Origin: Paenibacillus sp. JJ-223
GTDB taxonomy: Bacteria; Bacillota; Bacilli; Paenibacillales; Paenibacillaceae
NCBI RefSeq assembly: GCF_927798175.1
Contig: NZ_CAKMMP010000002.1
Coordinates: 558,001 to 622,000, forward strand
DNA length: 64,000 nucleotides
Reading direction: 5' to 3'
The position numbers were made by a program, and so were the translations under genes. Below are positions 1 through 64,000 of this stretch, in pieces; within the stretch, counting starts at the first letter, position 1, and each line of letters opens with the position of its first letter. The notes under the pieces were generated by a model, which searched no databases, was not told the DNA's origin, and saw nothing but the letters and a program-made list of their open reading frames with translations.

Positions 1-691
1 TTTGTTCTTCAATGGCAAAGCTCACATTCATCGTTTTTGATTTATACTTATATTGATACACATTCGGTTTGCCATCGAGGACATACATACGATCCAACTT
101 GGCCCCCTGCTCGACATTTCCATCGATAAGCTTGGAGAATACCTGATCAGCCTTCTTCTGCACGCTTGCCGGGGCATTGTCAGGAGCATAATTTACGCCA
201 TAAACATCGCCATTCTCTTGCATATAAATTTGCTTGTTTTGCATAGCATTCGATGAGATTGTACCCTCATAGTAGATTGACTCTGAGATATTCACATATT
301 TCGGTTCTTCCCCTGGGAACAAAGCTTTCCACGTTTCCTTCAGTTTGGTTTGATATTTTCCACCGTTTAAATCTTCATAATTGATTTTAATACTGAACGT
401 TTCGAGCTTTCCATTCATGTTATAAGCAATAATATCGTCCTTGAAGTTCTCTCTTTTAAAATGGATAGCATCTTTCGTAGCCGTTCCTTGAATTAACGTA
501 TACGTATTTCCTGTCAATTCTTTAAGTTTATCCTGAGCCTTTTGCATAGGGGTTTGCTCTGATTTAGCACCTTGTTCGATGTTTGAATTTACGTTGTTAT
601 ATGCATTTGATTGATTCGACGTATCAAATCCAAGCAAACTCCCTGATAATAAGGCTGCTCCGATGATAGGAAAAATTATTTTTTTGTTCAT
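1..691 (-). CDS. Secreted protein, paralogue of the ECF-associated protein next door (C-terminus outside window)
   Basis: Open from an ATG at 691 to the left edge, so the C-terminus is missing. An AAAGGAG ribosome site precedes the ATG. The first 25 or so residues form a signal peptide (Lys-Lys, then a hydrophobic stretch with Ala-Leu-Leu-Ser-Gly). The rest is hydrophilic. A segment around a Tyr-Gln-x-x-Leu-x-x-x-Trp-x-x-x-Phe-Pro core resembles the middle of the protein encoded at 807-1868, and the following Ala-Pro-Ala-Ser-Val-Gln-Lys-Lys-Ala region also lines up with it. I infer a tandem duplication with loss or replacement of the membrane-anchored N-terminus. It lies 115 bases downstream of that gene on the same strand and may belong to the same sigma-factor operon. 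No specific function is recognisable. Confidence 0.8.
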   Translation of the reverse strand, partial: MNKKIIFPIIGAALLSGSLLGFDTSNQSNAYNNVNSNIEQGAKSEQTPMQKAQDKLKELTGNTYTLIQGTATKDAIHFKRENFKDDIIAYNMNGKLETFSIKINYEDLNGGKYQTKLKETWKALFPGEEPKYVNISESIYYEGTISSNAMQNKQIYMQENGDVYGVNYAPDNAPASVQKKADQVFSKLIDGNVEQGAKLDRMYVLDGKPNVYQYKYKSKTMNVSFAIEEQ

Positions 692-806
692 ATGAATAAA
701 CTCCTTTATTTTTTATTTACTTACACAAAGTTTTTAATGGAACTCTTCAGCCACGTTGAAATAAATCTATGAAATCAGCAGTCACCACCCCCTCTCATTG
801 CATTGA

Positions 807-1868
807 TTAGTCCGTTCCTTTTTCAGATAACTGCTTTAGCTCAATTTTAATTGAATAGATCGTTCCTTTAGAGGTGAATAGCGCAGTCACGTCTGGAGAA
901 CCCGCTTTTGTGAACGTTAATGTATCAAACCTTGATTCAAGTTTGGATACGTTATAATCAGCCAAGTCCAAATTCATCCAGGCTTTAGCCTGTTTCACGG
1001 TTTCCTCATGAATCATGTCCAGCTCAATTGCTTTTGTTTTCTCAACTAAATCATGATATTTATTTTTATCGTCCAATTGATTAAGTTGATCCGACAGCGG
1101 AAAAGCTACAATCCTTGTGATCTGATTCGTATTTTTTTGTACATCAATGAGGATCGAACCCTCGTGTGTATGATACACGAACTTATACACCGGATTCTGA
1201 TCGGGTCTTAAGACCATTTGACTTACTGACCGTTCACTTTCTTTAAAATCCCCAACTTTATGAAAAGCTTGGTCCGCTGCATCTTTTGCAGCATCTGGAA
1301 CCTGCTCCTCTCCAATCGTTTGCTGCGCATAATACCATTTACCTTGGTCAAATTCGATGGATCTGTTTTCGTTTCGCGCCTCTATGTGAAATGTGTCCGG
1401 TTTATATTCGTACATAACCACATCATTAATTCCTTCTCCTTGGGGAAAAATCTCATTCCATACCTTTTGCAGCTGACTTTTAAACTCTTGATCCTCAATG
1501 TCATCAAAGCGAATCATCCCCGAATGAAATTTCTTATTCCCATCCGAGCCTTGTACATAAATTGTATCGGCCTTCTCATTTGGATTTACTTTCATTTCTT
1601 TGGCGAACGGATTAATATATTCAAGCAAGGATAGCCGCTCTATGGCTTGAGCCATGACAGGAGTTAGAGACACACAAAAAGCAACCAATGCCGCTGCGAT
1701 AACTCCCACTCTTCTTGTGAAGATCGGTTTTTGTGGTGGCACGCTTTTGGATTCAAGTTTTTCGACAATCTGTTGACTCATGCTGTGCTCTGGCGTCTCC
1801 GTATCCCGAATCATTTGCTCCACCTGGTGAATACTAACGGTTTTAGATGGATTTGGTGATCGACGCAT
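807..1868 (-). CDS. Membrane-anchored ECF sigma-associated protein (probable anti-sigma factor)
   Basis: A 353-residue protein with a short cytoplasmic N-terminus (about 1-53), one membrane segment at about 54-76 and a large outside domain. Its start overlaps the end of the sigma factor gene by 26 bases, so the two are translationally coupled, the usual layout of an ECF sigma factor with its membrane anti-sigma partner. The outer domain contains Trp-Asn-Glu-Ile-Phe-Pro and Trp-Tyr-Tyr-Ala repeat-like segments similar to the neighbouring secreted protein. I do not see a zinc-binding anti-sigma motif (His-x3-Cys-x2-Cys), so the anti-sigma role rests on position and topology. Confidence 0.75.
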   Translation of the reverse strand: MRRSPNPSKTVSIHQVEQMIRDTETPEHSMSQQIVEKLESKSVPPQKPIFTRRVGVIAAALVAFCVSLTPVMAQAIERLSLLEYINPFAKEMKVNPNEKADTIYVQGSDGNKKFHSGMIRFDDIEDQEFKSQLQKVWNEIFPQGEGINDVVMYEYKPDTFHIEARNENRSIEFDQGKWYYAQQTIGEEQVPDAAKDAADQAFHKVGDFKESERSVSQMVLRPDQNPVYKFVYHTHEGSILIDVQKNTNQITRIVAFPLSDQLNQLDDKNKYHDLVEKTKAIELDMIHEETVKQAKAWMNLDLADYNVSKLESRFDTLTFTKAGSPDVTALFTSKGTIYSIKIELKQLSEKGTD

Positions 1869-2430
1869 TCACTGTTCCTCCTTCACTAACTTCCTTCGTC
1901 TGCAGTTTTTTGCGAAGGCGTTCATACTTTTTGCGCACGGTTGCTGGCTTCATATTCATGATTTCACTAATCTCGTTAAAGTGATATCGATGAATCGCCC
2001 GGAGAACTAATATATGTCTCTCTTCGGTAGTCAGTAAATTTAGAAGATCCTTCAGTGTCGTTTGACTGTCTATTTGCTGAGTCGAAGTTTCAGGCTGATC
2101 ATATTTATAACGATCGATAAAACGAAACCACCTTTTTCTGCTCCTGATTTGATTCAGACTGTAGTTGTAGGCAATTTTGTACAGCCATGCCGAGAAAGTC
2201 ATATTTGGACGATACTTATGGATCTGTTCATACACTCTGATAAATATTTCTTGTAGAGCATCCTCGACTTCTTCTTTGTTTTTGAGCATATGGTAACAAT
2301 AGATATACATTGGTTTTTCAAAGATTTTAATAATAGAAGCGAAAGCTTCCTTATCCCCAAGTTTAGTCCTTTCGACCAGCATCTCAATTTCTTCTGGGTT
2401 TGATTCATACTCTCTGTAGTCTCTATCCAA
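1843..2430 (-). CDS. ECF-type RNA polymerase sigma factor
   Basis: A 195-residue sigma-70 family protein of the extracytoplasmic type. Region 2 (about 10-80) has the Asp-Ala-Leu-Gln-Glu-Ile-Phe core-binding helix and the Trp-Leu-Tyr-Lys-Ile-Ala-Tyr-Asn -10 recognition part. Region 4 (about 120-180) carries a helix-turn-helix around Phe-Asn-Glu-Ile-Ser-Glu-Ile-Met-Asn-Met. The start is TTG at 2430, preceded by a strong AGGAGGGGG about 11 bases upstream; the nearby ATG at 2437 is out of frame and stops after four codons. It leads an operon with the membrane protein it overlaps, so it probably responds to an envelope signal and may drive its own operon. Confidence 0.9.
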   Translation of the reverse strand: MDRDYREYESNPEEIEMLVERTKLGDKEAFASIIKIFEKPMYIYCYHMLKNKEEVEDALQEIFIRVYEQIHKYRPNMTFSAWLYKIAYNYSLNQIRSRKRWFRFIDRYKYDQPETSTQQIDSQTTLKDLLNLLTTEERHILVLRAIHRYHFNEISEIMNMKPATVRKKYERLRKKLQTKEVSEGGTVNASITKSI

Positions 2431-2535
2431 AAGTCATACCCCCTCCTGCCTACACTCTTAAAACACCAATGCAGCTCATTTTGTGACAGCAGCATCAAAA
2501 ATAATACTTGGTAACATCATCAAGGCAAGTTTTAG

Positions 2536-2557
2536 AGCCATCCCTAATGGGATGGCT
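2536..2557 (-). terminator. Intrinsic terminator of the hxlR-like gene
   Basis: A perfect 9-bp stem AGCCATCCC / GGGATGGCT with a 4-base loop, 100 bases downstream of the HxlR-type gene. The T tract after it on the minus strand is weak (CTAAAACTT). The rest of 2431-2660 holds no gene. Confidence 0.55.
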
Positions 2558-2660
2558 CGGGCGCTCTTTGCATCAATTACACTTTACGTACCGTAAACCA
2601 GATGCGTTCAGATTCTGGACGCTGCCAAAATTTCCGGTTCCTTGCAAAAATTCATGAACC

Positions 2661-2996
2661 TCACCGATTCTGTGCTCCCCACTCGCACAGCTGCTCCAAC
2701 ACAGGCAGCAGCGTCTGCCCTCTCGGTGTCAGCGAATACTCCACTTTGGGCGGAATCTGCGGATACTCCACGCGCTTAACCAGCCCGTCGGCCTCCAATT
2801 CCTTAAGCTGCGCGCTGAGAACTTTGTACGTCACCGCTCCGAGCTGTCTCTGCATTTCGTTGAATCGAATCGGCTGCTTGGCGGACACCAGATACAGAAT
2901 TGCCATCTTCCACTTCCCGCCGATCACTGACATCGTATAACCGAACGGTGTGTCTTGGATTACCGTTTCCTTGCCCTTCAAATCGGAAATGCCCAT
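2661..2996 (-). CDS. HxlR-family winged-helix transcriptional regulator
   Basis: About 111 residues, the usual HxlR length. It has the family core: Pro-Phe-Gly-Tyr-Thr, then Gly-Gly-Lys-Trp-Lys-Met-Ala-Ile-Leu at the start of the winged helix, then Arg-Phe-Asn-Glu-Met-Gln and Leu-Lys-Glu-Leu-Glu-Ala-Asp-Gly-Leu-Val. I prefer the ATG at 2996 (AAAGGA 10 bases upstream) over GTG at 3002. It is divergent from the RidA-family gene, and an inverted repeat in between overlaps its own ribosome site, so it probably represses itself and perhaps its neighbour. HxlR proteins often sense electrophiles or oxidants, but I see only one candidate partner gene. Confidence 0.88.
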   Translation of the reverse strand: MGISDLKGKETVIQDTPFGYTMSVIGGKWKMAILYLVSAKQPIRFNEMQRQLGAVTYKVLSAQLKELEADGLVKRVEYPQIPPKVEYSLTPRGQTLLPVLEQLCEWGAQNR

Positions 2997-3002
2997 GTTC
3001 AC

Positions 3003-3020
3003 ACTATCCTTTCGGATAGT
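3003..3020. promoter_or_regulatory. Probable HxlR operator
   Basis: Perfect 7-bp inverted repeat ACTATCC-TTTC-GGATAGT directly upstream of the regulator start, covering its AAAGGA ribosome site. A further half-site TACTATCC lies at 3039-3046 on the side of the RidA-family gene. A separate 14-bp palindrome TTACTTTAAAGTAA lies at 3075-3088. Confidence 0.6.
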
Positions 3021-3101
3021 AGCCCACTTCTTTGTGCGTACTATCCTTTTATTTTCGCCCAGTCTATACTAGCCTTACTTTAAAGTAAAGGGGCTAAAAC
3101 A

Positions 3102-3485
3102 ATGACGACCATTCAAACATACAACCATAATCTCTGGGATCACGGAATTTCGCAGGGGTACCTTGTCGACAGCACGCTGTATATCTCGGGACAGTTCTCC
3201 CATAACGCCGAGGGCGAGTTCGTCGGAGCAGGCGATATTCGGGCACAGATGAAGCAGACGCTGGAGAATTTGGATGCCGTGTTACGAGAGTTCGGAGCGA
3301 CGAAGCATAATCTGGCTTACGTGGAGCTGTATCTGACGAATGCACAGGAGCACGGGGAAACCGCAATCGAACTGTTCAAAAAGTATGTCGGAGAACATCG
3401 GCCGGCGGGGAGCATGATCGGGGTGACTTACCTGGCATTTCCGGAACAGTGGGTAGAGGTTCGGGCTGTGGCGCATGTAGGCTAA
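3102..3485 (+). CDS. RidA/YjgF/YER057c/UK114 family protein
   Basis: A 127-residue single-domain protein of the RidA superfamily. Visible marks are Gly-Tyr-Leu-Val-Asp-Ser-Thr-Leu-Tyr-Ile-Ser-Gly-Gln near residue 20, Gln-Met-Lys-Gln-Thr-Leu-Glu-Asn-Leu-Asp, and the C-terminal Trp-Val-Glu-Val-Arg-Ala-Val-Ala. True RidA enzymes deaminate reactive enamine/imine intermediates using an Arg near the C-terminus. An Arg is present in Val-Glu-Val-Arg, but subfamily assignment is uncertain because the usual Arg-x-Cys-x-Glu-Val tail is absent. AAGGGG precedes the ATG. Divergent from the HxlR regulator, so likely under its control. Confidence 0.85.
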   Translation: MTTIQTYNHNLWDHGISQGYLVDSTLYISGQFSHNAEGEFVGAGDIRAQMKQTLENLDAVLREFGATKHNLAYVELYLTNAQEHGETAIELFKKYVGEHRPAGSMIGVTYLAFPEQWVEVRAVAHVG

Positions 3486-3490
3486 GAAAA

Positions 3491-3522
3491 AAGAGAGGAG
3501 CTTCGCTTGAAGCTCCTCTCTT
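3491..3522 (+). terminator. Strong intrinsic terminator after the RidA-family gene
   Basis: A 14-bp perfect stem (AAGAGAGGAGCTTC with its complement) around a GCTT loop, six bases after the stop codon. A-rich before and weakly T-rich after, so it could also serve the ABC-F gene approaching from the other side. Confidence 0.75.
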
Positions 3523-3570
3523 CGAATATTCGATTGTTCTTCCCGAAATCGTCTAAGCTTGTGGCGTTTG

Positions 3571-5319
3571 CTAGAGTGCAGACAGCTGCTTGATCCATCC
3601 TTCCAGCTCGTCGACCAATCCTTTTGCAAGTTCGAAATCGGTATCTTTCAAGGCCGATTCGATTTGCATTTCGACCAACTTTTTCTTTTGCTCCGTTTCC
3701 AAGTAGTCTTTATCGAAATGACTGGCATAGATCATCTGTCTGAATTTTCGCATACTCATTTTTCGAATGGTCTTATTGTCAACGATCAGCACATAATCCA
3801 TCCCGTTTACGACGGAATAGAAATCGTGCGAGACCATAACGATCGCACCTTTGTAGTCGATGATGGCTTTTTCCAGCGCGATCTGTGTATAGATGTCCAA
3901 ATGGCTCGTCGGTTCGTCAAGCAGCAGCAGGTTGGCTTGACTGGCCGCGACTTTAGCCAATTGGAGCATGTTCTTTTCTCCGCCGGACAACGATTCGATC
4001 TTCTGCTCAAGGATCTCTTCTTCGAAGCCGTAGTTCGCCAGATACGCTCTGACCTCGTCATAAGTTTTGAATCCGGCGTCGATGAATTCATGCAGGATCG
4101 TATTCGAATCTTGCAGCGTTTCGCCTTGAAGCTGAGATAGGTACGCCACTTTCGTATCCGCATGGACTCCGATCGAGTCGTGATGGTTTCGGAAGATGTC
4201 CCGCAGCAAAGTCGTTTTCCCGGTGCCGTTCGGACCGATGATCGCGACTTTATCCGTGGATTTGATCTCGAAGTTTACGTTTTCCAACAGCAGCTCGTCG
4301 AAGGACGCGCTATAATGGTCGACTTTTACAACAACTGCGTCTTCCATTTCATGCTCGATCCCGAAGCGGATATCCGGCTGCTTGATCTCGACGAACGGCG
4401 CTTTGATTCTGCGCGCTTCCAGTCTTTCTTGGAACTTGACTCTGGCTTTTAACGCTCGGCCTCTGGATGCTTCTGAATTATAAGTCGCGATCGCTCTGAG
4501 GTTGTCGATGATGTGATCGTATCGCTCGATCTCTTCTGCCTCAGCGACAGCGATCTCCTGCAGCTCGATTTTGGTCTGAAGCAGCGAGAAATGATATTCG
4601 ACATAGCTTCCGTCAAACTCTTGAATTTCCGTATTTTCCAGGTGAATGATTTTGTTGAAGCAATGGTTTAGAAGATAGCGGTTGTGCGTAACGACCAGCA
4701 GCATGCCTTTGTGGGAGTTGATCAATTTTTTGAGCGCGTTCAGATTTTCGAAGTCCAAAAATACATCGGGTTCGTCCATGATCATCAAGTCCGGATTCGT
4801 CAGCATTTCCTTCATGACTTGAATGAGTTTGAATTCCCCGCCGCTTAAGGAGGTTACGCTAACATCTTTTAACTTCGCGAGATTGGCCAGATTCAGCTTC
4901 TTATGAATGCGGCTCTCGAAATCGTCCCCGCCCATCGATTCCAAAGCGTCCAGAGTGAGTTGATATTTCTCCATCAGCGAATCCATATCCGATGTCGTCG
5001 CCATTTCGGCATAGATCACGTTGAGCTTCTCCTGAATCTTGGTAAATTCTTCACTAATATATTCAAAAACGGTCATTTCTTTCGCCGGGTCCACCTGCGA
5101 GAACTGACTGACGTAACCGATTCGGCAGTTCGGTTCGATCTCCAGCTTGCCATCGAACAAATGCTTTTCCGGGTCCATCAGAATCTCGATCAGGGTGCTT
5201 TTCCCGCTGCCGCTTGTTCCGATAAAGGCGCAGTGCTGCCCTTCTTCAAGTGTGAACGAAATGTCGGTATACAGTTCTTTTTGCGGGAACGAGAAGGATA
5301 AGTGTTCAACTTTGATCAT
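3571..5319 (-). CDS. ABC-F family ATPase (duplicated ABC cassette, no membrane domain)
   Basis: About 582 residues from the ATG at 5319 (AAAGG upstream); an in-frame extension to 5394 lacks a ribosome site. Two ATPase cassettes: first Walker A Gly-Thr-Ser-Gly-Ser-Gly-Lys-Ser at 34-41 with Leu-Ser-Gly-Gly-Glu at 158-162; second Walker A Gly-Pro-Asn-Gly-Thr-Gly-Lys-Thr-Thr at 362-370 with its own Leu-Ser-Gly-Gly-Glu. They are joined by a charged linker (about 245-325), as in ABC-F proteins that act on the ribosome (translation factors or antibiotic protection). The first Walker B reads Asp-Glu-Pro-Asp-Val-Phe-Leu-Asp in place of the usual Asp-Glu-Pro-Thr-Asn-His-Leu-Asp; the second is normal. 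I cannot tell a resistance factor from a housekeeping factor. Confidence 0.88.
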   Translation of the reverse strand: MIKVEHLSFSFPQKELYTDISFTLEEGQHCAFIGTSGSGKSTLIEILMDPEKHLFDGKLEIEPNCRIGYVSQFSQVDPAKEMTVFEYISEEFTKIQEKLNVIYAEMATTSDMDSLMEKYQLTLDALESMGGDDFESRIHKKLNLANLAKLKDVSVTSLSGGEFKLIQVMKEMLTNPDLMIMDEPDVFLDFENLNALKKLINSHKGMLLVVTHNRYLLNHCFNKIIHLENTEIQEFDGSYVEYHFSLLQTKIELQEIAVAEAEEIERYDHIIDNLRAIATYNSEASRGRALKARVKFQERLEARRIKAPFVEIKQPDIRFGIEHEMEDAVVVKVDHYSASFDELLLENVNFEIKSTDKVAIIGPNGTGKTTLLRDIFRNHHDSIGVHADTKVAYLSQLQGETLQDSNTILHEFIDAGFKTYDEVRAYLANYGFEEEILEQKIESLSGGEKNMLQLAKVAASQANLLLLDEPTSHLDIYTQIALEKAIIDYKGAIVMVSHDFYSVVNGMDYVLIVDNKTIRKMSMRKFRQMIYASHFDKDYLETEQKKKLVEMQIESALKDTDFELAKGLVDELEGWIKQLSAL

Positions 5320-5422
5320 TGTGTTACCTTTCTTGGTAGCTGAAATGGGGTTGATTAGAGGTACTGCAGAACATGAATACGGAGTCTGCCGCACCTCAGA
5401 TTAACACTGTTTACTGCCAAAT

Positions 5423-5890
5423 TCAATGCTTAGACCAAGCCATGAACGCAGCCATCGAAGCCACGTTAACGATGATTCCATCCTTTCTCTCCAGCATATC
5501 GGGCAGCAGCCGATGCGTAAGATCGACTAACGCAGCCGTATTCAGCAGAATCTCCTCCTGCTCGCGCTCCGGGTCTATTTCCTCGAAACGGCCATAAGTG
5601 CCAACGCCTGCGTTGTTGATGAGAATATCGACAGACAAGCCCAGTTCGGATATTTGTTCGGCCAGTTGACGCGGAGCATTCGCTTTGGACAAATCGCAAG
5701 CGAGTGCATAAGCCTCTACACCGTACTGGCGGTTGAATTCCCTTGCCATTGCATCCAGTTTGTCCTTGGAGCGAGCTGCCAGAACGACATGACAGCCTCG
5801 TGCCGCCAGTTCTTTGGCATACACTTTCCCGATTCCGGATGAAGCACCGGTGACTACAGCCAGCTTGTTTCGATATATATATTTGTTCAA
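5423..5890 (-). pseudogene. Truncated short-chain dehydrogenase/reductase
   Basis: The N-terminal 150 residues of a classical short-chain dehydrogenase: Thr-Gly-Ala-Ser-Ser-Gly-Ile-Gly cofactor loop at about 14-21, Asn-Asn-Ala-Gly near 91, and the Asn-Val-Ala-Ser strand with the catalytic Ser near 143. It then ends abruptly after Ala-Ala-Phe, before the Tyr-x-x-x-Lys active site and the whole C-terminal third; family members run about 250-265 residues. The TTG start with AGGAGG 9 bases upstream is intact. The missing part is not found in the 100 bases before the ABC-F gene, so a deletion probably joined the two. Unlikely to be catalytic. Confidence 0.8.
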
Positions 5891-6143
5891 GAAGCCAACC
5901 TCCTATTTAAGCGTCTCTGACGTAAATTAGCTTCATTGTACTGTCGGTGGAGAGAAGTCAACCACATCATGCTTATACTATTAGCGGGATTAACAGCCTC
6001 TGTACTCGTTATGGTTCTCTTTTGTAGAAACGGCATTCAACAGAGATTATAATAATCATATATAACGTTCTTTTGGTCCATTTGGTACTAGCAATCTGCA
6101 TCTTCCCTATAGGTAAATAGATAAGTAAATAGAGGTGACCCAC

Positions 6144-6998
6144 TTGAAAAAGAATCATTCTCCATCCGCATTGGGTGACTTCCTTAAATCGCGCAGGGAA
6201 CGGTTACAGCCTTCAGAGGCAGGGATCCAGCCGCTGCCCGGACGAAGACGTACTCCGGGTCTTCGAAGAGAAGAAGTCTCTTATCTTGCCAATATAAGCG
6301 TGACTTACTATGCCTGGCTGGAGCAAGGCAAGGAGGTTAATCCTTCGCCGGAAGTGCTGCTAAGTATCAGCAAAGCGCTTCAGCTTGACGAAGACGAGCA
6401 GAAGCATCTATTCGATCTCGCCAATGTAGATGTGGCTAGCGTCGTCACAGTGCCAAATAGCGAAGGGCCGGATACGAGAGTTTTGCAGCTAATCGTAGAT
6501 CAGCTGCATTATCCTTCTTTTATCACGGACGAAGGTACGGACGTTATCGTCTGGAATCGAGCGGCAGAACTGATCGTAGCCGATTTCGGCAGTCTGCCGG
6601 ACAACGAACGGAATATGATGGACATTATGTTTTTAAAGCCGGATTACCGCAATAGACTGGTGAACTGGGAAGGCGCTGCCCGTTACTCTGTAGCCGTTCT
6701 GCGGGCAGGCTTCGATCTATACAAGAACAACCCGTTATATATGGAAAGGTTTGAACGCTTGACGCGGGAAAGCGCGGAGTTCGTACATTTCTGGGAGTTA
6801 TATGAAATCAAACAAAAACGCGTAGCTACCGCTTTATTCCGTGTTCCTGGCGCACAGGAGATGGAGTTCGAGCTCCACTCCGCGGCTGTAATCGATAATG
6901 GCCCGGGACTGCACTGGTGTTTCTTTGTTCCGGTGCCCGGTTCAGGTACGGAGGAGAGATTACTGCGTTTACTTGAGCGGGACAGGCAGCTACCGTAG
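6144..6998 (+). CDS. XRE-family regulator with MmyB-like ligand-binding domain
   Basis: About 284 residues. N-terminal helix-turn-helix (about 10-80: Leu-Gly-Asp-Phe-Leu-Lys-Ser-Arg-Arg-Glu-Arg, then Pro-Gly-Leu-Arg-Arg-Glu-Glu-Val and Thr-Tyr-Tyr-Ala-Trp-Leu-Glu-Gln-Gly), followed by the PAS-like MmyB domain (about 110-280) with Trp-Asn-Arg-Ala-Ala-Glu and Phe-x-Pro-Asp-Tyr-Arg. The TTG at 6144 is chosen because GAGGTGA sits five bases upstream; the GTG at 6135 lies inside that ribosome site. Such regulators usually stand beside the oxidoreductase they control; here a short-chain dehydrogenase follows on the same strand and a truncated one is divergent. Confidence 0.88.
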   Translation: MKKNHSPSALGDFLKSRRERLQPSEAGIQPLPGRRRTPGLRREEVSYLANISVTYYAWLEQGKEVNPSPEVLLSISKALQLDEDEQKHLFDLANVDVASVVTVPNSEGPDTRVLQLIVDQLHYPSFITDEGTDVIVWNRAAELIVADFGSLPDNERNMMDIMFLKPDYRNRLVNWEGAARYSVAVLRAGFDLYKNNPLYMERFERLTRESAEFVHFWELYEIKQKRVATALFRVPGAQEMEFELHSAAVIDNGPGLHWCFFVPVPGSGTEERLLRLLERDRQLP

Positions 6999-7094
6999 AC
7001 TGTTACTCCCGTTAATAGAATAGACGTGCTGTGGCTAGCTCCCTCCAGTTGCTTGTATGATTCAGTGGATGACAACGATTGGAGGGTGTTTAGC

Positions 7095-7967
7095 ATGCAA
7101 ACATGGTTCATTACAGGAGCATCAGGAGGCTTGGCTTCACGTATAACTCGCCAGTTGCTTGATAGAGGGGACCGTGTAGCCGCAACGGTACGCAAGCCGG
7201 GTGTGCTGGATGATCTGCAGGCACAGTATGGCTCTGGGCTATGGCAGGCTAATCTAGATCTGACAAACTCTCAGCAAATTGCTGAAGTGGTGGAACGTGC
7301 ATTTTTAGAACTGGGCACGATCGATGTGTTTGTCAATAATGCAGCCTATGGCTTGTATGGCGCAGTGGAAGAAGCAAGCGACAGGCAAATTGAGCATCAG
7401 TTTATGACCAATGTGCTTGGCTCCCTACGTGCAGCGCGTGCAGTCCTGCCCTTTTTCCGCAAGCAGGGCGGCGGTCACATGGTACAGATTTCGAGTATGG
7501 CGGGTCATTATTCTATTCCGGGTATGGGGCTGTATTGCTCTTCGAAATGGGCGGTCGAAGGAGCCTTTGAAGCGCTGGCTAAGGAAGTGGCTCCGTTCAA
7601 TATTAAGACCACTATGGTGGAGCCCGGCGGAATCCGAACGAATTTCATTACAAGCAACGCCGTATTCGGCGAGCGGATGGACGAATACCGGGATACGGAG
7701 GCAGGCCAATTCGTTAGCCTGATGAAGGGAGAACTGCCTGGTATAGATATGAGCATGTTCAATCAAATGGTTGTCGGCGATCCGGATAAAATGGCGCAGC
7801 AGATTATCCGTCGTGTCGACCAGGGAGAGGGCCCGATACGTATGGCGTTGGGCAGTGACGCCTATGAGCAAATCCGGGCAGCCCTGCTGGACAGACTGGC
7901 CGCTCTGGAAGCACAGAAAGAGCTGGCTTACTCCACTGATTCAGATGATGTGGTAAAACCATTTTAA
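7095..7967 (+). CDS. Short-chain dehydrogenase/reductase
   Basis: A 290-residue NAD(P)-dependent oxidoreductase. Thr-Gly-Ala-Ser-Gly-Gly-Leu-Ala binds the cofactor at about 8-15, Asn-Asn-Ala-Ala follows near 85, and Ile-Ser-Ser-Met with Tyr-Cys-Ser-Ser-Lys supplies the Ser-Tyr-Lys triad. Full length for the family. The ATG at 7095 has GGAGGG 9 bases upstream; the frame is open earlier but without a ribosome site. It follows the MmyB-type regulator by 96 bases and is its most likely target. Substrate unknown. Confidence 0.9.
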   Translation: MQTWFITGASGGLASRITRQLLDRGDRVAATVRKPGVLDDLQAQYGSGLWQANLDLTNSQQIAEVVERAFLELGTIDVFVNNAAYGLYGAVEEASDRQIEHQFMTNVLGSLRAARAVLPFFRKQGGGHMVQISSMAGHYSIPGMGLYCSSKWAVEGAFEALAKEVAPFNIKTTMVEPGGIRTNFITSNAVFGERMDEYRDTEAGQFVSLMKGELPGIDMSMFNQMVVGDPDKMAQQIIRRVDQGEGPIRMALGSDAYEQIRAALLDRLAALEAQKELAYSTDSDDVVKPF

Positions 7968-8005
7968 AGGATACCAAAGCATTCGACATCCACGACAACT
8001 GATAT

Positions 8006-8058
8006 GCTCCTCTGAAGTAGCCGATTTATTTATTAACCCAGTCTACTTAAAGGGGAGC
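8006..8058 (+). terminator. Probable terminator after the dehydrogenase gene
   Basis: Imperfect long hairpin: GCTCCTCTGAAGTAG pairs with CTACTTAAAGGGGAGC across a 22-base loop, 39 bases after the stop codon, followed by TTGTTT. It lies just left of the leftmost rlmH-end repeat. Confidence 0.45.
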
Positions 8059-8075
8059 TTGTTTAGGGATTTTCG

Positions 8076-8093
8076 TTATTTGTGATACGGTTC
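8076..8093 (-). repeat. rlmH-end direct repeat, copy D (putative att site)
   Basis: Read on the minus strand, GAACCGTATCACAAATAA decodes as Glu-Pro-Tyr-His-Lys-stop, the exact C-terminus of RlmH encoded 8.8 kb away. The following inner stretch (to about 8115) is almost identical to that next to copy B at 14362-14383, including AACGGGTCTA and CGGCGAA. Confidence 0.8.
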
Positions 8094-8158
8094 AGCTTAA
8101 CGGGTCTACGGCGAATTTTAAAAGTACCCAATTAATTAAATGACCATTTAAGCAACTC

Positions 8159-8194
8159 AAAAACCGGGATTCGCCAAATAAGGTCCCGGTTTTT
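8159..8194. terminator. Bidirectional hairpin terminator
   Basis: AAAAACCGGGA pairs with TCCCGGTTTTT around a 13-14 base loop; A run before and T run after allow use on either strand. It lies 60 bases downstream of the esterase gene on the minus strand. Confidence 0.65.
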
Positions 8195-8255
8195 GACGTT
8201 CTATGTTGGGTTAATCATCTCAGATAGCAGAGGATATCTTTCTCTCCCTGATCCT

Positions 8256-9209
8256 TTATTGAAATCCATCTTTCAGCCAAGCGCTGGCTAATGCAGTAGC
8301 ACCGCGGGCGGCCAACGTATCCGCCAAAGCATTCAACATGACGAAATCATGAATGATTCCTTGATAACGCACCGTTGTGACCTCTACACCAGCTTCCCGA
8401 AGCTTATTCCCATAGGCCTCGCCTTCATCTCGAAGAACGTCGGCTTCCGCCGTAATGATGAGAGCTGGAGGAAGATCGCGAAGCTGGTCGATGGAAGCTC
8501 TCAGAGGAGAAGCATAGATTTCATTTAACTCTTCCGGTTTGTTGATGTACTGTTCCCAGAACCAAGCCATCCCGTCACGGCGAAGGAAGTATCCTTCGGC
8601 AAATTCATGATACGAGTCCGTATCCATTCCCCCATCCGTAACCGGATAGAATAGCAGCTGGCGTTTAATCGCAGGTCCCTTTCTTTCCTTAGCAATCAAC
8701 GTGATTGCCGCAGTCATGTTTCCGCCAACGCTATCGCCGCCGATGGAGATATGATCCGAATCCAGGCCATGATCCTTGCCGGAGGAAGCGATCCATTGCA
8801 GCGTAGCGTAGATCTCTTCAAGAGCTGTCGGGTATTTGACTTCGGGAGACAAGCTGTAATTAGGAAATACGATGGCCGATCCGCTTCTGACCGCTAGCTC
8901 GCGAATCAACCGATCATGAGTATGGGCATTACCGAACACCCATCCTGCACCATGTATGTACAAAACCGTTTTAAGCAGTTGGCCAGCCGTGTTCTTCGGA
9001 CGCAGGATCCGAACGGACACTTGACCGCCTGGTCCGCCTGGGATATTGAGATCCTCAATGTCTACATCTTTTTTCTTGGTATCTCCCGACTGAACTTCGT
9101 CTACCGTCGCTCTCCCCTGCTCAGGTTCAAGATGGAATAAGTAGGGCGGATTCGCAGTTGCCTCAGCAAATTGTTGTGCGGCGGACTCCAGAATAATTTT
9201 TTTGGTCAT
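8256..9209 (-). CDS. Alpha/beta hydrolase, HSL-type esterase (cytoplasmic paralogue)
   Basis: About 317 residues. Oxyanion-hole motif His-Gly-Ala-Gly-Trp near residue 92, nucleophile elbow Gly-Asp-Ser-Val-Gly-Gly near 165, acid Glu-Ala-Asp-Val-Leu-Arg near 260 and His in Ile-Ile-His-Asp-Phe near 290, as in hormone-sensitive-lipase-like carboxylesterases. No signal peptide. I take the ATG at 9209 because GAGGAG lies nine bases upstream; an ATG at 9218 abuts that site directly. A palindrome typical of OhrR-type operators sits 41-54 bases upstream. It is a close paralogue of the secreted enzyme at 9290-10552: catalytic domains match nearly throughout, including Tyr-Phe-Leu-Arg-Arg-Asp-Gly-Met. 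Confidence 0.9.
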   Translation of the reverse strand: MTKKIILESAAQQFAEATANPPYLFHLEPEQGRATVDEVQSGDTKKKDVDIEDLNIPGGPGGQVSVRILRPKNTAGQLLKTVLYIHGAGWVFGNAHTHDRLIRELAVRSGSAIVFPNYSLSPEVKYPTALEEIYATLQWIASSGKDHGLDSDHISIGGDSVGGNMTAAITLIAKERKGPAIKRQLLFYPVTDGGMDTDSYHEFAEGYFLRRDGMAWFWEQYINKPEELNEIYASPLRASIDQLRDLPPALIITAEADVLRDEGEAYGNKLREAGVEVTTVRYQGIIHDFVMLNALADTLAARGATALASAWLKDGFQ

Positions 9210-9249
9210 TTTCAACATCTCCTCATATCACATTAGTTTTAAGAAATTA

Positions 9250-9263
9250 AATTGTGCACAATT
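9250..9263. promoter_or_regulatory. OhrR/MarR-type operator upstream of esterase gene
   Basis: Perfect 14-bp palindrome AATTGTGCACAATT in an AT-rich context. The same core recurs upstream of the second esterase gene and of the ohrR-like gene. Confidence 0.65.
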
Positions 9264-9289
9264 ATTAAGGGTAAAAAAATTCGTTTCTA

Positions 9290-10552
9290 TTATTGGGACA
9301 GCCAAGAATTGGCCAACAGCATTGCTCCGCGTGCAGCATTTGTATCCTTTAAGGCATTCAACATTACAAAGTCATGAATAATGCCTTGAAAGCGTACAGC
9401 CGTTACAGGTACACCTGCTTCTCTGAGCTTGTTAGCATAGGCTTCGCCTTCATCTCGCAGGACATCCGCCTCACCAGTGATTACAAGCGCTTCCGGCAAT
9501 CCCTTTAACTGATCCTTCGTTGCACGAAGCGGTGAAGCATAGATTTCGTTTCTTTGTTTCGGATCTGTCGTATACTGATCCCAGAACCACTGCATACCAT
9601 CACGACGCAGGAAATAGCCCGTAGCGAATTGTTGATAGGAGGCGGTGTCGAATTTGGCATCCGTAACAGGGTAGAAAAGAAGCTGCTTGCTAATTTTCGG
9701 GCCTTTACGGTCTTTAGCCATCAATGTAACCGCCGCCGTCATATTGCCCCCCACACTATCTCCAGCTACTGTGATTTTCTGTGAATTCAGTCCATTATTA
9801 TTTCCATCTTTGGCCACCCATAGTAGCGCTGTGTAAATCTCCTCGATAGCAACCGGATATTTTGCTTCCGGAGAGAGATCGTAGTTCGTAAAGACTACAG
9901 CTGAGTTGGAACCAACGGCTAGCTCACGAATGAGACGTGAATGTGTCAGCTCGTCTCCAAATACCCAACCTGCTCCGTGGGTGTACAATATAACCGGCAG
10001 GTCTTTCGTTACTCCCTTCGGACGAACAATAGTAAGTGACACGCTGCCTTTTGGTCCGCCTGGAATCGTCAAATGCTGAAGATCCACGTCTGGCATTTCC
10101 ACGTCACCTGATTGTACTTGATCCACGGCTTTCCTTCCCTCTACTGGGCCGAGATCGAACAAATAAGGAGGTTTGGCAGTATCCTCGACAAACTTCTGAG
10201 CTGCCGGTTCAAGCACGACTTTATGATTAGAAGTGGTGGTGTTATTTTCCGACACCGTGGAACCGATCGAAATCTGCTTATTCTGAGCGTCGTAGACGGT
10301 CGAAACGTGTAGAGCATCCGCTAGGGTGCGAACCGGAAGATAAGTCAAGTTCTTATAGCTGATCGGCAAAACCTTGTTACCGTTCGCATCCGTAGGAGCA
10401 TATTCCGCGCCATTGACCTTAAACTTGATATCATTGTTTAAATATGCCGTGATCTTCTCTTGATGGGTTCCTGCATATACGCCGGCCGTGCCGGTAATGG
10501 TCATGCCGAGCGCCATCATGGCCACAACGGATGTTTTGAATTTGTTCTTCAT
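9290..10552 (-). CDS. Secreted alpha/beta hydrolase with N-terminal copper-amine-oxidase-type stalk domain
   Basis: 420 residues from the ATG at 10552 (GGAGAG 9 bases upstream). Signal peptide at about 1-27 (Lys-rich, then hydrophobic, Val-Tyr-Ala). Residues 35-98 look like the copper amine oxidase N-terminal or stalk domain common on secreted Paenibacillus proteins: Leu-Pro-Ile-Ser-Tyr-Lys-Asn-Leu-Thr-Tyr-Leu-Pro-Val-Arg, then Ala-Leu-His-Val. A Ser/Thr/Asn linker leads to a complete esterase domain with His-Gly-Ala-Gly-Trp, Gly-Asp-Ser-Val-Gly-Gly, Glu-Ala-Asp and Ile-Ile-His-Asp. It appears to be the exported partner of the neighbouring esterase, from a duplication plus domain gain or loss. 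An OhrR-type operator lies about 110 bases upstream. Confidence 0.9.
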   Translation of the reverse strand: MKNKFKTSVVAMMALGMTITGTAGVYAGTHQEKITAYLNNDIKFKVNGAEYAPTDANGNKVLPISYKNLTYLPVRTLADALHVSTVYDAQNKQISIGSTVSENNTTTSNHKVVLEPAAQKFVEDTAKPPYLFDLGPVEGRKAVDQVQSGDVEMPDVDLQHLTIPGGPKGSVSLTIVRPKGVTKDLPVILYTHGAGWVFGDELTHSRLIRELAVGSNSAVVFTNYDLSPEAKYPVAIEEIYTALLWVAKDGNNNGLNSQKITVAGDSVGGNMTAAVTLMAKDRKGPKISKQLLFYPVTDAKFDTASYQQFATGYFLRRDGMQWFWDQYTTDPKQRNEIYASPLRATKDQLKGLPEALVITGEADVLRDEGEAYANKLREAGVPVTAVRFQGIIHDFVMLNALKDTNAARGAMLLANSWLSQ

Positions 10553-10662
10553 TTTCGGGTTCTCTCCTTTGTTATTCCATTCATTGGTAATCATATATTG
10601 CATCAATGGCAGGCCTTTGCCGTCCAATGTAGTTATGGCCATTATTAGTTGTTAAAAATTTA

Positions 10663-10674
10663 ATTTTGCACAAT
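10663..10674. promoter_or_regulatory. OhrR/MarR-type operator upstream of secreted esterase gene
   Basis: ATTTTGCACAAT, one base off the ATTGTGCACAAT palindrome. The downstream GGGTAAAAAAA matches that after the site at 9250, so the two promoter regions are duplicated along with the genes. Confidence 0.6.
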
Positions 10675-10694
10675 CTTTACGGGTAAAAAAAAGA

Positions 10695-11333
10695 TCATAA
10701 CTTTTGCAGCTCCCAGAGAATATCCTCCGGTTCCATTCTTTTGGTAAAATCGGGATTCACATATGCGGAACGGATAACGGCGTATTCGTCAATCATGAAC
10801 GTTCCCGTCATCGGAAGCACCCAATGATCTGTCCCATTGTACTCGTGCAGATCAATATTATGGCTTAAGTACATGTCCCTCAGATAGTCAGGCACGTCAT
10901 ACAACAGGTTATATTTGGCGGCAACGATTCCCTTAGGGTCGCTGAGAACTTTAAATGACATTTCTGCTTTCTCTTGATCAGACAGTGTATAATCCGGCAA
11001 TTGTGGACTGACTGCGATAAGCTGCGCGCCTAGCGCCTGAATGTCGGGGAGAATCTCTTGGTATGCTCTTAACTGCCGATTGCAGTAAGGGCACCATCCT
11101 CCTCTGTAAAAGGTAAGGACAACGGGACCTTTTGCCAGTTCGTCGGCTAAATTTATTTGGTTCCCAAGTGAATCTGACAGTTCAAAGTCCTTGGCTTTCG
11201 TCCCGACTGGTAGCCCTGTGGCGTTCCCTCCCTCTTGAAGCTGCTGGATGACACGTTGGTGTATCGCCTGCACTTCAAAAGGGCTTGCTGCCGTAATCTT
11301 CTCTAACGCTGAAGTTAAGGTCATAGTTGACAT
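10695..11333 (-). CDS. Peroxiredoxin-like (AhpC/TSA-type) thioredoxin-fold protein
   Basis: About 212 residues. The thioredoxin-fold active site is Gly-Gly-Trp-Cys-Pro-Tyr-Cys, with Cys81 and Cys84, in the context Val-Val-Leu-Thr-Phe-Tyr-Arg-Gly-Gly-Trp typical of the AhpC/TSA-related peroxiredoxin-like family. The C-terminus has Gly-Thr-Phe-Met-Ile-Asp and Ala-Tyr-Val-Asn-Pro-Asp-Phe. Likely reduces peroxides or disulfides in the cytosol. The ATG at 11333 is preferred (GAGGTG upstream) over GTG at 11339. It follows the OhrR-type regulator by 18 bases, so the two form an operon that fits peroxide-responsive control. Confidence 0.9.
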   Translation of the reverse strand: MSTMTLTSALEKITAASPFEVQAIHQRVIQQLQEGGNATGLPVGTKAKDFELSDSLGNQINLADELAKGPVVLTFYRGGWCPYCNRQLRAYQEILPDIQALGAQLIAVSPQLPDYTLSDQEKAEMSFKVLSDPKGIVAAKYNLLYDVPDYLRDMYLSHNIDLHEYNGTDHWVLPMTGTFMIDEYAVIRSAYVNPDFTKRMEPEDILWELQKL

Positions 11334-11351
11334 GATCACACCTCGAATGGA

Positions 11352-11783
11352 TTATTTCCCGCTAGTCTGAACGACTTTCTCTACTAACTCTTTGATCGTT
11401 TTGTTTAATTCCGAGACATCTTCGATTGACATTCCGCTGGCTGAGAGGAGTTCGGATGGAATACAATCGGATTGCTCCTTAAGGGCCAACCCTTTCTCTG
11501 TGAGCAGGACCAAGACAACCCTCTCATCTTCCGTTGATCTTACTCTCCTAATCAGTTCGTTCATCTCCATCCGTTTCAGCAGCGGCGTCAAGGTGCCTGA
11601 ATCGAGGTCTAATTGTTCTCCCAGTTCTTTCACCGTCCGCCCGTTACTTTCCCAGAGGGATAGCAATACGAGATACTGAGGATAGGTAATTCCCATCTCC
11701 TCTAATAGCGGTCGATACAACCGAGAAATAGCTCGGGAGCAAGTATATAAGGAAAAGCAAAGGTGTTCGTTAAGTTGCAGCAT
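11352..11783 (-). CDS. ohrR: OhrR-type MarR-family redox regulator
   Basis: 143 residues, closely matching the Bacillus OhrR plan: Leu-Cys-Phe-x-Leu-Tyr near the N-terminus with the peroxide-sensing Cys at position 9, Ile-Thr-Tyr-Pro-Gln-Tyr-Leu, and the winged helix Leu-Asp-Ser-Gly-Thr-Leu-Thr-Pro-Leu-Leu-Lys-Arg-Met with wing Glu-Asp-Glu-Arg. OhrR represses organic-hydroperoxide defence genes until that Cys is oxidised. A second Cys at 15 follows, and another further on could allow two-Cys control. The usual partner ohr is absent; a peroxiredoxin-like gene and two esterases carry the operators instead, so the symbol indicates family rather than proven function. Confidence 0.85.
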   Translation of the reverse strand: MLQLNEHLCFSLYTCSRAISRLYRPLLEEMGITYPQYLVLLSLWESNGRTVKELGEQLDLDSGTLTPLLKRMEMNELIRRVRSTEDERVVLVLLTEKGLALKEQSDCIPSELLSASGMSIEDVSELNKTIKELVEKVVQTSGK

Positions 11784-11859
11784 GTGAGGTCAACCTCTCT
11801 ATAATGTTGATTAATGATGTGACATGTACTTCACCTCATTTTAAGTTGTTTGCAAATTA

Positions 11860-11871
11860 GTTGTGCACAAC
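11860..11871. promoter_or_regulatory. OhrR-type operator upstream of ohrR
   Basis: Perfect palindrome GTTGTGCACAAC, 77 bases before the regulator start; consistent with autorepression. Confidence 0.65.
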
Positions 11872-11913
11872 TTTTATAAGCCAATAATACATACCCCTCT
11901 CTATATTGTCAAC

Positions 11914-11938
11914 GATTTAATTTTATACAATTTAAATT
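11914..11938. promoter_or_regulatory. Second OhrR-like site
   Basis: Contains AATTTTATACAATTTAAATT, very near (from memory) to the Bacillus subtilis ohrA operator built from TACAATT/AATTGTA repeats. It lies about 137 bases upstream of ohrR. Confidence 0.5.
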
Positions 11939-12579
11939 TAGGGAATTTTTTTGAACACGTATTTCATGATAGGCGCTAGAGATGCCCGCTCAATAGTGAA
12001 GATTCCCAGGTAACGTGGCGGAGGTCACGTGCACCTAGAAGTTCGTCGAGTACTGGAAGAAGCGTGGATTTGAGATCGTGCAGAAGAATGAGGTGCGACT
12101 GATGCAGGATAGAGAAAATCATCCCGAGACTAACCTGACGTTTACCGACCAGGCCGTGAAGCTAGTCAAAATAGGAGCTGAGTGTAATTCTCGAACACCC
12201 AGGGGTTGTCCCACGCCCAGAAGACGCGGGCTATGAGGCTGTGCACGGGAAAAGATAGCTTTGATTTACTCGGTATGTACCCCAGAATGCAACTGGGACT
12301 TCTCTAAGTAAATAAGAACTCTACTTAAAGCGCTAAAATTGGACGGGCGGTTTGTTCTCCTATTCCTTTATCACCTGCCTCAATCCCTAGGATTCAACAA
12401 CACGCCGACCCCAAAAGCCCGTCGGTTGGTGCCATCTCCTTACTCGGATTCTCCACTTGGTTGACAGTGTAAAATGAAAGACAAGACAAATACCCCTTCT
12501 TGTGAAAAGGGGTAAGTTATCTTAATAAAAACCACCGGATGTTCTTTCAAGCCAGTGCTCAGAAAGTTTCAGTTCAGGA
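11939..12579. other. Gene-free stretch with probable decayed coding sequence
   Basis: No intact gene. On the plus strand, 12040-12235 reads as an uninterrupted, protein-like stretch (Phe-Val-Glu-Tyr-Trp-Lys-Lys-Arg-Gly-Phe-Glu-Ile-Val) with a stop just before it and no start or ribosome site. It looks like a fragment of a lost gene; I cannot name the family. GC content rises here compared with the AT-rich flanks. Confidence 0.35.
12488..12513 (-). terminator. Probable terminator of the spore-protein gene
   Basis: TACCCCTT and AAGGGGTA form a stem about 70 bases after the gene; on the minus strand it is followed by a T-rich run (ATTTGTCTTGTCTTT). Confidence 0.55.
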
Positions 12580-12861
12580 TTACTCCCTGTTCGCTATTTG
12601 CTCCTGAGCGAGACGGACCAATTCCCTAACCATGGAACCGCCAATTTTGCCACCGACATGGCCTGCTGATTCTGTTGTCAGTTGACCATTGTTTCCTGGG
12701 TGCAGAGGCACACCAAGCTCCTTCGCCACTTCGTATTTTACATCGTCTGGTTGATTCGGATTTACGGTATATCCTTCGCGCTTCATTACATCTGCTTTGA
12801 ACGCTTGCATTCCCTGTTCGACCCCTGGCACCGCATATTTTCTCCTTCTTCTTGCCATCAT
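12580..12861 (-). CDS. Alpha/beta-type small acid-soluble spore protein (extended N-terminus)
   Basis: 93 residues. The C-terminal two thirds show the family signature: Tyr-Glu-Val-Ala-Lys-Glu-Leu-Gly-Val near the germination protease cut site, then Gly-Asn-Asn-Gly-Gln-Leu-Thr, Ala-Gly-His-Val-Gly-Gly-Lys-Ile-Gly-Gly and Leu-Val-Arg-Leu-Ala-Gln. Such proteins coat and protect DNA in dormant spores. It is longer than the usual 60-70 residues, with a basic Arg-Arg-Arg-Arg-Lys start. Two adjacent ATGs follow GGGGAG; either could be used. Its presence inside a putative mobile cassette is unusual. Confidence 0.92.
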   Translation of the reverse strand: MMARRRRKYAVPGVEQGMQAFKADVMKREGYTVNPNQPDDVKYEVAKELGVPLHPGNNGQLTTESAGHVGGKIGGSMVRELVRLAQEQIANRE

Positions 12862-13251
12862 ACAGCACTCCCCTCGATGTTATTCCATAACATGCCCGGA
12901 AGCACAAAATTTCATCCCTATTCCCTAAAATTTATGAGTTAAATCATCATCTCCTCTTAATCTCCCGATCAAAGTACTTTTGATTCATTTACAAAAGACG
13001 AAGAAGCTGTTTTTGCACTTCTCACTTGCTGAAGAATCTGAAGCGACTGGATCAGTCGCCAAATTCAGCAGGCTATGAAACAATTGTTTTATTGACAATA
13101 GTCATTCGTAACGCATAATGCCTCAAACAGACGTTTTTAAAGATCTCAAGGCCAGGAAACAGCATTTTTCGCCCTACTTATGATACGGTTCAGCCCGCTA
13201 ACTATTACGGCAGGTTTGATAAGCCATCATTCCAGAATAAATTTGGCAGAT
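12862..13251. other. Gene-free stretch holding a putative att site
   Basis: AT-rich; no gene, promoter or hairpin that I would name, apart from rlmH-end copy C. Confidence 0.6.
13174..13191 (-). repeat. rlmH-end direct repeat, copy C (putative att site)
   Basis: Minus strand GAACCGTATCATAAGTAG reads Glu-Pro-Tyr-His-Lys-stop. The outer flank ATTTTTCGCC (13164-13173) also matches that of the real rlmH end at 16837-16846, making this the copy most like the genuine 3' end. Confidence 0.85.
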
Positions 13252-13686
13252 TTAGAGTACAACCCTGTGTTCCAATATATTTTTCAAACTGATATGAGAC
13301 TTTGAGGGACCCAGCTTTAAAAGGGAATCTTGAAATTCGGCAAGTTCCTCAATCGATGCCGTTTGTACCTTGATAAGATAATTATATTCTCCGCTTATTC
13401 GATATAAATCCGTTACTTCCCTAGCCATTTCACAAAAATCAACGATCATCTGGCAATGTTCTGTTTTGACTAGTATAAACGTAGTCATGCCCCGATTCAG
13501 ATTCTTTAAATTTAATTCTGTGGAATACCCGGAAATTATCTTCTTATCTTCAAGTTTCAAAATCCTCTCTTTAACTGAAGGTTGGGACATACTGACTTCT
13601 TTACTGATTTGAGAGATAGACATTCGTGCATTGTGTTGAAGCAGCTGCAAGATCTTTTTATCCATATCATCGATTAGATGATCCAT
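13252..13686 (-). CDS. Lrp/AsnC-family transcriptional regulator
   Basis: About 144 residues. The N-terminal helix-turn-helix (Asp-Lys-Lys-Ile-Leu-Gln-Leu-Leu, Ile-Ser-Gln-Ile-Ser-Lys-Glu-Val, Val-Lys-Glu-Arg-Ile-Leu-Lys-Leu-Glu) is followed by the C-terminal RAM domain with Ile-Ser-Gly-Glu-Tyr-Asn-Tyr-Leu-Ile-Lys. Such proteins usually sense amino acids. ATG at 13686 is chosen because GGGAG lies eight bases upstream. It is divergent from the VOC-domain gene, its likely target. AT-rich like its neighbour. Confidence 0.9.
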   Translation of the reverse strand: MDHLIDDMDKKILQLLQHNARMSISQISKEVSMSQPSVKERILKLEDKKIISGYSTELNLKNLNRGMTTFILVKTEHCQMIVDFCEMAREVTDLYRISGEYNYLIKVQTASIEELAEFQDSLLKLGPSKSHISLKNILEHRVVL

Positions 13687-13856
13687 CCCCATCACTCCCT
13701 TGAATTGAATTTTAAAAAACTAAGCCATATCCATTAAAATAGCTTATATTTAGTTACCATCCTTTCATTATATCCTCATATAACATATGTAATTCAACAA
13801 GTTAGTAGCTGTATACTATAAACAACATTCAAAATATACACAAGGAGAAATCAAGA

Positions 13857-14321
13857 ATGAGCATAAACGGTCTTTCACATGTGGCGATCCAAGCCAAAAA
13901 CTATAAAGCTACTATTACATTTTATATTGAAGTTCTAGGGTTCAAGGTTGGTCATCATTGGTCTCTGCCATCCTTTCAAATCAAAGAAGCCTCCATGCTA
14001 GTTTCACCTGACCAAAGAACCTGTATTGAGATCTTTGATAACGACGCTGTCATCCCTGCTCAAGGGAAGAAAGCATCGTCTGAAGAAGATATAACTTACG
14101 GAGCGTTATTACATTTAGCCTTCTACGTGAATAATGTGGATGAAATGTATCAAAAAGCCCTTGCTCATGGAGCAAAGGCTTTTATAGAACCGGATTACCT
14201 TTCACTTGGCGAACCCCCACTTGTAGTGAAGAATGCTGTCATTCACAGTCCCAACGGAGAAGTTATCGAATTTATTGAAGAGGTCGATTTTGATATGTCT
14301 ACCAAGACTCATGCAAATTAA
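13857..14321 (+). CDS. VOC-superfamily (glyoxalase/dioxygenase fold) protein
   Basis: 154 residues with two paired beta-alpha-beta-beta-beta halves: Leu-Ser-His-Val-Ala-Ile-Gln at 6-12 with a first metal-site His, Phe-Tyr-Ile-Glu-Val-Leu-Gly-Phe, then Leu-Leu-His-Leu-Ala-Phe near 84 and Gly-Glu-Val-Ile-Glu-Phe-Ile-Glu near 139. This gives the usual His/Glu metal ligands of glyoxalase I, fosfomycin-resistance and bleomycin-resistance relatives; the substrate cannot be told. AAGGAG lies nine bases before the ATG. Divergent from the Lrp-type regulator. Confidence 0.88.
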   Translation: MSINGLSHVAIQAKNYKATITFYIEVLGFKVGHHWSLPSFQIKEASMLVSPDQRTCIEIFDNDAVIPAQGKKASSEEDITYGALLHLAFYVNNVDEMYQKALAHGAKAFIEPDYLSLGEPPLVVKNAVIHSPNGEVIEFIEEVDFDMSTKTHAN

Positions 14322-14343
14322 GCTTTATAACGAAAACTTGCCC

Positions 14344-14361
14344 TTATTTGTGATACGGTTC
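14344..14361 (-). repeat. rlmH-end direct repeat, copy B (putative att site)
   Basis: Minus strand GAACCGTATCACAAATAA, preceded by GGT, reads Gly-Glu-Pro-Tyr-His-Lys-stop. The 18-bp core is identical to copy D. Confidence 0.85.
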
Positions 14362-14394
14362 ACCTCAACGGGTCTATCGGCGAAAAATGCGAAA

Positions 14395-14416
14395 AGGAGC
14401 TGTCGCGGCCAGCTCC
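14395..14416 (-). terminator. Hairpin, possible terminator
   Basis: GGAGCTG / CAGCTCC stem with a short loop; on the minus strand it is followed by TTTTCGC. It lies downstream of the gene fragment at 14610-14948. Confidence 0.4.
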
Positions 14417-14609
14417 CTTGTACTGTAATCAATCCAATTCGGCGCGAGAGAATAAATCCCTGATTGCTCTTGTTTGACATACGACCTGCTATAAAAATGA
14501 AACTATTGTCGCAGCTATAGCTCTTTTTTGTCTTATCCCAAGCAAATCAGGGCAAAAACATCCTGGTTACGGAAAATCCAGCTCATCATCGATGACACGG
14601 AATATCTCC

Positions 14610-14948
14610 CTATTCCGCACCGGATACCGGGCATCCAGTTCCTCCCACTGCCGCTTCGGTAAAATCAAAAAGTCGAATTTCGTATTTGTCCCGGATCAGC
14701 TCCTGAAAGCCGCGAATCGTGATATAGCGATCATTTCCGGTAAAGGTAAGCGCAATCGAATGCAGTTGTCCATTGTAGGTAACGTCCAGTCCTTTGTCCG
14801 TAGACGTCACCTCGACCGTTTCATCTGGAAGCCGTTTACCGAACAATCGGACGATCTCCTCGTCATCCTCTCCCCAATCTACAGTGACGCTGTATACAAA
14901 AGCCCATAGAAAGCCACCGAAGTAATCGGCAGCCTTATTATCGATGAT
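14610..14948 (-). pseudogene. Fragment of an unrecognised gene (5' end lost)
   Basis: An open frame of 112 codons with no usable start near its left boundary: an in-frame stop at 14949-14951 is followed by protein-like sequence (Asp-Tyr-Phe-Gly-Gly-Phe-Leu-Trp-Ala-Phe, then Leu-Pro-Asp-Glu-Thr-Val-Glu-Val, Tyr-Ile-Thr-Ile-Arg-Gly-Phe-Gln-Glu-Leu-Ile). The composition is clearly that of a folded protein, but the tail after Arg-Leu-Phe-Asp-Phe looks scrambled, perhaps a frameshift. A TTG at 14846 has no ribosome site. I do not recognise the family. Confidence 0.5.
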
Positions 14949-15294
14949 TCAACTATCGTTCCGTTAGAACTATGGAGCCATTTAACGAAATGATACCAAA
15001 AACTTTATTCGAGTTTTTTCCAACTCTGTGTGGTGGCTGATCTACCATCATCATCTTCATCATTGACTCTTCCAAGTTGTTCAAGGGGCTTTTTGTGTTC
15101 CTAGCAAAATAGTTCGTAGTAAGTAGAAGATTATGATAGCAATCTAATTTTTTATATCGTATGATTCTTCACATACAATAAGATTTTGCAATAATAAGCT
15201 TCATAATATATATCTTATTACACTTTAGGGGAATAAGGCGTACTGCGGATTATTTATATTTTCCGTACGGGAGTTTTTTCGGAATGGAGAGACT
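14949..15294. other. AT-rich promoter region of the serine hydrolase gene
   Basis: No gene. Strongly AT-rich towards 15120-15210. The ribosome site GGAGAG of the next gene is at 15284-15289. Confidence 0.5.
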
Positions 15295-16743
15295 ATGAAA
15301 AAAAATATTGTCTTTATGATTGCATTACTTATACTGTTCACCGGCTTCGCAACACCAAGTTATGCATTATCAGACTCGCAATCTGATTCAATACAAACAT
15401 TGTTGGATGATGCAAGCCGTATATCAGGTGTACCGGGAATGTCAATCTCAATACTTGCGAACAATGAAGTGCTCTACTTTTCTTCCGGGTACGCAGATCG
15501 TGAAAAGGGACTGCCAGCAAGTGAAAATACTCTATATGAGCTGGCTTCGGTAAGTAAAGCTTTTACCGGCATGGGTATTCTGCTGATGGAAGAACAAGGG
15601 CTGCTGTCAATGTCAGACCCTATCCAGAAATATTTGCCTTGGTTTACGTTAAAGTATCAGGGGAAACACGTGGATATGCAAAGTATGACACTCAATAACT
15701 TTTTACACCATACTAGCGGCTTAACAAATGGCAGTCACAGTCAAAACATTCCACAAGGCAATACGCCGGATATGTTGCAAAAAACCGTAGAAATGCTCGT
15801 AGATTCTGAATTGTCGTTCTATCCCGGTGAGCAGTATAATTACGGAACTGTTAATTATGACGTATTAGGTCTGGTTATTGAGATTGTGTCGGGACAAAGC
15901 TATGAAGACTTTATGAGGGAACAGGTATTTCAGCCGTTGGGTCTTCACCAGACGTATGTTTATAAAGAAGATGCTCAAGCCACCGGACAGTTGGCACAGG
16001 GCTACCGTTCTTCCTTTTTTATGACAACCCCATATAACGCGCCGGATTTTTCCGGGAATACACCCGCAGGCTACATCATTTCTTGTACAAAAGATATGGC
16101 GCGTTGGATGGGCATACAGATGGGTATTGTGCAGGACATACCCGAAATATTCCATACGGTTATCGAAAAATCACATCAGGGTGATATGTCTGTTCCGGCT
16201 GTCAACGAAATGTATTATGCGGCGGGCTGGTCGGTAAACGCCAACCAAACGATTATAGAGCACCCCGGGGGCAATCCCAATTTCGGAACCGAAGTGGTCA
16301 TACTGCCAAATGAACGAATAGCCATCAGCTTGCTGACCAACGGCGAAAATATCAATAGAAGCATGGTACTAAAAGTTAAAGATATATTAGATGGCAATCT
16401 GACGCAGTCATATGGAATAAGCGGCACACAGCTTTTGGACATCATTTTGTCGTCTGCCACAATTATTCTTTGCCTATTGGCTGTTCTGTTCTTTCTCTTA
16501 GGATTACGCAGAAGGAAAACGAATGAGCGGCAGCCAATGACAAAAAGGCGAATAATCGTAACAGCTATTTTGCTAATTGCTACGATTGTCCAGTGTGTAA
16601 TATGCTATGCATTAGATTGGTCAGAGATACTTATTTGGCGAACATATAGTGTTCTTACAGCTTTGATTTCGGCGGCCTTATTAACAGCAAGCATTACATG
16701 GTTTGTATACACTCACCGATATAATGCCTCGCTCCGAAAATAA
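15295..16743 (+). CDS. Membrane-anchored serine hydrolase, class C beta-lactamase/PBP fold
   Basis: 482 residues. Signal peptide about 1-24, catalytic domain about 30-370, then three membrane segments (about 385-402, 421-440, 450-470). The nucleophile motif is Ser85-Val-Ser-Lys88. The second motif reads Tyr-Gly-Thr-Val-Asn-Tyr where Tyr-x-Asn is usual. The third is His-Pro-Gly-Gly, replacing Lys-Thr-Gly as in many esterase or peptidase relatives of AmpC. It acts outside the membrane, perhaps on peptidoglycan peptides, D-amino-acid peptides or a beta-lactam; I cannot choose. It is the only intact gene of the cassette adjoining rlmH. The codon use and AT-rich sequence differ from the core genes to the right. 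Confidence 0.85.
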   Translation: MKKNIVFMIALLILFTGFATPSYALSDSQSDSIQTLLDDASRISGVPGMSISILANNEVLYFSSGYADREKGLPASENTLYELASVSKAFTGMGILLMEEQGLLSMSDPIQKYLPWFTLKYQGKHVDMQSMTLNNFLHHTSGLTNGSHSQNIPQGNTPDMLQKTVEMLVDSELSFYPGEQYNYGTVNYDVLGLVIEIVSGQSYEDFMREQVFQPLGLHQTYVYKEDAQATGQLAQGYRSSFFMTTPYNAPDFSGNTPAGYIISCTKDMARWMGIQMGIVQDIPEIFHTVIEKSHQGDMSVPAVNEMYYAAGWSVNANQTIIEHPGGNPNFGTEVVILPNERIAISLLTNGENINRSMVLKVKDILDGNLTQSYGISGTQLLDIILSSATIILCLLAVLFFLLGLRRRKTNERQPMTKRRIIVTAILLIATIVQCVICYALDWSEILIWRTYSVLTALISAALLTASITWFVYTHRYNASLRK

Positions 16744-16847
16744 GCATTTCATTCGTTCGCCTTATTGAAAAAACGCGAAGATTTCTTTTAATGAGAGAAC
16801 AATATCAGCTTAGAAGGAATGTGTCAGGCACCCCCTATTTTTCGCCG

Positions 16848-16865
16848 TCACTTATGGTAGGGTTC
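16848..16865 (-). repeat. rlmH 3' end, copy A (putative attachment site)
   Basis: The genuine last codons of rlmH, GAACCCTACCATAAGTGA (Glu-Pro-Tyr-His-Lys-stop). Three downstream copies in the same orientation match its coding content. Confidence 0.85.
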
Positions 16866-17327
16866 ACCGCGGTTAATCTTCACCGCCCGATAAATTTGCT
16901 CCACCAGCACCAGACGCATCAGCTGGTGCGGCAAGGTCATGCGCCCAAAGCTCAAACGCTGCTTCGCGCGGCGCAGCACCTCATCGGAGAGCCCATGGCT
17001 CCCTCCGATGACAAACACGACATGGCTCGTCCCGTACGTGCCGAGCTTGTCGATTTCCGCGGCCAGCTCTTCCGAGCTCCAGAGCTGGCCATCAATGGCG
17101 AGCGCGACGACATGCGCCTCGCTCTTCACATGCGCGAGGATGCGTTCGCCCTCGCGCTCTTTTACCGCCCGTACCTCTGCTTCGCTCAGGGTATCGGGCG
17201 CTTTCTCATCCGCGACCTCGATCATCTGAAATTTGATGTACGGGGCGAGGCGCTTGGCATATTCCTGAATGCCCAGCGTCAAATATTTTTCCTTCAGCTT
17301 GCCCACGCCAATAATCTGAATCAACAT
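16848..17327 (-). CDS. rlmH: 23S rRNA (pseudouridine1915-N3)-methyltransferase RlmH
   Basis: 159 residues, the standard length. It starts [15 protein letters not shown], has the SPOUT cofactor knot Phe-Val-Ile-Gly-Gly-Ser-His-Gly-Leu near 104, and ends in Arg-Gly-Glu-Pro-Tyr-His-Lys. It methylates pseudouridine 1915 in helix 69 of 23S rRNA. GGAGG precedes the ATG. In staphylococci the 3' end of this gene (orfX) is the SCC integration site; here repeats of its last codons continue downstream. Confidence 0.97.
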
Positions 17328-17790
17328 AAAACCATTTCCTCCATATCTTCAATCTCGGTATGTATCCATTTATGAGCGATGCCTCGACACACCGTATATC
17401 CTCTGACGAACCTCACACACCTTATTCAGCCTCATTTACACATTTTGCGCGCCTAATGAACTTCAGCCACGCTAATACGCAGCATTTAAGCCATATGCAC
17501 ATCATTCCGGGCAAATAGCGTGGCTACGGTTCGTTAGCGCAAACATCGACCCAATTTACTCCGAATAAAACGTCTGAGGTTCCTTAGCGTGATTGACTCC
17601 CCCTGCTCGACCTCTCCACAAACAGCACAAGACAGCACACCACGCCAATGCGCAAACTCCCCCACAAAACGCAAAAAGAGCGCTCCGACACGCTCTCTTT
17701 GCTTCTTGCCTGTGATGTTCATACCGGATGGAAGGCAGGCCGGGGACACCCTATCATACAGTGCCTGCGGCCGTTCGTTCCTACAGTACG
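17328..17790. other. Gene-free stretch between rlmH and the CxxH/CxxC gene
   Basis: No convincing gene. It carries a hairpin at 17672-17703 (GCAAAAAGAGCG with CGCTCTCTTTGC), probably the terminator of the gene on its right. Confidence 0.5.
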
Positions 17791-17958
17791 CTAAACGACG
17801 AGGAATTCCGCGTGCTGTTCGCATTCGGAACATTTGGCAGGCGGGTCCCAGTCGGCAAATTCCGTCTCCTTCAGATCAACGATATCCGGAGCGTCCTCAT
17901 ACTCATCGACGAACTTGTCAATGGCGATGTCCACGTGTTCTTTGCATACAACGTACAT
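17791..17958 (-). CDS. CxxH/CxxC mini-protein
   Basis: 55 residues. Cys5-x-x-His8 and Cys43-x-x-Cys46 flank an acidic middle (Asp-Glu-Tyr-Glu-Asp-Ala-Pro-Asp), the layout of the CxxH/CxxC family found beside rlmH in Bacillales (YyzF-like). Probably binds one zinc ion; function unknown. ATG at 17958; an in-frame ATG at 17970 directly abuts GAAAGG and is less likely. Too short for most gene callers. Confidence 0.88.
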   Translation of the reverse strand: MYVVCKEHVDIAIDKFVDEYEDAPDIVDLKETEFADWDPPAKCSECEQHAEFLVV

Positions 17959-18135
17959 CCGTTCAAGCATCCTTTCTGTAACCAGCTATGCTCCCGATTC
18001 ACAACCGCTTATCCATACAGGATAGCCACTTCTCTGTTCTATCACACCTCAGGCTGAAAAGAAACCCCTAACTCCCATTTATCGTGCCCAACTTCCAGGA
18101 AACCTCTCCATTCGCCACGAGCAAACGGCAAAAAA

Positions 18136-18154
18136 AGCGCCCTCTCCGGGCGCT
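18136..18154 (-). terminator. Intrinsic terminator of the lipoprotein gene
   Basis: AGCGCCC / GGGCGCT stem with a 5-base loop; on the minus strand it is followed by a run of Ts (TTTTTTTGCC). It lies 34 bases after the stop. Confidence 0.85.
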
Positions 18155-18187
18155 GTATCATACATATATTCGGTTAGGCAGCTCCAT

Positions 18188-18715
18188 TTACTCCAACCCG
18201 GATTGCGCCTTCGTCAGCAGCTTGCCGCCCTGAAATGCCAATACCGCATTGGCCCCCGTATCGCCAACCCCTTTGTAGTTATAAACCACCATATTTTCTG
18301 CTTCGCTCAAGGCTTCTCCCTCACCGCCCAGGATGTCGATTACTTCGTCAAACGTCATGCCCACTTCAATTTTCTCGTACTGTGCAAACGTAATAACTAC
18401 GCTATCGCCCCTGCCTGCGGAACCGTTATTGCCTGGTCCGGCAGATGAGCTGCCTCCGCCCTGGCTTGCAGCAGCGACGCTTGCGCTCAGCTCATCCAGC
18501 TTTTTTTTCAGATCCGTAATTGTAATGTTCTGTTCTTCCAGCTTGCCGGACTGTTCCTCCAGCTTTTTCTCCAACGCGGCTACGCGGTCCTCCTGCCAGG
18601 AAGCATCGCCGCCGGATGCAGCATTCGTTTCTGTCTTGCTTCCGCATGCCGACAATACGGATAACAGCATCATAAGCGAAGTTCCGCCAAGCAGCAGCTT
18701 TCTAGCGTATTTCAT
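18188..18715 (-). CDS. Lipoprotein with coiled coil and SmpA/OmlA-like C-terminal domain
   Basis: 175 residues from the ATG at 18715. The lipoprotein signal ends in Leu-Ser-Ala-Cys24. A heptad coiled coil (about 40-85, Glu-Asp-Arg-Val-Ala-Ala-Leu-Glu-Lys-Lys-Leu) and a Gly/Ser linker lead to a small domain beginning Tyr-Glu-Lys-Ile-Glu-Val-Gly-Met-Thr-Phe-Asp-Glu-Val. That Gly-Met-Thr-x-x-Glu-Val motif is typical of the BamE/SmpA-like and beta-lactamase-inhibitor-like fold. The frame is open further upstream but only this start places the signal at the N-terminus. Probably outer membrane leaflet-attached in the wall space; role unknown. Confidence 0.8.
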   Translation of the reverse strand: MKYARKLLLGGTSLMMLLSVLSACGSKTETNAASGGDASWQEDRVAALEKKLEEQSGKLEEQNITITDLKKKLDELSASVAAASQGGGSSSAGPGNNGSAGRGDSVVITFAQYEKIEVGMTFDEVIDILGGEGEALSEAENMVVYNYKGVGDTGANAVLAFQGGKLLTKAQSGLE

Positions 18716-18920
18716 AGTCCCAGGGCCCCCTATATTCATGTCTGCTTCCATTCTTCCGTCCAATACAACAACCTCAGGCGCAGCACCAACGCCAACCCTC
18801 GACCATCGTCTCATGTCCTATAAGGCATAGTACTCACATGCTAACCAGTGTATCATAGCAGAAAACTTCTGTAACTGAGACTTTCGCTCTGGGCCCATCC
18901 GCTTAATCGGATAAACAAAA

Positions 18921-18993
18921 ATCCCCTATATTCGCCAAACTGCGAGCCATGCCTGCATCAGACAAATGACAACGCCGTTCCCGAACAGGGGAT
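18921..18993 (-). terminator. Possible htrA terminator
   Basis: ATCCCCT and AGGGGAT pair across a large loop; on the minus strand the second arm is followed by TTTTGTTT. It lies about 86 bases after the htrA stop. The remainder of 18716-19079 has further weak hairpins (19020-19060) but no gene. Confidence 0.4.
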
Positions 18994-19079
18994 ACTCGCA
19001 ATAATGTGCAACTGATAAACGGAGTGACTCCGCGCCTTGATCGAACAATCAAACAAGGCGGGACGATCTCCGCTTCGTT

Positions 19080-20351
19080 TTACTCCGGTTTATCTGCCAA
19101 CGTTACGCTCACCTTTTCCACTTTTCCATCGCGGTAGAACGTCACTTCCAGTGTATCGCCGATTTTCTTTTTGTCGTACAAGTATTTCCGCAGATCCAGC
19201 GTAGAGGTAATCGGTTGCCCGTCAAATTCCGTAATGACGTCGTTCAGCTTCAGGCCGGCTTCGGCAGCCGGACCGGATGCCTCCAGCACCACCACCCCGC
19301 TGTCTACATGCGAAGGCAGCTTCAAATCCTTGCGCTGCTCATCGTCGAGCGGAGCGTACGGGTTGCTAAGATCAACGGTGTACACGCCCAGATATGGACG
19401 CGTTACCTTGCCGTGCAGCAGGAGGGCATCCACCGTTTTCATCACTTCATTCATCGGGATCGCAAAACCAAGCCCCTCTACGCCCGTATCCGAAATTTTC
19501 ATCGTATTGATGCCGACGACCTTGCCGTTCAGGTCCACCAGCGCACCGCCGCTGTTCCCTTCATTGATCGCTGCATCCGTCTGAATGACGTTTTGCTCCC
19601 AATCGTACACGCCATCCTGGTTGATCGACACCGGCAGAATGCGATCCGTGTAACTGACGATGCCGGAGGTCAACGTACCTCCCAGTCCGAGCGGATTACC
19701 GATGGCCAGCACCGTTTGCCCGCGCTGCAGCTTGCTCGAATCGCCGATCTCGGCAGCCGGGCCAAGCCCTTCCGCATCCGCAGACAGCACGGCAATATCG
19801 CTCACCCTATCCTGACCGACCAGTTTGGCTTTGTGCGTTTCGCCATCTACCGTCACAATTTCCAAGTCGCTGGAACCTTCAATAACGTGATGGTTGGTCA
19901 TGATGAAGGCTTTGCCGTCTTCCTTCTTGAAGATAACACCGGAACCGAGCGCGGACTCCTCCATCGACAGACTGCTGCCCGTTTTGTGATTGACGATGCT
20001 GACGACGGAAGGACGGACCTTCGCAGCCGCCTGGATAATCCGGTCATACGGATCGGCTGCTTGCGCCGCTTGAACCGAGCCTCCGCTTCCGCTGCCAATG
20101 ACGTTGGACAACGGGACTGCTGTCGGCTGCGAAATGAAGCTGTAAAGCATCACCGTCACGACCGAGCTAATCACCGAACTGATGACAGCCACTTTGACGG
20201 TCGAACCGAATCCGGAGCGGGAACGCGATCTGCGCGGGTTCTGCCAGCGATCGCGCCCGCCGGGGCGGAGAATCTGAAGCTTGCCTTTCTGTACAGGCTC
20301 GGCGCGTCTTGATACCTTGGTTGAATAAAAGTCGTCTCCAAACAATCCCAT
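19080..20351 (-). CDS. HtrA/DegP-like serine protease with PDZ domain
   Basis: 423 residues from the ATG at 20351 (GGGGAGAGG upstream). Basic cytoplasmic N-terminus, membrane segment at 51-73, trypsin-like domain with catalytic His155 (Thr-Asn-His-His-Val), Asp185 (Ser-Asp-Ile-Ala-Val-Leu) and Ser267 (Gly-Asn-Ser-Gly-Gly), then a PDZ domain at about 320-415. It degrades or refolds damaged exported proteins. It follows walJ in the walRK cluster, as yyxA/htrC does in Bacillus subtilis. The gap to walJ holds the divergent 70-residue gene, so it is probably transcribed separately. Confidence 0.95.
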   Translation of the reverse strand: MGLFGDDFYSTKVSRRAEPVQKGKLQILRPGGRDRWQNPRRSRSRSGFGSTVKVAVISSVISSVVTVMLYSFISQPTAVPLSNVIGSGSGGSVQAAQAADPYDRIIQAAAKVRPSVVSIVNHKTGSSLSMEESALGSGVIFKKEDGKAFIMTNHHVIEGSSDLEIVTVDGETHKAKLVGQDRVSDIAVLSADAEGLGPAAEIGDSSKLQRGQTVLAIGNPLGLGGTLTSGIVSYTDRILPVSINQDGVYDWEQNVIQTDAAINEGNSGGALVDLNGKVVGINTMKISDTGVEGLGFAIPMNEVMKTVDALLLHGKVTRPYLGVYTVDLSNPYAPLDDEQRKDLKLPSHVDSGVVVLEASGPAAEAGLKLNDVITEFDGQPITSTLDLRKYLYDKKKIGDTLEVTFYRDGKVEKVSVTLADKPE

Positions 20352-21014
20352 CGTGATCCTCTCCCCTTCGTTGTCACGCATCAAGACCTTGACTGCCGCC
20401 TGCCCTAATGTTCGTCGCGAACATGAACCGTCGCGCATCCCCGCATCGTTCACGCAAGCGACGGACAAAATTTCCGATCACTATTCCTTCAGCATGCTGC
20501 ATCCATCATATTGGCGCTTGCCCGTTTTGCTACTTCATGCTCATTTTCGGAAATCTTTCATATCGTTACATTTTCGAAGGCAGCGGATGCCATCGACTAT
20601 GTATAACAACATCGCTTCCATCCCGGTTCGCCATGCTGTTTGCAGCCTGATATTTATGCATAAAGCTTCTCGATTCCACACGAACTTATGGCCTTTAATC
20701 CAGCCCTCTATATACTAAACACGAAATATTCCAAAAAGTTGCATAATCATGAAGATGATCGTAAATTCTCTGCATTTTTTCTGTCTTCCGCACCCTGCGG
20801 CTAATTAGTCACACTATCTATCACCACAAAAACAGCCCTGCTAACCGCCTATTTCCGGCGTAAATAAAATAATTTCCAGTCCTGCCGAGCCGTCCCTTTC
20901 AGCATACACGCCATTCCAGCCAATTTGTAGAGGGAAAAAGAGGAATGTTTTCCACGTCCTCTGACTACAATAATAGTAAAAGATATTCGAAGCTTCATAG
21001 AAGGAGGGTTAACG
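20352..21014. other. Gene-free stretch upstream of htrA
   Basis: I see no gene in these 660 bases. It must hold the htrA promoter and that of the plus-strand small gene, but no clear -35/-10 pair stands out. Confidence 0.5.
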
Positions 21015-21227
21015 TTGAATCGCACACGCACACTCACAGCTATGGAAGAGGTTCATATGGCATCCAAACTGGCCGACCTGAAGGAAGAGCATTATCGTAA
21101 CACGCTTGCGCTCAGTACGATGATCGAACTGCTGGTGGACAAAGGCATACTCACCCGCGAAGAGGTGGAACGCAAGGCTGCCGAACTCGACAGCTTTATG
21201 GCTGACCCACCCTATCCCATGGCGTAG
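21015..21227 (+). CDS. Small hypothetical protein, convergent with walJ
   Basis: 70 residues, TTG start at 21015 with AAGGAGGG nine bases upstream. Mostly helical and charged; ends with Leu-Leu-Val-Asp-Lys-Gly-Ile-Leu-Thr-Arg-Glu-Glu-Val-Glu, a helix-hairpin motif seen at subunit ends of many enzymes, then a Pro-rich tail. Its last 32 bases overlap the 3' end of walJ on the other strand. No function recognised. Confidence 0.7.
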   Translation: MNRTRTLTAMEEVHMASKLADLKEEHYRNTLALSTMIELLVDKGILTREEVERKAAELDSFMADPPYPMA

Positions 21228-22002
21228 GTCGGTCGTAATACGTGTCGCACAGCTTGAACTCATGGTCCTTATAAAAGCAACCGCGGCTCTCCATGGCATC
21301 GCGCACCGACATTCTGGCCAAATCGATCATATTATGGTCCAAGCTAAGGTGCGCCAGATAGGTGCGCTTGAGGCGCCCGTTCATCAGCTCGCTGAGCGCC
21401 GCTCCTGCCGCCTCGTTCGAGAGGTGCCCGATATCGCTCAGAATGCGACGTTTCGTATTCCACGGATAACGTCCCATGCGCAGCAGCTCCACGTCGTGAT
21501 TCGCCTCCAGAACGAGCACATCCGAATCTGCAATCGCGTCGCGCACCTTATCGCTCATATAGCCGAGGTCGGTCGCCACCGCCAGCTTCTCGCTGCCGTC
21601 ATCGAACGTATAGCCGACCGGCTCTGCGGCATCATGGGAGATGCCGAACGATTCGACGCGCAAGGAACCGAAATCCTTGTTCTCCCCCGTCTCGAAAATA
21701 CGCCGGTTTTCCTCCGGAATGGCTCCGACCGATTTCTCCAGCGCTTTCCACGTGTTCGTGTTCGCATAGATTGGTAAATTATATTTGCGGGAGATCGCGC
21801 CTAGTCCTTTAATATGATCCGAATGTTCGTGCGTGACCAAAATTCCGTCCAGCTCGGCTCCCGAAATCTCCCGTTCCAGAAACAGCGCCTCCAGCCGCTT
21901 CGCACTGAGCCCAGCATCGATCATCAACGAGGTTCCCCCATGCTGGATGACTGTTGCATTTCCCGTCGAACCGCTGGACAACACGGTAAAATATATCCCC
22001 AT
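21196..22002 (-). CDS. walJ: WalJ (YycJ) metallo-beta-lactamase-fold hydrolase
   Basis: 268 residues. Metal motif Thr-His-Glu-His-Ser-Asp-His near 56 and downstream Asp/His ligands (Ala-Thr-Asp-Leu-Gly-Tyr, Leu-Ala-His-Leu-Ser). The N-terminus Gly-Ser-Thr-Gly-Asn-Ala is typical of this family, which is linked to wall control and coordination of replication with division. GAGGAG precedes the ATG. Last gene of the walR-walK-yycH-yycI-walJ run; starts six bases after yycI. Confidence 0.95.
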   Translation of the reverse strand: MGIYFTVLSSGSTGNATVIQHGGTSLMIDAGLSAKRLEALFLEREISGAELDGILVTHEHSDHIKGLGAISRKYNLPIYANTNTWKALEKSVGAIPEENRRIFETGENKDFGSLRVESFGISHDAAEPVGYTFDDGSEKLAVATDLGYMSDKVRDAIADSDVLVLEANHDVELLRMGRYPWNTKRRILSDIGHLSNEAAGAALSELMNGRLKRTYLAHLSLDHNMIDLARMSVRDAMESRGCFYKDHEFKLCDTYYDRPTPWDRVGQP

Positions 22003-22008
22003 AACGCA

Positions 22009-22752
22009 TTACTCCTCTAGTTTGTCTGTCTTGGGACTGAATACATCCCCGCTGATACCCTGCACGTACAGAATCTCGCCGCTTTCCAGCACGAACCGCC
22101 ATGCCGGCATCGCCACTTGCATATCCGAGTTGAATAACTGACCATAATATCCCAATTGAATATCCTTCACGATGGCATCATTGGGCAAAAAGTTCTCGAT
22201 CAGCGTTCCCAGCGCCTTCGACGCCGGGAGCACCTGCTGCTCGCTGTCCTCCGTTGTCGTGATCCGCACCGGCGTCTGACGGTAACCCGTAATTTTCTGA
22301 TCGCTGTAGAACAGCTCCAGGCTGACGTTGAAGAGCGGCCATTTCCCGTCCACCAACGGATGAAGAACGAAGGCCCCATCTTCGGCCATCAGTTGATCAA
22401 GTCGATAACTGCCGATTTGTACAATTTCATCTTTTAGCGCATTTTCCAACTCGCCCTGTGCAAAGATCAGCTTGCTGTCGATCGGTTGATCGAGATTGAC
22501 TTCAAGGCCCGCCTTATCCTCTTCAATGAACTCATAGGACAGTTTCGGCAGCTTCGGCGTTTCACTCGGGATGGGGGCAAGCACTTGAATGCCCTTTTCC
22601 TCCATCGCCAGCTGGGTATTGTCCGCCAGGGAGGTGAAGTCCAGATTGGCTCCGGCCGTCTCCCGGGCATCCACCCAGATCTGATAACCAAGCACCAGGT
22701 TAAGCAGCAAAAAGGCGTAGATCAACACATTTTTCGCGCGTCCCCAATCCAA
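22009..22752 (-). CDS. yycI: YycI, WalK-regulating membrane protein
   Basis: About 247 residues with a single N-terminal membrane segment (about 6-25) and an outer domain. YycI and YycH bind WalK and restrain it. I favour the TTG at 22752, giving Met-Asp-Trp-Gly-Arg-Ala-Lys as in other YycI proteins, with GGAGG eight bases upstream; an earlier ATG at 22782 has no ribosome site. Lies between yycH and walJ. Confidence 0.88.
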   Translation of the reverse strand: MDWGRAKNVLIYAFLLLNLVLGYQIWVDARETAGANLDFTSLADNTQLAMEEKGIQVLAPIPSETPKLPKLSYEFIEEDKAGLEVNLDQPIDSKLIFAQGELENALKDEIVQIGSYRLDQLMAEDGAFVLHPLVDGKWPLFNVSLELFYSDQKITGYRQTPVRITTTEDSEQQVLPASKALGTLIENFLPNDAIVKDIQLGYYGQLFNSDMQVAMPAWRFVLESGEILYVQGISGDVFSPKTDKLEE

Positions 22753-22808
22753 CAACCTCACCTCCGCTATGACATGATTCAAAAGAAAACCGTTACACTA
22801 GGCCATTC

Positions 22809-24089
22809 CTATGACACCGTGGTCTCTTCTCCGTTCGTGAAACGGATGACCCATACGGGGATCAGCTTCAAGCCATCCTCCGTCGCAGACGGGCGGTATG
22901 CCGGATATACGTCCTCTACCTGACGAGTGGAGCCGGTCACCTTTTCGATCAGTGCCTTCAGCTTGTCCCCTCCCGAGAGCTTGACCGCCTTTTTGGTCTC
23001 CGAGCCTTCGTTCAGGTACTCCAGCGAACGTTCATAACTCGACACCGTTTCCTGCTGCATTTCCATGCTGATCGTACCGAAACGGAATTGCGCCAGATCG
23101 AGAATCGGAAAACTGCCATAGTACTGCTGGAATTGGAGACTGGTCCGGTTATCGCTAGATTCGATCATCATGCGGGACCTGCCCTTCCACCCGCCATGCT
23201 GGTTGACGAAATCCACCGCAGACAGCGCATCCTTGGCCGGGTCGCTCTGACCCGCCGGCGGTGCCGCAGGATCGGTATACGTCATCCAGCGCTGCTCCTG
23301 TTTGATTTGCAGACTGCGCTTGCTGTCCGTATAAATCTCCGATCCGTCCTTTTCCCGAATGTTTCGGGTCATGCTTGGATCGAAGAACAGGCTGCGCTGC
23401 ATCTGCTCGACCGTGAATTGGCCTGTCGGCACCTCGGCTTCGATCGTTTCCAGCGCCGCCCTTGGAATGTAATATCCGCCTTCCATCAACGTATACGGCG
23501 TCCAATTGCTGCCGAAATCCACATGCTGCTGCACGTCCTGCACGGTCAGGTCGGCCTGTGCAGCTTCGTATACCACATCACCTTTGGCACTAAAGAACAG
23601 CGCATGCACCTTAGAGTCGTTTTTGGCCGTATAAATGGAAATTCGGTTGATCGTCTCTCCCTGGAACAGCGAGTCCGTGCCAAGCCGCATTACCCGCTGC
23701 AGCAATTGCACGGGAATGCCTTCTTTGAAAGACAGCTCAAAGCCTTGATTCTCCTTGCGAATCTTCTCCCAATTCACGGATTGCACGTTTCGGCGCTGGA
23801 AATCCTCAAACGTCCGGCCCTGAATCCGCGAATAGATCAACTGATAAAAGGTATTGCCCGGATAGAACACGGTATGTTTATCCCCACCCAAATGAATAAT
23901 CATCTGATCGGGGAAGATCAATTCCTCAATATTGCGCTCCTGGCCCATATTCTCGGTTTTGACATAGTTTGTCTCGGAGGTGACTACCGAATCGCCGCCG
24001 CCAGGCAGACGATAAATCAAGAAATAGCTCTGCACGAGGCTCGCAGCTACCAGCGAAGCAAGCACGAGTGACTTAATGCGTTCCTTCAC
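22809..24089 (-). CDS. yycH: YycH, WalK-regulating membrane protein
   Basis: 427 residues from the GTG at 24089, which follows GGAGGTGA closely; it begins Val-Lys-Glu-Arg-Ile-Lys-Ser with one membrane segment (about 8-28), Ser-Tyr-Phe-Leu-Ile-Tyr-Arg-Leu-Pro, then a large outer domain. It overlaps the end of walK by 17 bases, so translation is coupled. With YycI it modulates the WalK kinase. Confidence 0.9.
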   Translation of the reverse strand: MKERIKSLVLASLVAASLVQSYFLIYRLPGGGDSVVTSETNYVKTENMGQERNIEELIFPDQMIIHLGGDKHTVFYPGNTFYQLIYSRIQGRTFEDFQRRNVQSVNWEKIRKENQGFELSFKEGIPVQLLQRVMRLGTDSLFQGETINRISIYTAKNDSKVHALFFSAKGDVVYEAAQADLTVQDVQQHVDFGSNWTPYTLMEGGYYIPRAALETIEAEVPTGQFTVEQMQRSLFFDPSMTRNIREKDGSEIYTDSKRSLQIKQEQRWMTYTDPAAPPAGQSDPAKDALSAVDFVNQHGGWKGRSRMMIESSDNRTSLQFQQYYGSFPILDLAQFRFGTISMEMQQETVSSYERSLEYLNEGSETKKAVKLSGGDKLKALIEKVTGSTRQVEDVYPAYRPSATEDGLKLIPVWVIRFTNGEETTVS

Positions 24090-25923
24090 TGTGCTCACCT
24101 CCTTCGCTCCGCATCGGCAGCTTAAACGTAACCGTTGTGCCGACGTCCAGCTCCGATTCGAGCGAGATGCTGCCGTCATGCGCTTTTACGATTTCCCGGG
24201 CAATGGACAGTCCGAGCCCTGTGCCGCCCATGCTGCGGGATCTGGCCTTGTCTACCCGGTAAAACCGCTCAAAAATGCGGTCCAGGTCCCGCTGCGGAAT
24301 ACCCACCCCGGTATCGCTCACCGAAACGGCCAGCGTATTCCCGCCTTCGCGCCTTGCCGAAATCGTAATCGTGCCGCCCTCCAACGTGTATTTCAGCGCA
24401 TTGGACACCACGTTGTCCAGCACCTGGTCAATCTGGTCGCGATCCAGCGGAACAAGCGGCATCCCGTTTTCCACCGACAACACGGACTGAATATCCTTCT
24501 GATGCATCTGGAAGGAGAAACGGTCCGTCACTTCCTCCAGCATTTCCAGCACATCGGTCGGCTGTTTACGGAGTCGCGCCTCTTTGGAATCGAGCCGCGA
24601 CAGATGCAGCAAATCGGTAACCAGCCGAATCATACGCTCCGTCTCGTTTTGGATGACGCCCACGAAACGGCCCGCCAGCTGCGGATCTTCCAGTGCGCCG
24701 TCATCAAGCGCTTCGGCATAACTCTTGATGGTTGTGAGCGGCGTGCGCAGCTCATGGGAGACGTTGGCGACGAACTCCCTCCGCGACGCTTCCAGTTCTT
24801 CTTGCTCCGTGACGTCCTGCAGCACGGCAATCGTCCCCGTAATGCCCAGGTCGCGCCGATGCACAGGCGTGAATGTCATGCGGATGACGACAGGCTCCTC
24901 CTGCCCGGCTGGCGCAATCTGCAGCAACGTCGATCCGGTGAATCCGCTCGCCAGCGCCTCGGCATCCTCCGGATCTATGCCGAGCAGCACGGCAAAATGC
25001 CTGCCCTCGATATCCGCAGGACGCATGCCCAGAATGCTGCTGGCGCGGCGGTTCACCAGTATGACTTTGCCATATTCATCGGTTGCCACCACGCCGTCGC
25101 TCATATTGGTCAGAATCGAAGTCAACTTTTCCTTCTCTTCTTCGTTCTGGGAAAGAGCATCGCGCAGCCTGCTCGTCATATAGTTAAAGGCCCGGCTGAG
25201 CTGTCCGATCTCATCCGTGCCGAATACGGGCGTCTGCTGGTCGAAGTTGCCTTCGGCCACCGCCGTGGCCCGCCGCGTGACTTCTTTGATTGGCTGGGTG
25301 ATCGTATGCGACAGGATCACGCCAAGCACTGCCGTTAGCACCAGGGCGATCAGAATGCCCGAAATGAAAATTTTGTTGATGCCTTCCATGGTGGCGTACA
25401 ACTCGCTCATCGAAGCGGCGATGTACACTGCGCCGATAATTTTGCCGCCGGACATGACCGGCTTGGCGACGACCTTTTTGCGCACATTATCTTCGTCGAC
25501 AATGTACTCTTCATTATCCCGAATGCCTTGCAAGGCACGACTAACTACGGTCTGCGTGTTTTTCCGCCCCACGTAATCGGAGTGCGAGCTTAAAGAGGTC
25601 GTCAGCACCTTCCCGCTGGCATCGAGAACCTGAATCTCCGCACCGTTGATATTGAACAGATTGTTCACCAACACGCGCAGGTTTTCCGTACGGTCTTCAC
25701 CAGCCTCCGGGTCGCCGCCAGCCAGCGTTTCGCCCACCAGCACAGACAACATTTCAGCCCGGGCCTGCAAATCCTCCGTAAAATTGCTCGTTAACGAATT
25801 CTTCATCGCGCTGACGAAATAAACCCCGATCAGTTGCATCGCAATCAGGATTAGCAGCACATAGATAATAATCAGCTTGGCTTGAATCGTGCGAAAGAAC
25901 GAAAACTTCAAGAAGCGGCTCAT
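24073..25923 (-). CDS. walK: WalK cell-wall sensor histidine kinase
   Basis: 616 residues: membrane segments at about 16-38 and 184-206 enclosing an outer sensor domain, HAMP at 207-259, PAS at about 265-375, dimerisation/phosphoacceptor domain with His390 (Val-Ser-His-Glu-Leu-Arg-Thr-Pro) and an ATPase domain with Asn box, Asp-Thr-Gly-Val-Gly-Ile-Pro and Gly-Thr-Gly-Leu-Gly-Leu. It phosphorylates WalR to adjust wall hydrolase expression. Start and WalR stop share one base (TAATG). Confidence 0.97.
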   Translation of the reverse strand: MSRFLKFSFFRTIQAKLIIIYVLLILIAMQLIGVYFVSAMKNSLTSNFTEDLQARAEMLSVLVGETLAGGDPEAGEDRTENLRVLVNNLFNINGAEIQVLDASGKVLTTSLSSHSDYVGRKNTQTVVSRALQGIRDNEEYIVDEDNVRKKVVAKPVMSGGKIIGAVYIAASMSELYATMEGINKIFISGILIALVLTAVLGVILSHTITQPIKEVTRRATAVAEGNFDQQTPVFGTDEIGQLSRAFNYMTSRLRDALSQNEEEKEKLTSILTNMSDGVVATDEYGKVILVNRRASSILGMRPADIEGRHFAVLLGIDPEDAEALASGFTGSTLLQIAPAGQEEPVVIRMTFTPVHRRDLGITGTIAVLQDVTEQEELEASRREFVANVSHELRTPLTTIKSYAEALDDGALEDPQLAGRFVGVIQNETERMIRLVTDLLHLSRLDSKEARLRKQPTDVLEMLEEVTDRFSFQMHQKDIQSVLSVENGMPLVPLDRDQIDQVLDNVVSNALKYTLEGGTITISARREGGNTLAVSVSDTGVGIPQRDLDRIFERFYRVDKARSRSMGGTGLGLSIAREIVKAHDGSISLESELDVGTTVTFKLPMRSEGGEHSEGTH

Positions 25924-26654
25924 TACAGACCTACGCTTTTGGGGCTGCGCACCAGATAACCGAGACCGCGCCGGGTCAAGATCGTTTCCGGCTTGCTCGG
26001 ATTCTCCTCAATCTTCTCACGCAGGCGGCGAATCGTCACGTCGACGGTCCGCACATCCCCGAAGTATTCGTAACCCCATACTGCCTGCAGCAGATGTTCG
26101 CGCGTCATCACCTTGCCCGAATTTTTCGCCATATAATAGAGAAGCTCATACTCGCGATGAGTCAGGTCGAGCGGTTCGCCTCCTTTGTACGCTGTATACA
26201 TGTCCATATCGAACGCCAGGTCGAACAAACGCAGCACTTGCTTCTCATCATCCTCTGGTGCCTCCGTTGACGCTGCAGCGATGACCGGCTTCTGCCGCCT
26301 GCGCATCTGTGCCTTTACCCGGGCAAGCAGCTCGCGCGTACTGAACGGTTTCGTGACGTAATCATCCGCGCCCAGCTCCAGCCCGAGTACCTTGTCGATC
26401 TCGCCATCCTTGGCGGTCAGCATGATAATGGGCATCTCCAAATGAGTGCGAACTTCACGGCATACGTCCATGCCGTCTTTGCCCGGCAGCATCAAATCCA
26501 GCAGCATCAGGTCCGGCTTCTCGGATAGCGCCAGCTCAACCGCACGAATGCCGTCAAAGGCACAAATGACCTCATACCCTTCTTTCTCCAGATTAAACTT
26601 CAGAATGTCCGCGATAGGCTGCTCGTCGTCAACCACCAGAATCTTTCCCTGCAT
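25923..26654 (-). CDS. walR: WalR essential response regulator
   Basis: 243 residues. Receiver domain with Asp9-Asp10, phospho-acceptor Asp53 (Leu-Leu-Asp-Leu-Met-Leu-Pro) and Lys in Val-Thr-Lys-Pro-Phe, followed by an OmpR-type winged helix (Leu-Thr-His-Arg-Glu-Tyr-Glu-Leu-Leu). GGGGG precedes the ATG. First gene of the wal operon. Confidence 0.97.
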
Positions 26655-27174
26655 CTGCTGTATTCCCCCCTATATCCTGCATGATCCGCCGCAGCGGTCT
26701 ATTTCTCTTTTCTATATAAGCAACGCTTCGCTTCTCCAGATTGGTTCTGCCTCTCCGTTAGCGTGTAAAAATTGAGTTCAGCCTATATGCATGCTCATTC
26801 TCTATATAACGCACAAACGATGCTGCTATTTCCCGGTGGCGAAGCTTGTCTCCCCATTTCGGAAATCACACATGTTTGTCCTACATTGGATGGATTATAA
26901 TCAATAGTTTAACATACCTTGAGCGGCGTAACATCCCGAACCGGCGTCTCAATACTCAGAAATTGAAAGTTTTTTACATATTGATGATCATCGCAATAAC
27001 ATGTGCGGGAACCCGCCTGACCTCAGTCCCTGATCGGTCCAACGGTTCCTCTATCTTCCAGAACCAGAAAACCGAAGTCCTGCCATCGCAAAAAGGCCAG
27101 CCTAAGCTGACCCATAGATATAGCGGTTCGCACAGCAGCATTCGCAGCCACCACAATCCGCCTTATATTCAGTT
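26655..27174. other. Gene-free stretch upstream of walR
   Basis: No gene recognised. It should contain the wal promoter and the end of the peptidase transcript; neither a clear terminator nor a promoter could be picked by eye. Confidence 0.5.
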
Positions 27175-28710
27175 CTAATTCAAATAAGTGAGCGGGTTTT
27201 CCACCGTTCCGTTGTTATGGATCTCAAAATGAAGATGGGTTCCGGTAGAGCGTCCCGTATTGCCCATAACGCCGATGCTTTCGCCTTTTTCGACGACTTG
27301 TCCTACCTTGACGCCGATGCTGTCCAGATGACCGTATAACGTTTCGTATCCGTTGCGATGGTTGATGATGATCACATTGCCATAACCGGTCTTCTGGCCT
27401 GCAAACGTCACTACGCCTTCGTCGGACGCCTTCACGTCCCGATTGCCGACCAGGTCGATGCCTTTATGCTGGCGGCCCCAGCGTTGTCCGTAGCTGCTGG
27501 ATATGGAAGCGCTCGATACCGGCCAGGCAAACGCGCCAGTCCCTTCGCCCACGACCTTGGTTCCTTTCAGAACCACTTCCGTTACGGCAGCCTTCACGAC
27601 TTCCTGACCCAGCCATTCTTCCTTAACGACCTCGCCATTCTCCTTGGTGACGCGGTACTGCATGTTTTTCAGGCCGCTCTGCCCCGGGCGGACCACTTTG
27701 GTCGTGCCAGCTTTCAGATCGGCGCTTTTGCGCACCTCGACTTGCGGTTTAATCTCGATTTGTTCCACGATCTGTTCGACCGACTTGACGGTCACGGCCG
27801 GTTTCGGCACCGTCAGCGTCAGTTTATCGCCGATTTGCATCGACGTTTCCTTGATTCCGGGATTGTTCTTGCGAATCTCCGCCTGCGTAATCTCGAATCT
27901 CGCTGCGATGGAGGAAATCGTGTCTCCTTCCTGCACAACGTAAGTTACCGGCGAGTCCTTGCCTACGGTCAAAGCCTTGACCGCTTCGGACACGTCCCAA
28001 ATTTTGTTGGGATCGGCTTTTACGGCGTCGGTGGAAACCTCCTCCTGGATGTCGACCGACTTCAGCGTGGTGCTGGGTCCATCTGCCTTGGAGGAAGAAT
28101 TCGCCGATACCGACTTCGTCTTGAGCGGGCTGCTCACGGCCGCTGCCGATATGTATTTGCTCTGCACCTGTTCGAGTACCTTGTTCGCCGTTTCCTCGTC
28201 TTTCACGATGCCGATGACTTCACCGTCCACCTTGATTTCGACGCCTTTGGCGTAAGCTGTCAGCATATCGCTCAACTTATCCAACGTACCCTGACTGTCC
28301 ACTTGAGGCTTGTAGGATTTCGCCGTTTCCGTCGTAATGCCTTCGGTATTCAGGACCATCTCTGCGTCCGGATATTTATTTTGGTATTCCTGCGTTTTGT
28401 CTGCGAATAGTTGTTGCAATTGTGCCTCGTCCGAGATGCTTCCGACAGGATTGCCTTTAACCAATACGTTGTAATACGTAAGCGTGTTGGCCGCTATGTA
28501 TTGCTTGGCTGCGAATCCGATCGAAGCTGCGATGAATATCCCGCATGATGCGGCGATGATCCATTTGCGCGAGGTCCAGGCGCGCGCTTTCGTTACACTG
28601 AAGTTGGACATGCTCATGCTGTTCTTGTCTTCGGCCTTCGGGTGTTTTCCGGATGGTTCGTGTTTCCGGATTTTTTTGCCCGGTTGGCTTATGCCTTTGA
28701 AACCTTTCAT
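27175..28710 (-). CDS. Membrane-bound M23 peptidase with LysM and G5 domains
   Basis: 511 residues from the ATG at 28710 (AAAGGAGAG upstream). Cytoplasmic basic N-terminus, membrane segment at about 51-70, a spacer region, LysM at 255-301 (Tyr-Val-Val-Gln-Glu-Gly-Asp-Thr-Ile), G5 at about 306-384 and a lysostaphin-type M23 domain at about 394-506 with His415-x3-Asp419 and His492-Leu-His494. All zinc ligands are present. It probably cuts cross-links in peptidoglycan, and its place beside walRK makes it a candidate WalR target. G5 and LysM bind wall sugars. Confidence 0.93.
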   Translation of the reverse strand: MKGFKGISQPGKKIRKHEPSGKHPKAEDKNSMSMSNFSVTKARAWTSRKWIIAASCGIFIAASIGFAAKQYIAANTLTYYNVLVKGNPVGSISDEAQLQQLFADKTQEYQNKYPDAEMVLNTEGITTETAKSYKPQVDSQGTLDKLSDMLTAYAKGVEIKVDGEVIGIVKDEETANKVLEQVQSKYISAAAVSSPLKTKSVSANSSSKADGPSTTLKSVDIQEEVSTDAVKADPNKIWDVSEAVKALTVGKDSPVTYVVQEGDTISSIAARFEITQAEIRKNNPGIKETSMQIGDKLTLTVPKPAVTVKSVEQIVEQIEIKPQVEVRKSADLKAGTTKVVRPGQSGLKNMQYRVTKENGEVVKEEWLGQEVVKAAVTEVVLKGTKVVGEGTGAFAWPVSSASISSSYGQRWGRQHKGIDLVGNRDVKASDEGVVTFAGQKTGYGNVIIINHRNGYETLYGHLDSIGVKVGQVVEKGESIGVMGNTGRSTGTHLHFEIHNNGTVENPLTYLN

Positions 28711-29457
28711 GATTCTCTCCTTTTCAGCACTTCTAAAACCGCATTCTGTAAAGACATTACCCATCGTGTCTGTCTTATGCCTGTCAATGGTTATATTGGG
28801 TGTCCGCAAAAATCAGGACTTTAGCTGCGTTTGTAAAAGTGTCAAAATTTTAACCTTTCATCACACCCGTTTACTTTAACACAGGTTTTACAGGCATTTC
28901 AACTACAGCGATCACGGCTCAAATTTGCGCTCCCAGGCCGTTTTCCTTATTTATGCATAATGTGGAAGACCATCGCCGTCTGTGTCGATGCATTTTTTCC
29001 AAACCGGATTCACCCAAAAGCAAAGCCATTAGGAGTAGGTTCTAAGACCCAGTTTAACATCTTGATGATGCGCATTCACACCTTGCCTGGCTTGGGGTTT
29101 CACCTTCTATGAAAGAGCCGACCATCCTGTACGGCCGACCTCATCATAGCGGAATTTCGATCCGTTCATCCGATGGCGTCCCAAGTTTTAGCGAATGTTC
29201 CAATGTAGTTTTGATCGTCCGGCAACCACGTATACAGTGAATTATTTTCCAGTGGAGAATGCCTGCGATGAATCGGCCACAGGATCTCAAAGATGTAATT
29301 GCGCTAATTCTCTCCCAGCTCCCAAGAGCCAAAAAAGCCACCGGGAAGGGGATAATCCCGTTCCGATGGCTTTTCTATTACATGTCCTGACCAGCATGCG
29401 TGCATAAGTCTCTATTCCGGCCCTAGGCCTTGAAAGTATCCTGCTCGTTTAACCTCT
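28711..29457. other. Gene-free stretch upstream of the M23 gene
   Basis: No gene. GCCGACC occurs twice as a direct repeat near 29117-29141; a terminator for the next gene lies at 29337-29370. Confidence 0.5.
29337..29370. terminator. Bidirectional intrinsic terminator
   Basis: GCCACCGGGAAGGGGAT pairs with ATCCCGTTCCGATGGC almost throughout; A6 before and T4 after. Serves the membrane protein gene ending at 29458. Confidence 0.75.
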
Positions 29458-30225
29458 TCATTCCGCCTGCAGTACTTCCATCAGGCCGTCGTATTCTTCG
29501 CTCGTTAAATACTTGGAAATGACCTGCTCAATCTCTCGCAATTCTTCTTCCGTCAATCCGCCCTCCATGGCGCTCGATATTTGCTGCATCTCCTGTTGCG
29601 GCAGCTTGCTCATGAGCAGACTGAAGATCTTCTCTTTCTCCGCCTGCGGCAAGCTGTCTTTTTTGTTCGTAATATCGTCCGGTGATACAACGACCGCTCC
29701 GGTCTCTGCGGAAGCTTTGCCTTCCTCCGTTCCATTGGACGCGTCTGTGGTACCAGCGGTTCCATTGGACGTCCCTGCTGTACCAGCGCCAGCATTTGCA
29801 CCGGTTCCCGATCCTGTTTCAGAATTGGCTCCTAGATCCGATTTTTCATTTAAGTTGCCCTGGCCTGAATCCGGGTTGCCCTGCGATGCATCCTGCGAGG
29901 CTTTTTCCTCACTCTTCGTGCTCCCGTCACCTTCGTTCCCCATCACTGAAATGGCACCCTCGGGCACCTTCTCCTCCTCGGCCCCGACGGGTTTATCGGT
30001 CGGTTCCGACTCAGGCTCACTCTTCTTTTCGTTGGTTTTGCTCCCGCCCAGAGCACCCTGAAACATGGAGGTTAATCCAAGCGATGACCCTTCCCATTCA
30101 ATATTGAAGCTTGCCAGCAGCGATTTTACGTACGATTGCACTATCAGTCCGGTTGTCAGCAGCGTCAATGAGCTGACCAGCACAACCGTGAGCAGCATTT
30201 TTACAAACCATTGCAGCAGTTTCAT
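29458..30225 (-). CDS. Hypothetical membrane-anchored protein with low-complexity linker
   Basis: 255 residues. One membrane segment (about 10-32), an acidic Gly/Ser/Asn/Thr-rich middle (about 60-175) and a helical C-terminal domain of about 70 residues (Leu-Pro-Gln-Gln-Glu-Met-Gln-Gln-Ile, Glu-Glu-Leu-Arg-Glu-Ile-Glu-Gln-Val). GGAGTG precedes the ATG. The outer domain resembles nothing I can name. It stands alone between purA and the M23 peptidase. Confidence 0.75.
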   Translation of the reverse strand: MKLLQWFVKMLLTVVLVSSLTLLTTGLIVQSYVKSLLASFNIEWEGSSLGLTSMFQGALGGSKTNEKKSEPESEPTDKPVGAEEEKVPEGAISVMGNEGDGSTKSEEKASQDASQGNPDSGQGNLNEKSDLGANSETGSGTGANAGAGTAGTSNGTAGTTDASNGTEEGKASAETGAVVVSPDDITNKKDSLPQAEKEKIFSLLMSKLPQQEMQQISSAMEGGLTEEELREIEQVISKYLTSEEYDGLMEVLQAE

Positions 30226-30344
30226 TTCTCTTCACTCCCTCCGATGATCCGTCCTCCAGCCTGTCCGGGTGACGGCTAAGCCAAATCGGCTGTTAACCAG
30301 TATTGACGGAAAATCGGGGTTTCATATCAGATCAAATGCGAAAA

Positions 30345-30381
30345 AGCCCCAAGCGACGCCAGATAGGCAGTACTTGGGGCT
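30345..30381 (-). terminator. purA terminator
   Basis: AGCCCCAAG / CTTGGGGCT stem followed on the minus strand by TTTTTCGC; 21 bases after the purA stop. Confidence 0.85.
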
Positions 30382-30401
30382 TACTTATTTATAATGATGG
30401 A

Positions 30402-32109
<1,708 letters not shown>

Positions 32110-33471
32110 CTACATCGCGAATGCATCGTTATGCGCCCGCTCGTAGTTGACGAATTTGTTGAACTGCTTCAGGAAGACCAACTCTACCGTACCTACCGGA
32201 CCGTTACGCTGTTTGGCGATAATGATCTCGATAATGTTCTTCTTCTCGGTCTCCTGGTTGTAATAATCATCCCGGTACAAAAACGCCACGATATCGGCAT
32301 CCTGCTCGATCGAACCCGATTCCCGCAAGTCACTCATCATTGGGCGCTTGTCCTGCCGCTGCTCCACGCCCCGGCTGAGCTGGGACAACGCGATAACCGG
32401 AACTTCAAGCTCACGGCCGATCTGCTTCAGCGTACGGGAAATCTCGGAGACCTCCTGCTGGCGGTTCTCCCCTGCTTTGCCGCGGCCGCTGATGAGCTGC
32501 AGGTAATCGATCAGAATCATGCCAAGCCCCTTCTCTTTTTTGAGACGGCGGCATTTGGCCCGAATGTCGGCTACCGTGATCCCCGGTGTATCGTCAATAT
32601 AGACTTCCGCTTCCGACAATGCTGCAATGCCCATCGTCAGCTTCTGCCAGTCCTCGTCGCCCTTGAAATCCCCGTTACGCATGACACCTGCATCCAGGTT
32701 CGCCTCGGCGCAGATCATCCGCTGCACAAGCTGTGCCGCCGACATCTCCAGACTGAAGATGGCTACCGTCTCCTGCGCACGAATGGCCACGTTCTGGGCG
32801 ATATTCAGTGCAAAGGCGGTTTTACCTACGGAAGGACGTGCCGCTACAATGATCAAGTCACTGCGCTGAAAACCTGCGGTCATCTTGTCCAAATCGATAA
32901 ATCCGGACGGAATGCCTGTTGTTGTTCCCCTGTTCTGATGCAGCGTCTCGACACGGTCGAACACTTCCATCAGAACATCGCGGATGGCAATAAAGCCGCT
33001 GCTGGAGCGACGATTGGAAATTTCCAGGATGCGCCGCTCGGCTTCCCCGAGCATGGCCGATACATCCTCTCCGCCTGCATAACCTTCGCTCACAATCTGC
33101 GTGGCGGTACGGATGAGTCGCCGCAGCATCGATTTTTCTTCGATGATCTGGGCGTAATAATCGACATTGGCTGCCGTAGGCACGCCATGGGCCAGCTTCG
33201 CAAGATAGCTGACGCCGCCGGCCTCCTCCAGCTCGCCTTTGTCCTTCAAACGCGAAGTCAGCGTGACAAGGTCAATCGGCTGATTTTCCTCGCCAAGCTG
33301 AATCATCGTTTCATAGATGAGTTGATGCGGCTTGTCATAGAAATCCTCGGTTTGCACCCGTTCCATCGCTGTAATCAGGGCCTCGCCCTGAAGCAGGATT
33401 GCACCCAGCACGGCCTGCTCGGCTTCCAGGTTCTGCGGGGGAATCCGGTCGAATAACATTTCGCCGCCCAT
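32110..33471 (-). CDS. dnaC: Replicative DNA helicase (DnaB family; dnaC in Bacillus naming)
   Basis: 453 residues. N-terminal primase-binding domain (Pro-Pro-Gln-Asn-Leu-Glu-Ala-Glu-Gln), RecA-like C-terminal domain with Walker A Ala-Arg-Pro-Ser-Val-Gly-Lys-Thr-Ala, Walker B Met-Ile-Leu-Ile-Asp-Tyr-Leu-Gln-Leu and Arg-Glu-Ser-Gly-Ser-Ile-Glu-Gln-Asp-Ala-Asp. It unwinds DNA at the fork as a hexamer. The first ATG has GGAGGAG across the rplI stop, one base away, so the pair is coupled. Confidence 0.97.
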   Translation of the reverse strand: MGGEMLFDRIPPQNLEAEQAVLGAILLQGEALITAMERVQTEDFYDKPHQLIYETMIQLGEENQPIDLVTLTSRLKDKGELEEAGGVSYLAKLAHGVPTAANVDYYAQIIEEKSMLRRLIRTATQIVSEGYAGGEDVSAMLGEAERRILEISNRRSSSGFIAIRDVLMEVFDRVETLHQNRGTTTGIPSGFIDLDKMTAGFQRSDLIIVAARPSVGKTAFALNIAQNVAIRAQETVAIFSLEMSAAQLVQRMICAEANLDAGVMRNGDFKGDEDWQKLTMGIAALSEAEVYIDDTPGITVADIRAKCRRLKKEKGLGMILIDYLQLISGRGKAGENRQQEVSEISRTLKQIGRELEVPVIALSQLSRGVEQRQDKRPMMSDLRESGSIEQDADIVAFLYRDDYYNQETEKKNIIEIIIAKQRNGPVGTVELVFLKQFNKFVNYERAHNDAFAM

Positions 33472-33472
33472 C

Positions 33473-33916
33473 TTACTCCTCCGTTACCTGTACCTTGATA
33501 GTCGCTTTGACTTCAGGATGAACCTTCACCGTTACTTGTGTTACGCCGAGCGTACGGATTGGATCGTCCAGTTCGATTTTGCGTTTATCGATTTTCAAGC
33601 CTTTGGCTGCAAGCGCCTCGGCGATTTGTTTGCTTGTGATGGCCCCGAACAGGCGACCGCCTTCACCCGCTTTGGCTTTCAGTTCGGTGACTTCAGCCTC
33701 CAGCTTTTTGCCGAGCACTTCCGCTTCCGCTTTTTCTTCTTGTTTGCGGCGCTCTTCGGCTGCATTCTGGTTCTCCAGCGTTTTCATGTTTCCGTCGGTA
33801 GCCAGACGCACCAGCCCGCGCGGCAGAAGGAAATTCTGTGCATATCCTTCCGATACTTCCTTCACTTGTCCTTTTTTCCCCTGACCTTTAACATCTTTTA
33901 TAAAAATGACTTTCAT
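33473..33916 (-). CDS. rplI: Ribosomal protein bL9
   Basis: 147 residues. N-terminal rRNA-binding lobe begins [16 protein letters not shown], followed by the long connecting helix (about 42-75) and the C-terminal lobe. Overlaps gdpP by four bases (ATGA). Confidence 0.97.
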
Positions 33917-35904
33917 TCGAACAGCCCCTCTTCCTTTTCGATTTCAGCCAGTACGTTCATCAGCCGTTTTTCTGCCTCTCCCAGCGATCCTTCCAGCTGA
34001 ACAGCCGCATTGGTCAAATGCCCGCCGCCGCCGAGCCGTTCCATGACGACCTGTACGTTCATGCGGCCGAGCGATCTTGCACTGATTCCGATCAGCCCGT
34101 CCGGACGCTCGCTGATCACAAATGAAGCGACGACGTCGTTCATGTTCAGCAAGGTGTCCGCCACTTGGGCGATCATCATTTGCGGGAGCTTGCTGCCGCG
34201 TTCAGTGACCGCAAGCGCAATGTTCCCATATACCATTTTAGCATGCTTTATGATTTCTGCCTTAGCAATATATTCTGACAGATTTTCTTTCATCAGCCGT
34301 TGGATCATGATGGTATCTGCACCACTTCTGCGCAGGAAGCCGGCCGCCTCGAACGTTCTTGACCCGGTATGCAGCGCGAAATGCTTCGTATCCACCGTAA
34401 TTCCCGCGAGCAGCGCCGTCGCTTCCAGCGGCGTGAACTGTACTTTGTCATGGATATATTGCAACAGCTCGGTAACAAGCTCGGCAGCCGATGAAGCGTA
34501 AGGCTCAAGATAAATCAGCACAGCGTCGTTAATGAATTCCTCGCCGCGGCGGTGGTGATCCACCACGACTACGCGCGTAGCGGCCTGTACCAGCTTGGGC
34601 TCCATCGTCATGGAGGCTTTGTGGGTATCGACAACGACGAGCAGCGTGTGCTCGGTCATGACCTGGGTTGCCTGTTCGGGCGAAATAAAGGCTTTGGCCA
34701 ACTTTTCGTCCTTGTTCACCAGCTCCATCATTCGCTCAATGGACGGATTTACCCCATCCAGGACGATGCGTGCCTCCACATTGTACAGGCTGGCCGCTTT
34801 CCACACCCCGATGGAAGCGCCGATCGCATCCATATCGGGCATTTTATGCCCCATAATAATGACCCGATCGCTCTCCTGCATAAGATCCCGCAAAGCATGC
34901 GCAATGACCCGGGCGCGAACCCGCGTCCGTTTCTCGACGGCATTGGACTTGCCGCCATAGAAGGACAGCCGCTGTCCCGATTTGACGGCAGCCTGGTCGC
35001 CGCCGCGTCCTAGCGCCATATCGAGACTGGACTGAGCAAGCTCTCCCAGCTCGCTAATGCTATCCGAACCAAAGGCCAGCCCGATGCTAAGCGTCATCGG
35101 CACCTTGAGATCGGCGGTCATTTCCCGCACCTCGTCCAGAATGACAAACCGGCTCTGCTCCAGTTCCTGCAGCGCCTTGTGGTTCAGCATCATCAGGTAG
35201 CGGTCGGACGACAAACGGCGCAAATACACTTCGTACCGCTTCGCCCAAGCCGTGATTTCGCTGGTTACGCGGGCAATCAGCGAGGTGCGCTGCTGGTCGT
35301 CCATGCCTTGTGCCGCCTCGTCCAGATTGTCGAGCACCAGAATGCCCAGCGCGATTCGTTCATTTTCGTACTTATCCCGGAGAACAGCCAACTCGGTAAT
35401 TTCATACACGTACACGTACCGTTCCAGCGGGTTATGGATGACGCCGTAATATCGGTCATCGAGTTGGAACTCGTCGTGCAGTTCCTTGGATGCCGCGTCT
35501 TTCGATCCGTCCTTCTTTTCTTTCGGCTGCGGCAGCTTTGGAAACAGATGGCTTAGCGTGCTGCCCACCATCGTTTTCTCCTGAAACATATCCGCCACAA
35601 AGCGGTTATGCCATTCTACCGTACGGTCTTCGCTGTACAGCACAATGCCGAAGGGAAGCATGTTTACCGCTTCCCCCTCCATCCGTTTGATGCGTATGGA
35701 TAATCCGTTAATGTAATCATTCAATTCCCGGCGAAAGGCAAGCTCCGCTTTGATCATGACAATGCCGAGCGCCGAAGCGAGTATCAGGCTGATCAAACCA
35801 AGCGTCCAGTTGTAAATGGTCACGAACATGACCAGCAGGAGCAATAGAATAAACGCCCATACGGTATAGTAGCCGTGCCAGCGCTTCTTCAGAAATTTAG
35901 GCAT
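33913..35904 (-). CDS. gdpP: Cyclic-di-AMP phosphodiesterase GdpP
   Basis: 663 residues: two N-terminal membrane segments (about 13-50), a PAS-like haem-binding domain (about 80-160), a degenerate GGDEF domain (about 175-300) and DHH/DHHA1 phosphodiesterase (about 340-655) with Gly-His-Lys-Met-Pro-Asp-Met-Asp-Ala and Val-Val-Asp-His-His-Arg-Arg. It breaks down c-di-AMP, which governs potassium and wall balance. First of the gdpP-rplI-dnaC run; yybS ends 11 bases before it. Confidence 0.96.
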
Positions 35905-35915
35905 GACTCATCACC

Positions 35916-36827
35916 CTATCGTTTTGGTTTCGAAATTGCCTCTCGAAGCGGGAACGCCAGATCAATGATCCCGATAATCCGAAGCGGCCCAATGAAAAAG
36001 ACGGCGGCGGCCAGCAGATAGGGGATTACCGGATTCCATTTCCTCACATGGGACAAGAAAAAGAAAAAACCGATAGCTTGAATCATGAAGCCCAAATTGA
36101 TTAGCGGCGACAGATTGGCCGCGATCATCGTCCAATACGTCCCGTCGCTTTGTCTTGACACGACCTCGAAGATCAATGCAAGGAAGTAGTACCAGATCAA
36201 CGCGCGTGGCATTCTCCATTCGCGTGCAGGCGGCAATTTGGACACCGTCACCCCCATAACACTCAGGATGGGACGAGCGACTGCATGCGTGATAAGAGCC
36301 ATCACCATAGAGGTGACAACCAGTGCAAACGGAATCATGAGCTGCGTCTGTCTCGCCACGTCCTGCGTCATTTCCGGCGTCCATACAAAACCGTTAACCA
36401 TCTGTGTGGATGATCCGGTTAATGGTTCGACCGTCAGTTGAACCACATCGGTAATATAGCCGGACAGGTCGAACTGGAAAAATACAGTGCCTAAAAGCAA
36501 AAGGAACAAATATTCCCCCAGCATCGCACCCATTCCTGACATCAAAGCAAACAGAGCCGATTTCCTTTTCTTATAAGCATTACCCATAATCATGGCAGGA
36601 ATCGTGAAAATCACGAGCAATAACAAATATATGGGACTGATCATCAACAAAATGACGGCTACCGGCACGAGATGCCATACAAAGGACTTCACCGATAAGG
36701 ACGCGTACAATACGACTCCCGGAACCAGCACGAAAAAGATCGCGAGCACCGATAGAGGCGTTGGCAGCGAAAGCAACAAGAGCAAATACACGACGCTCCA
36801 AACGGCCGTTTTAAAGCTAAATTTCAA
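35916..36827 (-). CDS. yybS: YybS family (DUF2232) membrane protein
   Basis: About 303 residues, around eight membrane segments, with no charged catalytic motif visible. Start uncertain: GAGGTGA (36831-36838) covers the GTG at 36836, so a TTG at 36827 or 36830 is likelier. Placed just before gdpP as in Bacillus. Function unknown. Confidence 0.85.
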   Translation of the reverse strand: MKFSFKTAVWSVVYLLLLLSLPTPLSVLAIFFVLVPGVVLYASLSVKSFVWHLVPVAVILLMISPIYLLLLVIFTIPAMIMGNAYKKRKSALFALMSGMGAMLGEYLFLLLLGTVFFQFDLSGYITDVVQLTVEPLTGSSTQMVNGFVWTPEMTQDVARQTQLMIPFALVVTSMVMALITHAVARPILSVMGVTVSKLPPAREWRMPRALIWYYFLALIFEVVSRQSDGTYWTMIAANLSPLINLGFMIQAIGFFFFLSHVRKWNPVIPYLLAAAVFFIGPLRIIGIIDLAFPLREAISKPKR

Positions 36828-36832
36828 CAATT

Positions 36833-37135
36833 TCACCTCTTACGCATATGATCTTCGAGCGCGGATATATCCTGGTACCAGTCTTCCAACTGGTGACCTT
36901 CCGATTTGTGCTTTTTCAGTTTCTCTACTAGCAGTGCATCCAGATCCTTGAACGGAATACCAAGCCTGCGGCCCAATATGTACACGCTCATCATCAGACT
37001 GGCGAGACTGTCCCCGATTCGGGAGGTGCTGCCTTCCCATAACGCTTTGAACAATCGGGACACCTGGTCAAGCACTTCGGTCTTCAGCCATTCAATCACT
37101 TTAGCGCGTTTGGCTACATCCAGTTCTTTAGGCAT
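36833..37135 (-). CDS. MazG-like protein
   Basis: About 100 residues, all alpha: Arg-Ala-Lys-Val-Ile-Glu-Trp-Leu-Lys-Thr-Glu-Val-Leu, Lys-Ala-Leu-Trp-Glu-Gly, and Ala-Ser-Leu-Met-Met-Ser-Val-Tyr-Ile-Leu-Gly-Arg-Arg-Leu-Gly. It resembles the short MazG-like family common upstream of yybS in Bacillales. The Glu-x-x-Glu metal motif of active MazG pyrophosphatases is not obvious. Start is the ATG at 37135 or the GTG at 37150; GGGGAGAG is nearly adjacent to the latter. Ends just before yybS, so co-transcribed. Confidence 0.78.
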   Translation of the reverse strand: MPKELDVAKRAKVIEWLKTEVLDQVSRLFKALWEGSTSRIGDSLASLMMSVYILGRRLGIPFKDLDALLVEKLKKHKSEGHQLEDWYQDISALEDHMRKR

Positions 37136-37305
37136 ATTAGCGAAAGTCACTCTCCCCGGAAAAAGCTTTATTCTCCATTATAGCATAAAAAGGGGGGTGT
37201 AAAAATGTTCCCCCTTGGCAATGCCCCAAGCTGTCTCCTTGGATAAGGTTATGCTTAACATGATACCGAAAAGCACGGATTATCCCTTTTCTGCAACCGA
37301 TTTTT

Positions 37306-37737
37306 TCAAATGGATTTGGCCTTGAGCGTTTCCTTGGCAACGATGCCTTCACAATATTCGATAATTTGGCTGCGCCGCACAATGCCGATAAATCGTTCCA
37401 TGTCATCCACGACGGGTACAAAGTTCTGAACTTTGGCCAGATTGATCAAATCCTCCATGTTGGCATTGATCGATACCGGCTTGATATCAAGCCGCAGCGG
37501 AACGTCCTTGAGCAAAAACTTTGAAGCGTTTTCAAATGAAATCTTCCCTTCGGAGTTCTTCATGTGCCACAACAAGTCGCCCTCAGTCACGGTACCGATA
37601 TATTTGCCTTCCTTATTCAAAATGGGCACCGCCGTAAATCGATGATATTCCATCCGTTCCAACGTTTGCCTGAGTGTAGAATCCGACGTTACGCATGTTA
37701 CCTCTTGCTTGGGCAATAGAAAAAATGCAATATTCAT
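37306..37737 (-). CDS. Protein of two CBS domains
   Basis: 143 residues, a tandem CBS pair (about 7-63 and 82-135): Ala-Val-Pro-Ile-Leu-Asn with Gly-Lys-Tyr-Ile-Gly-Thr-Val-Thr-Glu-Gly-Asp in the first, and Phe-Val-Pro-Val-Val-Asp with Phe-Ile-Gly-Ile-Val-Arg-Arg in the second. Such pairs bind adenosine nucleotides, including c-di-AMP in some Firmicutes; no output domain is attached. AAGGG precedes the ATG. Confidence 0.9.
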   Translation of the reverse strand: MNIAFFLLPKQEVTCVTSDSTLRQTLERMEYHRFTAVPILNKEGKYIGTVTEGDLLWHMKNSEGKISFENASKFLLKDVPLRLDIKPVSINANMEDLINLAKVQNFVPVVDDMERFIGIVRRSQIIEYCEGIVAKETLKAKSI

Positions 37738-37844
37738 ACCCTTGCGTGTCCTCCCTTGTCCTACATACTCAAAAGTTTCTCCAAACTTTATTATACGGGT
37801 TATAACACGTGATGTTCCAATCGGGGGAACTCCCTGCGAAAAAG

Positions 37845-37880
37845 AAAAAAAACAGCAGCCCGTAAAACACGCACTGCTGC
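37845..37880 (-). terminator. Terminator of the LCP-family gene
   Basis: CAGCAG / CTGCTG arms with a 15-base loop; on the minus strand followed by eight Ts. It lies 40 bases after the stop. Confidence 0.75.
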
Positions 37881-37919
37881 CCTGTTCTCATCACACATCG
37901 CTGGTATAGAATGGTTGGA

Positions 37920-38954
37920 TTACTCGATCTTCTGCCGATCGGGAATCATCAGTGAGCCGACTGGGGTCGATTCATCCATCCAGTTCGTAATCAGCTCTTT
38001 GGCATATTGGACATCCTTCTCATCGGCCTTGCCATAGTAGATGCCATCCTTGCGCATCCCCTCGCCGAGAATCGTAAAGCTGGAAATTTGCGGCTTCTCC
38101 TGGGTCAACACCTGTTTGGCCAGGTCAATGATGAAGGAAGGCTGCATATCGGTCTGAAAATTGTCTCCCATGATCTGCAGCAGCTCCGGAATCTTGCCAA
38201 TTTGATTGAGATTAAGCATTTCGTTCGCCATGGCGTTCAGGAAAATCTGCTGCCGTTTGGTCCGGTTAAAGTCGCTATCCTCACGGTACCTCACGTAGTA
38301 AAGAGCTTCCTGACCATCATAGATGGGTTTGCCGCCTTCAATGGTGAACTGTACATGATCCGGGTTTTTGTTCACGATATCCTCTTCAATGGGCAGCTTA
38401 ACGCCGCCAAGCGCATCGACCACTTTTCGGATTCCATCAAAATTGATCGTGGCATAGTACCCGACATCGGCATCTAAAAATTTCTCCACCGTATTGATGG
38501 ACATATTCTCTCCGCCAAAAGCGTAAGCATGCGCGATCTTGTCGTAATCGTCTTCGCCATCCTTGTTAGCATCCCGCCCTACAATCTGTACATAGGTATC
38601 GCGCGGAATAGATACCAGCAGCACCCTTGACTCCTTTGGACGCACAACGGCATACATGACCGTGTCGGAGCGTCCGCGGGTTTTCTCATAGGCGCGCTTG
38701 TCGGACCCGAGCAGCAGCACGGAGAATGGTTTCTCGCGATATACGATCGGATCAGGCGTTTTATTGCCTTCCTGCGGTACGTATGATCTGGAGAGCGAGT
38801 CTTCGACCGTACCGGCCAGAAACAGATCGAATGCAGCCACAGCGAGCTGCTGGCGGAACAAATAACCGCCAACTAATAGTACGACGAGTGATAAGAGCGT
38901 TATATATAGGCCTTTTCTTTTTTTCTTTTTCTTCTCTTTAGTTCTTCTTGTCAT
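37920..38954 (-). CDS. LytR-CpsA-Psr (LCP) family wall-polymer transferase
   Basis: 344 residues: a Lys-rich cytoplasmic start, a membrane segment (about 15-35) and an LCP domain (about 75-300) with Leu-Leu-Gly-Ser-Asp, Arg-Gly-Arg-Ser-Asp-Thr-Val-Met, Ser-Ile-Pro-Arg-Asp-Thr, and Tyr-Val-Arg-Tyr-Arg-Glu-Asp-Ser-Asp-Phe-x-Arg. The conserved Asp and Arg residues that hold the lipid pyrophosphate are present. Members attach teichoic acid or other glycopolymers to peptidoglycan. AAGGA precedes the ATG. Stands alone. Confidence 0.95.
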   Translation of the reverse strand: MTRRTKEKKKKKRKGLYITLLSLVVLLVGGYLFRQQLAVAAFDLFLAGTVEDSLSRSYVPQEGNKTPDPIVYREKPFSVLLLGSDKRAYEKTRGRSDTVMYAVVRPKESRVLLVSIPRDTYVQIVGRDANKDGEDDYDKIAHAYAFGGENMSINTVEKFLDADVGYYATINFDGIRKVVDALGGVKLPIEEDIVNKNPDHVQFTIEGGKPIYDGQEALYYVRYREDSDFNRTKRQQIFLNAMANEMLNLNQIGKIPELLQIMGDNFQTDMQPSFIIDLAKQVLTQEKPQISSFTILGEGMRKDGIYYGKADEKDVQYAKELITNWMDESTPVGSLMIPDRQKIE

Positions 38955-39328
38955 TCGCGGATTCCTTCTTCACTCTCAAAATGAATTGCCAATCTACACT
39001 TAACCGCCTGGAATGCGTTCTGACACAATGTTGCCTGACGTCCCCCGTCCTGAAACAGGGTACCTTATGCTCGTTCTATTGTAAACACTGCTGCTTCGCG
39101 AAAAGTTACAATCTGGTTAAAAGAAAAGAACAGCTTTCCCTTCATGAACGAGCCTGTGGCCATTCGAATCCCTGTCCCTGCCTGAAAGGGAGAAGCAGAT
39201 CAGTTGGATCAGCCTCGAATATTTCTTCAACAGGATTTGGAAATCCGAACACACGCGGATCAGAGAATGCTGCACTCGTATAGCAGATCGCTGTCCTTTC
39301 CATCCATATATGAAATGATACACCGGAT
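38955..39328. other. Gene-free stretch between the LCP and MFS genes
   Basis: No gene and no clear terminator for the MFS gene on its right. Confidence 0.5.
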
Positions 39329-40918
39329 TCAGCTGTTCGTCACGGCCTCGTTTGACTGAAGGCTTTTCTCCCGGCTGCGAATGCGTCCCGTAATCAGCGC
39401 CGCCACAAGCGTAAGCACACTGAAGATTACAGCCGACCAGAATAAGCCGCTATAACCCTGTCCGGTCGTCTGATGCACAGCCTTCAGCAGCGTATCGCGA
39501 ATGCCCTGATCGGGGATTTGCGCCAGTCCCTCCGTCAGACTGGATACATCGCTGCTCGCGGCCCCTTCGGATGCGAATTGATCCATCATTTCCGGCTGGA
39601 CCTGGATGCCTTTGTCGGTGAACGCATGCTGGACATTCGTGCCCAGGTTCGTAAACGAGCGAGCAAGGAAGCCGGCGAAAATCGTAGGCGCAATCGCCAT
39701 GGCCATCTGGCGGAACAACGAACTGGTCGCTACGGCGATCCCCTTGTTGTTCTCGCCCGCTTGCTCCGTAACAAGCACATTCACGGGTGCTCCCAGCATC
39801 ATGCCGAAGCCGATACCGACCAGCACGCTCGCAATGACGAACTGCCAGAGGTCTTCCACCCATAGCGGGAAGAGCAAGAAACCGACGGCAGACAGGAGAC
39901 CCGCTACCGATAGCGTCCAGATCGGCCCTTTACGATCGACAAGGTACCCGCCGCCGCCCGCGCCGATGCCGGATGCAATGGCCAGCGGCGTAAACCAATA
40001 GCCGGAAGCCGTGTTGGACACGCCCAAATACTGCTCGACGAAACCAGGGATAAAGATGACCGATGCCAGAATGGCTCCGGAGAAGAACGCGATAAGCAGC
40101 GTCCAGCGAAAAGAAGCGATACCGAGAAGCCGCGTAGACACCACAGGCTCGCGGCGTGTTCCTTCCAGCCTTTTCTCAAGGTAGTAGAAAATAATCAGGA
40201 TAGCGATGCCTCCGGCGAAGAATCCGTAAAACATAGGGGATACGATGCTCTCCAGCATGTTGACGCCATCCAGATTGCTGAAACTGTACATCAGACTGAG
40301 CACCCCGAGCGTTAGGACCGCTATGCCGCTCCAGTCTACAGCCGCTTTGTTGAGTTCCTGCTCCTCCTGGATATAACGGATGCCTGCCACAAACAATAGA
40401 ATCGCAATCGGCACGTTAATGAGAAACAACCAATGCCAGTTGCCCGTAACATCCAGAATAAACGAACCGACGTTAGGCCCAAGAATGGCCGCGATGCCGT
40501 TCATGCCCCCCAGGATCCCCAAAGCGCTTCCTTGTCGTTCTGCCGGAAAACGGCTTAATACATAAGAGCTCGCAATGATAAATATCCCGCCGCCGCCAAG
40601 CGCTTGAATAACGCGAGATATCAGGAAAAACGTAAAGGACGTGCTCAAGGCGACGAGCAACGAGCCGATGCCAAACAGAGCAACCTCAATCAAAAACAGC
40701 TTCTTGCGGCCATAACGGTCCGACAGCTTGCCTGCAATGGGCACGCTGACTGCAAGGCCCAGCGTATACAACGTGATCGTCCACGCCCCCCATGTTGGCG
40801 TCACGCCGAACGAAGCGTTCAGCGTTGTAAGCGACGAAGTAATAATGCCGTTATCCAATGCTGCCATAAAAACGCCGACCGCGAATAAAATGAGCGGCCA
40901 TTTCATCTGTCTTTGCAT
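39329..40918 (-). CDS. MFS multidrug exporter, DHA2 (14-helix, EmrB/QacA) type
   Basis: 529 residues with about 14 membrane segments. Motif A Gly-Lys-Leu-Ser-Asp-Arg-Tyr-Gly-Arg-Lys-Lys follows helix 2; the antiporter motif C region Gly-Gly-Met-Asn-Gly-Ile-Ala-Ala-Ile-Leu-Gly-Pro lies in helix 5. A long outside loop precedes the last helix. Exports drugs or cations against protons. AGGAGG precedes the ATG. An inverted repeat upstream suggests control by an unlinked repressor. Confidence 0.93.
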   Translation of the reverse strand: MQRQMKWPLILFAVGVFMAALDNGIITSSLTTLNASFGVTPTWGAWTITLYTLGLAVSVPIAGKLSDRYGRKKLFLIEVALFGIGSLLVALSTSFTFFLISRVIQALGGGGIFIIASSYVLSRFPAERQGSALGILGGMNGIAAILGPNVGSFILDVTGNWHWLFLINVPIAILLFVAGIRYIQEEQELNKAAVDWSGIAVLTLGVLSLMYSFSNLDGVNMLESIVSPMFYGFFAGGIAILIIFYYLEKRLEGTRREPVVSTRLLGIASFRWTLLIAFFSGAILASVIFIPGFVEQYLGVSNTASGYWFTPLAIASGIGAGGGGYLVDRKGPIWTLSVAGLLSAVGFLLFPLWVEDLWQFVIASVLVGIGFGMMLGAPVNVLVTEQAGENNKGIAVATSSLFRQMAMAIAPTIFAGFLARSFTNLGTNVQHAFTDKGIQVQPEMMDQFASEGAASSDVSSLTEGLAQIPDQGIRDTLLKAVHQTTGQGYSGLFWSAVIFSVLTLVAALITGRIRSREKSLQSNEAVTNS

Positions 40919-40990
40919 TTCGCTGCCTCCTGATTCATAAAGTAGGTTTCGTTCTCTTCCTTATACATGTATATTAAACGACAACAATCC

Positions 40991-41012
40991 AAAATGACTC
41001 ATTGGTCATTTT
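40991..41012. promoter_or_regulatory. Probable repressor operator upstream of the MFS gene
   Basis: Perfect inverted repeat AAAATGAC-TCATTG-GTCATTTT, 73 bases before the start. TetR-family operators of exporter genes often look like this; no regulator gene is adjacent. Confidence 0.6.
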
Positions 41013-41176
41013 AAAGCAAATGGAATTCCTATGTCAATTTATGAGTAATCCAATGAAAAATGCCCCCTTGGTTTCAATAACCTGGCGGCATTCTTGACGA
41101 GCTGCACGGGTTGCCCTTAACGAGAGCCGAACCCGTATACTCTATATATGTAGATTTGTTCACGTCCGCGCTGAAA

Positions 41177-42067
41177 CTACTGCTTGCTCGTAAAGCCATA
41201 GTTCAATAATTTGCGCGTTTCCACAAAGCGCCCTTCCTGCGTCTCGCTGCCAAACACCACCGAGATCAGGCGCTTGCCGCTCCGTTCGGCCGTCCCGACA
41301 AAATGATATCCGTCCTCTTGATCAAATCCTGTCTTGAGGCCGTCTCCTCCGTCATAGGCATACGGCCCATCTATGGAAGGCAGCATCCAGTTGGTATTGC
41401 TGACGTACATGCCTTTCTGATTCATGGATACCTGAATTTGACTGGAGATCTTCAGAATTTCCGGATGATGGCGGATCAAATAATAGGCCAGGTTGCATGC
41501 ATCAAGCGCCGTCATGGAGCTATCGCCTTGGATGGCATCAGGTCTATGGGGACCAAGGAGCTCCGTGTGCAGCCCTGTGGAGTTGGCAAAGTGCGTGCGT
41601 TCCGACAAACCGATCTCGGCCGCCTTGCGATTCATCGCATCCACGAAGGCAGACTCCGATCCGCCGATATGCTCGGCGAGCGCAATCGTTGCATCATTCG
41701 CCGAATACAGCGAAACAACATTGAACAGTTCGCGTACGGTGAACCGATCCCCTTGCTTCAACGATAACTGCTTCCCTCCAACCGAGCTCGCATATTGGCT
41801 GATGGCCACCGGATCGTCCCAGTTCACCTCACCATTGGAGATGGCATCCATCACCAGCAGTTCCGTCATGATTTTACTAATGCCTGCAGGGGATACTTGA
41901 TTGGAACCATTATAATCGAGAATAATCTGTTTCGTTCCTGCATCCATCAACACGGCCGATGCAGCCTTGATGGCCGGCTTGCCTACCAACATGCCAGGCT
42001 GTATTCCTACATATATAATGACCAGCAAAGCTAGCAAAATGCTTGTCCGTTTCCAACGTTTTTTCAC
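41177..42067 (-). CDS. S11-family D-Ala-D-Ala carboxypeptidase homologue lacking the nucleophile
   Basis: 296 residues: membrane anchor (about 8-24) and a low-molecular-mass PBP domain. The first motif reads Ala-Gly62-Ile-Ser-Lys65-Ile-Met-Thr where active enzymes have Ala-Ser-Met-Thr-Lys-Ile-Met-Thr, so the catalytic Ser is Gly (codon GGC). The other motifs are intact: Ser122-Ala-Asn124 and Lys245-Thr-Gly247. Start is GTG at 42067 with AGAGGTGATC upstream. I expect a binding or regulatory protein, unless Ser64 or another residue substitutes. Confidence 0.88.
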   Translation of the reverse strand: MKKRWKRTSILLALLVIIYVGIQPGMLVGKPAIKAASAVLMDAGTKQIILDYNGSNQVSPAGISKIMTELLVMDAISNGEVNWDDPVAISQYASSVGGKQLSLKQGDRFTVRELFNVVSLYSANDATIALAEHIGGSESAFVDAMNRKAAEIGLSERTHFANSTGLHTELLGPHRPDAIQGDSSMTALDACNLAYYLIRHHPEILKISSQIQVSMNQKGMYVSNTNWMLPSIDGPYAYDGGDGLKTGFDQEDGYHFVGTAERSGKRLISVVFGSETQEGRFVETRKLLNYGFTSKQ

Positions 42068-42177
42068 CGACGATCACCTCTTATAGATATAGACGAACGA
42101 AAGAGGCATTTTGTCTGCGATTTTTTTAAAAAAAGTTAAATTTTTTTTATCTTTTTGTTACCAATGCAAATTAAATA

Positions 42178-42246
42178 AAAAAACATGGACCCTGAACACC
42201 CGTGCAAGGCGTACAGAATCCATGTTATTCAAAGCTTTTACGCACA
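42178..42246 (-). terminator. Terminator of the opp operon
   Basis: AACATGGA / TCCATGTT arms across a long loop; on the minus strand followed by TTTTTTATTT. It lies about 110 bases after oppA. Confidence 0.6.
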
Positions 42247-42352
42247 ACCGATTTCATAAAGGACCCCAAATCCTAATCGGTGTTAAATCATCAGATGTAA
42301 CCTTTTCCTGTAATTAAGGCACTTATAATTAAGAACATAATTTCAAGTGAAG

Positions 42353-44185
42353 TTACTGAGCTACTGCTGGTTTGTCTGCATTGACAGCCAAATCGCTCAG
42401 GTAGACTCCCGTACCATCGCCAATCGCATAGTTCATTACACGTTTGTTCACTGGAGACAACTCTGCACGGTACAGTGTTGGGAATACAGGCACTTCTTCA
42501 ATCATGTATTCCTGCCATTGCTTGTAGATCTCTTTGCGTTTCTCTACGTCAAATGCTTCTGCGGACAATCCTTGTGCAAGCAGCTTGTCGTTTTCTTCGC
42601 TGGACCAGCGTGGGAAGTTATACAATGCGTCGCGTCCGTACAGACCGGATGGGTCAACGTCGATGCCGACGCTCCATGCCGCCTGGTAAACATCAACCGT
42701 AGGATCGTCTTTACCTGTGTTACCTACACGGTCATAGAAGTTGTTAAACTCAACCATTTCAAGGTTTACTTTCAGACCAATCGCTGCCCAAGATTGCACA
42801 TAATAACGAGCCAGTGGTTCAGCTGTATCTCCACCGGTCATGGAGATGAAGTTGATTTCCAGCGGAGAGCCGTCCGGATTCGTACGGAACTCGCCATTCA
42901 TTTTGTAACCTGCTTCATCCAAAAGTTTCTTTGCCGCTTCCGGATCGTAAGTTACGCCCGGGTTGGAGGCGTCATGGAATTCCGGATGGGATGGCGGAAT
43001 CAGCGTTGTTGCATTCCAGCGCAGACCGTTGTAGAAACGTTTACCTACTTGATCGTTGTCTACAGCCAGCCACATTGCCTTACGCAGGTTTTTATCAGCC
43101 ATTTTGGCATCTGGATTCGTCACGACTTTGCCGTTCTCGGCATCCCATGTTCCGAGTTTGAAACCGATGTATGTGTATGCCCGATCAATCATGCCGAGGT
43201 ATTCCACATTGGACATGTCTGCATTGTCTTTGTACTGATCCGTCGGGAAGGAGTCTACCATGTCTACTCCTCCGGATTTAAGTTCCTGTACAACCGTTGT
43301 CGGGCTGATGACTTTCAACGTTACTTTATCCAGCTTCGGAGCGCCGCGCCAGTAGTCCTCGTTTTTCGTGTACACAACAGACTCGCCCGGAACGATGCTT
43401 TCCACTTTGAATGGACCGAAACCGATCGGTTTTTCGCGCACTGCTTTGGAAGAAGACATATCGGCTACATCCATGTCGCCAAAGATATGTTTCGCCAAAG
43501 GATATGTCCACACGCCGCCTGTCAGCAGGGACGGTGTAGCTTCTTTATACGTAATGCTGATTTTTTTGTCGCTCAGCACTTTGATGCCGGAAATGGTTTT
43601 GGCTTTTCCAGCATGAAACTCTTCCATGCCCACAATGCTTGTGAAGTTGGAATCGTAACGGGGACCGTCATAGCCTTTGCTTCCGATCACTTCATAAGCA
43701 AACTGCAGGTCTTCGGCGGTTACAGGCTTGCCGTCATGCCAATTTACGTTGTCGCGGATCGTCAACGTAAACGTTTTGCCGTCTTCGGACGTTTCGTAGG
43801 TTGCAGCGCCATCATTGGTATATACATAGTTGGCATCCCAAGTCAGAAGCCCTTCATCAAACCACTGCAGCACCTGGGAGTCCGGGTTACCCGAGTAGAA
43901 GTTATAGTTCAGAGTTCCCTCAAAAGCCGTATCAGATACGAGACCGAATGTAATTGAACCGCCTTCGATGGCCGTTCCTTCATTCGTTTTGACATTGCTG
44001 AAATCTTTGATGTTGTAAATGCCTTCTTCATTGGCAGGCTTCTCTTCGTTCTTGACCTCACCGGAATTGGCCGGAGGCGTTGTTGGCGTCGCCTCTTCCT
44101 TCTCTGAACTGCAGGCCGCAAGCACCAGTACAAAGACAAGCATCATGGTGAAAAAAATACCCCTTGAAAATAGTCCCTTCTTCAT
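42353..44185 (-). CDS. oppA: Oligopeptide-binding lipoprotein OppA-like
   Basis: 610 residues. Lipoprotein signal with Leu-Ala-Ala-Cys25, then a family 5 solute-binding domain: Phe-Thr-Leu-Thr-Ile-Arg-Asp-Asn-Val-Asn-Trp-His-Asp-Gly-Lys-Pro-Val-Thr-Ala is the signature near residue 145. It delivers peptides (perhaps recycled wall peptides or signals) to the transporter. Last gene of a D-F-B-C-A operon; GGAGGAAGG precedes the ATG. Its long form (over 600 residues) is typical of Firmicute Opp/App binding proteins. Confidence 0.93.
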   Translation of the reverse strand: MKKGLFSRGIFFTMMLVFVLVLAACSSEKEEATPTTPPANSGEVKNEEKPANEEGIYNIKDFSNVKTNEGTAIEGGSITFGLVSDTAFEGTLNYNFYSGNPDSQVLQWFDEGLLTWDANYVYTNDGAATYETSEDGKTFTLTIRDNVNWHDGKPVTAEDLQFAYEVIGSKGYDGPRYDSNFTSIVGMEEFHAGKAKTISGIKVLSDKKISITYKEATPSLLTGGVWTYPLAKHIFGDMDVADMSSSKAVREKPIGFGPFKVESIVPGESVVYTKNEDYWRGAPKLDKVTLKVISPTTVVQELKSGGVDMVDSFPTDQYKDNADMSNVEYLGMIDRAYTYIGFKLGTWDAENGKVVTNPDAKMADKNLRKAMWLAVDNDQVGKRFYNGLRWNATTLIPPSHPEFHDASNPGVTYDPEAAKKLLDEAGYKMNGEFRTNPDGSPLEINFISMTGGDTAEPLARYYVQSWAAIGLKVNLEMVEFNNFYDRVGNTGKDDPTVDVYQAAWSVGIDVDPSGLYGRDALYNFPRWSSEENDKLLAQGLSAEAFDVEKRKEIYKQWQEYMIEEVPVFPTLYRAELSPVNKRVMNYAIGDGTGVYLSDLAVNADKPAVAQ

Positions 44186-44203
44186 GAACCTTCCTCCCTT
44201 TTT

Positions 44204-45109
44204 TTAACCTCTTCTTTGTCTTGCATCCGTCGCACGCTTCAGAGCCTGACCGACATTATTTATACTCAACATCAGTACCAGAATCAGTAATGATGCAGGT
44301 AGCCATATCCACCATCTGGATTCCAGGGTTTGCGGATTTTGAGCATAGCTTACGAGAGTACCAAGACTTGGCGTGCTTTCGGGAAAGCCAAATCCCAGAA
44401 AGGACAGCCCGGATTCAAGGCCGATGTTTGCGGCCAGATTCAACGTCATCGTCACGATGATAATGGAGCTCAGATTCGGAAGAACCTGCGAAATCATGAT
44501 TTTCAAGTGGGACGAACCCAAGGTTTTGGATGCTTTTACGTATTCCAGTTCCCTCTCTTGCAGCGCTTTGGAGCGGATCAATCTCGCAATCCCCATCCAT
44601 AGAAATGCCGTCATAATTAACGAAAAGGAGACAATGCTATATTTAGGCACGGCGGTGACAAACGCAATAACGATCATCAACATCGGCAGGATCATGAAGA
44701 AATCAACCACACGCATGAAAATGTTATCGATGACACCTCCGAAGTAACCCGAGATCAATCCGAAGAAAATACCGATTGCACCCGTCATCAAGGTGACGAG
44801 AATGCCGATCGTCAACGAATTCCGAGTACCGATGATGAGCTGCCCGAACACGTCGCGGCCACCATAATCAGTACCTAACCAGTAGTCGGCGGAGGGCGGT
44901 TCATATAATGCGAACAGGTCTACCTTTACGATTTCGTCCTGATCAAGAATCAGAGCCGTCCCGTACACCAGAAGAATGACCACGCCCAAAAATATAAGTG
45001 AAATGAGTGCTATTTTATCCCTTACAATTTCCCTCCACAAGATGTTCATGCTTGAGGGGCTTTTATCCACTTTATGTGAGTTTACGACGATCTCGTTGGC
45101 CTTGCTCAT
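44204..45109 (-). CDS. oppC: Peptide ABC transporter permease OppC
   Basis: 301 residues, six membrane segments (one near 35-55, five in the core) with the inner-loop coupling motif Glu-Tyr-Val-Lys-Ala-Ser-Lys-Thr-Leu-Gly-Ser-Ser near 185 and the OppC mark Asp-Tyr-Gly-Gly-Arg-Asp-Val-Phe-Gly. GGGGTGA precedes the ATG. Partner of OppB, 28 bases downstream of it. Confidence 0.95.
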   Translation of the reverse strand: MSKANEIVVNSHKVDKSPSSMNILWREIVRDKIALISLIFLGVVILLVYGTALILDQDEIVKVDLFALYEPPSADYWLGTDYGGRDVFGQLIIGTRNSLTIGILVTLMTGAIGIFFGLISGYFGGVIDNIFMRVVDFFMILPMLMIVIAFVTAVPKYSIVSFSLIMTAFLWMGIARLIRSKALQERELEYVKASKTLGSSHLKIMISQVLPNLSSIIIVTMTLNLAANIGLESGLSFLGFGFPESTPSLGTLVSYAQNPQTLESRWWIWLPASLLILVLMLSINNVGQALKRATDARQRRG

Positions 45110-45137
45110 TTGTTTTCACCCCGAAATGTTCAAGTTC

Positions 45138-46100
45138 TTACTTGATCCGAATGCGCGGATCGACAACGCCCAGAATAACGTCAGACAAAAGCGAACCCAA
45201 AATCGTAGCTATGCCGTATAAAAGAACAAGCGCGGTAACGACGCTGAAATCGCGAAGCGAGATGGAATTAAGGAACAATGAACCCATGCCCGGATAGCTG
45301 AAAATGCTCTCGATGAAAATGGTTCCTCCAATCAAGCCCGTAATTTCATAACCGAAAAACGCGGCAATCGGCAAAAGGGAGTTGCGCAAAATGTGTCTGT
45401 TGTAAACCCTCGATTCCGATGCGCCCTTGGCTCTCGCCGTAAGAACGAATTCCTTTTGCTTGATATCGATAATTTCGCTTCGCAAATATTGGACGGTAGA
45501 TACCGTCGTGATCAGGGCCATGGAAAGGGCCGGCAATAACAAATGGTAGAACTTGCTCATCACATAACTGAATGTCCCCGGCGTTTGTCCCGGAGCCACG
45601 CTGCCTCCGGTCGGGAACCATCCGAAATGGAATCCGAAGATCCACAGCATCACCAGCGCAAAAATGAACAGCGGTGCGGCAAAGCCCAAATAGGTATACC
45701 CCGTAATCAAACGATCCGACCACGTGTCGTTGTATCGGCCGCTGATGATTCCGAGCGGAATGGCAATCAGGTACGTAAGGATCAGCGTTGCCAATGCCAG
45801 CCAGAACGTGTTGGCCACACGTTGGCCAATGAGGTCCATAACAGGCATTTTGAAACGGAAAGACTGTCCGAAATCGCCCTGCAAAGCATTCCGGATCCAA
45901 TCCCAGTACTGCACGTACCAAGGATTGTTAAGCCCCAACCGTTCCCTCTGCTCCTCAAGTGCTTTCGGATCGACGCTTGGATCGAGCAGACCCGTTAGAG
46001 CGTCTCCCGGCATGGCCTTGGCCATCAGAAAAACGAGCAGACTGAGCAATATAATTTGGGGAATCATTATGAAAATTCTGCGTACGATTGTTTTCCACAT
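45138..46100 (-). CDS. oppB: Peptide ABC transporter permease OppB
   Basis: 320 residues, six membrane segments, with the DppB/OppB features Pro-Gly-Asp-Ala near 30 and the coupling loop Ala-Arg-Ala-Lys-Gly-Ala-Ser-Glu near 210. Starts seven bases after oppF. Confidence 0.95.
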   Translation of the reverse strand: MWKTIVRRIFIMIPQIILLSLLVFLMAKAMPGDALTGLLDPSVDPKALEEQRERLGLNNPWYVQYWDWIRNALQGDFGQSFRFKMPVMDLIGQRVANTFWLALATLILTYLIAIPLGIISGRYNDTWSDRLITGYTYLGFAAPLFIFALVMLWIFGFHFGWFPTGGSVAPGQTPGTFSYVMSKFYHLLLPALSMALITTVSTVQYLRSEIIDIKQKEFVLTARAKGASESRVYNRHILRNSLLPIAAFFGYEITGLIGGTIFIESIFSYPGMGSLFLNSISLRDFSVVTALVLLYGIATILGSLLSDVILGVVDPRIRIK

Positions 46101-46107
46101 ATGGCCT

Positions 46108-47040
46108 TCAACCTTTCTGAGGGAGAGCTACACGGTGGGTATCCGAAATGGATCGCAGCGAGTAAGCCAGCCCTTCCTCATCAAAGAAATTTCGATAAGA
46201 ATTCTCGTATTCGGATTTGACCTTCCGACGGAATGCAATCATTTCGTCCCGCTTGGTCGGATCCATATCCGGAATGGCCGCGATCAGCCGCTTCGTATAG
46301 ATGTGCTGCGGATTCTCGAAAATATCCGCCGTCGTCCCCTGCTCCACGTAACGACCCTTATACATAATCCCGATTTGATCACACATGTGCCGGATAATAC
46401 CGAGGTCATGGCTGATGAACAGATAAGTAAGATTCAGTTCCTTCTGAATGTCCTGCATAAAGTTAAGCACCTGCGCTTGGACCGACACGTCCAGAGCGGA
46501 TACAGGCTCATCCGCAATAATGAGCTTCGGCCTCAGGGCAATCGCGCGGGCGATTCCGATCCGCTGCCGTTGGCCTCCGGAAAATTCATGAGGGTATTTG
46601 TATATCGATTCGGGGCTAAGCCCCACCTTTTCCAGCAAATCTCTGACTTGCGTCTTCTCCTCTGCAGGCGACAGCTTCTCGTAGTTGCGAAGCGGTTCAG
46701 CGATAATGTCCAGAACACGTTTCTTAGGGTTCAACGAAGAATACGGATCCTGGAAGATCATTTGCACGTCGCGCTGGAGCTGCCGATCTTTGCGTCGTTC
46801 TTTGGTAAGGTCCTTGCCGTTGAACAGAATCTTACCAGCAGTTACATGGTTCAGACCGATTACAGCCCGACCCGTCGTCGTCTTGCCTGAACCCGACTCC
46901 CCCACAAGTCCATATGTTTGCCCTTCTTCAATGGAGAAGCTTACATCGTCGACCGCCTTGATGCTTCCGATCTCTCTCCTGAACAGCCCCCCGCGAATCG
47001 GAAAATGAATTTTGAGTCCTTCTACTTCAAGTAGTGCCAT
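46108..47040 (-). CDS. oppF: Peptide ABC transporter ATPase OppF
   Basis: 310 residues. Walker A Gly-Glu-Ser-Gly-Ser-Gly-Lys-Thr-Thr near 49, signature Phe-Ser-Gly-Gly-Gln-Arg-Gln-Arg, Walker B Leu-Ile-Ile-Ala-Asp-Glu-Pro-Val and a C-terminal oligopeptide extension. Starts four bases after oppD. Confidence 0.96.
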   Translation of the reverse strand: MALLEVEGLKIHFPIRGGLFRREIGSIKAVDDVSFSIEEGQTYGLVGESGSGKTTTGRAVIGLNHVTAGKILFNGKDLTKERRKDRQLQRDVQMIFQDPYSSLNPKKRVLDIIAEPLRNYEKLSPAEEKTQVRDLLEKVGLSPESIYKYPHEFSGGQRQRIGIARAIALRPKLIIADEPVSALDVSVQAQVLNFMQDIQKELNLTYLFISHDLGIIRHMCDQIGIMYKGRYVEQGTTADIFENPQHIYTKRLIAAIPDMDPTKRDEMIAFRRKVKSEYENSYRNFFDEEGLAYSLRSISDTHRVALPQKG

Positions 47041-47044
47041 GTTG

Positions 47045-48052
47045 TTATTCCTCCTTCGCCTGATCAGGGAAATGAAAGTGCTGGTAACAGGTACACCTTA
47101 CAAAGTGACCTGGTGCAATTTCATGCAACTCCGGGTTGTCTTCGTGAGCCGCATCGTTAATCCATGGAATTCTGGATTTGAAACGACATCCTGTGCGAGG
47201 TAGGTTCTTTAATGAAGGGACGATGCCCTGAATGACGTGCAGTTTTGTTTTTTCTTCGGATAAAGTCGGAATGGAGTTTAATAAGGAACGTGTATATGGA
47301 TGTTTGGCATTGCTCATCAATGTGTAGATATCTGCAATCTCAACAATTTCGCCCGCGTACATGACGGCCACTCGATCAGCCATTTCAGCCACTACGCCAA
47401 GATCATGGGTAATCAGGATGATCCCCGCATGAATCTCGTTCTTCAAATCCCGGATCAGTTCCAGAATCTGCAGCTGAATCGTTACGTCTAGCGCCGTTGT
47501 CGGTTCATCGGCAATTAACAACTCGGGTTTATTGGCTATCGCGATCGCGATGACCACCCTCTGCCGCATGCCCCCGGACAATTCGTGAGGATATTGCTTA
47601 TATACATGTTCAGGGCGGGGAATGCCCACTTGATTAAGCAGGTCAATGACTCTGTCTTTCTTCTCTTTGGAAGATAGCTTCGGTTCATGCAAGGTCAGTA
47701 TCTCTTCGATCTGATCGCCGATGACCATAAGAGGATTTAGTGCGGAAAGAGGATCTTGAAAAATCATGGCCATCTCTTTGCCGCGGAGTTTGTTCAATTT
47801 ATTGGGTGGCAGGTTGGCGATATTCTCGCCTTTGTACAAAATTTCGCCTTCAATCTTGGCCTTGTTATGGAGACCCATAATCGAAAAGGCAAACGCGCTT
47901 TTGCCTGATCCGGATTCACCTACGATGGCAAGCACTTCGTTCTTTTTAACCTTTAGGTTAACATGATCCACCGCCGGGTAGTATTCATCTTCAATTCTGA
48001 ATGACGTCGTTAGATTTCTGACTTCCAATAGTTCTGTATTCAACTCGATCAC
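47045..48052 (-). CDS. oppD: Peptide ABC transporter ATPase OppD
   Basis: 335 residues. Walker A Gly-Glu-Ser-Gly-Ser-Gly-Lys-Ser-Ala near 46, signature Leu-Ser-Gly-Gly-Met-Arg-Gln-Arg, Walker B Leu-Ile-Ala-Asp-Glu-Pro-Thr. The C-terminal region has Cys residues (Gly-Cys-Arg-Phe, Arg-Cys-Thr-Cys) typical of the iron-sulfur or Cys-rich tail in Opp ATPases. First gene of the operon. Start GTG at 48052 or TTG at 48043, the latter with AGGGTGATC upstream. Confidence 0.94.
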   Translation of the reverse strand: MIELNTELLEVRNLTTSFRIEDEYYPAVDHVNLKVKKNEVLAIVGESGSGKSAFAFSIMGLHNKAKIEGEILYKGENIANLPPNKLNKLRGKEMAMIFQDPLSALNPLMVIGDQIEEILTLHEPKLSSKEKKDRVIDLLNQVGIPRPEHVYKQYPHELSGGMRQRVVIAIAIANKPELLIADEPTTALDVTIQLQILELIRDLKNEIHAGIILITHDLGVVAEMADRVAVMYAGEIVEIADIYTLMSNAKHPYTRSLLNSIPTLSEEKTKLHVIQGIVPSLKNLPRTGCRFKSRIPWINDAAHEDNPELHEIAPGHFVRCTCYQHFHFPDQAKEE

Positions 48053-48760
48053 CCTAACCCCAAAATTTCCGCAGATCGCTTCGTTTCAAAGGATTCATTG
48101 GATGTATATTTCCATTTTCCAGAATCATATGAACGAAAGTCTATGCAAATTACCTTTTAATTGTAAAAAGAGCTATGAAAGCTCATTTAGACCGTTGGTC
48201 AATTAATGCTCACAATTCCTAGTGGGATTATACTGGAAAATAATTAATGTAATCATACGTGTAAATTTAGATGACGTCAATCATTATTTTGAGATTTTTG
48301 GTATAAATGTTTTCTATGCTACATATATGGGTATTTATTATGCATTAAAGGTAAAATAAAGGAAGGTTGTACGTAGAGGATGTCCCTTTTATGGGATTTA
48401 TTACAATTTGATTGCAAGAAGTGTTATAAATATGACATTACTGTTACATCATATCCAATGTTCAAGCATCAGGAAATGTGGTTTTCTGTAACTTTCATGT
48501 TATGTTTCGTGCCAAAAATACATTTTTCTAAATTTGTCCATGTCAGGCGGACAGCAAACAATTTTATCCAAAACTTCTTTCTTTACGCCCTTCATCAGAT
48601 GATTGTAAAAATCCTAGTTATTATAGTATATGTTCATTTATTTGCTGCTGTAAAGAATGAATTGTCAACTTTTATCATTTATTTTACAAAAGGTTGAAAA
48701 AAGTCCTGCAATAAGCAGGACTTTTTTAATATTTATGCGTTTATATCAATATTTATAATA
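48053..48760. other. AT-rich gene-free stretch upstream of oppD
   Basis: Very AT-rich. A 105-codon plus-strand open frame at 48380 has poor protein character and is rejected. The opp promoter should be here. A strong terminator lies near the right end. Confidence 0.5.
48697..48727. terminator. Strong bidirectional terminator
   Basis: Perfect 13-bp inverted repeat AAAAAAGTCCTGC / GCAGGACTTTTTT with a 5-base loop, 34 bases downstream of the M15 peptidase gene. Confidence 0.9.
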
Positions 48761-49357
48761 TCAATGTACTCCCTCTGTTGGCGGCCGCTTCCCACGCTTT
48801 AACTCGTTGATGCTTAAGCCAAAATCCATTTGCAAGTGAGGATAATCCGGGAAATTTGCCCAGTCCCCGCCCCAAGTGAATCCCAGCTCCTTGGCAATGT
48901 CCACCACTTCCATCCAATCCGCTTTACCGTTTCCGTTATCATCGCGTTCCATATCCCATACGATGTCTCCATCCGGCGTCCGAAGGGCAAAATCAATGGC
49001 CAGTCCATAATTATGATATGATTCTCCGCCGCGGGCATTCGTAACGATGTTCCCTGCCAAGGCTCTCCCTTGTTCAAAAAGCTGATCCTGTTCCTCTATA
49101 CTGCGATACCCATGCGTGATGACAACTTCAATGCCGATTCGAGCCGCCTTACGCACAAGCAATTGCTCGCCTTCCACGACCTTGGGATGAAGACCAGTAA
49201 TCGGTACCGCTGCTTGCTGTTTGCCTGGCCATATTTCATGCACGCGATCCTCTTCCTGGATCCATACGTAAACGACCGAAATCAGCAATGTGGCAACAAT
49301 CCATGATCCAAGCCGCCCTTTCCGCTTTTGCTTCATTCTGCGCTTTGATTTATTCAT
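48761..49357 (-). CDS. M15-family D-Ala-D-Ala carboxypeptidase / CwlK-like endopeptidase
   Basis: 198 residues from the ATG at 49357 (GGAGA upstream). Basic N-terminus, membrane segment at about 18-33, then an M15B peptidase domain with Gly-Tyr-Arg-Ser, Ser-Tyr-His-Asn-Tyr-Gly-Leu-Ala-Ile-Asp and Pro-His-Leu-Gln, giving the zinc His-Asp-His set. Resembles VanY and the L-Ala-D-Glu endopeptidase CwlK. An inserted Asp-Asp-Asn-Gly-Asn-Gly-Lys-Ala-Asp loop looks like a calcium site. Acts on the wall from the outer face. Confidence 0.9.
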   Translation of the reverse strand: MNKSKRRMKQKRKGRLGSWIVATLLISVVYVWIQEEDRVHEIWPGKQQAAVPITGLHPKVVEGEQLLVRKAARIGIEVVITHGYRSIEEQDQLFEQGRALAGNIVTNARGGESYHNYGLAIDFALRTPDGDIVWDMERDDNGNGKADWMEVVDIAKELGFTWGGDWANFPDYPHLQMDFGLSINELKRGKRPPTEGVH

Positions 49358-49478
49358 AGATTCTCCTGATGTGTGTTCTTTCGTCCAACACTGCATTCAT
49401 AGACTCTATTATTATAAAACATTTCGCTGCAAAATGCCTCTCGGCGCGATTAGCGAAGGATCTTCCCGAAATGCAAAA

Positions 49479-49506
49479 AAGCAGCCGGCGATTAAGCCGA
49501 CTGCTT
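49479..49506 (-). terminator. Terminator of the rpsF-ssb-rpsR operon
   Basis: AAGCAGCCGGC / GCCGACTGCTT with a six-base loop, followed on the minus strand by TTTTTT. It lies 22 bases after rpsR. Confidence 0.88.
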
Positions 49507-49527
49507 CGTATCCAAGCTGAGTAAATA

Positions 49528-49800
49528 CTACTCAGTTGTGTATGGCAGCAATGCGATTTGACGGGAGCGTTTGATGGCAATCGTCAGCATGCGTTGATAT
49601 TTAGCGCTAGTACCTGTTACACGGCGTGGCAAAATTTTTCCACGTTCGCTGATAAATTTACGGAGCAAGTCCGTATCTTTATAGTCGATGTGAGTGATTT
49701 TGTTCGCAGTGAAGAAGCACACTTTACGACGTTTGTTGCGGCCGCCGCGGCGAGCCGGTCTTTTATCGTTGTCTCCGCCTTCTCTTTGCTTGAAGCTCAT
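49528..49800 (-). CDS. rpsR: Ribosomal protein bS18
   Basis: 90 residues: Arg/Gly-rich start, Lys-Val-Cys-Phe-Phe, Asp-Tyr-Lys-Asp, Leu-Leu-Arg-Lys-Phe and Gly-Lys-Ile-Leu-Pro-Arg-Arg. Binds bS6 on the 30S platform. Last gene of the operon. Confidence 0.97.
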
Positions 49801-49856
49801 GCTTTTCAGTCCTTTCCTATCGTTATTCCGCCAACTCGAATGAGAAGCGGTTCACG

Positions 49857-50345
49857 TTAAAATGGCAAATCATCATCCGATATGTCAATCGGTTTTCCGT
49901 CATCGGAAAAAGGATCCTGATTGTTACTGCGCGAATAGCTGTTGTTGTTGTTATTCGCACGTCCGCCGCCTCCGTAAGAAGGCTCCTCACGCATTTGTCC
50001 GCCACCGCCGCTATTGTTGCTATCGCGGTTAGACTCCAAGAAACGAACGTTATCGGCAATAACTTCGGTTACGTATACACGTTTACCTTCGTTATTTTCG
50101 TAATTTCGTACTTGAATGCGTCCTTCGACTGCAGCCAGACGCCCTTTGCGCAAATAGTTTGCACACGTCTCAGCAAGCTGTCTCCAGGTTACGACCGGAA
50201 TGAAATCCGCTTCCCGCTCGCCTCCTTGGCTCGTAAACGGTCTGTCTACTGCCAAAGTAAATTGCGTAACTGCTACCCCAGCCGGAGTATAACGCAGTTC
50301 AGGGTCCCGAGTTAATCGGCCGATCAGAATGACACGGTTCAACAA
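49857..50345 (-). CDS. ssb: Single-stranded DNA-binding protein
   Basis: 162 residues. OB fold (1-105) starts [11 protein letters not shown]; a Gly/Asn/Ser-rich linker leads to the acidic tip Asp-Ile-Ser-Asp-Asp-Asp-Leu-Pro-Phe, which docks replication partners. Placed between rpsF and rpsR as in Bacillales. Confidence 0.97.
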
Positions 50346-50394
50346 TGTAATCCCCTCCTTCAGAGCGTGTTAGGTACAATCATCACGGGTTGTC

Positions 50395-50685
50395 TTAAGC
50401 AACAACGTCGTTCGTAATGAGATAACGAATGACTTCGTCAGAAATTTTCATGAGACGCTCAAGTTCGTTAACAACTGCTGGTTCAGCAGTGAAGTTAACC
50501 AGAACGTAAACCCCATCACGGAATTTCTTGATCTCATACGCAAGACGGCGTTTACCCATAACGTCGTGAGCAGTAACCTCACCACCGCCGTTGGAGATGA
50601 TGCCTTGGAATTTTTCGACTGTAGCTTGAACAACTTCTTGCTCAACGTCAGGACGAATAATGTACATCACTTCATATTTGCGCAT
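50395..50685 (-). CDS. rpsF: Ribosomal protein bS6
   Basis: 96 residues from the ATG at 50685 with AAGGAGGTGA upstream. Met-Arg-Lys-Tyr-Glu-Val-Met-Tyr-Ile-Ile-Arg-Pro start and the bS18-binding ferredoxin-like fold (Lys-Arg-Arg-Leu-Ala-Tyr-Glu-Ile). First gene of its operon. Confidence 0.97.
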   Translation of the reverse strand: MRKYEVMYIIRPDVEQEVVQATVEKFQGIISNGGGEVTAHDVMGKRRLAYEIKKFRDGVYVLVNFTAEPAVVNELERLMKISDEVIRYLITNDVVA

Positions 50686-50761
50686 AATTTTCACCTCCTT
50701 ATGGACTTCGGCCCTCAATCCGAGTTGAGAGCAAGGAACGAGCACAAACTCGAACCATATT

Positions 50762-50790
50762 ACTATAACAAAAACAACACCCGAATGCAA
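50762..50790 (-). promoter_or_regulatory. Sigma-A-type promoter of rpsF
   Basis: On the minus strand TTGCAT and TATAGT are spaced by 17 bases, about 75-100 bases before rpsF. Confidence 0.65.
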
Positions 50791-50885
50791 GCAAACGTTC
50801 CCTTTATTCTTTGCACATGATCAATTCCCGGTTGGAGCACACTATATGGGCAGCACGAACGACCATATTCAAGGAGGGAAGCACC

Positions 50886-51080
50886 ATGGGTGAACGAACC
50901 GAGTTTGAACCTGGAGACAAGGCACCGAACGATGGTGAATATACGGAGGTTGGGGAGCGAAGTTTTCACACGGAGATCCAAAATCCTAAACGGGTAACGC
51001 TGAAAAAAGGCGAGCCTTTTCCCGAAACGAGCAATCACAATCGCAAATGGAAAAAGCTGACCAAGGCACGCGTGCATTAA
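50886..51080 (+). CDS. YjzC-like small protein
   Basis: 64 residues from the ATG at 50886 (AGGAGGG upstream). Glu-Phe-Glu-Pro-Gly-Asp-Lys-Ala-Pro-Asn-Asp-Gly-Glu-Tyr and Lys-Lys-Gly-Glu-Pro-Phe-Pro-Glu-Thr match the short YjzC family of spore formers. Function unknown. Confidence 0.85.
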   Translation: MGERTEFEPGDKAPNDGEYTEVGERSFHTEIQNPKRVTLKKGEPFPETSNHNRKWKKLTKARVH

Positions 51081-51167
51081 GAGCAACTTTTTTTTCTGAG
51101 GGCTGTATATAATCCGTCAACATGCACATAATACAATTAGGCGATACACAAGAGAGGTGTGGTTCCG

Positions 51168-51245
51168 TTGGACTACGTAGCCGAACTTGATTGGTTCGTT
51201 GGAGATGCATCACGTAATATGAAGAAGCAAGTGGTAAGTGCGTAA
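51168..51245 (+). CDS. Possible 25-residue protein
   Basis: TTG start with GAGGTG about 10 bases upstream, encoding Met-Asp-Tyr-Val-Ala-Glu-Leu-Asp-Trp-Phe-Val-Gly-Asp and a basic end. A strong terminator follows 97 bases later, which supports a transcript here. Too short to judge from composition. Confidence 0.35.
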   Translation: MDYVAELDWFVGDASRNMKKQVVSA

Positions 51246-51341
51246 GACCATTCGTCTGAAGCACGTGTATTGCTCAGCAGTACGCCAGGTTTCTGACCGT
51301 TACGACCGATTGTTTTCTAACTAAACGCTGTATCGCCTTAG

Positions 51342-51360
51342 AGAGCCCTTCGGGGCTCTT
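51342..51360 (+). terminator. Intrinsic terminator
   Basis: AGAGCCC-TTCG-GGGCTCT followed by TTATCTGTTTTT; closes the plus-strand unit starting at yjzC-like or the small gene. Confidence 0.85.
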
Positions 51361-51430
51361 TATCTGTTTTTGCAGCTTTTCACGTTGTCCATAAGCTTAA
51401 TATGAAAGATGAACCATCAGACTAAAACGA

Positions 51431-51457
51431 AAAGACCTTCCATTAAGGAAGGTCTTT
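51431..51457 (-). terminator. Terminator after tRNA-Ser
   Basis: Perfect 11-bp AAAGACCTTCC / GGAAGGTCTTT with a 5-base loop, 29 bases downstream of the tRNA; followed by TCGTTTTAG on the minus strand. Confidence 0.75.
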
Positions 51458-51485
51458 ATCTTCATTTGATAACGTTAGTAGTTAG

Positions 51486-51576
51486 TGGCGGAAAGGGTGG
51501 GATTCGAACCCACGCACGCTTTGACACGCCTAGCTGATTTCGAGTCAGCCCCCTTGGGCCTCTTGGGTACCTTTCC
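51486..51576 (-). tRNA. tRNA-Ser (anticodon CGA)
   Basis: 91 bases including an encoded CCA. Acceptor GGAAAGG / CCTTTCC with G discriminator, anticodon loop CTCGAAA, long variable arm (typical of class II serine tRNA) and T arm GTGGG-TTCGAAT-CCCAC. Reads UCG. Confidence 0.95.
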
Positions 51577-51671
51577 GCAGCAATACTGATTATAGCACAG
51601 TTAATCGGATATGGCAATAGCTTATCCAATTAATTTGTAATCGGCCATTGCTATGGCTGTACTGCATTCAA

Positions 51672-51908
51672 TTACTCGTCCGTTTTAACCTCGGTTTCTT
51701 CTTCGGCAAGCGTAGAACGCAGTACTTTTTTCAGGCTTTTTTCAAATTTGGCTCTAGGAATCAGAACACTGTGCTTGCACCCCACGCACTTGATCCGGAT
51801 ATCCATGCCCATGCGAATGATTTCCATCTCATTGCTTCCGCATGGGTGCTGCTTCTTCATCTGCACGATATCGCCAAGTTGAAAAATTTTACGCTCCACC
51901 TCTTCCAT
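51672..51908 (-). CDS. DUF951 family protein
   Basis: 78 residues from the ATG at 51908. Gly-Asp-Ile-Val-Gln-Met-Lys-Lys-Gln-His-Pro-Cys-Gly-Ser near the start and Lys-Cys-Val-Gly-Cys-Lys-His near 40 suggest a small Cys-rich, OB-like fold. Overlaps the end of the MscS gene by 20 bases. Function unknown; highly conserved in Firmicutes. Confidence 0.88.
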   Translation of the reverse strand: MEEVERKIFQLGDIVQMKKQHPCGSNEMEIIRMGMDIRIKCVGCKHSVLIPRAKFEKSLKKVLRSTLAEEETEVKTDE

Positions 51909-52830
51909 CCCCCTCGTCCTTTTCCTGGGCTGAAGCAAACTCCAGCGCAGCCTGACTGCTGTTATCCCGGTATTCGAACATTTTTTTCACATCGCTCTGG
52001 ATTTGGCGTTCCACCGATGCCCGCGAATTGGGCATACACTCGGCTACGATTCGCACTACATACTCTGAGGTCGTCATAGACTGAATGCCGAGCACATCAG
52101 GAACCTTGACGATATTGAGATCGCGGTCCTCGATGCCGGCGAGGGCCCTTTTTACAAGATGGACGGACTCATCCAAGCTCTGCTCTGCTTTCATTGGAAT
52201 ATCGACAACAGCAAGGGAGTTGGACATGGAGAAGTTCGTCACGCTCGCGATCGTACCATTAGGAATGATATGAACCTCACCCTGCCAGCTCACCAATTTA
52301 GTCGTTCTCAGACCAATCACTTCCACTGTTCCTTTGTAAGAGCCGGTCTGAATGACATCTCCCACGGCGAACTGATCTTCAAGAATAATGAAAAATCCGG
52401 TAATAACGTCCTTGACAAGGCCCTGAGCCCCGAACCCGATGGCAAGACCAAGCACGCCGGCACTAGCCAATAGCGGTCCTACCTTGACGTTCAGCTCCGA
52501 CAGCACCAGCAATACCATAATAAAGTTACACGTAATGGAGGTCGCATTTTTAAGCAGCTCGCCAACCGTTACGAACCTCCGTGGATTCACGCGTATCCGT
52601 CCCTCTTGTTTGCGGGACATGGAACGGTCGATGATTCGATGCACTACCTTTATGGCAATACGCGTAAGAATGAAAATAATGATCAGACGAAGCGAACTGA
52701 ACAGAATGCTCATCCACATTTCGCCATCGGTTAACTGGTTCCACAATTTATCTGTCCACCGGATAGCGGTCTGAACGGCTTCCTCCGACGTGGAGGTCGG
52801 TGGTTCTTTCGCAAATTCAAAGGGCAACAT
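51889..52830 (-). CDS. MscS-family small-conductance mechanosensitive channel
   Basis: 313 residues: three membrane segments (about 40-65, 90-112, 118-145), the pore helix with Gly-Val-Leu-Gly-Leu-Ala-Ile-Gly-Phe-Gly-Ala-Gln-Gly, then the beta domain and a cytosolic alpha/beta vestibule. Opens on membrane tension to release solutes at osmotic downshock. GGAGGG precedes the ATG. Confidence 0.95.
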   Translation of the reverse strand: MLPFEFAKEPPTSTSEEAVQTAIRWTDKLWNQLTDGEMWMSILFSSLRLIIIFILTRIAIKVVHRIIDRSMSRKQEGRIRVNPRRFVTVGELLKNATSITCNFIMVLLVLSELNVKVGPLLASAGVLGLAIGFGAQGLVKDVITGFFIILEDQFAVGDVIQTGSYKGTVEVIGLRTTKLVSWQGEVHIIPNGTIASVTNFSMSNSLAVVDIPMKAEQSLDESVHLVKRALAGIEDRDLNIVKVPDVLGIQSMTTSEYVVRIVAECMPNSRASVERQIQSDVKKMFEYRDNSSQAALEFASAQEKDEGDGRGGA

Positions 52831-52844
52831 GATGACTCCCTCCT

Positions 52845-53108
52845 CTACATCGGTATGTTATCATAGCTTGTTTCATTTTTGAAATAGAGGCCCCTGATCT
52901 CGACGAATTCATTGCGAATGATCTGCTGAACTCTGGCAAGATCCTCTTTGGGGAATTGGATGCATAATGCGCAGCCTGCCGTAATTTCCTTCGGCGTTGG
53001 AAACAAATCAATTTCGATCTCCGCAAACTCAAGCAGCATCTCTGCCCTCAGCGCCTGCTGGGTCGAATCAAAAGCAATAAGCAGCCAATCATCCAACCAT
53101 TCGTCCAT
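52845..53108 (-). CDS. DUF3343 protein
   Basis: 87 residues, ATG at 53108 with GGAGGG seven bases upstream. Putative Se/S-carrier-like fold: Leu-Ile-Ala-Phe-Asp-Ser-Thr near the start, Gly-Cys-Ala-Leu-Cys-Ile near 43 with two Cys residues. Lies upstream of the MscS gene by 14 bases. The desulfurase-like gene at 54531 may be a functional partner. Confidence 0.82.
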   Translation of the reverse strand: MDEWLDDWLLIAFDSTQQALRAEMLLEFAEIEIDLFPTPKEITAGCALCIQFPKEDLARVQQIIRNEFVEIRGLYFKNETSYDNIPM

Positions 53109-53204
53109 GTTCGATCCCTCCAAAAAAGCCTGACTGACAAAGTATAAAATCTTCTATCCTTCCATATACTGATACTACCATTTCAAGGGGAGAGGATAGA
53201 TCCT

Positions 53205-53810
53205 ATGAATCCAACTTCACATTCCTTTTCGTCTCATGATACCACCAGTCTAAAGATTTCGCATACTGATCCTGGCGCCCGCTCCGCTATTATCCACCGT
53301 TTAATGTTCCATCTATACAAAGCCCATTCCCTGCGAAATGTCGTCGTGGTATGCATCGGCACCGATCGCTCAACCGGCGATTGCCTTGGCCCGCTTGTGG
53401 GTTCGTCCCTGTCGAAATGGGACAGCCCCCTCTTTCACCTATATGGGACCCTCGACGAGCCTGTGCATGCCATGAACTTGCAGGATACGTTGAATAAAAT
53501 CAACGCAGCCCATCACAATCCCTACATTATTGCCGTCGATGCCTGTCTGGGACAATCATCCAGCGTTGGATGCATTCAAGTCGTTAACGGTCCATTAAAG
53601 CCTGGAGCAGGCGTAAATAAAGAATTACCGCCGGTCGGCGATATCCATCTTGCTGGTATCGTTAACGTCGGCGGTTTCATGGAATACTTTGTTTTACAGA
53701 ACACCCGGCTGAGCCTTGTCATGCGTATGTCCGAAATGATCGCCAGCAGCTTGTATTCCGCCATTCGCGAATGGCATACCCGTTCTACTCTGCTTGCTGT
53801 GCGAGACTGA
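53205..53810 (+). CDS. yyaC: YyaC sporulation protein (GPR-related)
   Basis: 201 residues. Val-Val-Val-Cys-Ile-Gly-Thr-Asp-Arg-Ser-Thr-Gly-Asp-Cys-Leu-Gly-Pro near 47 and Ile-Ala-Val-Asp-Ala-Cys-Leu-Gly near 108 are the family marks; related to the germination protease fold. Made during sporulation. AAGGGGAGAGG precedes the ATG. Ends 26 bases inside the convergent DUF4446 gene. Confidence 0.92.
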   Translation: MNPTSHSFSSHDTTSLKISHTDPGARSAIIHRLMFHLYKAHSLRNVVVVCIGTDRSTGDCLGPLVGSSLSKWDSPLFHLYGTLDEPVHAMNLQDTLNKINAAHHNPYIIAVDACLGQSSSVGCIQVVNGPLKPGAGVNKELPPVGDIHLAGIVNVGGFMEYFVLQNTRLSLVMRMSEMIASSLYSAIREWHTRSTLLAVRD

Positions 53811-54285
53811 TAGCTTCCTTTTCCTCCGGGGATAGGGTATACGAGGATTCTCCCCCTTTAAGAGGTTTAGCGTACACATAAGAACCATCACGGTTAAAAA
53901 TGCCCGTTAATACCATGCCATCTTGGCTGTCGTTGATCATGGCCACGGAGAAGCTGAGATCGCCGCCGTTTCCGCCAAAGGCATTGTACCGTTTTACGCC
54001 AACCTTGCTCTGGATGCGGGCCAGTTTCTGCGTAATCGTCTGCAACTGGTTCGTTTGCATCTGATGCCCATCCTCAATGCTATCCATTTGGATTTTGAGG
54101 TTGATCAGCAATGACTCCAAATCCTCGACGCCGCTGCCGGCCATCATTGCTTCGTATTTTCGCTTGAACTTTCGAAGTCTTGCTCCTTGGGCAATGCTCA
54201 CAATCAATAAAATTACCGTCAATAATGCCAATCCGCCAATAATCCATAGCAGCTGTTCCAGAATCAGCTCGTTTATTTCAGCCAT
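53785..54285 (-). CDS. DUF4446 family membrane protein
   Basis: 166 residues: N-terminal membrane segment (about 12-33), coiled coil (about 50-92) and a beta-rich domain with Gly-Gly-Asp-Leu-Ser-Phe-Ser-Val-Ala and Asp-Gly-Met-Val-Leu-Thr. Common next to parB in spore formers; role unknown. GAGGGG precedes the ATG. Confidence 0.88.
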   Translation of the reverse strand: MAEINELILEQLLWIIGGLALLTVILLIVSIAQGARLRKFKRKYEAMMAGSGVEDLESLLINLKIQMDSIEDGHQMQTNQLQTITQKLARIQSKVGVKRYNAFGGNGGDLSFSVAMINDSQDGMVLTGIFNRDGSYVYAKPLKGGESSYTLSPEEKEAISLAQQAE

Positions 54286-54530
54286 GTAGTGTAACTACCC
54301 CTCTGTTTGTTCAAATTCATGTTTGCGTCTGTTGCATCAAGACGGTATCCCACATGTTCCTATTGTTGCCTGGCGGCATTCCATTCCCTAGATTAACCTA
54401 ACCCTCTTCTTCTAATCAACCCGAAAATTGTAACATGTAAACACCAAAAAGATACAAATATGGAAATCCACGCGGCGAATTTCGTATTATAAAGGTGTCT
54501 TTCAGGTGAAAAGTCGTCCCTAGTCTACTC

Positions 54531-55685
54531 TTATTCCATGTTTGCCAGCTCTTGTACAGCCTCGATGAGGGCATTCACCTCATCCTTTGTAGTACTGTAT
54601 CCCACGCTTGCCCGTACGGCTCCACTTGCCGTCGTCCCCGCCGATTCATGCGCAAGCGGGCTGCAATGGAATCCTGCCCTTACGGCAATGCCGAAGCGCC
54701 GGTCAAGTTGAAATGCCAATTGGGCCGAATCGCAGCCTTCTAGGGTAAAGGATAACAAGCCTGTGCGTGGTTGATCAAGTTTCGGTCCCAGCATGTGTAT
54801 GCCTTTAATCGAAGACAGTCCATTCATCATATGCTGAATGAGTCCCCATTCATGCTGGTATATTTGTGCCGGATCCAAGGAGGATACATGCCTCACACCT
54901 GCCTCCAATCCGGCTATGCCCACCGTATTCGGCGTTCCGGCTTCATATCGGTCCGGCCGAATAAGGGGTTGTTCAATGGCTTCGGACTGGCTCCCCGTTC
55001 CCCCGTGGATCAAAGGCTGCACATCGAGTTCCGGACCTATGTAGAGTCCACCCGTACCCTGTGGGCCGAGAAGTCCCTTGTGCCCGGGAAATGCAAGCAT
55101 ATCGATCTCCAACTGCCGTACGTTCAAAGGCAAAATTCCAGCGCTTTGAGCGGCATCTACAAGCAATGTCGCCTTATGTTTATGAGCGAGCAGCGCAATC
55201 TCGCCGATAGGAAGTATGCTCCCGAGCAAGTTCGAACTATGCGTGCACACGACCAGCCTGGTGTTAGGTTTGAACATGCGCTGCATTTGCGCTAAATCAA
55301 CATCGCCGTTCTGATCGACACCAACATAATCCACCTCAACACAGCGAGTCCGCCGTAAATACTCCAGCGGTCGCCGTACCGAATTATGCTCGGCCATCGT
55401 CGCAATGACATGATCCCCATGACGAACCCATCCTTGGATGGCGATGTTTAACGCTTCCGTTGTATTTGCTGTAAACGAGATATCGTTGGCATTATGAATG
55501 CCCAACAAGTTGGCTATTGACTTTCTGGCCCCAAACAGCACCCGGCTTGCCTGAACGGCCATGCGGTGGCTCCCTCTTCCGGGGTTGGCCCCGGATTGTT
55601 GCAAGGCATTCACCATGGCTTCTGCAACGGCTGGCGGCTTCGGCCATGATGTCGCGGCATGATCAAGATATATAATGTCTTGCAC
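54531..55685 (-). CDS. Cysteine desulfurase-like class V aminotransferase
   Basis: 384 residues from the GTG at 55685 (AGAGGTGG eight bases upstream). Ile-Tyr-Leu-Asp-His-Ala-Ala-Thr near the start, PLP Lys in Phe-Pro-Gly-His-Lys-Gly-Leu-Leu-Gly, and the short active loop with Phe-His-Cys-Ser-Pro near 335 supplying the persulfide Cys. It resembles the desulfurase family lacking an attached partner protein. No scaffold gene nearby; DUF3343 may take the sulfur or selenium. Confidence 0.88.
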   Translation of the reverse strand: MQDIIYLDHAATSWPKPPAVAEAMVNALQQSGANPGRGSHRMAVQASRVLFGARKSIANLLGIHNANDISFTANTTEALNIAIQGWVRHGDHVIATMAEHNSVRRPLEYLRRTRCVEVDYVGVDQNGDVDLAQMQRMFKPNTRLVVCTHSSNLLGSILPIGEIALLAHKHKATLLVDAAQSAGILPLNVRQLEIDMLAFPGHKGLLGPQGTGGLYIGPELDVQPLIHGGTGSQSEAIEQPLIRPDRYEAGTPNTVGIAGLEAGVRHVSSLDPAQIYQHEWGLIQHMMNGLSSIKGIHMLGPKLDQPRTGLLSFTLEGCDSAQLAFQLDRRFGIAVRAGFHCSPLAHESAGTTASGAVRASVGYSTTKDEVNALIEAVQELANME

Positions 55686-55732
55686 CTGAACTACCACCTC
55701 TACTTCGATGATGGCCACTTTTTCATTATGCG

Positions 55733-55793
55733 AGAAAAAAAAGAATAATGACATATCAAGTCTCCAGCGTTCGGAGGCGATATGTCATTCTCA
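55733..55793 (-). terminator. parB terminator
   Basis: Long stem: GACATATC / GATATGTC with an inner CTCC/GGAG pairing, followed on the minus strand by TTCTTTTTTTTCTC. It lies 34 bases after parB. Confidence 0.8.
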
Positions 55794-55826
55794 TGAGAGG
55801 CCCCGCTGATGTTGCCCTACTTGGCT

Positions 55827-56672
55827 CTATTGCAGCAACTCTAACAGCCGTTCCAAATCCTGTTTGCTGTAGTAGTTAAGCTCGATTTTGCCTTTGTCCT
55901 TATTATGTTTGATCTTTACAGTTGTTTTGAAGCGTTCGCGCAGCGATTCTTCCAGCGTATCAATAAAAGGGTCCTTTTTCTTCACCTTGGCTTTGGCCTT
56001 CGCCTCGCCCAACTTGGAACGGTCCAGTTGTTGAACGGCTTCCTCCAGCTCACGAACGCTCCATTCTTGATCGATGGCCTGTTTGGCCAACTGTTTCATC
56101 ATGTCCTGATCTTTTAACCCCACAATAGCACGAGCATGGCCCATGGATAACGTTCCACGTGAAACATAATCCTTAACTTCCTCCGGCAAAGCCAATAACC
56201 TCAAGAAGTTGGCAATATGCGAGCGGGATTTCCCTACTTTCACAGACAGTTCTTCTTGCGTTAATGAGAACTGTTCCATTAAGCCTTGGTAAGCGACAGC
56301 AACCTCCATTGCATTCAGGTTCTCCCGCTGCAAATTTTCAATAAGTGCAATTTCCATCACCTGTTGGTCACTAAAGCTGCGTACGACAGCAGGTATGGTT
56401 GTATTGCCGCAATATTGAGAAGCTCTGAAACGACGCTCACCTGCAATGATTTCATATCCTCTCAGCACTGTTCTGACAATAATCGGTTGAATAACGCCAT
56501 GCTGGCGGATCGATTCGGCTAATTCGTGTATTGCATCTTCGTCAAAAACTTTGCGGGGTTGATATGGATTGGCCCGCAACTGATTGAGGGGGATTTCCAC
56601 GACTTTGTCATCGTCATTGATTGAAAGCGATGGGATCAGGGCATCCAGGCCTTTTCCAAGCCGCTTACTCAT
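55827..56672 (-). CDS. parB: Chromosome partitioning protein ParB (Spo0J)
   Basis: 281 residues. CTP-binding N-domain with Asn-Pro-Tyr-Gln-Pro-Arg and Gly-Glu-Arg-Arg-Phe-Arg-Ala, central helix-turn-helix (Gln-Glu-Glu-Leu-Ser-Val-Lys-Val-Gly-Lys-Ser) and a C-terminal dimerisation region. Loads at parS and slides as a clamp. Overlaps soj by eight bases. Confidence 0.97.
   Translation of the reverse strand: MSKRLGKGLDALIPSLSINDDDKVVEIPLNQLRANPYQPRKVFDEDAIHELAESIRQHGVIQPIIVRTVLRGYEIIAGERRFRASQYCGNTTIPAVVRSFSDQQVMEIALIENLQRENLNAMEVAVAYQGLMEQFSLTQEELSVKVGKSRSHIANFLRLLALPEEVKDYVSRGTLSMGHARAIVGLKDQDMMKQLAKQAIDQEWSVRELEEAVQQLDRSKLGEAKAKAKVKKKDPFIDTLEESLRERFKTTVKIKHNKDKGKIELNYYSKQDLERLLELLQ
56151..56166. 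promoter_or_regulatory. Near-consensus parS site inside parB
   Basis: CGTTCCACGTGAAACA, 14 of 16 matches to TGTTTCACGTGAAACA. Bacillus subtilis also has a parS within spo0J at this place. Confidence 0.8.
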
Positions 56673-57426
56673 AAGAAATCACTTCCTTCGCGAGCTCTAA
56701 ATATACTTCCGCCCCTCTGGACCGAGGATCATACGTAATAATCGATTGGCCATGCGATGGAGCTTCGCTCAATCGAACATTACGCGGAATAATCGTCTGA
56801 TACACCTTCTGTTGGAAATACTTCTTCACTTCTTCAATGACCTGAATTCCCAGGTTCGTGCGTGCATCAAACATGGTAAGCAGTACGCCCTCAATTTGCA
56901 AAGACGTATTCAAATGTTTCTGCACCAAACGAACCGTATTAAGCAATTGGCTTAATCCTTCTAACGCATAGTACTCACACTGAATCGGAATGATCACCGA
57001 ATCGGAGGCTGTTAACGAATTGATGGTCAACATGCCAAGGGAAGGTGGGCAGTCGATCAGTATGTAGTCATAATTTTTTTTCACTAGGGCAAGTGACTTT
57101 TTCAAACGAACTTCCCTGGAAATCGTAGAAACCAACTCGATTTCCGCGCCAGCCAGTTGAATTGTTGCAGGGATAATATGAAGTCCTTCGATTTTCGTTT
57201 CCAAAATGGCTTCTTGGGGATGAACCTCATTAATCAACACATCATATATGCAGTTGGCCACGTCTGCTTTATTAATTCCAACTCCACTCGTTGTATTTCC
57301 CTGAGGGTCAATATCGACGAGCAATACCCTTCTCCCGAGCGAAGCCAGACCTGCACCCAAATTAACAGATGTCGTCGTTTTCCCCACACCGCCCTTTTGA
57401 TTGGCTATGGTCATAATCTTAGACAA
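56665..57426 (-). CDS. soj: Chromosome partitioning ATPase ParA (Soj)
   Basis: 253 residues. Deviant Walker A Lys-Gly-Gly-Val-Gly-Lys-Thr-Thr near 11-18 with switch motifs Asp-Ile-Asp-Pro-Gln-Gly-Asn and Ile-Asp-Cys-Pro-Pro-Ser-Leu. Binds DNA and DnaA as a dimer; ParB stimulates its ATPase. Operon with parB. Confidence 0.97.
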   Translation of the reverse strand: MSKIMTIANQKGGVGKTTTSVNLGAGLASLGRRVLLVDIDPQGNTTSGVGINKADVANCIYDVLINEVHPQEAILETKIEGLHIIPATIQLAGAEIELVSTISREVRLKKSLALVKKNYDYILIDCPPSLGMLTINSLTASDSVIIPIQCEYYALEGLSQLLNTVRLVQKHLNTSLQIEGVLLTMFDARTNLGIQVIEEVKKYFQQKVYQTIIPRNVRLSEAPSHGQSIITYDPRSRGAEVYLELAKEVISYE

Positions 57427-57584
57427 TTACTTCACCTCAAATATAGGAGTCTTTTCTTGTAGGTTTAGGTTTATGAGATATCGTTAACTAAAAGCAGGTG
57501 GCGATCATCCATTACTGCAACAACCGTTTGTGCACCCTCATTCCCTTTCGTGCTGTCCATTCATGGCTTGCGTAGATAGAAAAA

Positions 57585-57599
57585 GCGGCCATTGCCGCC
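57585..57599 (-). terminator. noc terminator
   Basis: GCGGC-CATT-GCCGC followed on the minus strand by TTTTTCTATC, 13 bases after the gene. 57427-57611 has no gene. Confidence 0.75.
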
Positions 57600-57611
57600 T
57601 CAAAGCTTCAA

Positions 57612-58430
57612 TTATTTGCGCTTAGGTATATGAATGACGATTTCATAATGGTCTTCATGGTCCGATTCTTTCGTCTTAATATCCATGCCTGAACCAGTGA
57701 CCATATCAATCGATTGCCTGATCGTATTGAGGGCAAGCCGTACATCCTTCGTATAGGATATGCGCTTCGATTTTTTCACTTTGGATGCTTCTTTATAAAA
57801 GGCTACCCGCGCTTCCGTTTGCTTGACGTTCAGTTCTTTGTCGATAATTTCTCCGAGCAGCTTCATTTGCAATTCCTCAGTGTCGAGGGAAAGCAGGGCC
57901 CGTGCATGCCGTTCCGATATCTTCCGTTCCATCAACGCCGTTTTCACGCCTTCCGGAAGCTGAAGCAGCCGGATTTTGTTCGCAATCGTGGATTGGCTCT
58001 TGCCAAGACGTTGAGCAAGGCTCTCCTGCGTGAGCTGGTGCAGGTCGATCAACTTTTGATAAGCAACGGCTTCTTCAATGGAAGTAAGCCCTTCCCGCTG
58101 CAAATTTTCGATCAACGCAATCGATGCCGCCTGTGAGTCATTGAATTCGCGCACGATGGCGGGAATTTGCTCCATACCCAGCTTGCGCACCGCGCGCCAA
58201 CGCCGCTCTCCGGCGATAATTTCATAGGAGCCATTTCTCACCCGAACCACGATGGGTTGGATTACCCCATGGGTTCTGATCGTTTGCAACAGTTCGTCAA
58301 TTTTCTCATCATCGAAAATGGTGCGGGGTTGATACGGGCTGCTCACAATTTCATTCACCGGGATTTGTTTTATTTCGTCACCGTTATTACGCTCCGCCAA
58401 ACCAAACAACTTCGAAAATTGTTCTTTCAT
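57612..58430 (-). CDS. noc: Nucleoid occlusion protein Noc
   Basis: 272 residues from the ATG at 58430 ([11 protein letters not shown], as in other Noc proteins). The N-terminal amphipathic helix would anchor to the membrane, with Gly-Glu-Arg-Arg-Trp-Arg-Ala for CTP and a ParB-like helix-turn-helix ([10 protein letters not shown]). Stops division over the nucleoid. Paralogue of ParB. Confidence 0.95.
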
Positions 58431-59342
58431 TCCGTATACTACCACCTAGTTTCATAATAGCGCTCGTCTGAAATCGAGGGCTTCTTATTCCATGCAAAGG
58501 ATGCACATATTTGGATATGTCCTAAATACTCTATCATTGGTCATGCTCATAAAATCGATCTATATCATTCAACGTAAAGGCGATGTCCGCCAAGAGCCGA
58601 TACTTCTATTCTACCATCTTTTCTTTCATAATCCTATGCTTACCTATTCTTTAAAACGGCTCAATTTTCCTGCTTTTGATCACTTTGAGAATCAATATTT
58701 TGGTCTGCGTCCTACGCAGGAATCTTCAGATGTCTATGTCTTTCTGTCTTGTTGAATACAATGGCTTGGCCTATTGCCACACAAGGCAAGTTGTTCCATC
58801 TTTTTTGGGGGCACAGATTTTCAGATGGATTTCTGCAAATCAATGTTTCGTTTCCATATTGGCTGCGCGAATACAGATCTAGATAACCGCAATAATAAAT
58901 CGGACCAGGCGACTGCGAGTGCAGTACCATCTTCCGATCTCTGTATCTCCAAATTTTTTTTAAAATGGAAATCCGGTGATCAGTCCATGCTCCCGGTCCA
59001 GCTTTCTTTCCGAAACTTATAAGCGACCGCTTTGCTTCTTCAGATTGTCCTGCCTTTCCGATCCAGACAACCTCCAATCCAAACCGCATCTCATATTATC
59101 TTTAGCAGCACTTCTGATCTTTCATTCTTTTTCTCTTATTCAAAAACAAACCCATATCTTTTTCATAACTGGCTCCTCTCAAGGATTTGCAAACCTCATT
59201 TTACTATAGCCAACCATCGCGTGGGTTGATGCTTGTCTTCGCCCAATCCTAAGGATTGTTGCTCCTTTTACGTATAGAAAAAAAAGAGAATGTTTCACGT
59301 GAAACATTCTCTTTCCCTTTTGAACATGCCCCTCATATTCTG
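58431..59342. other. Long gene-free stretch between noc and rsmG
   Basis: About 910 bases, AT-rich, with open frames on both strands but none with a ribosome site or protein-like composition. It contains the consensus parS near its right end. Confidence 0.6.
59283..59314. promoter_or_regulatory. Consensus parS inside a 32-base palindrome (also rsmG terminator)
   Basis: The perfect parS TGTTTCACGTGAAACA occupies 59291-59306. The dyad extends perfectly by eight bases on each side (AAAGAGAA / TTCTCTTT). On the minus strand the stem is followed by a run of Ts, 28 bases after rsmG, so it doubles as that operon's terminator. Confidence 0.9.
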
Positions 59343-60068
59343 TTATTGAATCAACGGGGTCTTCAACGGCGTCCCCGGCTTGCGTGGATATTTATGAGGT
59401 GTCTTATCAAACTTCTGTACCAAAATAATGTGGCGTGCCGATTCCTCTACAGGAAGCTGGAACGGATGTACAGCCTTTACGCGTCCCTTCAATTGATTGA
59501 AGCTGAACTCGGCTTCCTTCATTTCATCACGAGGGTCCCCGCCTTTCATCGCGGCGAAGAATCCTCCTTTTTGCACAAATGGCAGACAGAACTCATTCAG
59601 AACGGCAAGCTTGGCGACTGCACGCGCAGTGACGAGATCATAGCGATCCCGGTAACCTTCCTTGCGTCCCAATTCCTCCGCACGTCCATGAATCAACTCA
59701 ACGTCAGTCAACCCCAGCGTGTCCACCACATGCTGCAAGAAACCAATCCGTTTGTTTAAAGAATCAATGATCGTGAGCTTGATATGCGGAAAACAGATTT
59801 TAAGCGGTATTCCGGGAAATCCGGCGCCCGAACCGATATCTGCAAGTCGCTCAACCTTCTCCATATCCACATAAAAGGCGAGCGAAACCGAATCGTAAAA
59901 ATGCTTGGTATACACCTGCTCCCGCTCGGTGATTCCCGTCAGATTCATCTTTTCATTCCACGATACCAATTCCTGAAAATAAAGCTCGAATTGCTCCAGC
60001 TGGCGTTCATCCAGCTCCATTCCATGCTCCTTCAAGCGTAACTGCAGCTGCTGTTGAATCGTATCCAT
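59343..60068 (-). CDS. rsmG: 16S rRNA (guanine527-N7)-methyltransferase
   Basis: 241 residues. SAM motif Ala-Asp-Ile-Gly-Ser-Gly-Ala-Gly-Phe-Pro-Gly near 75, with Ala-Arg-Ala-Val-Ala and a basic tail. Start and mnmG stop share a base (TAATG). Methylates G527 of 16S rRNA. Confidence 0.97.
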   Translation of the reverse strand: MDTIQQQLQLRLKEHGMELDERQLEQFELYFQELVSWNEKMNLTGITEREQVYTKHFYDSVSLAFYVDMEKVERLADIGSGAGFPGIPLKICFPHIKLTIIDSLNKRIGFLQHVVDTLGLTDVELIHGRAEELGRKEGYRDRYDLVTARAVAKLAVLNEFCLPFVQKGGFFAAMKGGDPRDEMKEAEFSFNQLKGRVKAVHPFQLPVEESARHIILVQKFDKTPHKYPRKPGTPLKTPLIQ

Positions 60069-61957
60069 TATTGTCCCCTTGCTGCGGTTACGCGGTTATA
60101 GTGCTCCAGGTATACGAGCAAAATGGAGACGTCCGCCGGCGTAACCCCGGAGATCCGGGATGCCTGACCAATGGAGATTGGGCGGATTTTCGACAGCTTT
60201 TGTTTCGCTTCCATCGCCAACCCATGAACGTCATTGTATTCGATGTCGGCCGGAATTTTCTTTTTCTCCATCTTCTGCAAACGTTCCACGTGGATCAATT
60301 GCTTTTCGATGTAACCCGCATATTTGATCTGAATTTCGACCTGTTCCTTCATCTCAGCCGTCAATTCAACCTCGGAAGGAGAAATGTCTGCAATCCAATC
60401 GTACGTAATTTCCGGACGGCGCATCAAAGTGAGCAATGTGCTTCCATCTTGAATCGGCGCAGATCCGACAGCCTCCAGTTTATCGTTAACATCAGCAGGA
60501 CGCACTTTGGTCGCTTTCAAACGCGCAATCTCTGCCTCTACCTTCGCTTTTTTGTCCAGGAATTTGGCGTAACGTTCTTCCGTAATCAATCCGATATCGT
60601 GACCAATTTCCGTCAGGCGCAAGTCCGCATTGTCATGGCGAAGCAAGAGGCGATACTCGGCACGGGAAGTCAACAAGCGGTAAGGCTCGTTGGTTCCTTT
60701 CGTAACCAGATCATCGATCAGCACGCCGATGTAGCCTTGGGAACGATCAAGCACAACAGGCTCTTTGCCTTGCACTTTGCGCGCGGCATTAATGCCGGCC
60801 ATGATTCCTTGCCCTGCGGCTTCTTCATAACCGGAAGTCCCGTTGATTTGGCCGGCAGTGAACAATCCTGGCAGCCGTTTGGTTTCAAGCGAAGGCCAGA
60901 GCTGGGTCGGAACCATGGCATCGTATTCGATCGCATAGCCGTTTCGCATCATTTCTACGTTTTCCATCCCCGGGATCGAACGCAGCATACGAAGCTGCAC
61001 ATCCTCAGGCAAGCTGGTGGACAACCCTTGTACGTAATACTCGGATGTATTCTTGCCTTCCGGTTCCAGGAAAATTTGATGTTTTGGCTTATCGCTGAAA
61101 CGCACGATTTTATCTTCAATAGAAGGGCAATAACGCGGACCCGTTCCTTCGATCAAACCAGAGAACATCGGTGCGCGATGCAAGTTGTCGTTAATAATCT
61201 GATGCGTTTCGACCGAAGTGTACGTCAGCCAGCAAGGCAGCTGCTCGTTGTCCGAAGATTCCGTTTCATAGGAAAAGAACTTCGGTTCGTCATCGCCTGG
61301 CTGAATTTCCGTTTTGCTGAAATCAATCGTGTCTTTATGCACGCGCGGAGGCGTACCTGTTTTGAAGCGAACCAGCTCAAATCCCAACTCGCGCAGATGT
61401 TCCGACAATTTCAACGAAGGCTGTTGATTGTTCGGCCCGCTCTCGTACATCAATTCACCCATAATGATTTTGCCGCGCAGGTATGTTCCTGTGGTCAGCA
61501 CCACCGCTTTGGCACGATACTCAGTTCCCGTCTGGGTTACAACGCCAACGCACTGCCCGTCTTCAACAATCAAACGATCAACCATCCCTTGGCGCATCGT
61601 CAGGTTGCGTTCGTTCTCCATCGTTTCTTTCATGGTATGCTGATAAGAGAATTTATCCGCTTGCGCACGCAAAGCATGCACTGCAGGACCTTTCCCCGTG
61701 TTCAGCATCCGCATTTGAATAAACGTTTTGTCGATGTTGCGTCCCATTTCGCCGCCCAACGCATCGATTTCACGTACGACATGCCCTTTGGCCGGACCTC
61801 CAATCGAGGGGTTGCAGGGCATAAATGCCACCATATCCAGATTGATGGTGATCATCAGCGTTTTGCTTCCCATGCGGGCTGCGGCCAGAGCAGACTCCAC
61901 GCCTGCGTGGCCTGCACCCACAACAATGACATCATAATTTCCGCCATCATAAGCCAT
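60068..61957 (-). CDS. mnmG: tRNA uridine-5-carboxymethylaminomethyl modification enzyme MnmG
   Basis: About 629 residues. FAD site Val-Val-Gly-Ala-Gly-His-Ala-Gly near 14; signatures [11 protein letters not shown] and Gly-Thr-Ser-Gly-Tyr-Glu-Glu-Ala-Ala. Works with MnmE on wobble uridine 34. ATG at 61957 preferred (AGGAGG ten bases upstream) over TTG at 61963. Confidence 0.97.
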
Positions 61958-62026
61958 TTTCAATCTACCTCCTTATGCCTTCGCATAGCATCATCTATAT
62001 CCAAATCAACCAACGACCGTTAACCC

Positions 62027-63403
62027 TTACTTGCCCAGACAGAACTGGGAAAAAATCTGATCAATCAGCGCATCATGCGCCGTATCGCCTACGATTTCGC
62101 CAAGCTGTTCCCATGCCAGACGCACATCGATCTGGATCATGTCGATCGGAATCAACTGTTCGGCGGCTTCGAAAGCATCGATCAGCGATTGTTTCGCCTT
62201 TTTGAGCAGGGCGATATGCCGCACATTGCTCACATACGTCAAATCCGAAGACTCCAGCTTACCGCTGAAGAACAAGGTAGAGATCGCTTCTTCCAAACGA
62301 TCCACGCCCAGATCATCTTTGACCGACATCGGCACAAGCCGTTCCTCCGGAATGTAACGGAGCAGCACATCGCGCTCCACCTGAGGCGCCAAGTCCATTT
62401 TATTCATAATGACAATGGATTGTCTACCGCGGATTTGTTCCAGCAATTCGATCTCATCCTGATGCAGCGGCTCCGCCGCATTGACGACCATCAGCAGCAG
62501 ATCCGCTTCATTCACCGCAGAACGTGAGCGCTCGACTCCAATCTGTTCAACGACATCCATTGTCTCACGGATCCCTGCCGTATCCAGAAGCTTTAGCGGG
62601 ATATTGTTGATTGTCACATATTCCTCGATGACATCGCGGGTCGTTCCCGGAATGTCGGTGACGATCGCGCGATTATCCTGAGCCAGCGCATTCAGCAGAG
62701 AGGACTTGCCCACGTTCGGCCGCCCGACGATGGCGGTCGTAATGCCTTCACGCAGTATTTTCCCTTGTTCGGCCGTTGCAAGCAATTGATCAATTTCGTT
62801 GATGACCAGACTGGATTTTTCCTTGATAAAGTCGGCCGTCAGAGATTCGACATCATGCTCCGGATAATCGATATTCACTTCGATATGGGCTAGTGTCTCC
62901 ACCAACGTATGTCTAAGATCCCTGATTTTTGTCGACAGCTTGCCTTCGACTTGTTTCAAAGCGACCGAGAAAGCGCGATCGGACTTGGACCTAATCAGGT
63001 CCATAACCCCTTCCGCTTGCGAAAGGTCGATCCGTCCATTCAGGAAAGCCCGCTTCGTGAATTCGCCGGGTTCGGCCAGACGAATGTCCAGCTGCAGCAG
63101 CAGGTCCATGACCCGTTTGACCGACACGATGCCGCCATGGGCGCTGATCTCCACGACATCCTCTGTCGTAAAGGAACGCGGTGCCCGCATTACGGTAACC
63201 AGCACTTCTTCCACCTTTTCGCCACTGGCCGGATCGATAATGTGACCATAATGTACGGTATGAGAGTCTGCCTGAGACAAAGGCGTTTTACTCCGAAAAA
63301 TCTTCTCCGTCTCCGTAACCGAGTCCGGGCCGCTCACGCGAATGACCGCTATGCCTGCTTCGCCCAGAGCCGTTGATATCGCTGTGATCGTATCGCTGAT
63401 CAT
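62027..63403 (-). CDS. mnmE: tRNA modification GTPase MnmE
   Basis: 458 residues. Folate-binding N-domain, helical middle, G domain with Gly-Arg-Pro-Asn-Val-Gly-Lys-Ser-Ser, Asp-Thr-Ala-Gly-Ile and Asn-Lys-Met-Asp, and C-terminal Phe-Cys-Leu-Gly-Lys motif. Partner of MnmG. AAGGAG precedes the ATG. Confidence 0.97.
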   Translation of the reverse strand: MISDTITAISTALGEAGIAVIRVSGPDSVTETEKIFRSKTPLSQADSHTVHYGHIIDPASGEKVEEVLVTVMRAPRSFTTEDVVEISAHGGIVSVKRVMDLLLQLDIRLAEPGEFTKRAFLNGRIDLSQAEGVMDLIRSKSDRAFSVALKQVEGKLSTKIRDLRHTLVETLAHIEVNIDYPEHDVESLTADFIKEKSSLVINEIDQLLATAEQGKILREGITTAIVGRPNVGKSSLLNALAQDNRAIVTDIPGTTRDVIEEYVTINNIPLKLLDTAGIRETMDVVEQIGVERSRSAVNEADLLLMVVNAAEPLHQDEIELLEQIRGRQSIVIMNKMDLAPQVERDVLLRYIPEERLVPMSVKDDLGVDRLEEAISTLFFSGKLESSDLTYVSNVRHIALLKKAKQSLIDAFEAAEQLIPIDMIQIDVRLAWEQLGEIVGDTAHDALIDQIFSQFCLGK

Positions 63404-63500
63404 TGCTCATCTCTCCTTGATCTATTTCAAATTTCGTCCCACAGGACGCCATGGAATTTCGTTTTATACGTAAATGCAAAAGCTTATTAGTACGAAAAAA

Positions 63501-63534
63501 GCAATGGCTTCTGCACCGGGCAGGAAGCCATTGC
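63501..63534 (-). terminator. jag terminator
   Basis: GCAATGGCTTC / GAAGCCATTGC around a 12-base loop; on the minus strand followed by TTTTTTCG. It lies 16 bases after jag, so mnmE is transcribed separately or by readthrough. Confidence 0.88.
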
Positions 63535-63549
63535 GTCCTCAATGTCATG

Positions 63550-64000
63550 TTATTTCGTCGTAATGACCACACGCCGATTCGGCTCTTCGCCCTTGCTGTA
63601 CGTCTTGATCTGCGGGTGGTTTTGCAGCTTCGCGTGAATCACCTTGCGCTCGAGCGGCGGCATCGGCTCCAGCATGACTTCCTTGCCGGTCCGAATGGCT
63701 TGTCCAGCAAGACGTTCAGCCAGATCTTCCAGCGTTTTACGTCTGCGCTGGCGGAAGTTTTCCGCATCCAGCACAATGCGCACGAAGCTCTCCGAATAAC
63801 GATTGGCAACAATGTTCGTTAAATATTGAAGGGCATCCAGCGTTTGTCCACGTCTTCCAATAATCATGCCAAGGTCTTCTCCGGCAATGTTGAACAGGTG
63901 TCCATCCCGCTGTTTCTTGATGCTGACCTCAACGCTAAGTCCCATACCTGCTGCGACTTCCTTCAAAAAAGCAGCCGCTTCCTCATAGGGATTTTTCGCC
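63550..64000 (-). CDS. jag: Jag/KhpB RNA-binding protein (5' end outside window)
   Basis: C-terminal 150 residues, frame open to the right edge. KH domain with Gly-Glu-Asp-Leu-Gly-Met-Ile-Ile-Gly-Arg-Arg-Gly-Gln-Thr-Leu-Asp-Ala-Leu, followed by R3H with Arg-Lys-Val-Ile-His-Ala and Glu-Glu-Pro-Asn-Arg-Arg. Binds RNA with KhpA in envelope control; spoIIIJ/yidC, rnpA, rpmH and dnaA should follow beyond the window. Confidence 0.95.
   Translation of the reverse strand, partial: AKNPYEEAAAFLKEVAAGMGLSVEVSIKKQRDGHLFNIAGEDLGMIIGRRGQTLDALQYLTNIVANRYSESFVRIVLDAENFRQRRRKTLEDLAERLAGQAIRTGKEVMLEPMPPLERKVIHAKLQNHPQIKTYSKGEEPNRRVVITTK

Follow-up and report, generated by a model that had tools for sequence, protein, structure and literature searches.

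The last codons of rlmH recur beyond the end of the gene in the 64-kb stretch of Paenibacillus DNA analyzed here (the window), which raises the question of whether the intervals between the copies are tandem cassettes of the SCC type. In PMC10061031, SCC insertion near the rlmH end is ascribed to large serine recombinases, tandem composites are known, and the flanks have degenerate inverted repeats, of which the final rlmH codons form part. PMC6222049 gives TATCATAA as the SCC/ECC core motif and describes ECC elements at the rlmH 3' end with ccrAB-type recombinases, variable cargo, remnants, and att sites of 50 bp that contain TATCATAA and inverted repeats; transfer was demonstrated experimentally for a 32-kb element with ccrAB.

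All four sites in the window, the rlmH end included, encode Glu-Pro-Tyr-His-Lys-stop on the minus strand, which is the rlmH strand (Table 1), and the sequence-only reading was correct that the last codons are repeated in the same orientation at three positions beyond the rlmH end. It was also correct that copies B and D have the same 18-bp core; copy C has 3 differences from this core and the rlmH end has 5, and the cores at the sites are of the TATCACAA and TATCATAA forms. With ≤3 mismatches, GAACCGTATCAYAARTAR is found at exactly 4 sites in the window, and shuffled windows contain a mean of 0.21 such sites, with 4 reached in 1 of 100 shuffles. The outer flank ATTTTTCGCC, noted earlier as common to copy C and the rlmH end, is real and is one arm of the cassette 1 inverted repeat, whose arms are complementary at 11 of 11 positions, which is an 11-bp perfect terminal inverted repeat. 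Cassettes 2 and 3 have a terminal-repeat score of 6.5, under the line of 9. Across the genus, 27 of 146 intervals are above this line, which is passed by 0.7% of shuffles, and 119 of the 146, including two of the three window intervals, miss it.

Table 1. Features of the rlmH region in the window (positions are those of the 64-kb stretch)
Feature	Position	Strand	Description
rlmH	16848..17327	-	159-aa ORF ending EPYHK; its final codons serve as the chromosomal attachment site
att site 0 (rlmH end)	16848..16865	-	GAACCCTACCATAAGTGA; matrix score 32.4
att site 1 (copy D)	14344..14361	-	GAACCGTATCACAAATAA; matrix score 40.1; also in G010
att site 2 (copy C)	13174..13191	-	GAACCGTATCATAAGTAG; matrix score 36.6
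att site 3 (copy B)	8076..8093	-	GAACCGTATCACAAATAA; matrix score 34.4; also in G010
Cassette 1	14362..16847		2.5 kb, bounded by sites 0 and 1; one serine-hydrolase (beta-lactamase-fold) gene
Beta-lactamase-fold serine hydrolase, cassette 1	15295..16743	+	482 aa; PF00144, 1.9e-63
Terminal inverted repeat, cassette 1, rlmH-proximal arm	16837..16847		ATTTTTCGCCG on plus strand; score 11
Terminal inverted repeat, cassette 1, distal arm	14378..14388		CGGCGAAAAAT on plus strand; score 11
Cassette 2	13192..14343		1.2 kb, between sites 1 and 2; genes for a glyoxalase-fold protein and an Lrp/AsnC regulator
Glyoxalase/bleomycin-resistance-fold protein, cassette 2	13857..14321	+	PF00903, 8.8e-12
Lrp/AsnC regulator, cassette 2	13252..13695	-	PF13404, PF01037
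Cassette 3	8094..13173		5.1 kb, bounded by sites 2 and 3; five annotated genes
Alpha/beta hydrolase, cassette 3	8256..9218	-	PF07859, 2e-68
Alpha/beta hydrolase with N-terminal extension, cassette 3	9290..10642	-	PF07859, 9.1e-68
AhpC/TSA peroxiredoxin, cassette 3	10695..11339	-	PF00578, 5.2e-25
MarR-family regulator, cassette 3	11352..11783	-	PF01047, 2.3e-19
Alpha/beta-type small acid-soluble spore protein, cassette 3	12580..12861	-	PF00269, 7.3e-18
Next array interval, start	1..8075		Continues past the window to C2:549470 (weak site) and C2:547752 (strong site)

The three intervals that had been proposed stand, while the extent that they implied does not: the array is far longer. Counted with the rlmH end, it is a one-direction series of 8 strong and 2 weaker sites over 62 kb of the window's genome (G000), and with near-matches included these ten sites reach C2:513137. 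The 14-base core TTRTGATACGGTTC has 5 exact matches in the 6.95-Mb genome, where our estimate from uniform composition predicts ~0.1 by chance; all have one orientation and lie within 57 kb of contig C2, three being window copies and the other two, at C2:544628 and C2:515777, lying outside the window. The core is therefore not an ordinary dispersed repeat, the case that the sequence-only reading had named as refuting, since its exact matches are confined to one 57-kb stretch. A slightly wider pattern has one more exact match in this genome, outside the array, which we take to be the site at C1:818433. One near-canonical pair was found away from the array.

Within the family Paenibacillaceae, genomes often carry the site more than once. 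RlmH was detected in all 75 genomes of our genus sample, for most of which 20 kb downstream of rlmH was taken (1.2 kb in G004 and 3.9 kb in G059), so that the far ends of long arrays are missed. With ≤1 mismatch, consensus sites beyond the rlmH end number 124 in the rlmH direction versus 0 in the other, in 50 of the 75 genomes; the counts are 68 versus 0 without mismatches and 144 versus 4 with ≤2. The site matrix, whose training set held only sites in the rlmH direction, gives 140 versus 2; the count with the plain consensus is free of this bias. Extra sites are carried by 54 of the 75 genomes, and the largest number of sites in one genome is 14 (G060, at matrix score 13). With rlmH's own end counted, the exact 18-base motif is present in 46 of 75 genus genomes (0 control matches) and in 257 of 295 family genomes (1 control match), and outside the genus two or more exact copies occur in 178 of 251 genomes of the family. 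Longer duplicated fragments of the rlmH 3' end were seen in a few genomes (G053, G041, and G017).

Several of the window's genes recur at the same place in other species. Downstream of rlmH, the cassette 1 gene has a 90% identical counterpart in a single other species (G013), and six genes of the interval at 1..8075 have counterparts at 89 to 97% in other species such as G071, G007, and G013. In a comparison that covered the cassette 3 ORFs except the spore-protein gene, three genes recur at 87 to 91% downstream of rlmH in G018. Among 139 whole cassettes, only 11 families have more than one member, five of them from the pair formed by G000 and the one same-species genome compared, G010; because multi-member families are so few, sharing is better seen in single genes. 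A cassette common to G031 and G047 is 96.4% identical versus 80.9% for rlmH, and its homology begins at the left core; because the right end of the homology is not clean at the core, we did not use it as a case of clean unit transfer.

The polymorphism of junctions that the sequence-only reading had proposed to look for in related strains is seen at cores, both within the species and between species. G000 and G010 part at or within cores at C2:541713, C2:515773, and C2:513137. For the cassette at C2:541713-544624, ~90 to 100 bp past its rlmH-side core are replaced too, which is an insertion that is not perfectly clean. The three window intervals themselves are all present in G010, whose counterpart of att site 2 has lost one core base. 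Between species, rlmH ends with and without an insert point to integration at the rlmH 3' end with the last codons regenerated. Filled-versus-empty comparisons number 14 in all and cover 12 inserts; rlmH itself forms the left flank in 12 of these comparisons, which leaves only the right flank informative there. Two of the inserts have an open Ccr-like gene with the N-terminal serine motif (6.6 kb in G055 and 19.2 kb in G065), and one has an N-terminally truncated Ccr-like gene (11.7 kb in G008).

The proposed search of the window's genome for Ccr-type recombinases found nothing: no serine recombinase was detectable by Pfam (PF07508 and PF00239) or CcrB-family search, and with these negative results we reject a hidden serine recombinase in G000. 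G010 likewise has neither a PF07508 nor a CcrB-family match. Pseudo-SCC units are those without ccr genes; because no Ccr large serine recombinase was found in G000, we regard the window array as consisting only of such recombinase-free (pseudo-SCC-like) units, and mobility there would therefore be in trans or in the past.

Congeners do have such genes. The seven best CcrB-family matches of the genus (249 to 431 bits) all lie at most about 8 kb downstream of rlmH, and the next best (207 bits) is on a different contig. Ccr-family genes are just downstream of rlmH in six congeners: in five of the 75 genomes the Ccr-like gene is open and has the N-terminal serine motif, and in G008 the gene is truncated and lacks this motif. 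Remnants of Ccr-like genes lie by rlmH in at least 7 of the 75 genomes; genomes with extra sites, 54 in number, greatly outnumber those with an open gene. The most SCC-like block, in G015, is ccr-ccr-radC-cch, in which two Ccr-like genes are accompanied by RadC and by a Cch-like helicase (DUF927/HTH_56) with homology to PDB 5dgk; no second site was found in the 20 kb taken there. Its scores against the NCBIfam equivalog cutoffs are 431/900 bits for CcrB, 339/900 for CcrC, and 210/700 for Cch1, and none of the 75 genomes passes the CcrB cutoff of 900 bits. Class-wide, among matches with E up to 1e-60 on the rlmH contig, 33 of 38 at 260 to 900 bits are within 35 kb downstream of rlmH, as are 2 of 23 weaker ones, the 260-bit line having been set after the scores were seen. 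In a tree of 58 rows, the seven recombinases from the array region fall into several lineages, interspersed with those of other Bacilli; several long branches meet in it, and the split from other genus recombinases is weakly supported (73/94).

Integron cassette arrays are rows of small site-bounded gene units by one attachment site, with cargo biased one way, and the arrays described here resemble them in these respects, with a different enzyme family and site structure. In an integron-like alternative, another recombinase class (e.g., tyrosine) would act on the same sites to build the small cassettes, and the Ccr-like elements would be just one of several users of the hot spot. The intervals are small (median, 3.8 kb across the genus), 121 of 174 cargo ORFs called mechanically in 22 genomes are in the rlmH direction (the protein-family tallies took in 133 of these ORFs, from 16 of the genomes), and Ccr-like genes are absent from most of the genomes that carry extra sites, all of which would fit. 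However, the cores that bound Ccr-bearing inserts are the same as those around recombinase-free cassettes, and Ccr-like remnants lie directly at the rlmH site in genomes that have no open gene, e.g., G021 and G047. We consider this explanation very unlikely.

We give still less credence to the idea that the copies are duplicated rlmH fragments or an ordinary substrate of homologous recombination, with turnover due to general hot-spot recombination. The lack of a detected serine recombinase in the window's genome and the longer duplicated rlmH 3' fragments mentioned above are in its favor. In contrast, unlike sites share only a core of ~18 bp plus short arms, which is too short for efficient homologous recombination, and Ccr-family genes adjoin the site in six congeners. 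Moreover, among 62 pairs of non-rlmH sites with a shared flank, which are not independent of one another, only one flank is shared in 54, i.e., homology ends at the core. Chance similarity or protein-coding constraint, which could draw on the near-control frequency of the 14-base core with 2 mismatches (92 genome-wide matches versus 83 control matches), is refuted by the strand count of 124 versus 0, the control counts, and the location of all 5 exact matches inside the array.

The locus is best read as a tandem row of SCC-like cassettes at the end of rlmH, a supported reading backed by junction polymorphism at cores, a core that is not dispersed, and Ccr genes in six congeners. We are highly confident that the window contains an array of cassette-chromosome units of the SCC/ECC type. 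The sequences compared show the sites and the direction they share, terminal repeats in some of the cassettes, core junction polymorphism, and Ccr-family genes at the same position in congeners. Ccr-family large serine recombinases would recombine the rlmH last-codon site (core GAACCGTATCAYAARTRA) and a corresponding site carried by a circular element, and insertion would re-create the rlmH end on one side and leave the second copy on the other, so that later elements would stack in tandem in the rlmH direction. Recombinase-bearing elements may bring cassettes in and, when the recombinase is expressed, may excise them; recombinase-free cassettes would be carried along or served in trans, and later loss of recombinase genes would leave recombinase-free arrays like that of the window. 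In this scheme we infer catalysis, circular intermediates, excision, action in trans, enzyme loss by excision, and any current activity.

The arrays resemble SCC in the rlmH-end insertion site, the tandem units, the TATCATAA core, and the Ccr and Cch homologues of congeners. They differ in that the Paenibacillus core is GAACCGTATCAYAARTRA, whereas the staphylococcal core is of the GAAGC... form, in that congener Ccr-like enzymes score far under the equivalog cutoff, and in that there are up to 14 sites per genome and mostly small intervals, with no serine recombinase detected in the window's genome. With ECC they share the rlmH 3' end, ccrAB-type recombinases (here in congeners), TATCATAA sites, inverted repeats on part of the cassettes, variable cargo, and remnants, but here there are many small units, mostly without a recombinase and known from sequence alone. 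The earlier statement that no such array was known in Paenibacillus-like bacteria fails, because such elements are known in enterococci as well as in staphylococci (PMC6222049) and an SCC-like tandem composite of Paenibacillus pinistramenti was mentioned in 2023 (PMC10061031). That island has the same genus name and the same site. It is a single example in a primase study, treated alongside other Bacillota islands with Pol-SSB pairs, whereas the window's array is recombinase-free and strains are compared here; the passages of PMC10061031 considered here contain no array survey, recombinase-free array, or Paenibacillus strain comparison. A limited literature search turned up neither a survey of these arrays across Paenibacillaceae nor a description of the array length, recombinase-free state, strain-level turnover, or family-wide spread of sites.

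A broader idea, which we hold tentatively and judge somewhat short of probable, is that Paenibacillaceae keep an integron-like reservoir by rlmH, in which long rows of small recombinase-free cassettes between rlmH-end sites would be assembled and reshuffled in trans by Ccr-type recombinases that arrive on autonomous elements and are later lost. A cassette system of this kind would extend through the Bacilli, with SCC and ECC as particular cases of it. The predicted sites make Ccr-like enzymes easy to assay, with harmless bacteria as hosts. A family with hundreds of sites and species-variable small cassettes is natural material for studying cassette birth, how recombinase-free cassettes move, and where SCC arose, and the SCC machinery behind staphylococcal methicillin resistance would represent a single branch of something far broader.

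All four copies of the rlmH end that the sequence-only reading placed in the window were borne out, and each encodes Glu-Pro-Tyr-His-Lys-stop on the rlmH strand. A scan of the 64-kb window at up to 3 mismatches finds these four sites and no others. The genome, 6.95 Mb in 46 contigs, has the window at C2:558001-622000. It contains the 14-base core in exact form five times, always in the same orientation and all within 57 kb, which speaks against an ordinary dispersed repeat. When C2:490001-578000, on the contig of the window, was scanned with the consensus and a match at 15 or more of 18 positions was counted as a site, ten sites were found from the rlmH end to C2:513137, spanning 61.7 kb and all in the rlmH direction; by the site matrix, eight of these pass and two are weaker. 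Distant from rlmH, this genome also has two near-canonical sites that lie close together and enclose short inverted repeats (see the table); they may mark a secondary integration site or what is left of one. The long open frame antisense to rlmH is probably a by-product of codon usage.

We then consider what lies at the sites in other genomes. A shared flank was defined as at least 70 bp at 75% identity or more, beginning at the core. Of 62 non-rlmH site pairs sharing at least one flank, 8 share both and 54 share only one, so homology ends at the core. In 14 filled-versus-empty comparisons, one or more cassettes between two cores in one genome are set against another genome in which the matching outer flanks meet at a single core; these represent 12 distinct inserts, 2 of which have neither side at rlmH. 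A gene resembling Ccr, the cassette-chromosome large serine recombinase, is present in three inserts. The gene is open in the 6.6-kb insert of G055 (empty counterpart, G019) and the 19.2-kb insert of G065 (empty counterpart, G063), and it lacks the N-terminal serine motif in the 11.7-kb insert of G008 (empty counterpart, G025). The comparison that touches the window is with G013, in which 1.9 kb separates rlmH from the flank that directly adjoins rlmH in G000, the window's own genome. The arrays of G000 and the same-species genome G010 are 92 to 99% identical over their aligned parts, mostly 98 to 99%. Junction polymorphism at the cores, which the sequence-only reading had proposed as a check in related strains, is present here: at its place in G000, a 2.9-kb cassette has no counterpart in G010, and the insertion is not perfectly clean in that ~90 to 100 bp past the rlmH-side core differ too. 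The two genomes also part ways inside the cores at C2:515773 and C2:513137. Both contain the three window intervals. Copy C (window positions 13174-13191) is one core base shorter in G010, which indicates that sites decay.

Coordinates of individual features (C, contig; L, fetched sequence stretch)
Feature	Genome	Coordinates	Description
2.9-kb cassette	G000	C2:541713-544624	MFS transporter and GntR/MocR-type regulator
Paired sites	G000	C1:818433-818505 (L007:1501-1580)	59 bp apart
Antisense open frame	G000	window:16791-17375, + strand	194 codons
Short RlmH-like gene	G006	L142:14040-14441	PF02590 confirmed
Short RlmH-like gene	G062	C5:640520	
Short RlmH-like gene	G037	C1:6598338	
Duplicated rlmH 3' piece	G053	C1:5866126-5866332	
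Duplicated rlmH 3' piece	G041	C1:3341951-3342040	
Duplicated rlmH 3' piece	G017	C146:192-584	
Recombinase frame	G006	L142:46-2154	

The core is constant, and the arms vary between sites. Terminal inverted repeats pass the score line in 27 of 146 intervals, versus 0.7% of shuffles; cassette 1 of the window has a perfect 11-bp repeat, and cassettes 2 and 3 score below the line. G006, G037, and G062 have a different right half of the core, so that RlmH ends in RL or RF in place of HK, and because of this difference crossover would be expected within or to the left of GAACCGTATC. These genomes with an altered chromosomal RlmH end (EPYRL/EPYRF) are also those that have a short RlmH-like gene (~31 to 32% identical) downstream of rlmH. 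Longer duplicated pieces of the rlmH 3' region are found at a second place in three genomes and look like fragments of another strain's rlmH brought in by an element; the piece in G017 could also be an assembly effect.

No match to PF07508 was found in G000 or G010, and none to PF00239 in G000. The seven best CcrB-family matches of the genus (249 to 431 bits; two in G015 and one each in G006, G008, G055, G062, and G065) all lie within ~8 kb downstream of rlmH, and the match ranked eighth (207 bits) is on another contig. The Ccr-like genes are on the strand opposite to rlmH, and the reading frame extends through the core in G055, G006, and G062. In G006 and G062 it continues into rlmH antisense, a predicted open frame of 702 or 691 residues. 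Remnants of Ccr-like genes adjoin the rlmH site in at least seven genomes, including G005, G021, G046, and G047. G015 has two Ccr-like genes, then RadC, and then a DUF927 protein that has the helix-turn-helix domain of Cch, the Ccr-associated helicase, and is a homologue of the SCCmec helicase of PDB 5dgk; no second site was found within 20 kb. In 398 genomes of the class, 38 CcrB-family matches of 260 to 900 bits share a contig with rlmH, and 33 of these are found no more than 35 kb downstream of it (14 at 400 bp or less), versus 2 of 23 weaker matches, the 260-bit line having been set after the scores were known. In a tree, the seven genus enzymes are scattered in several lineages among enzymes of other Bacilli, which suggests that they arrived repeatedly.

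The exact 18-base motif, with rlmH's own end counted, occurs in 46 of 75 genus genomes (reversed control, 0 matches), and a slightly wider form occurs in 257 of 295 family genomes and 17 of 19 genera (1 control match). Outside the genus, 216 of 251 family genomes contain one or more exact copies anywhere in the genome, 178 two or more, and 119 three or more; G677, G523, and G608 are among family genomes with 13 to 18 exact sites, on both contig strands. We took rlmH and its downstream sequence (20 kb for most) from all 75 genus genomes. Beyond the rlmH end, these stretches contain 124 sites in the rlmH direction versus 0 in the opposite direction at up to 1 mismatch (50 genomes), and 144 versus 4 at up to 2 mismatches. 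By the matrix, at least one extra site is present in 54 of the 75, at least two in 30, and at least four in 12, and G060 has 14 sites at matrix score 13, rlmH end counted; the median interval between sites is 3.8 kb. With a longer site form, named genomes yielded at least 119 loci. Among the matches listed, the titles are Paenibacillus, Cohnella, Fontibacillus, Saccharibacillus, one unclassified Paenibacillaceae, and two records labelled Bacillus, and by tblastn 44 of the matches listed are at an rlmH end and 79 are not.

In the window, cassette 1 contains a beta-lactamase-fold serine hydrolase; cassette 2, a glyoxalase-fold protein and an Lrp regulator; and cassette 3, two alpha/beta hydrolases, a peroxiredoxin, a MarR regulator, and a spore protein. 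Four of the seven genes compared recur downstream of rlmH at 60% identity or more, in one other species each: G013 holds a relative of the serine hydrolase there, and G018 holds relatives of one alpha/beta hydrolase, the peroxiredoxin, and the MarR regulator. Over 53 intervals from 22 genomes, cargo runs mostly in the direction of rlmH (121 of 174 mechanical ORFs). Among 133 of these 174 ORFs, several match PADLOC defence families (mad3, mad8, type I restriction subunits, and PtuA), and others are TetR regulators, dehydrogenases, and transporters.

The array very probably works like the staphylococcal (SCC) and Enterococcus (ECC) cassette chromosomes. Because of their site, their enzyme family, and, in G015, the helicase, the recombinase-bearing elements of congeners belong to the SCC/ECC kind. 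The window's own array is without one defining feature, the recombinase, and the most fitting label for it is a tandem row of recombinase-free, pseudo-SCC-like cassettes. The earlier claim that no such array had been described in Paenibacillus-like bacteria does not hold, as a tandem composite in Paenibacillus pinistramenti is mentioned in PMC10061031. Together with the movement of such an element in Enterococcus, shown in PMC6222049, this means that the kind, and even the genus, is already on record. In the literature searched, we found no description of the scale, either of arrays this long, built in this genus from small cassettes that mostly lack a recombinase, or of a site spread across the family.
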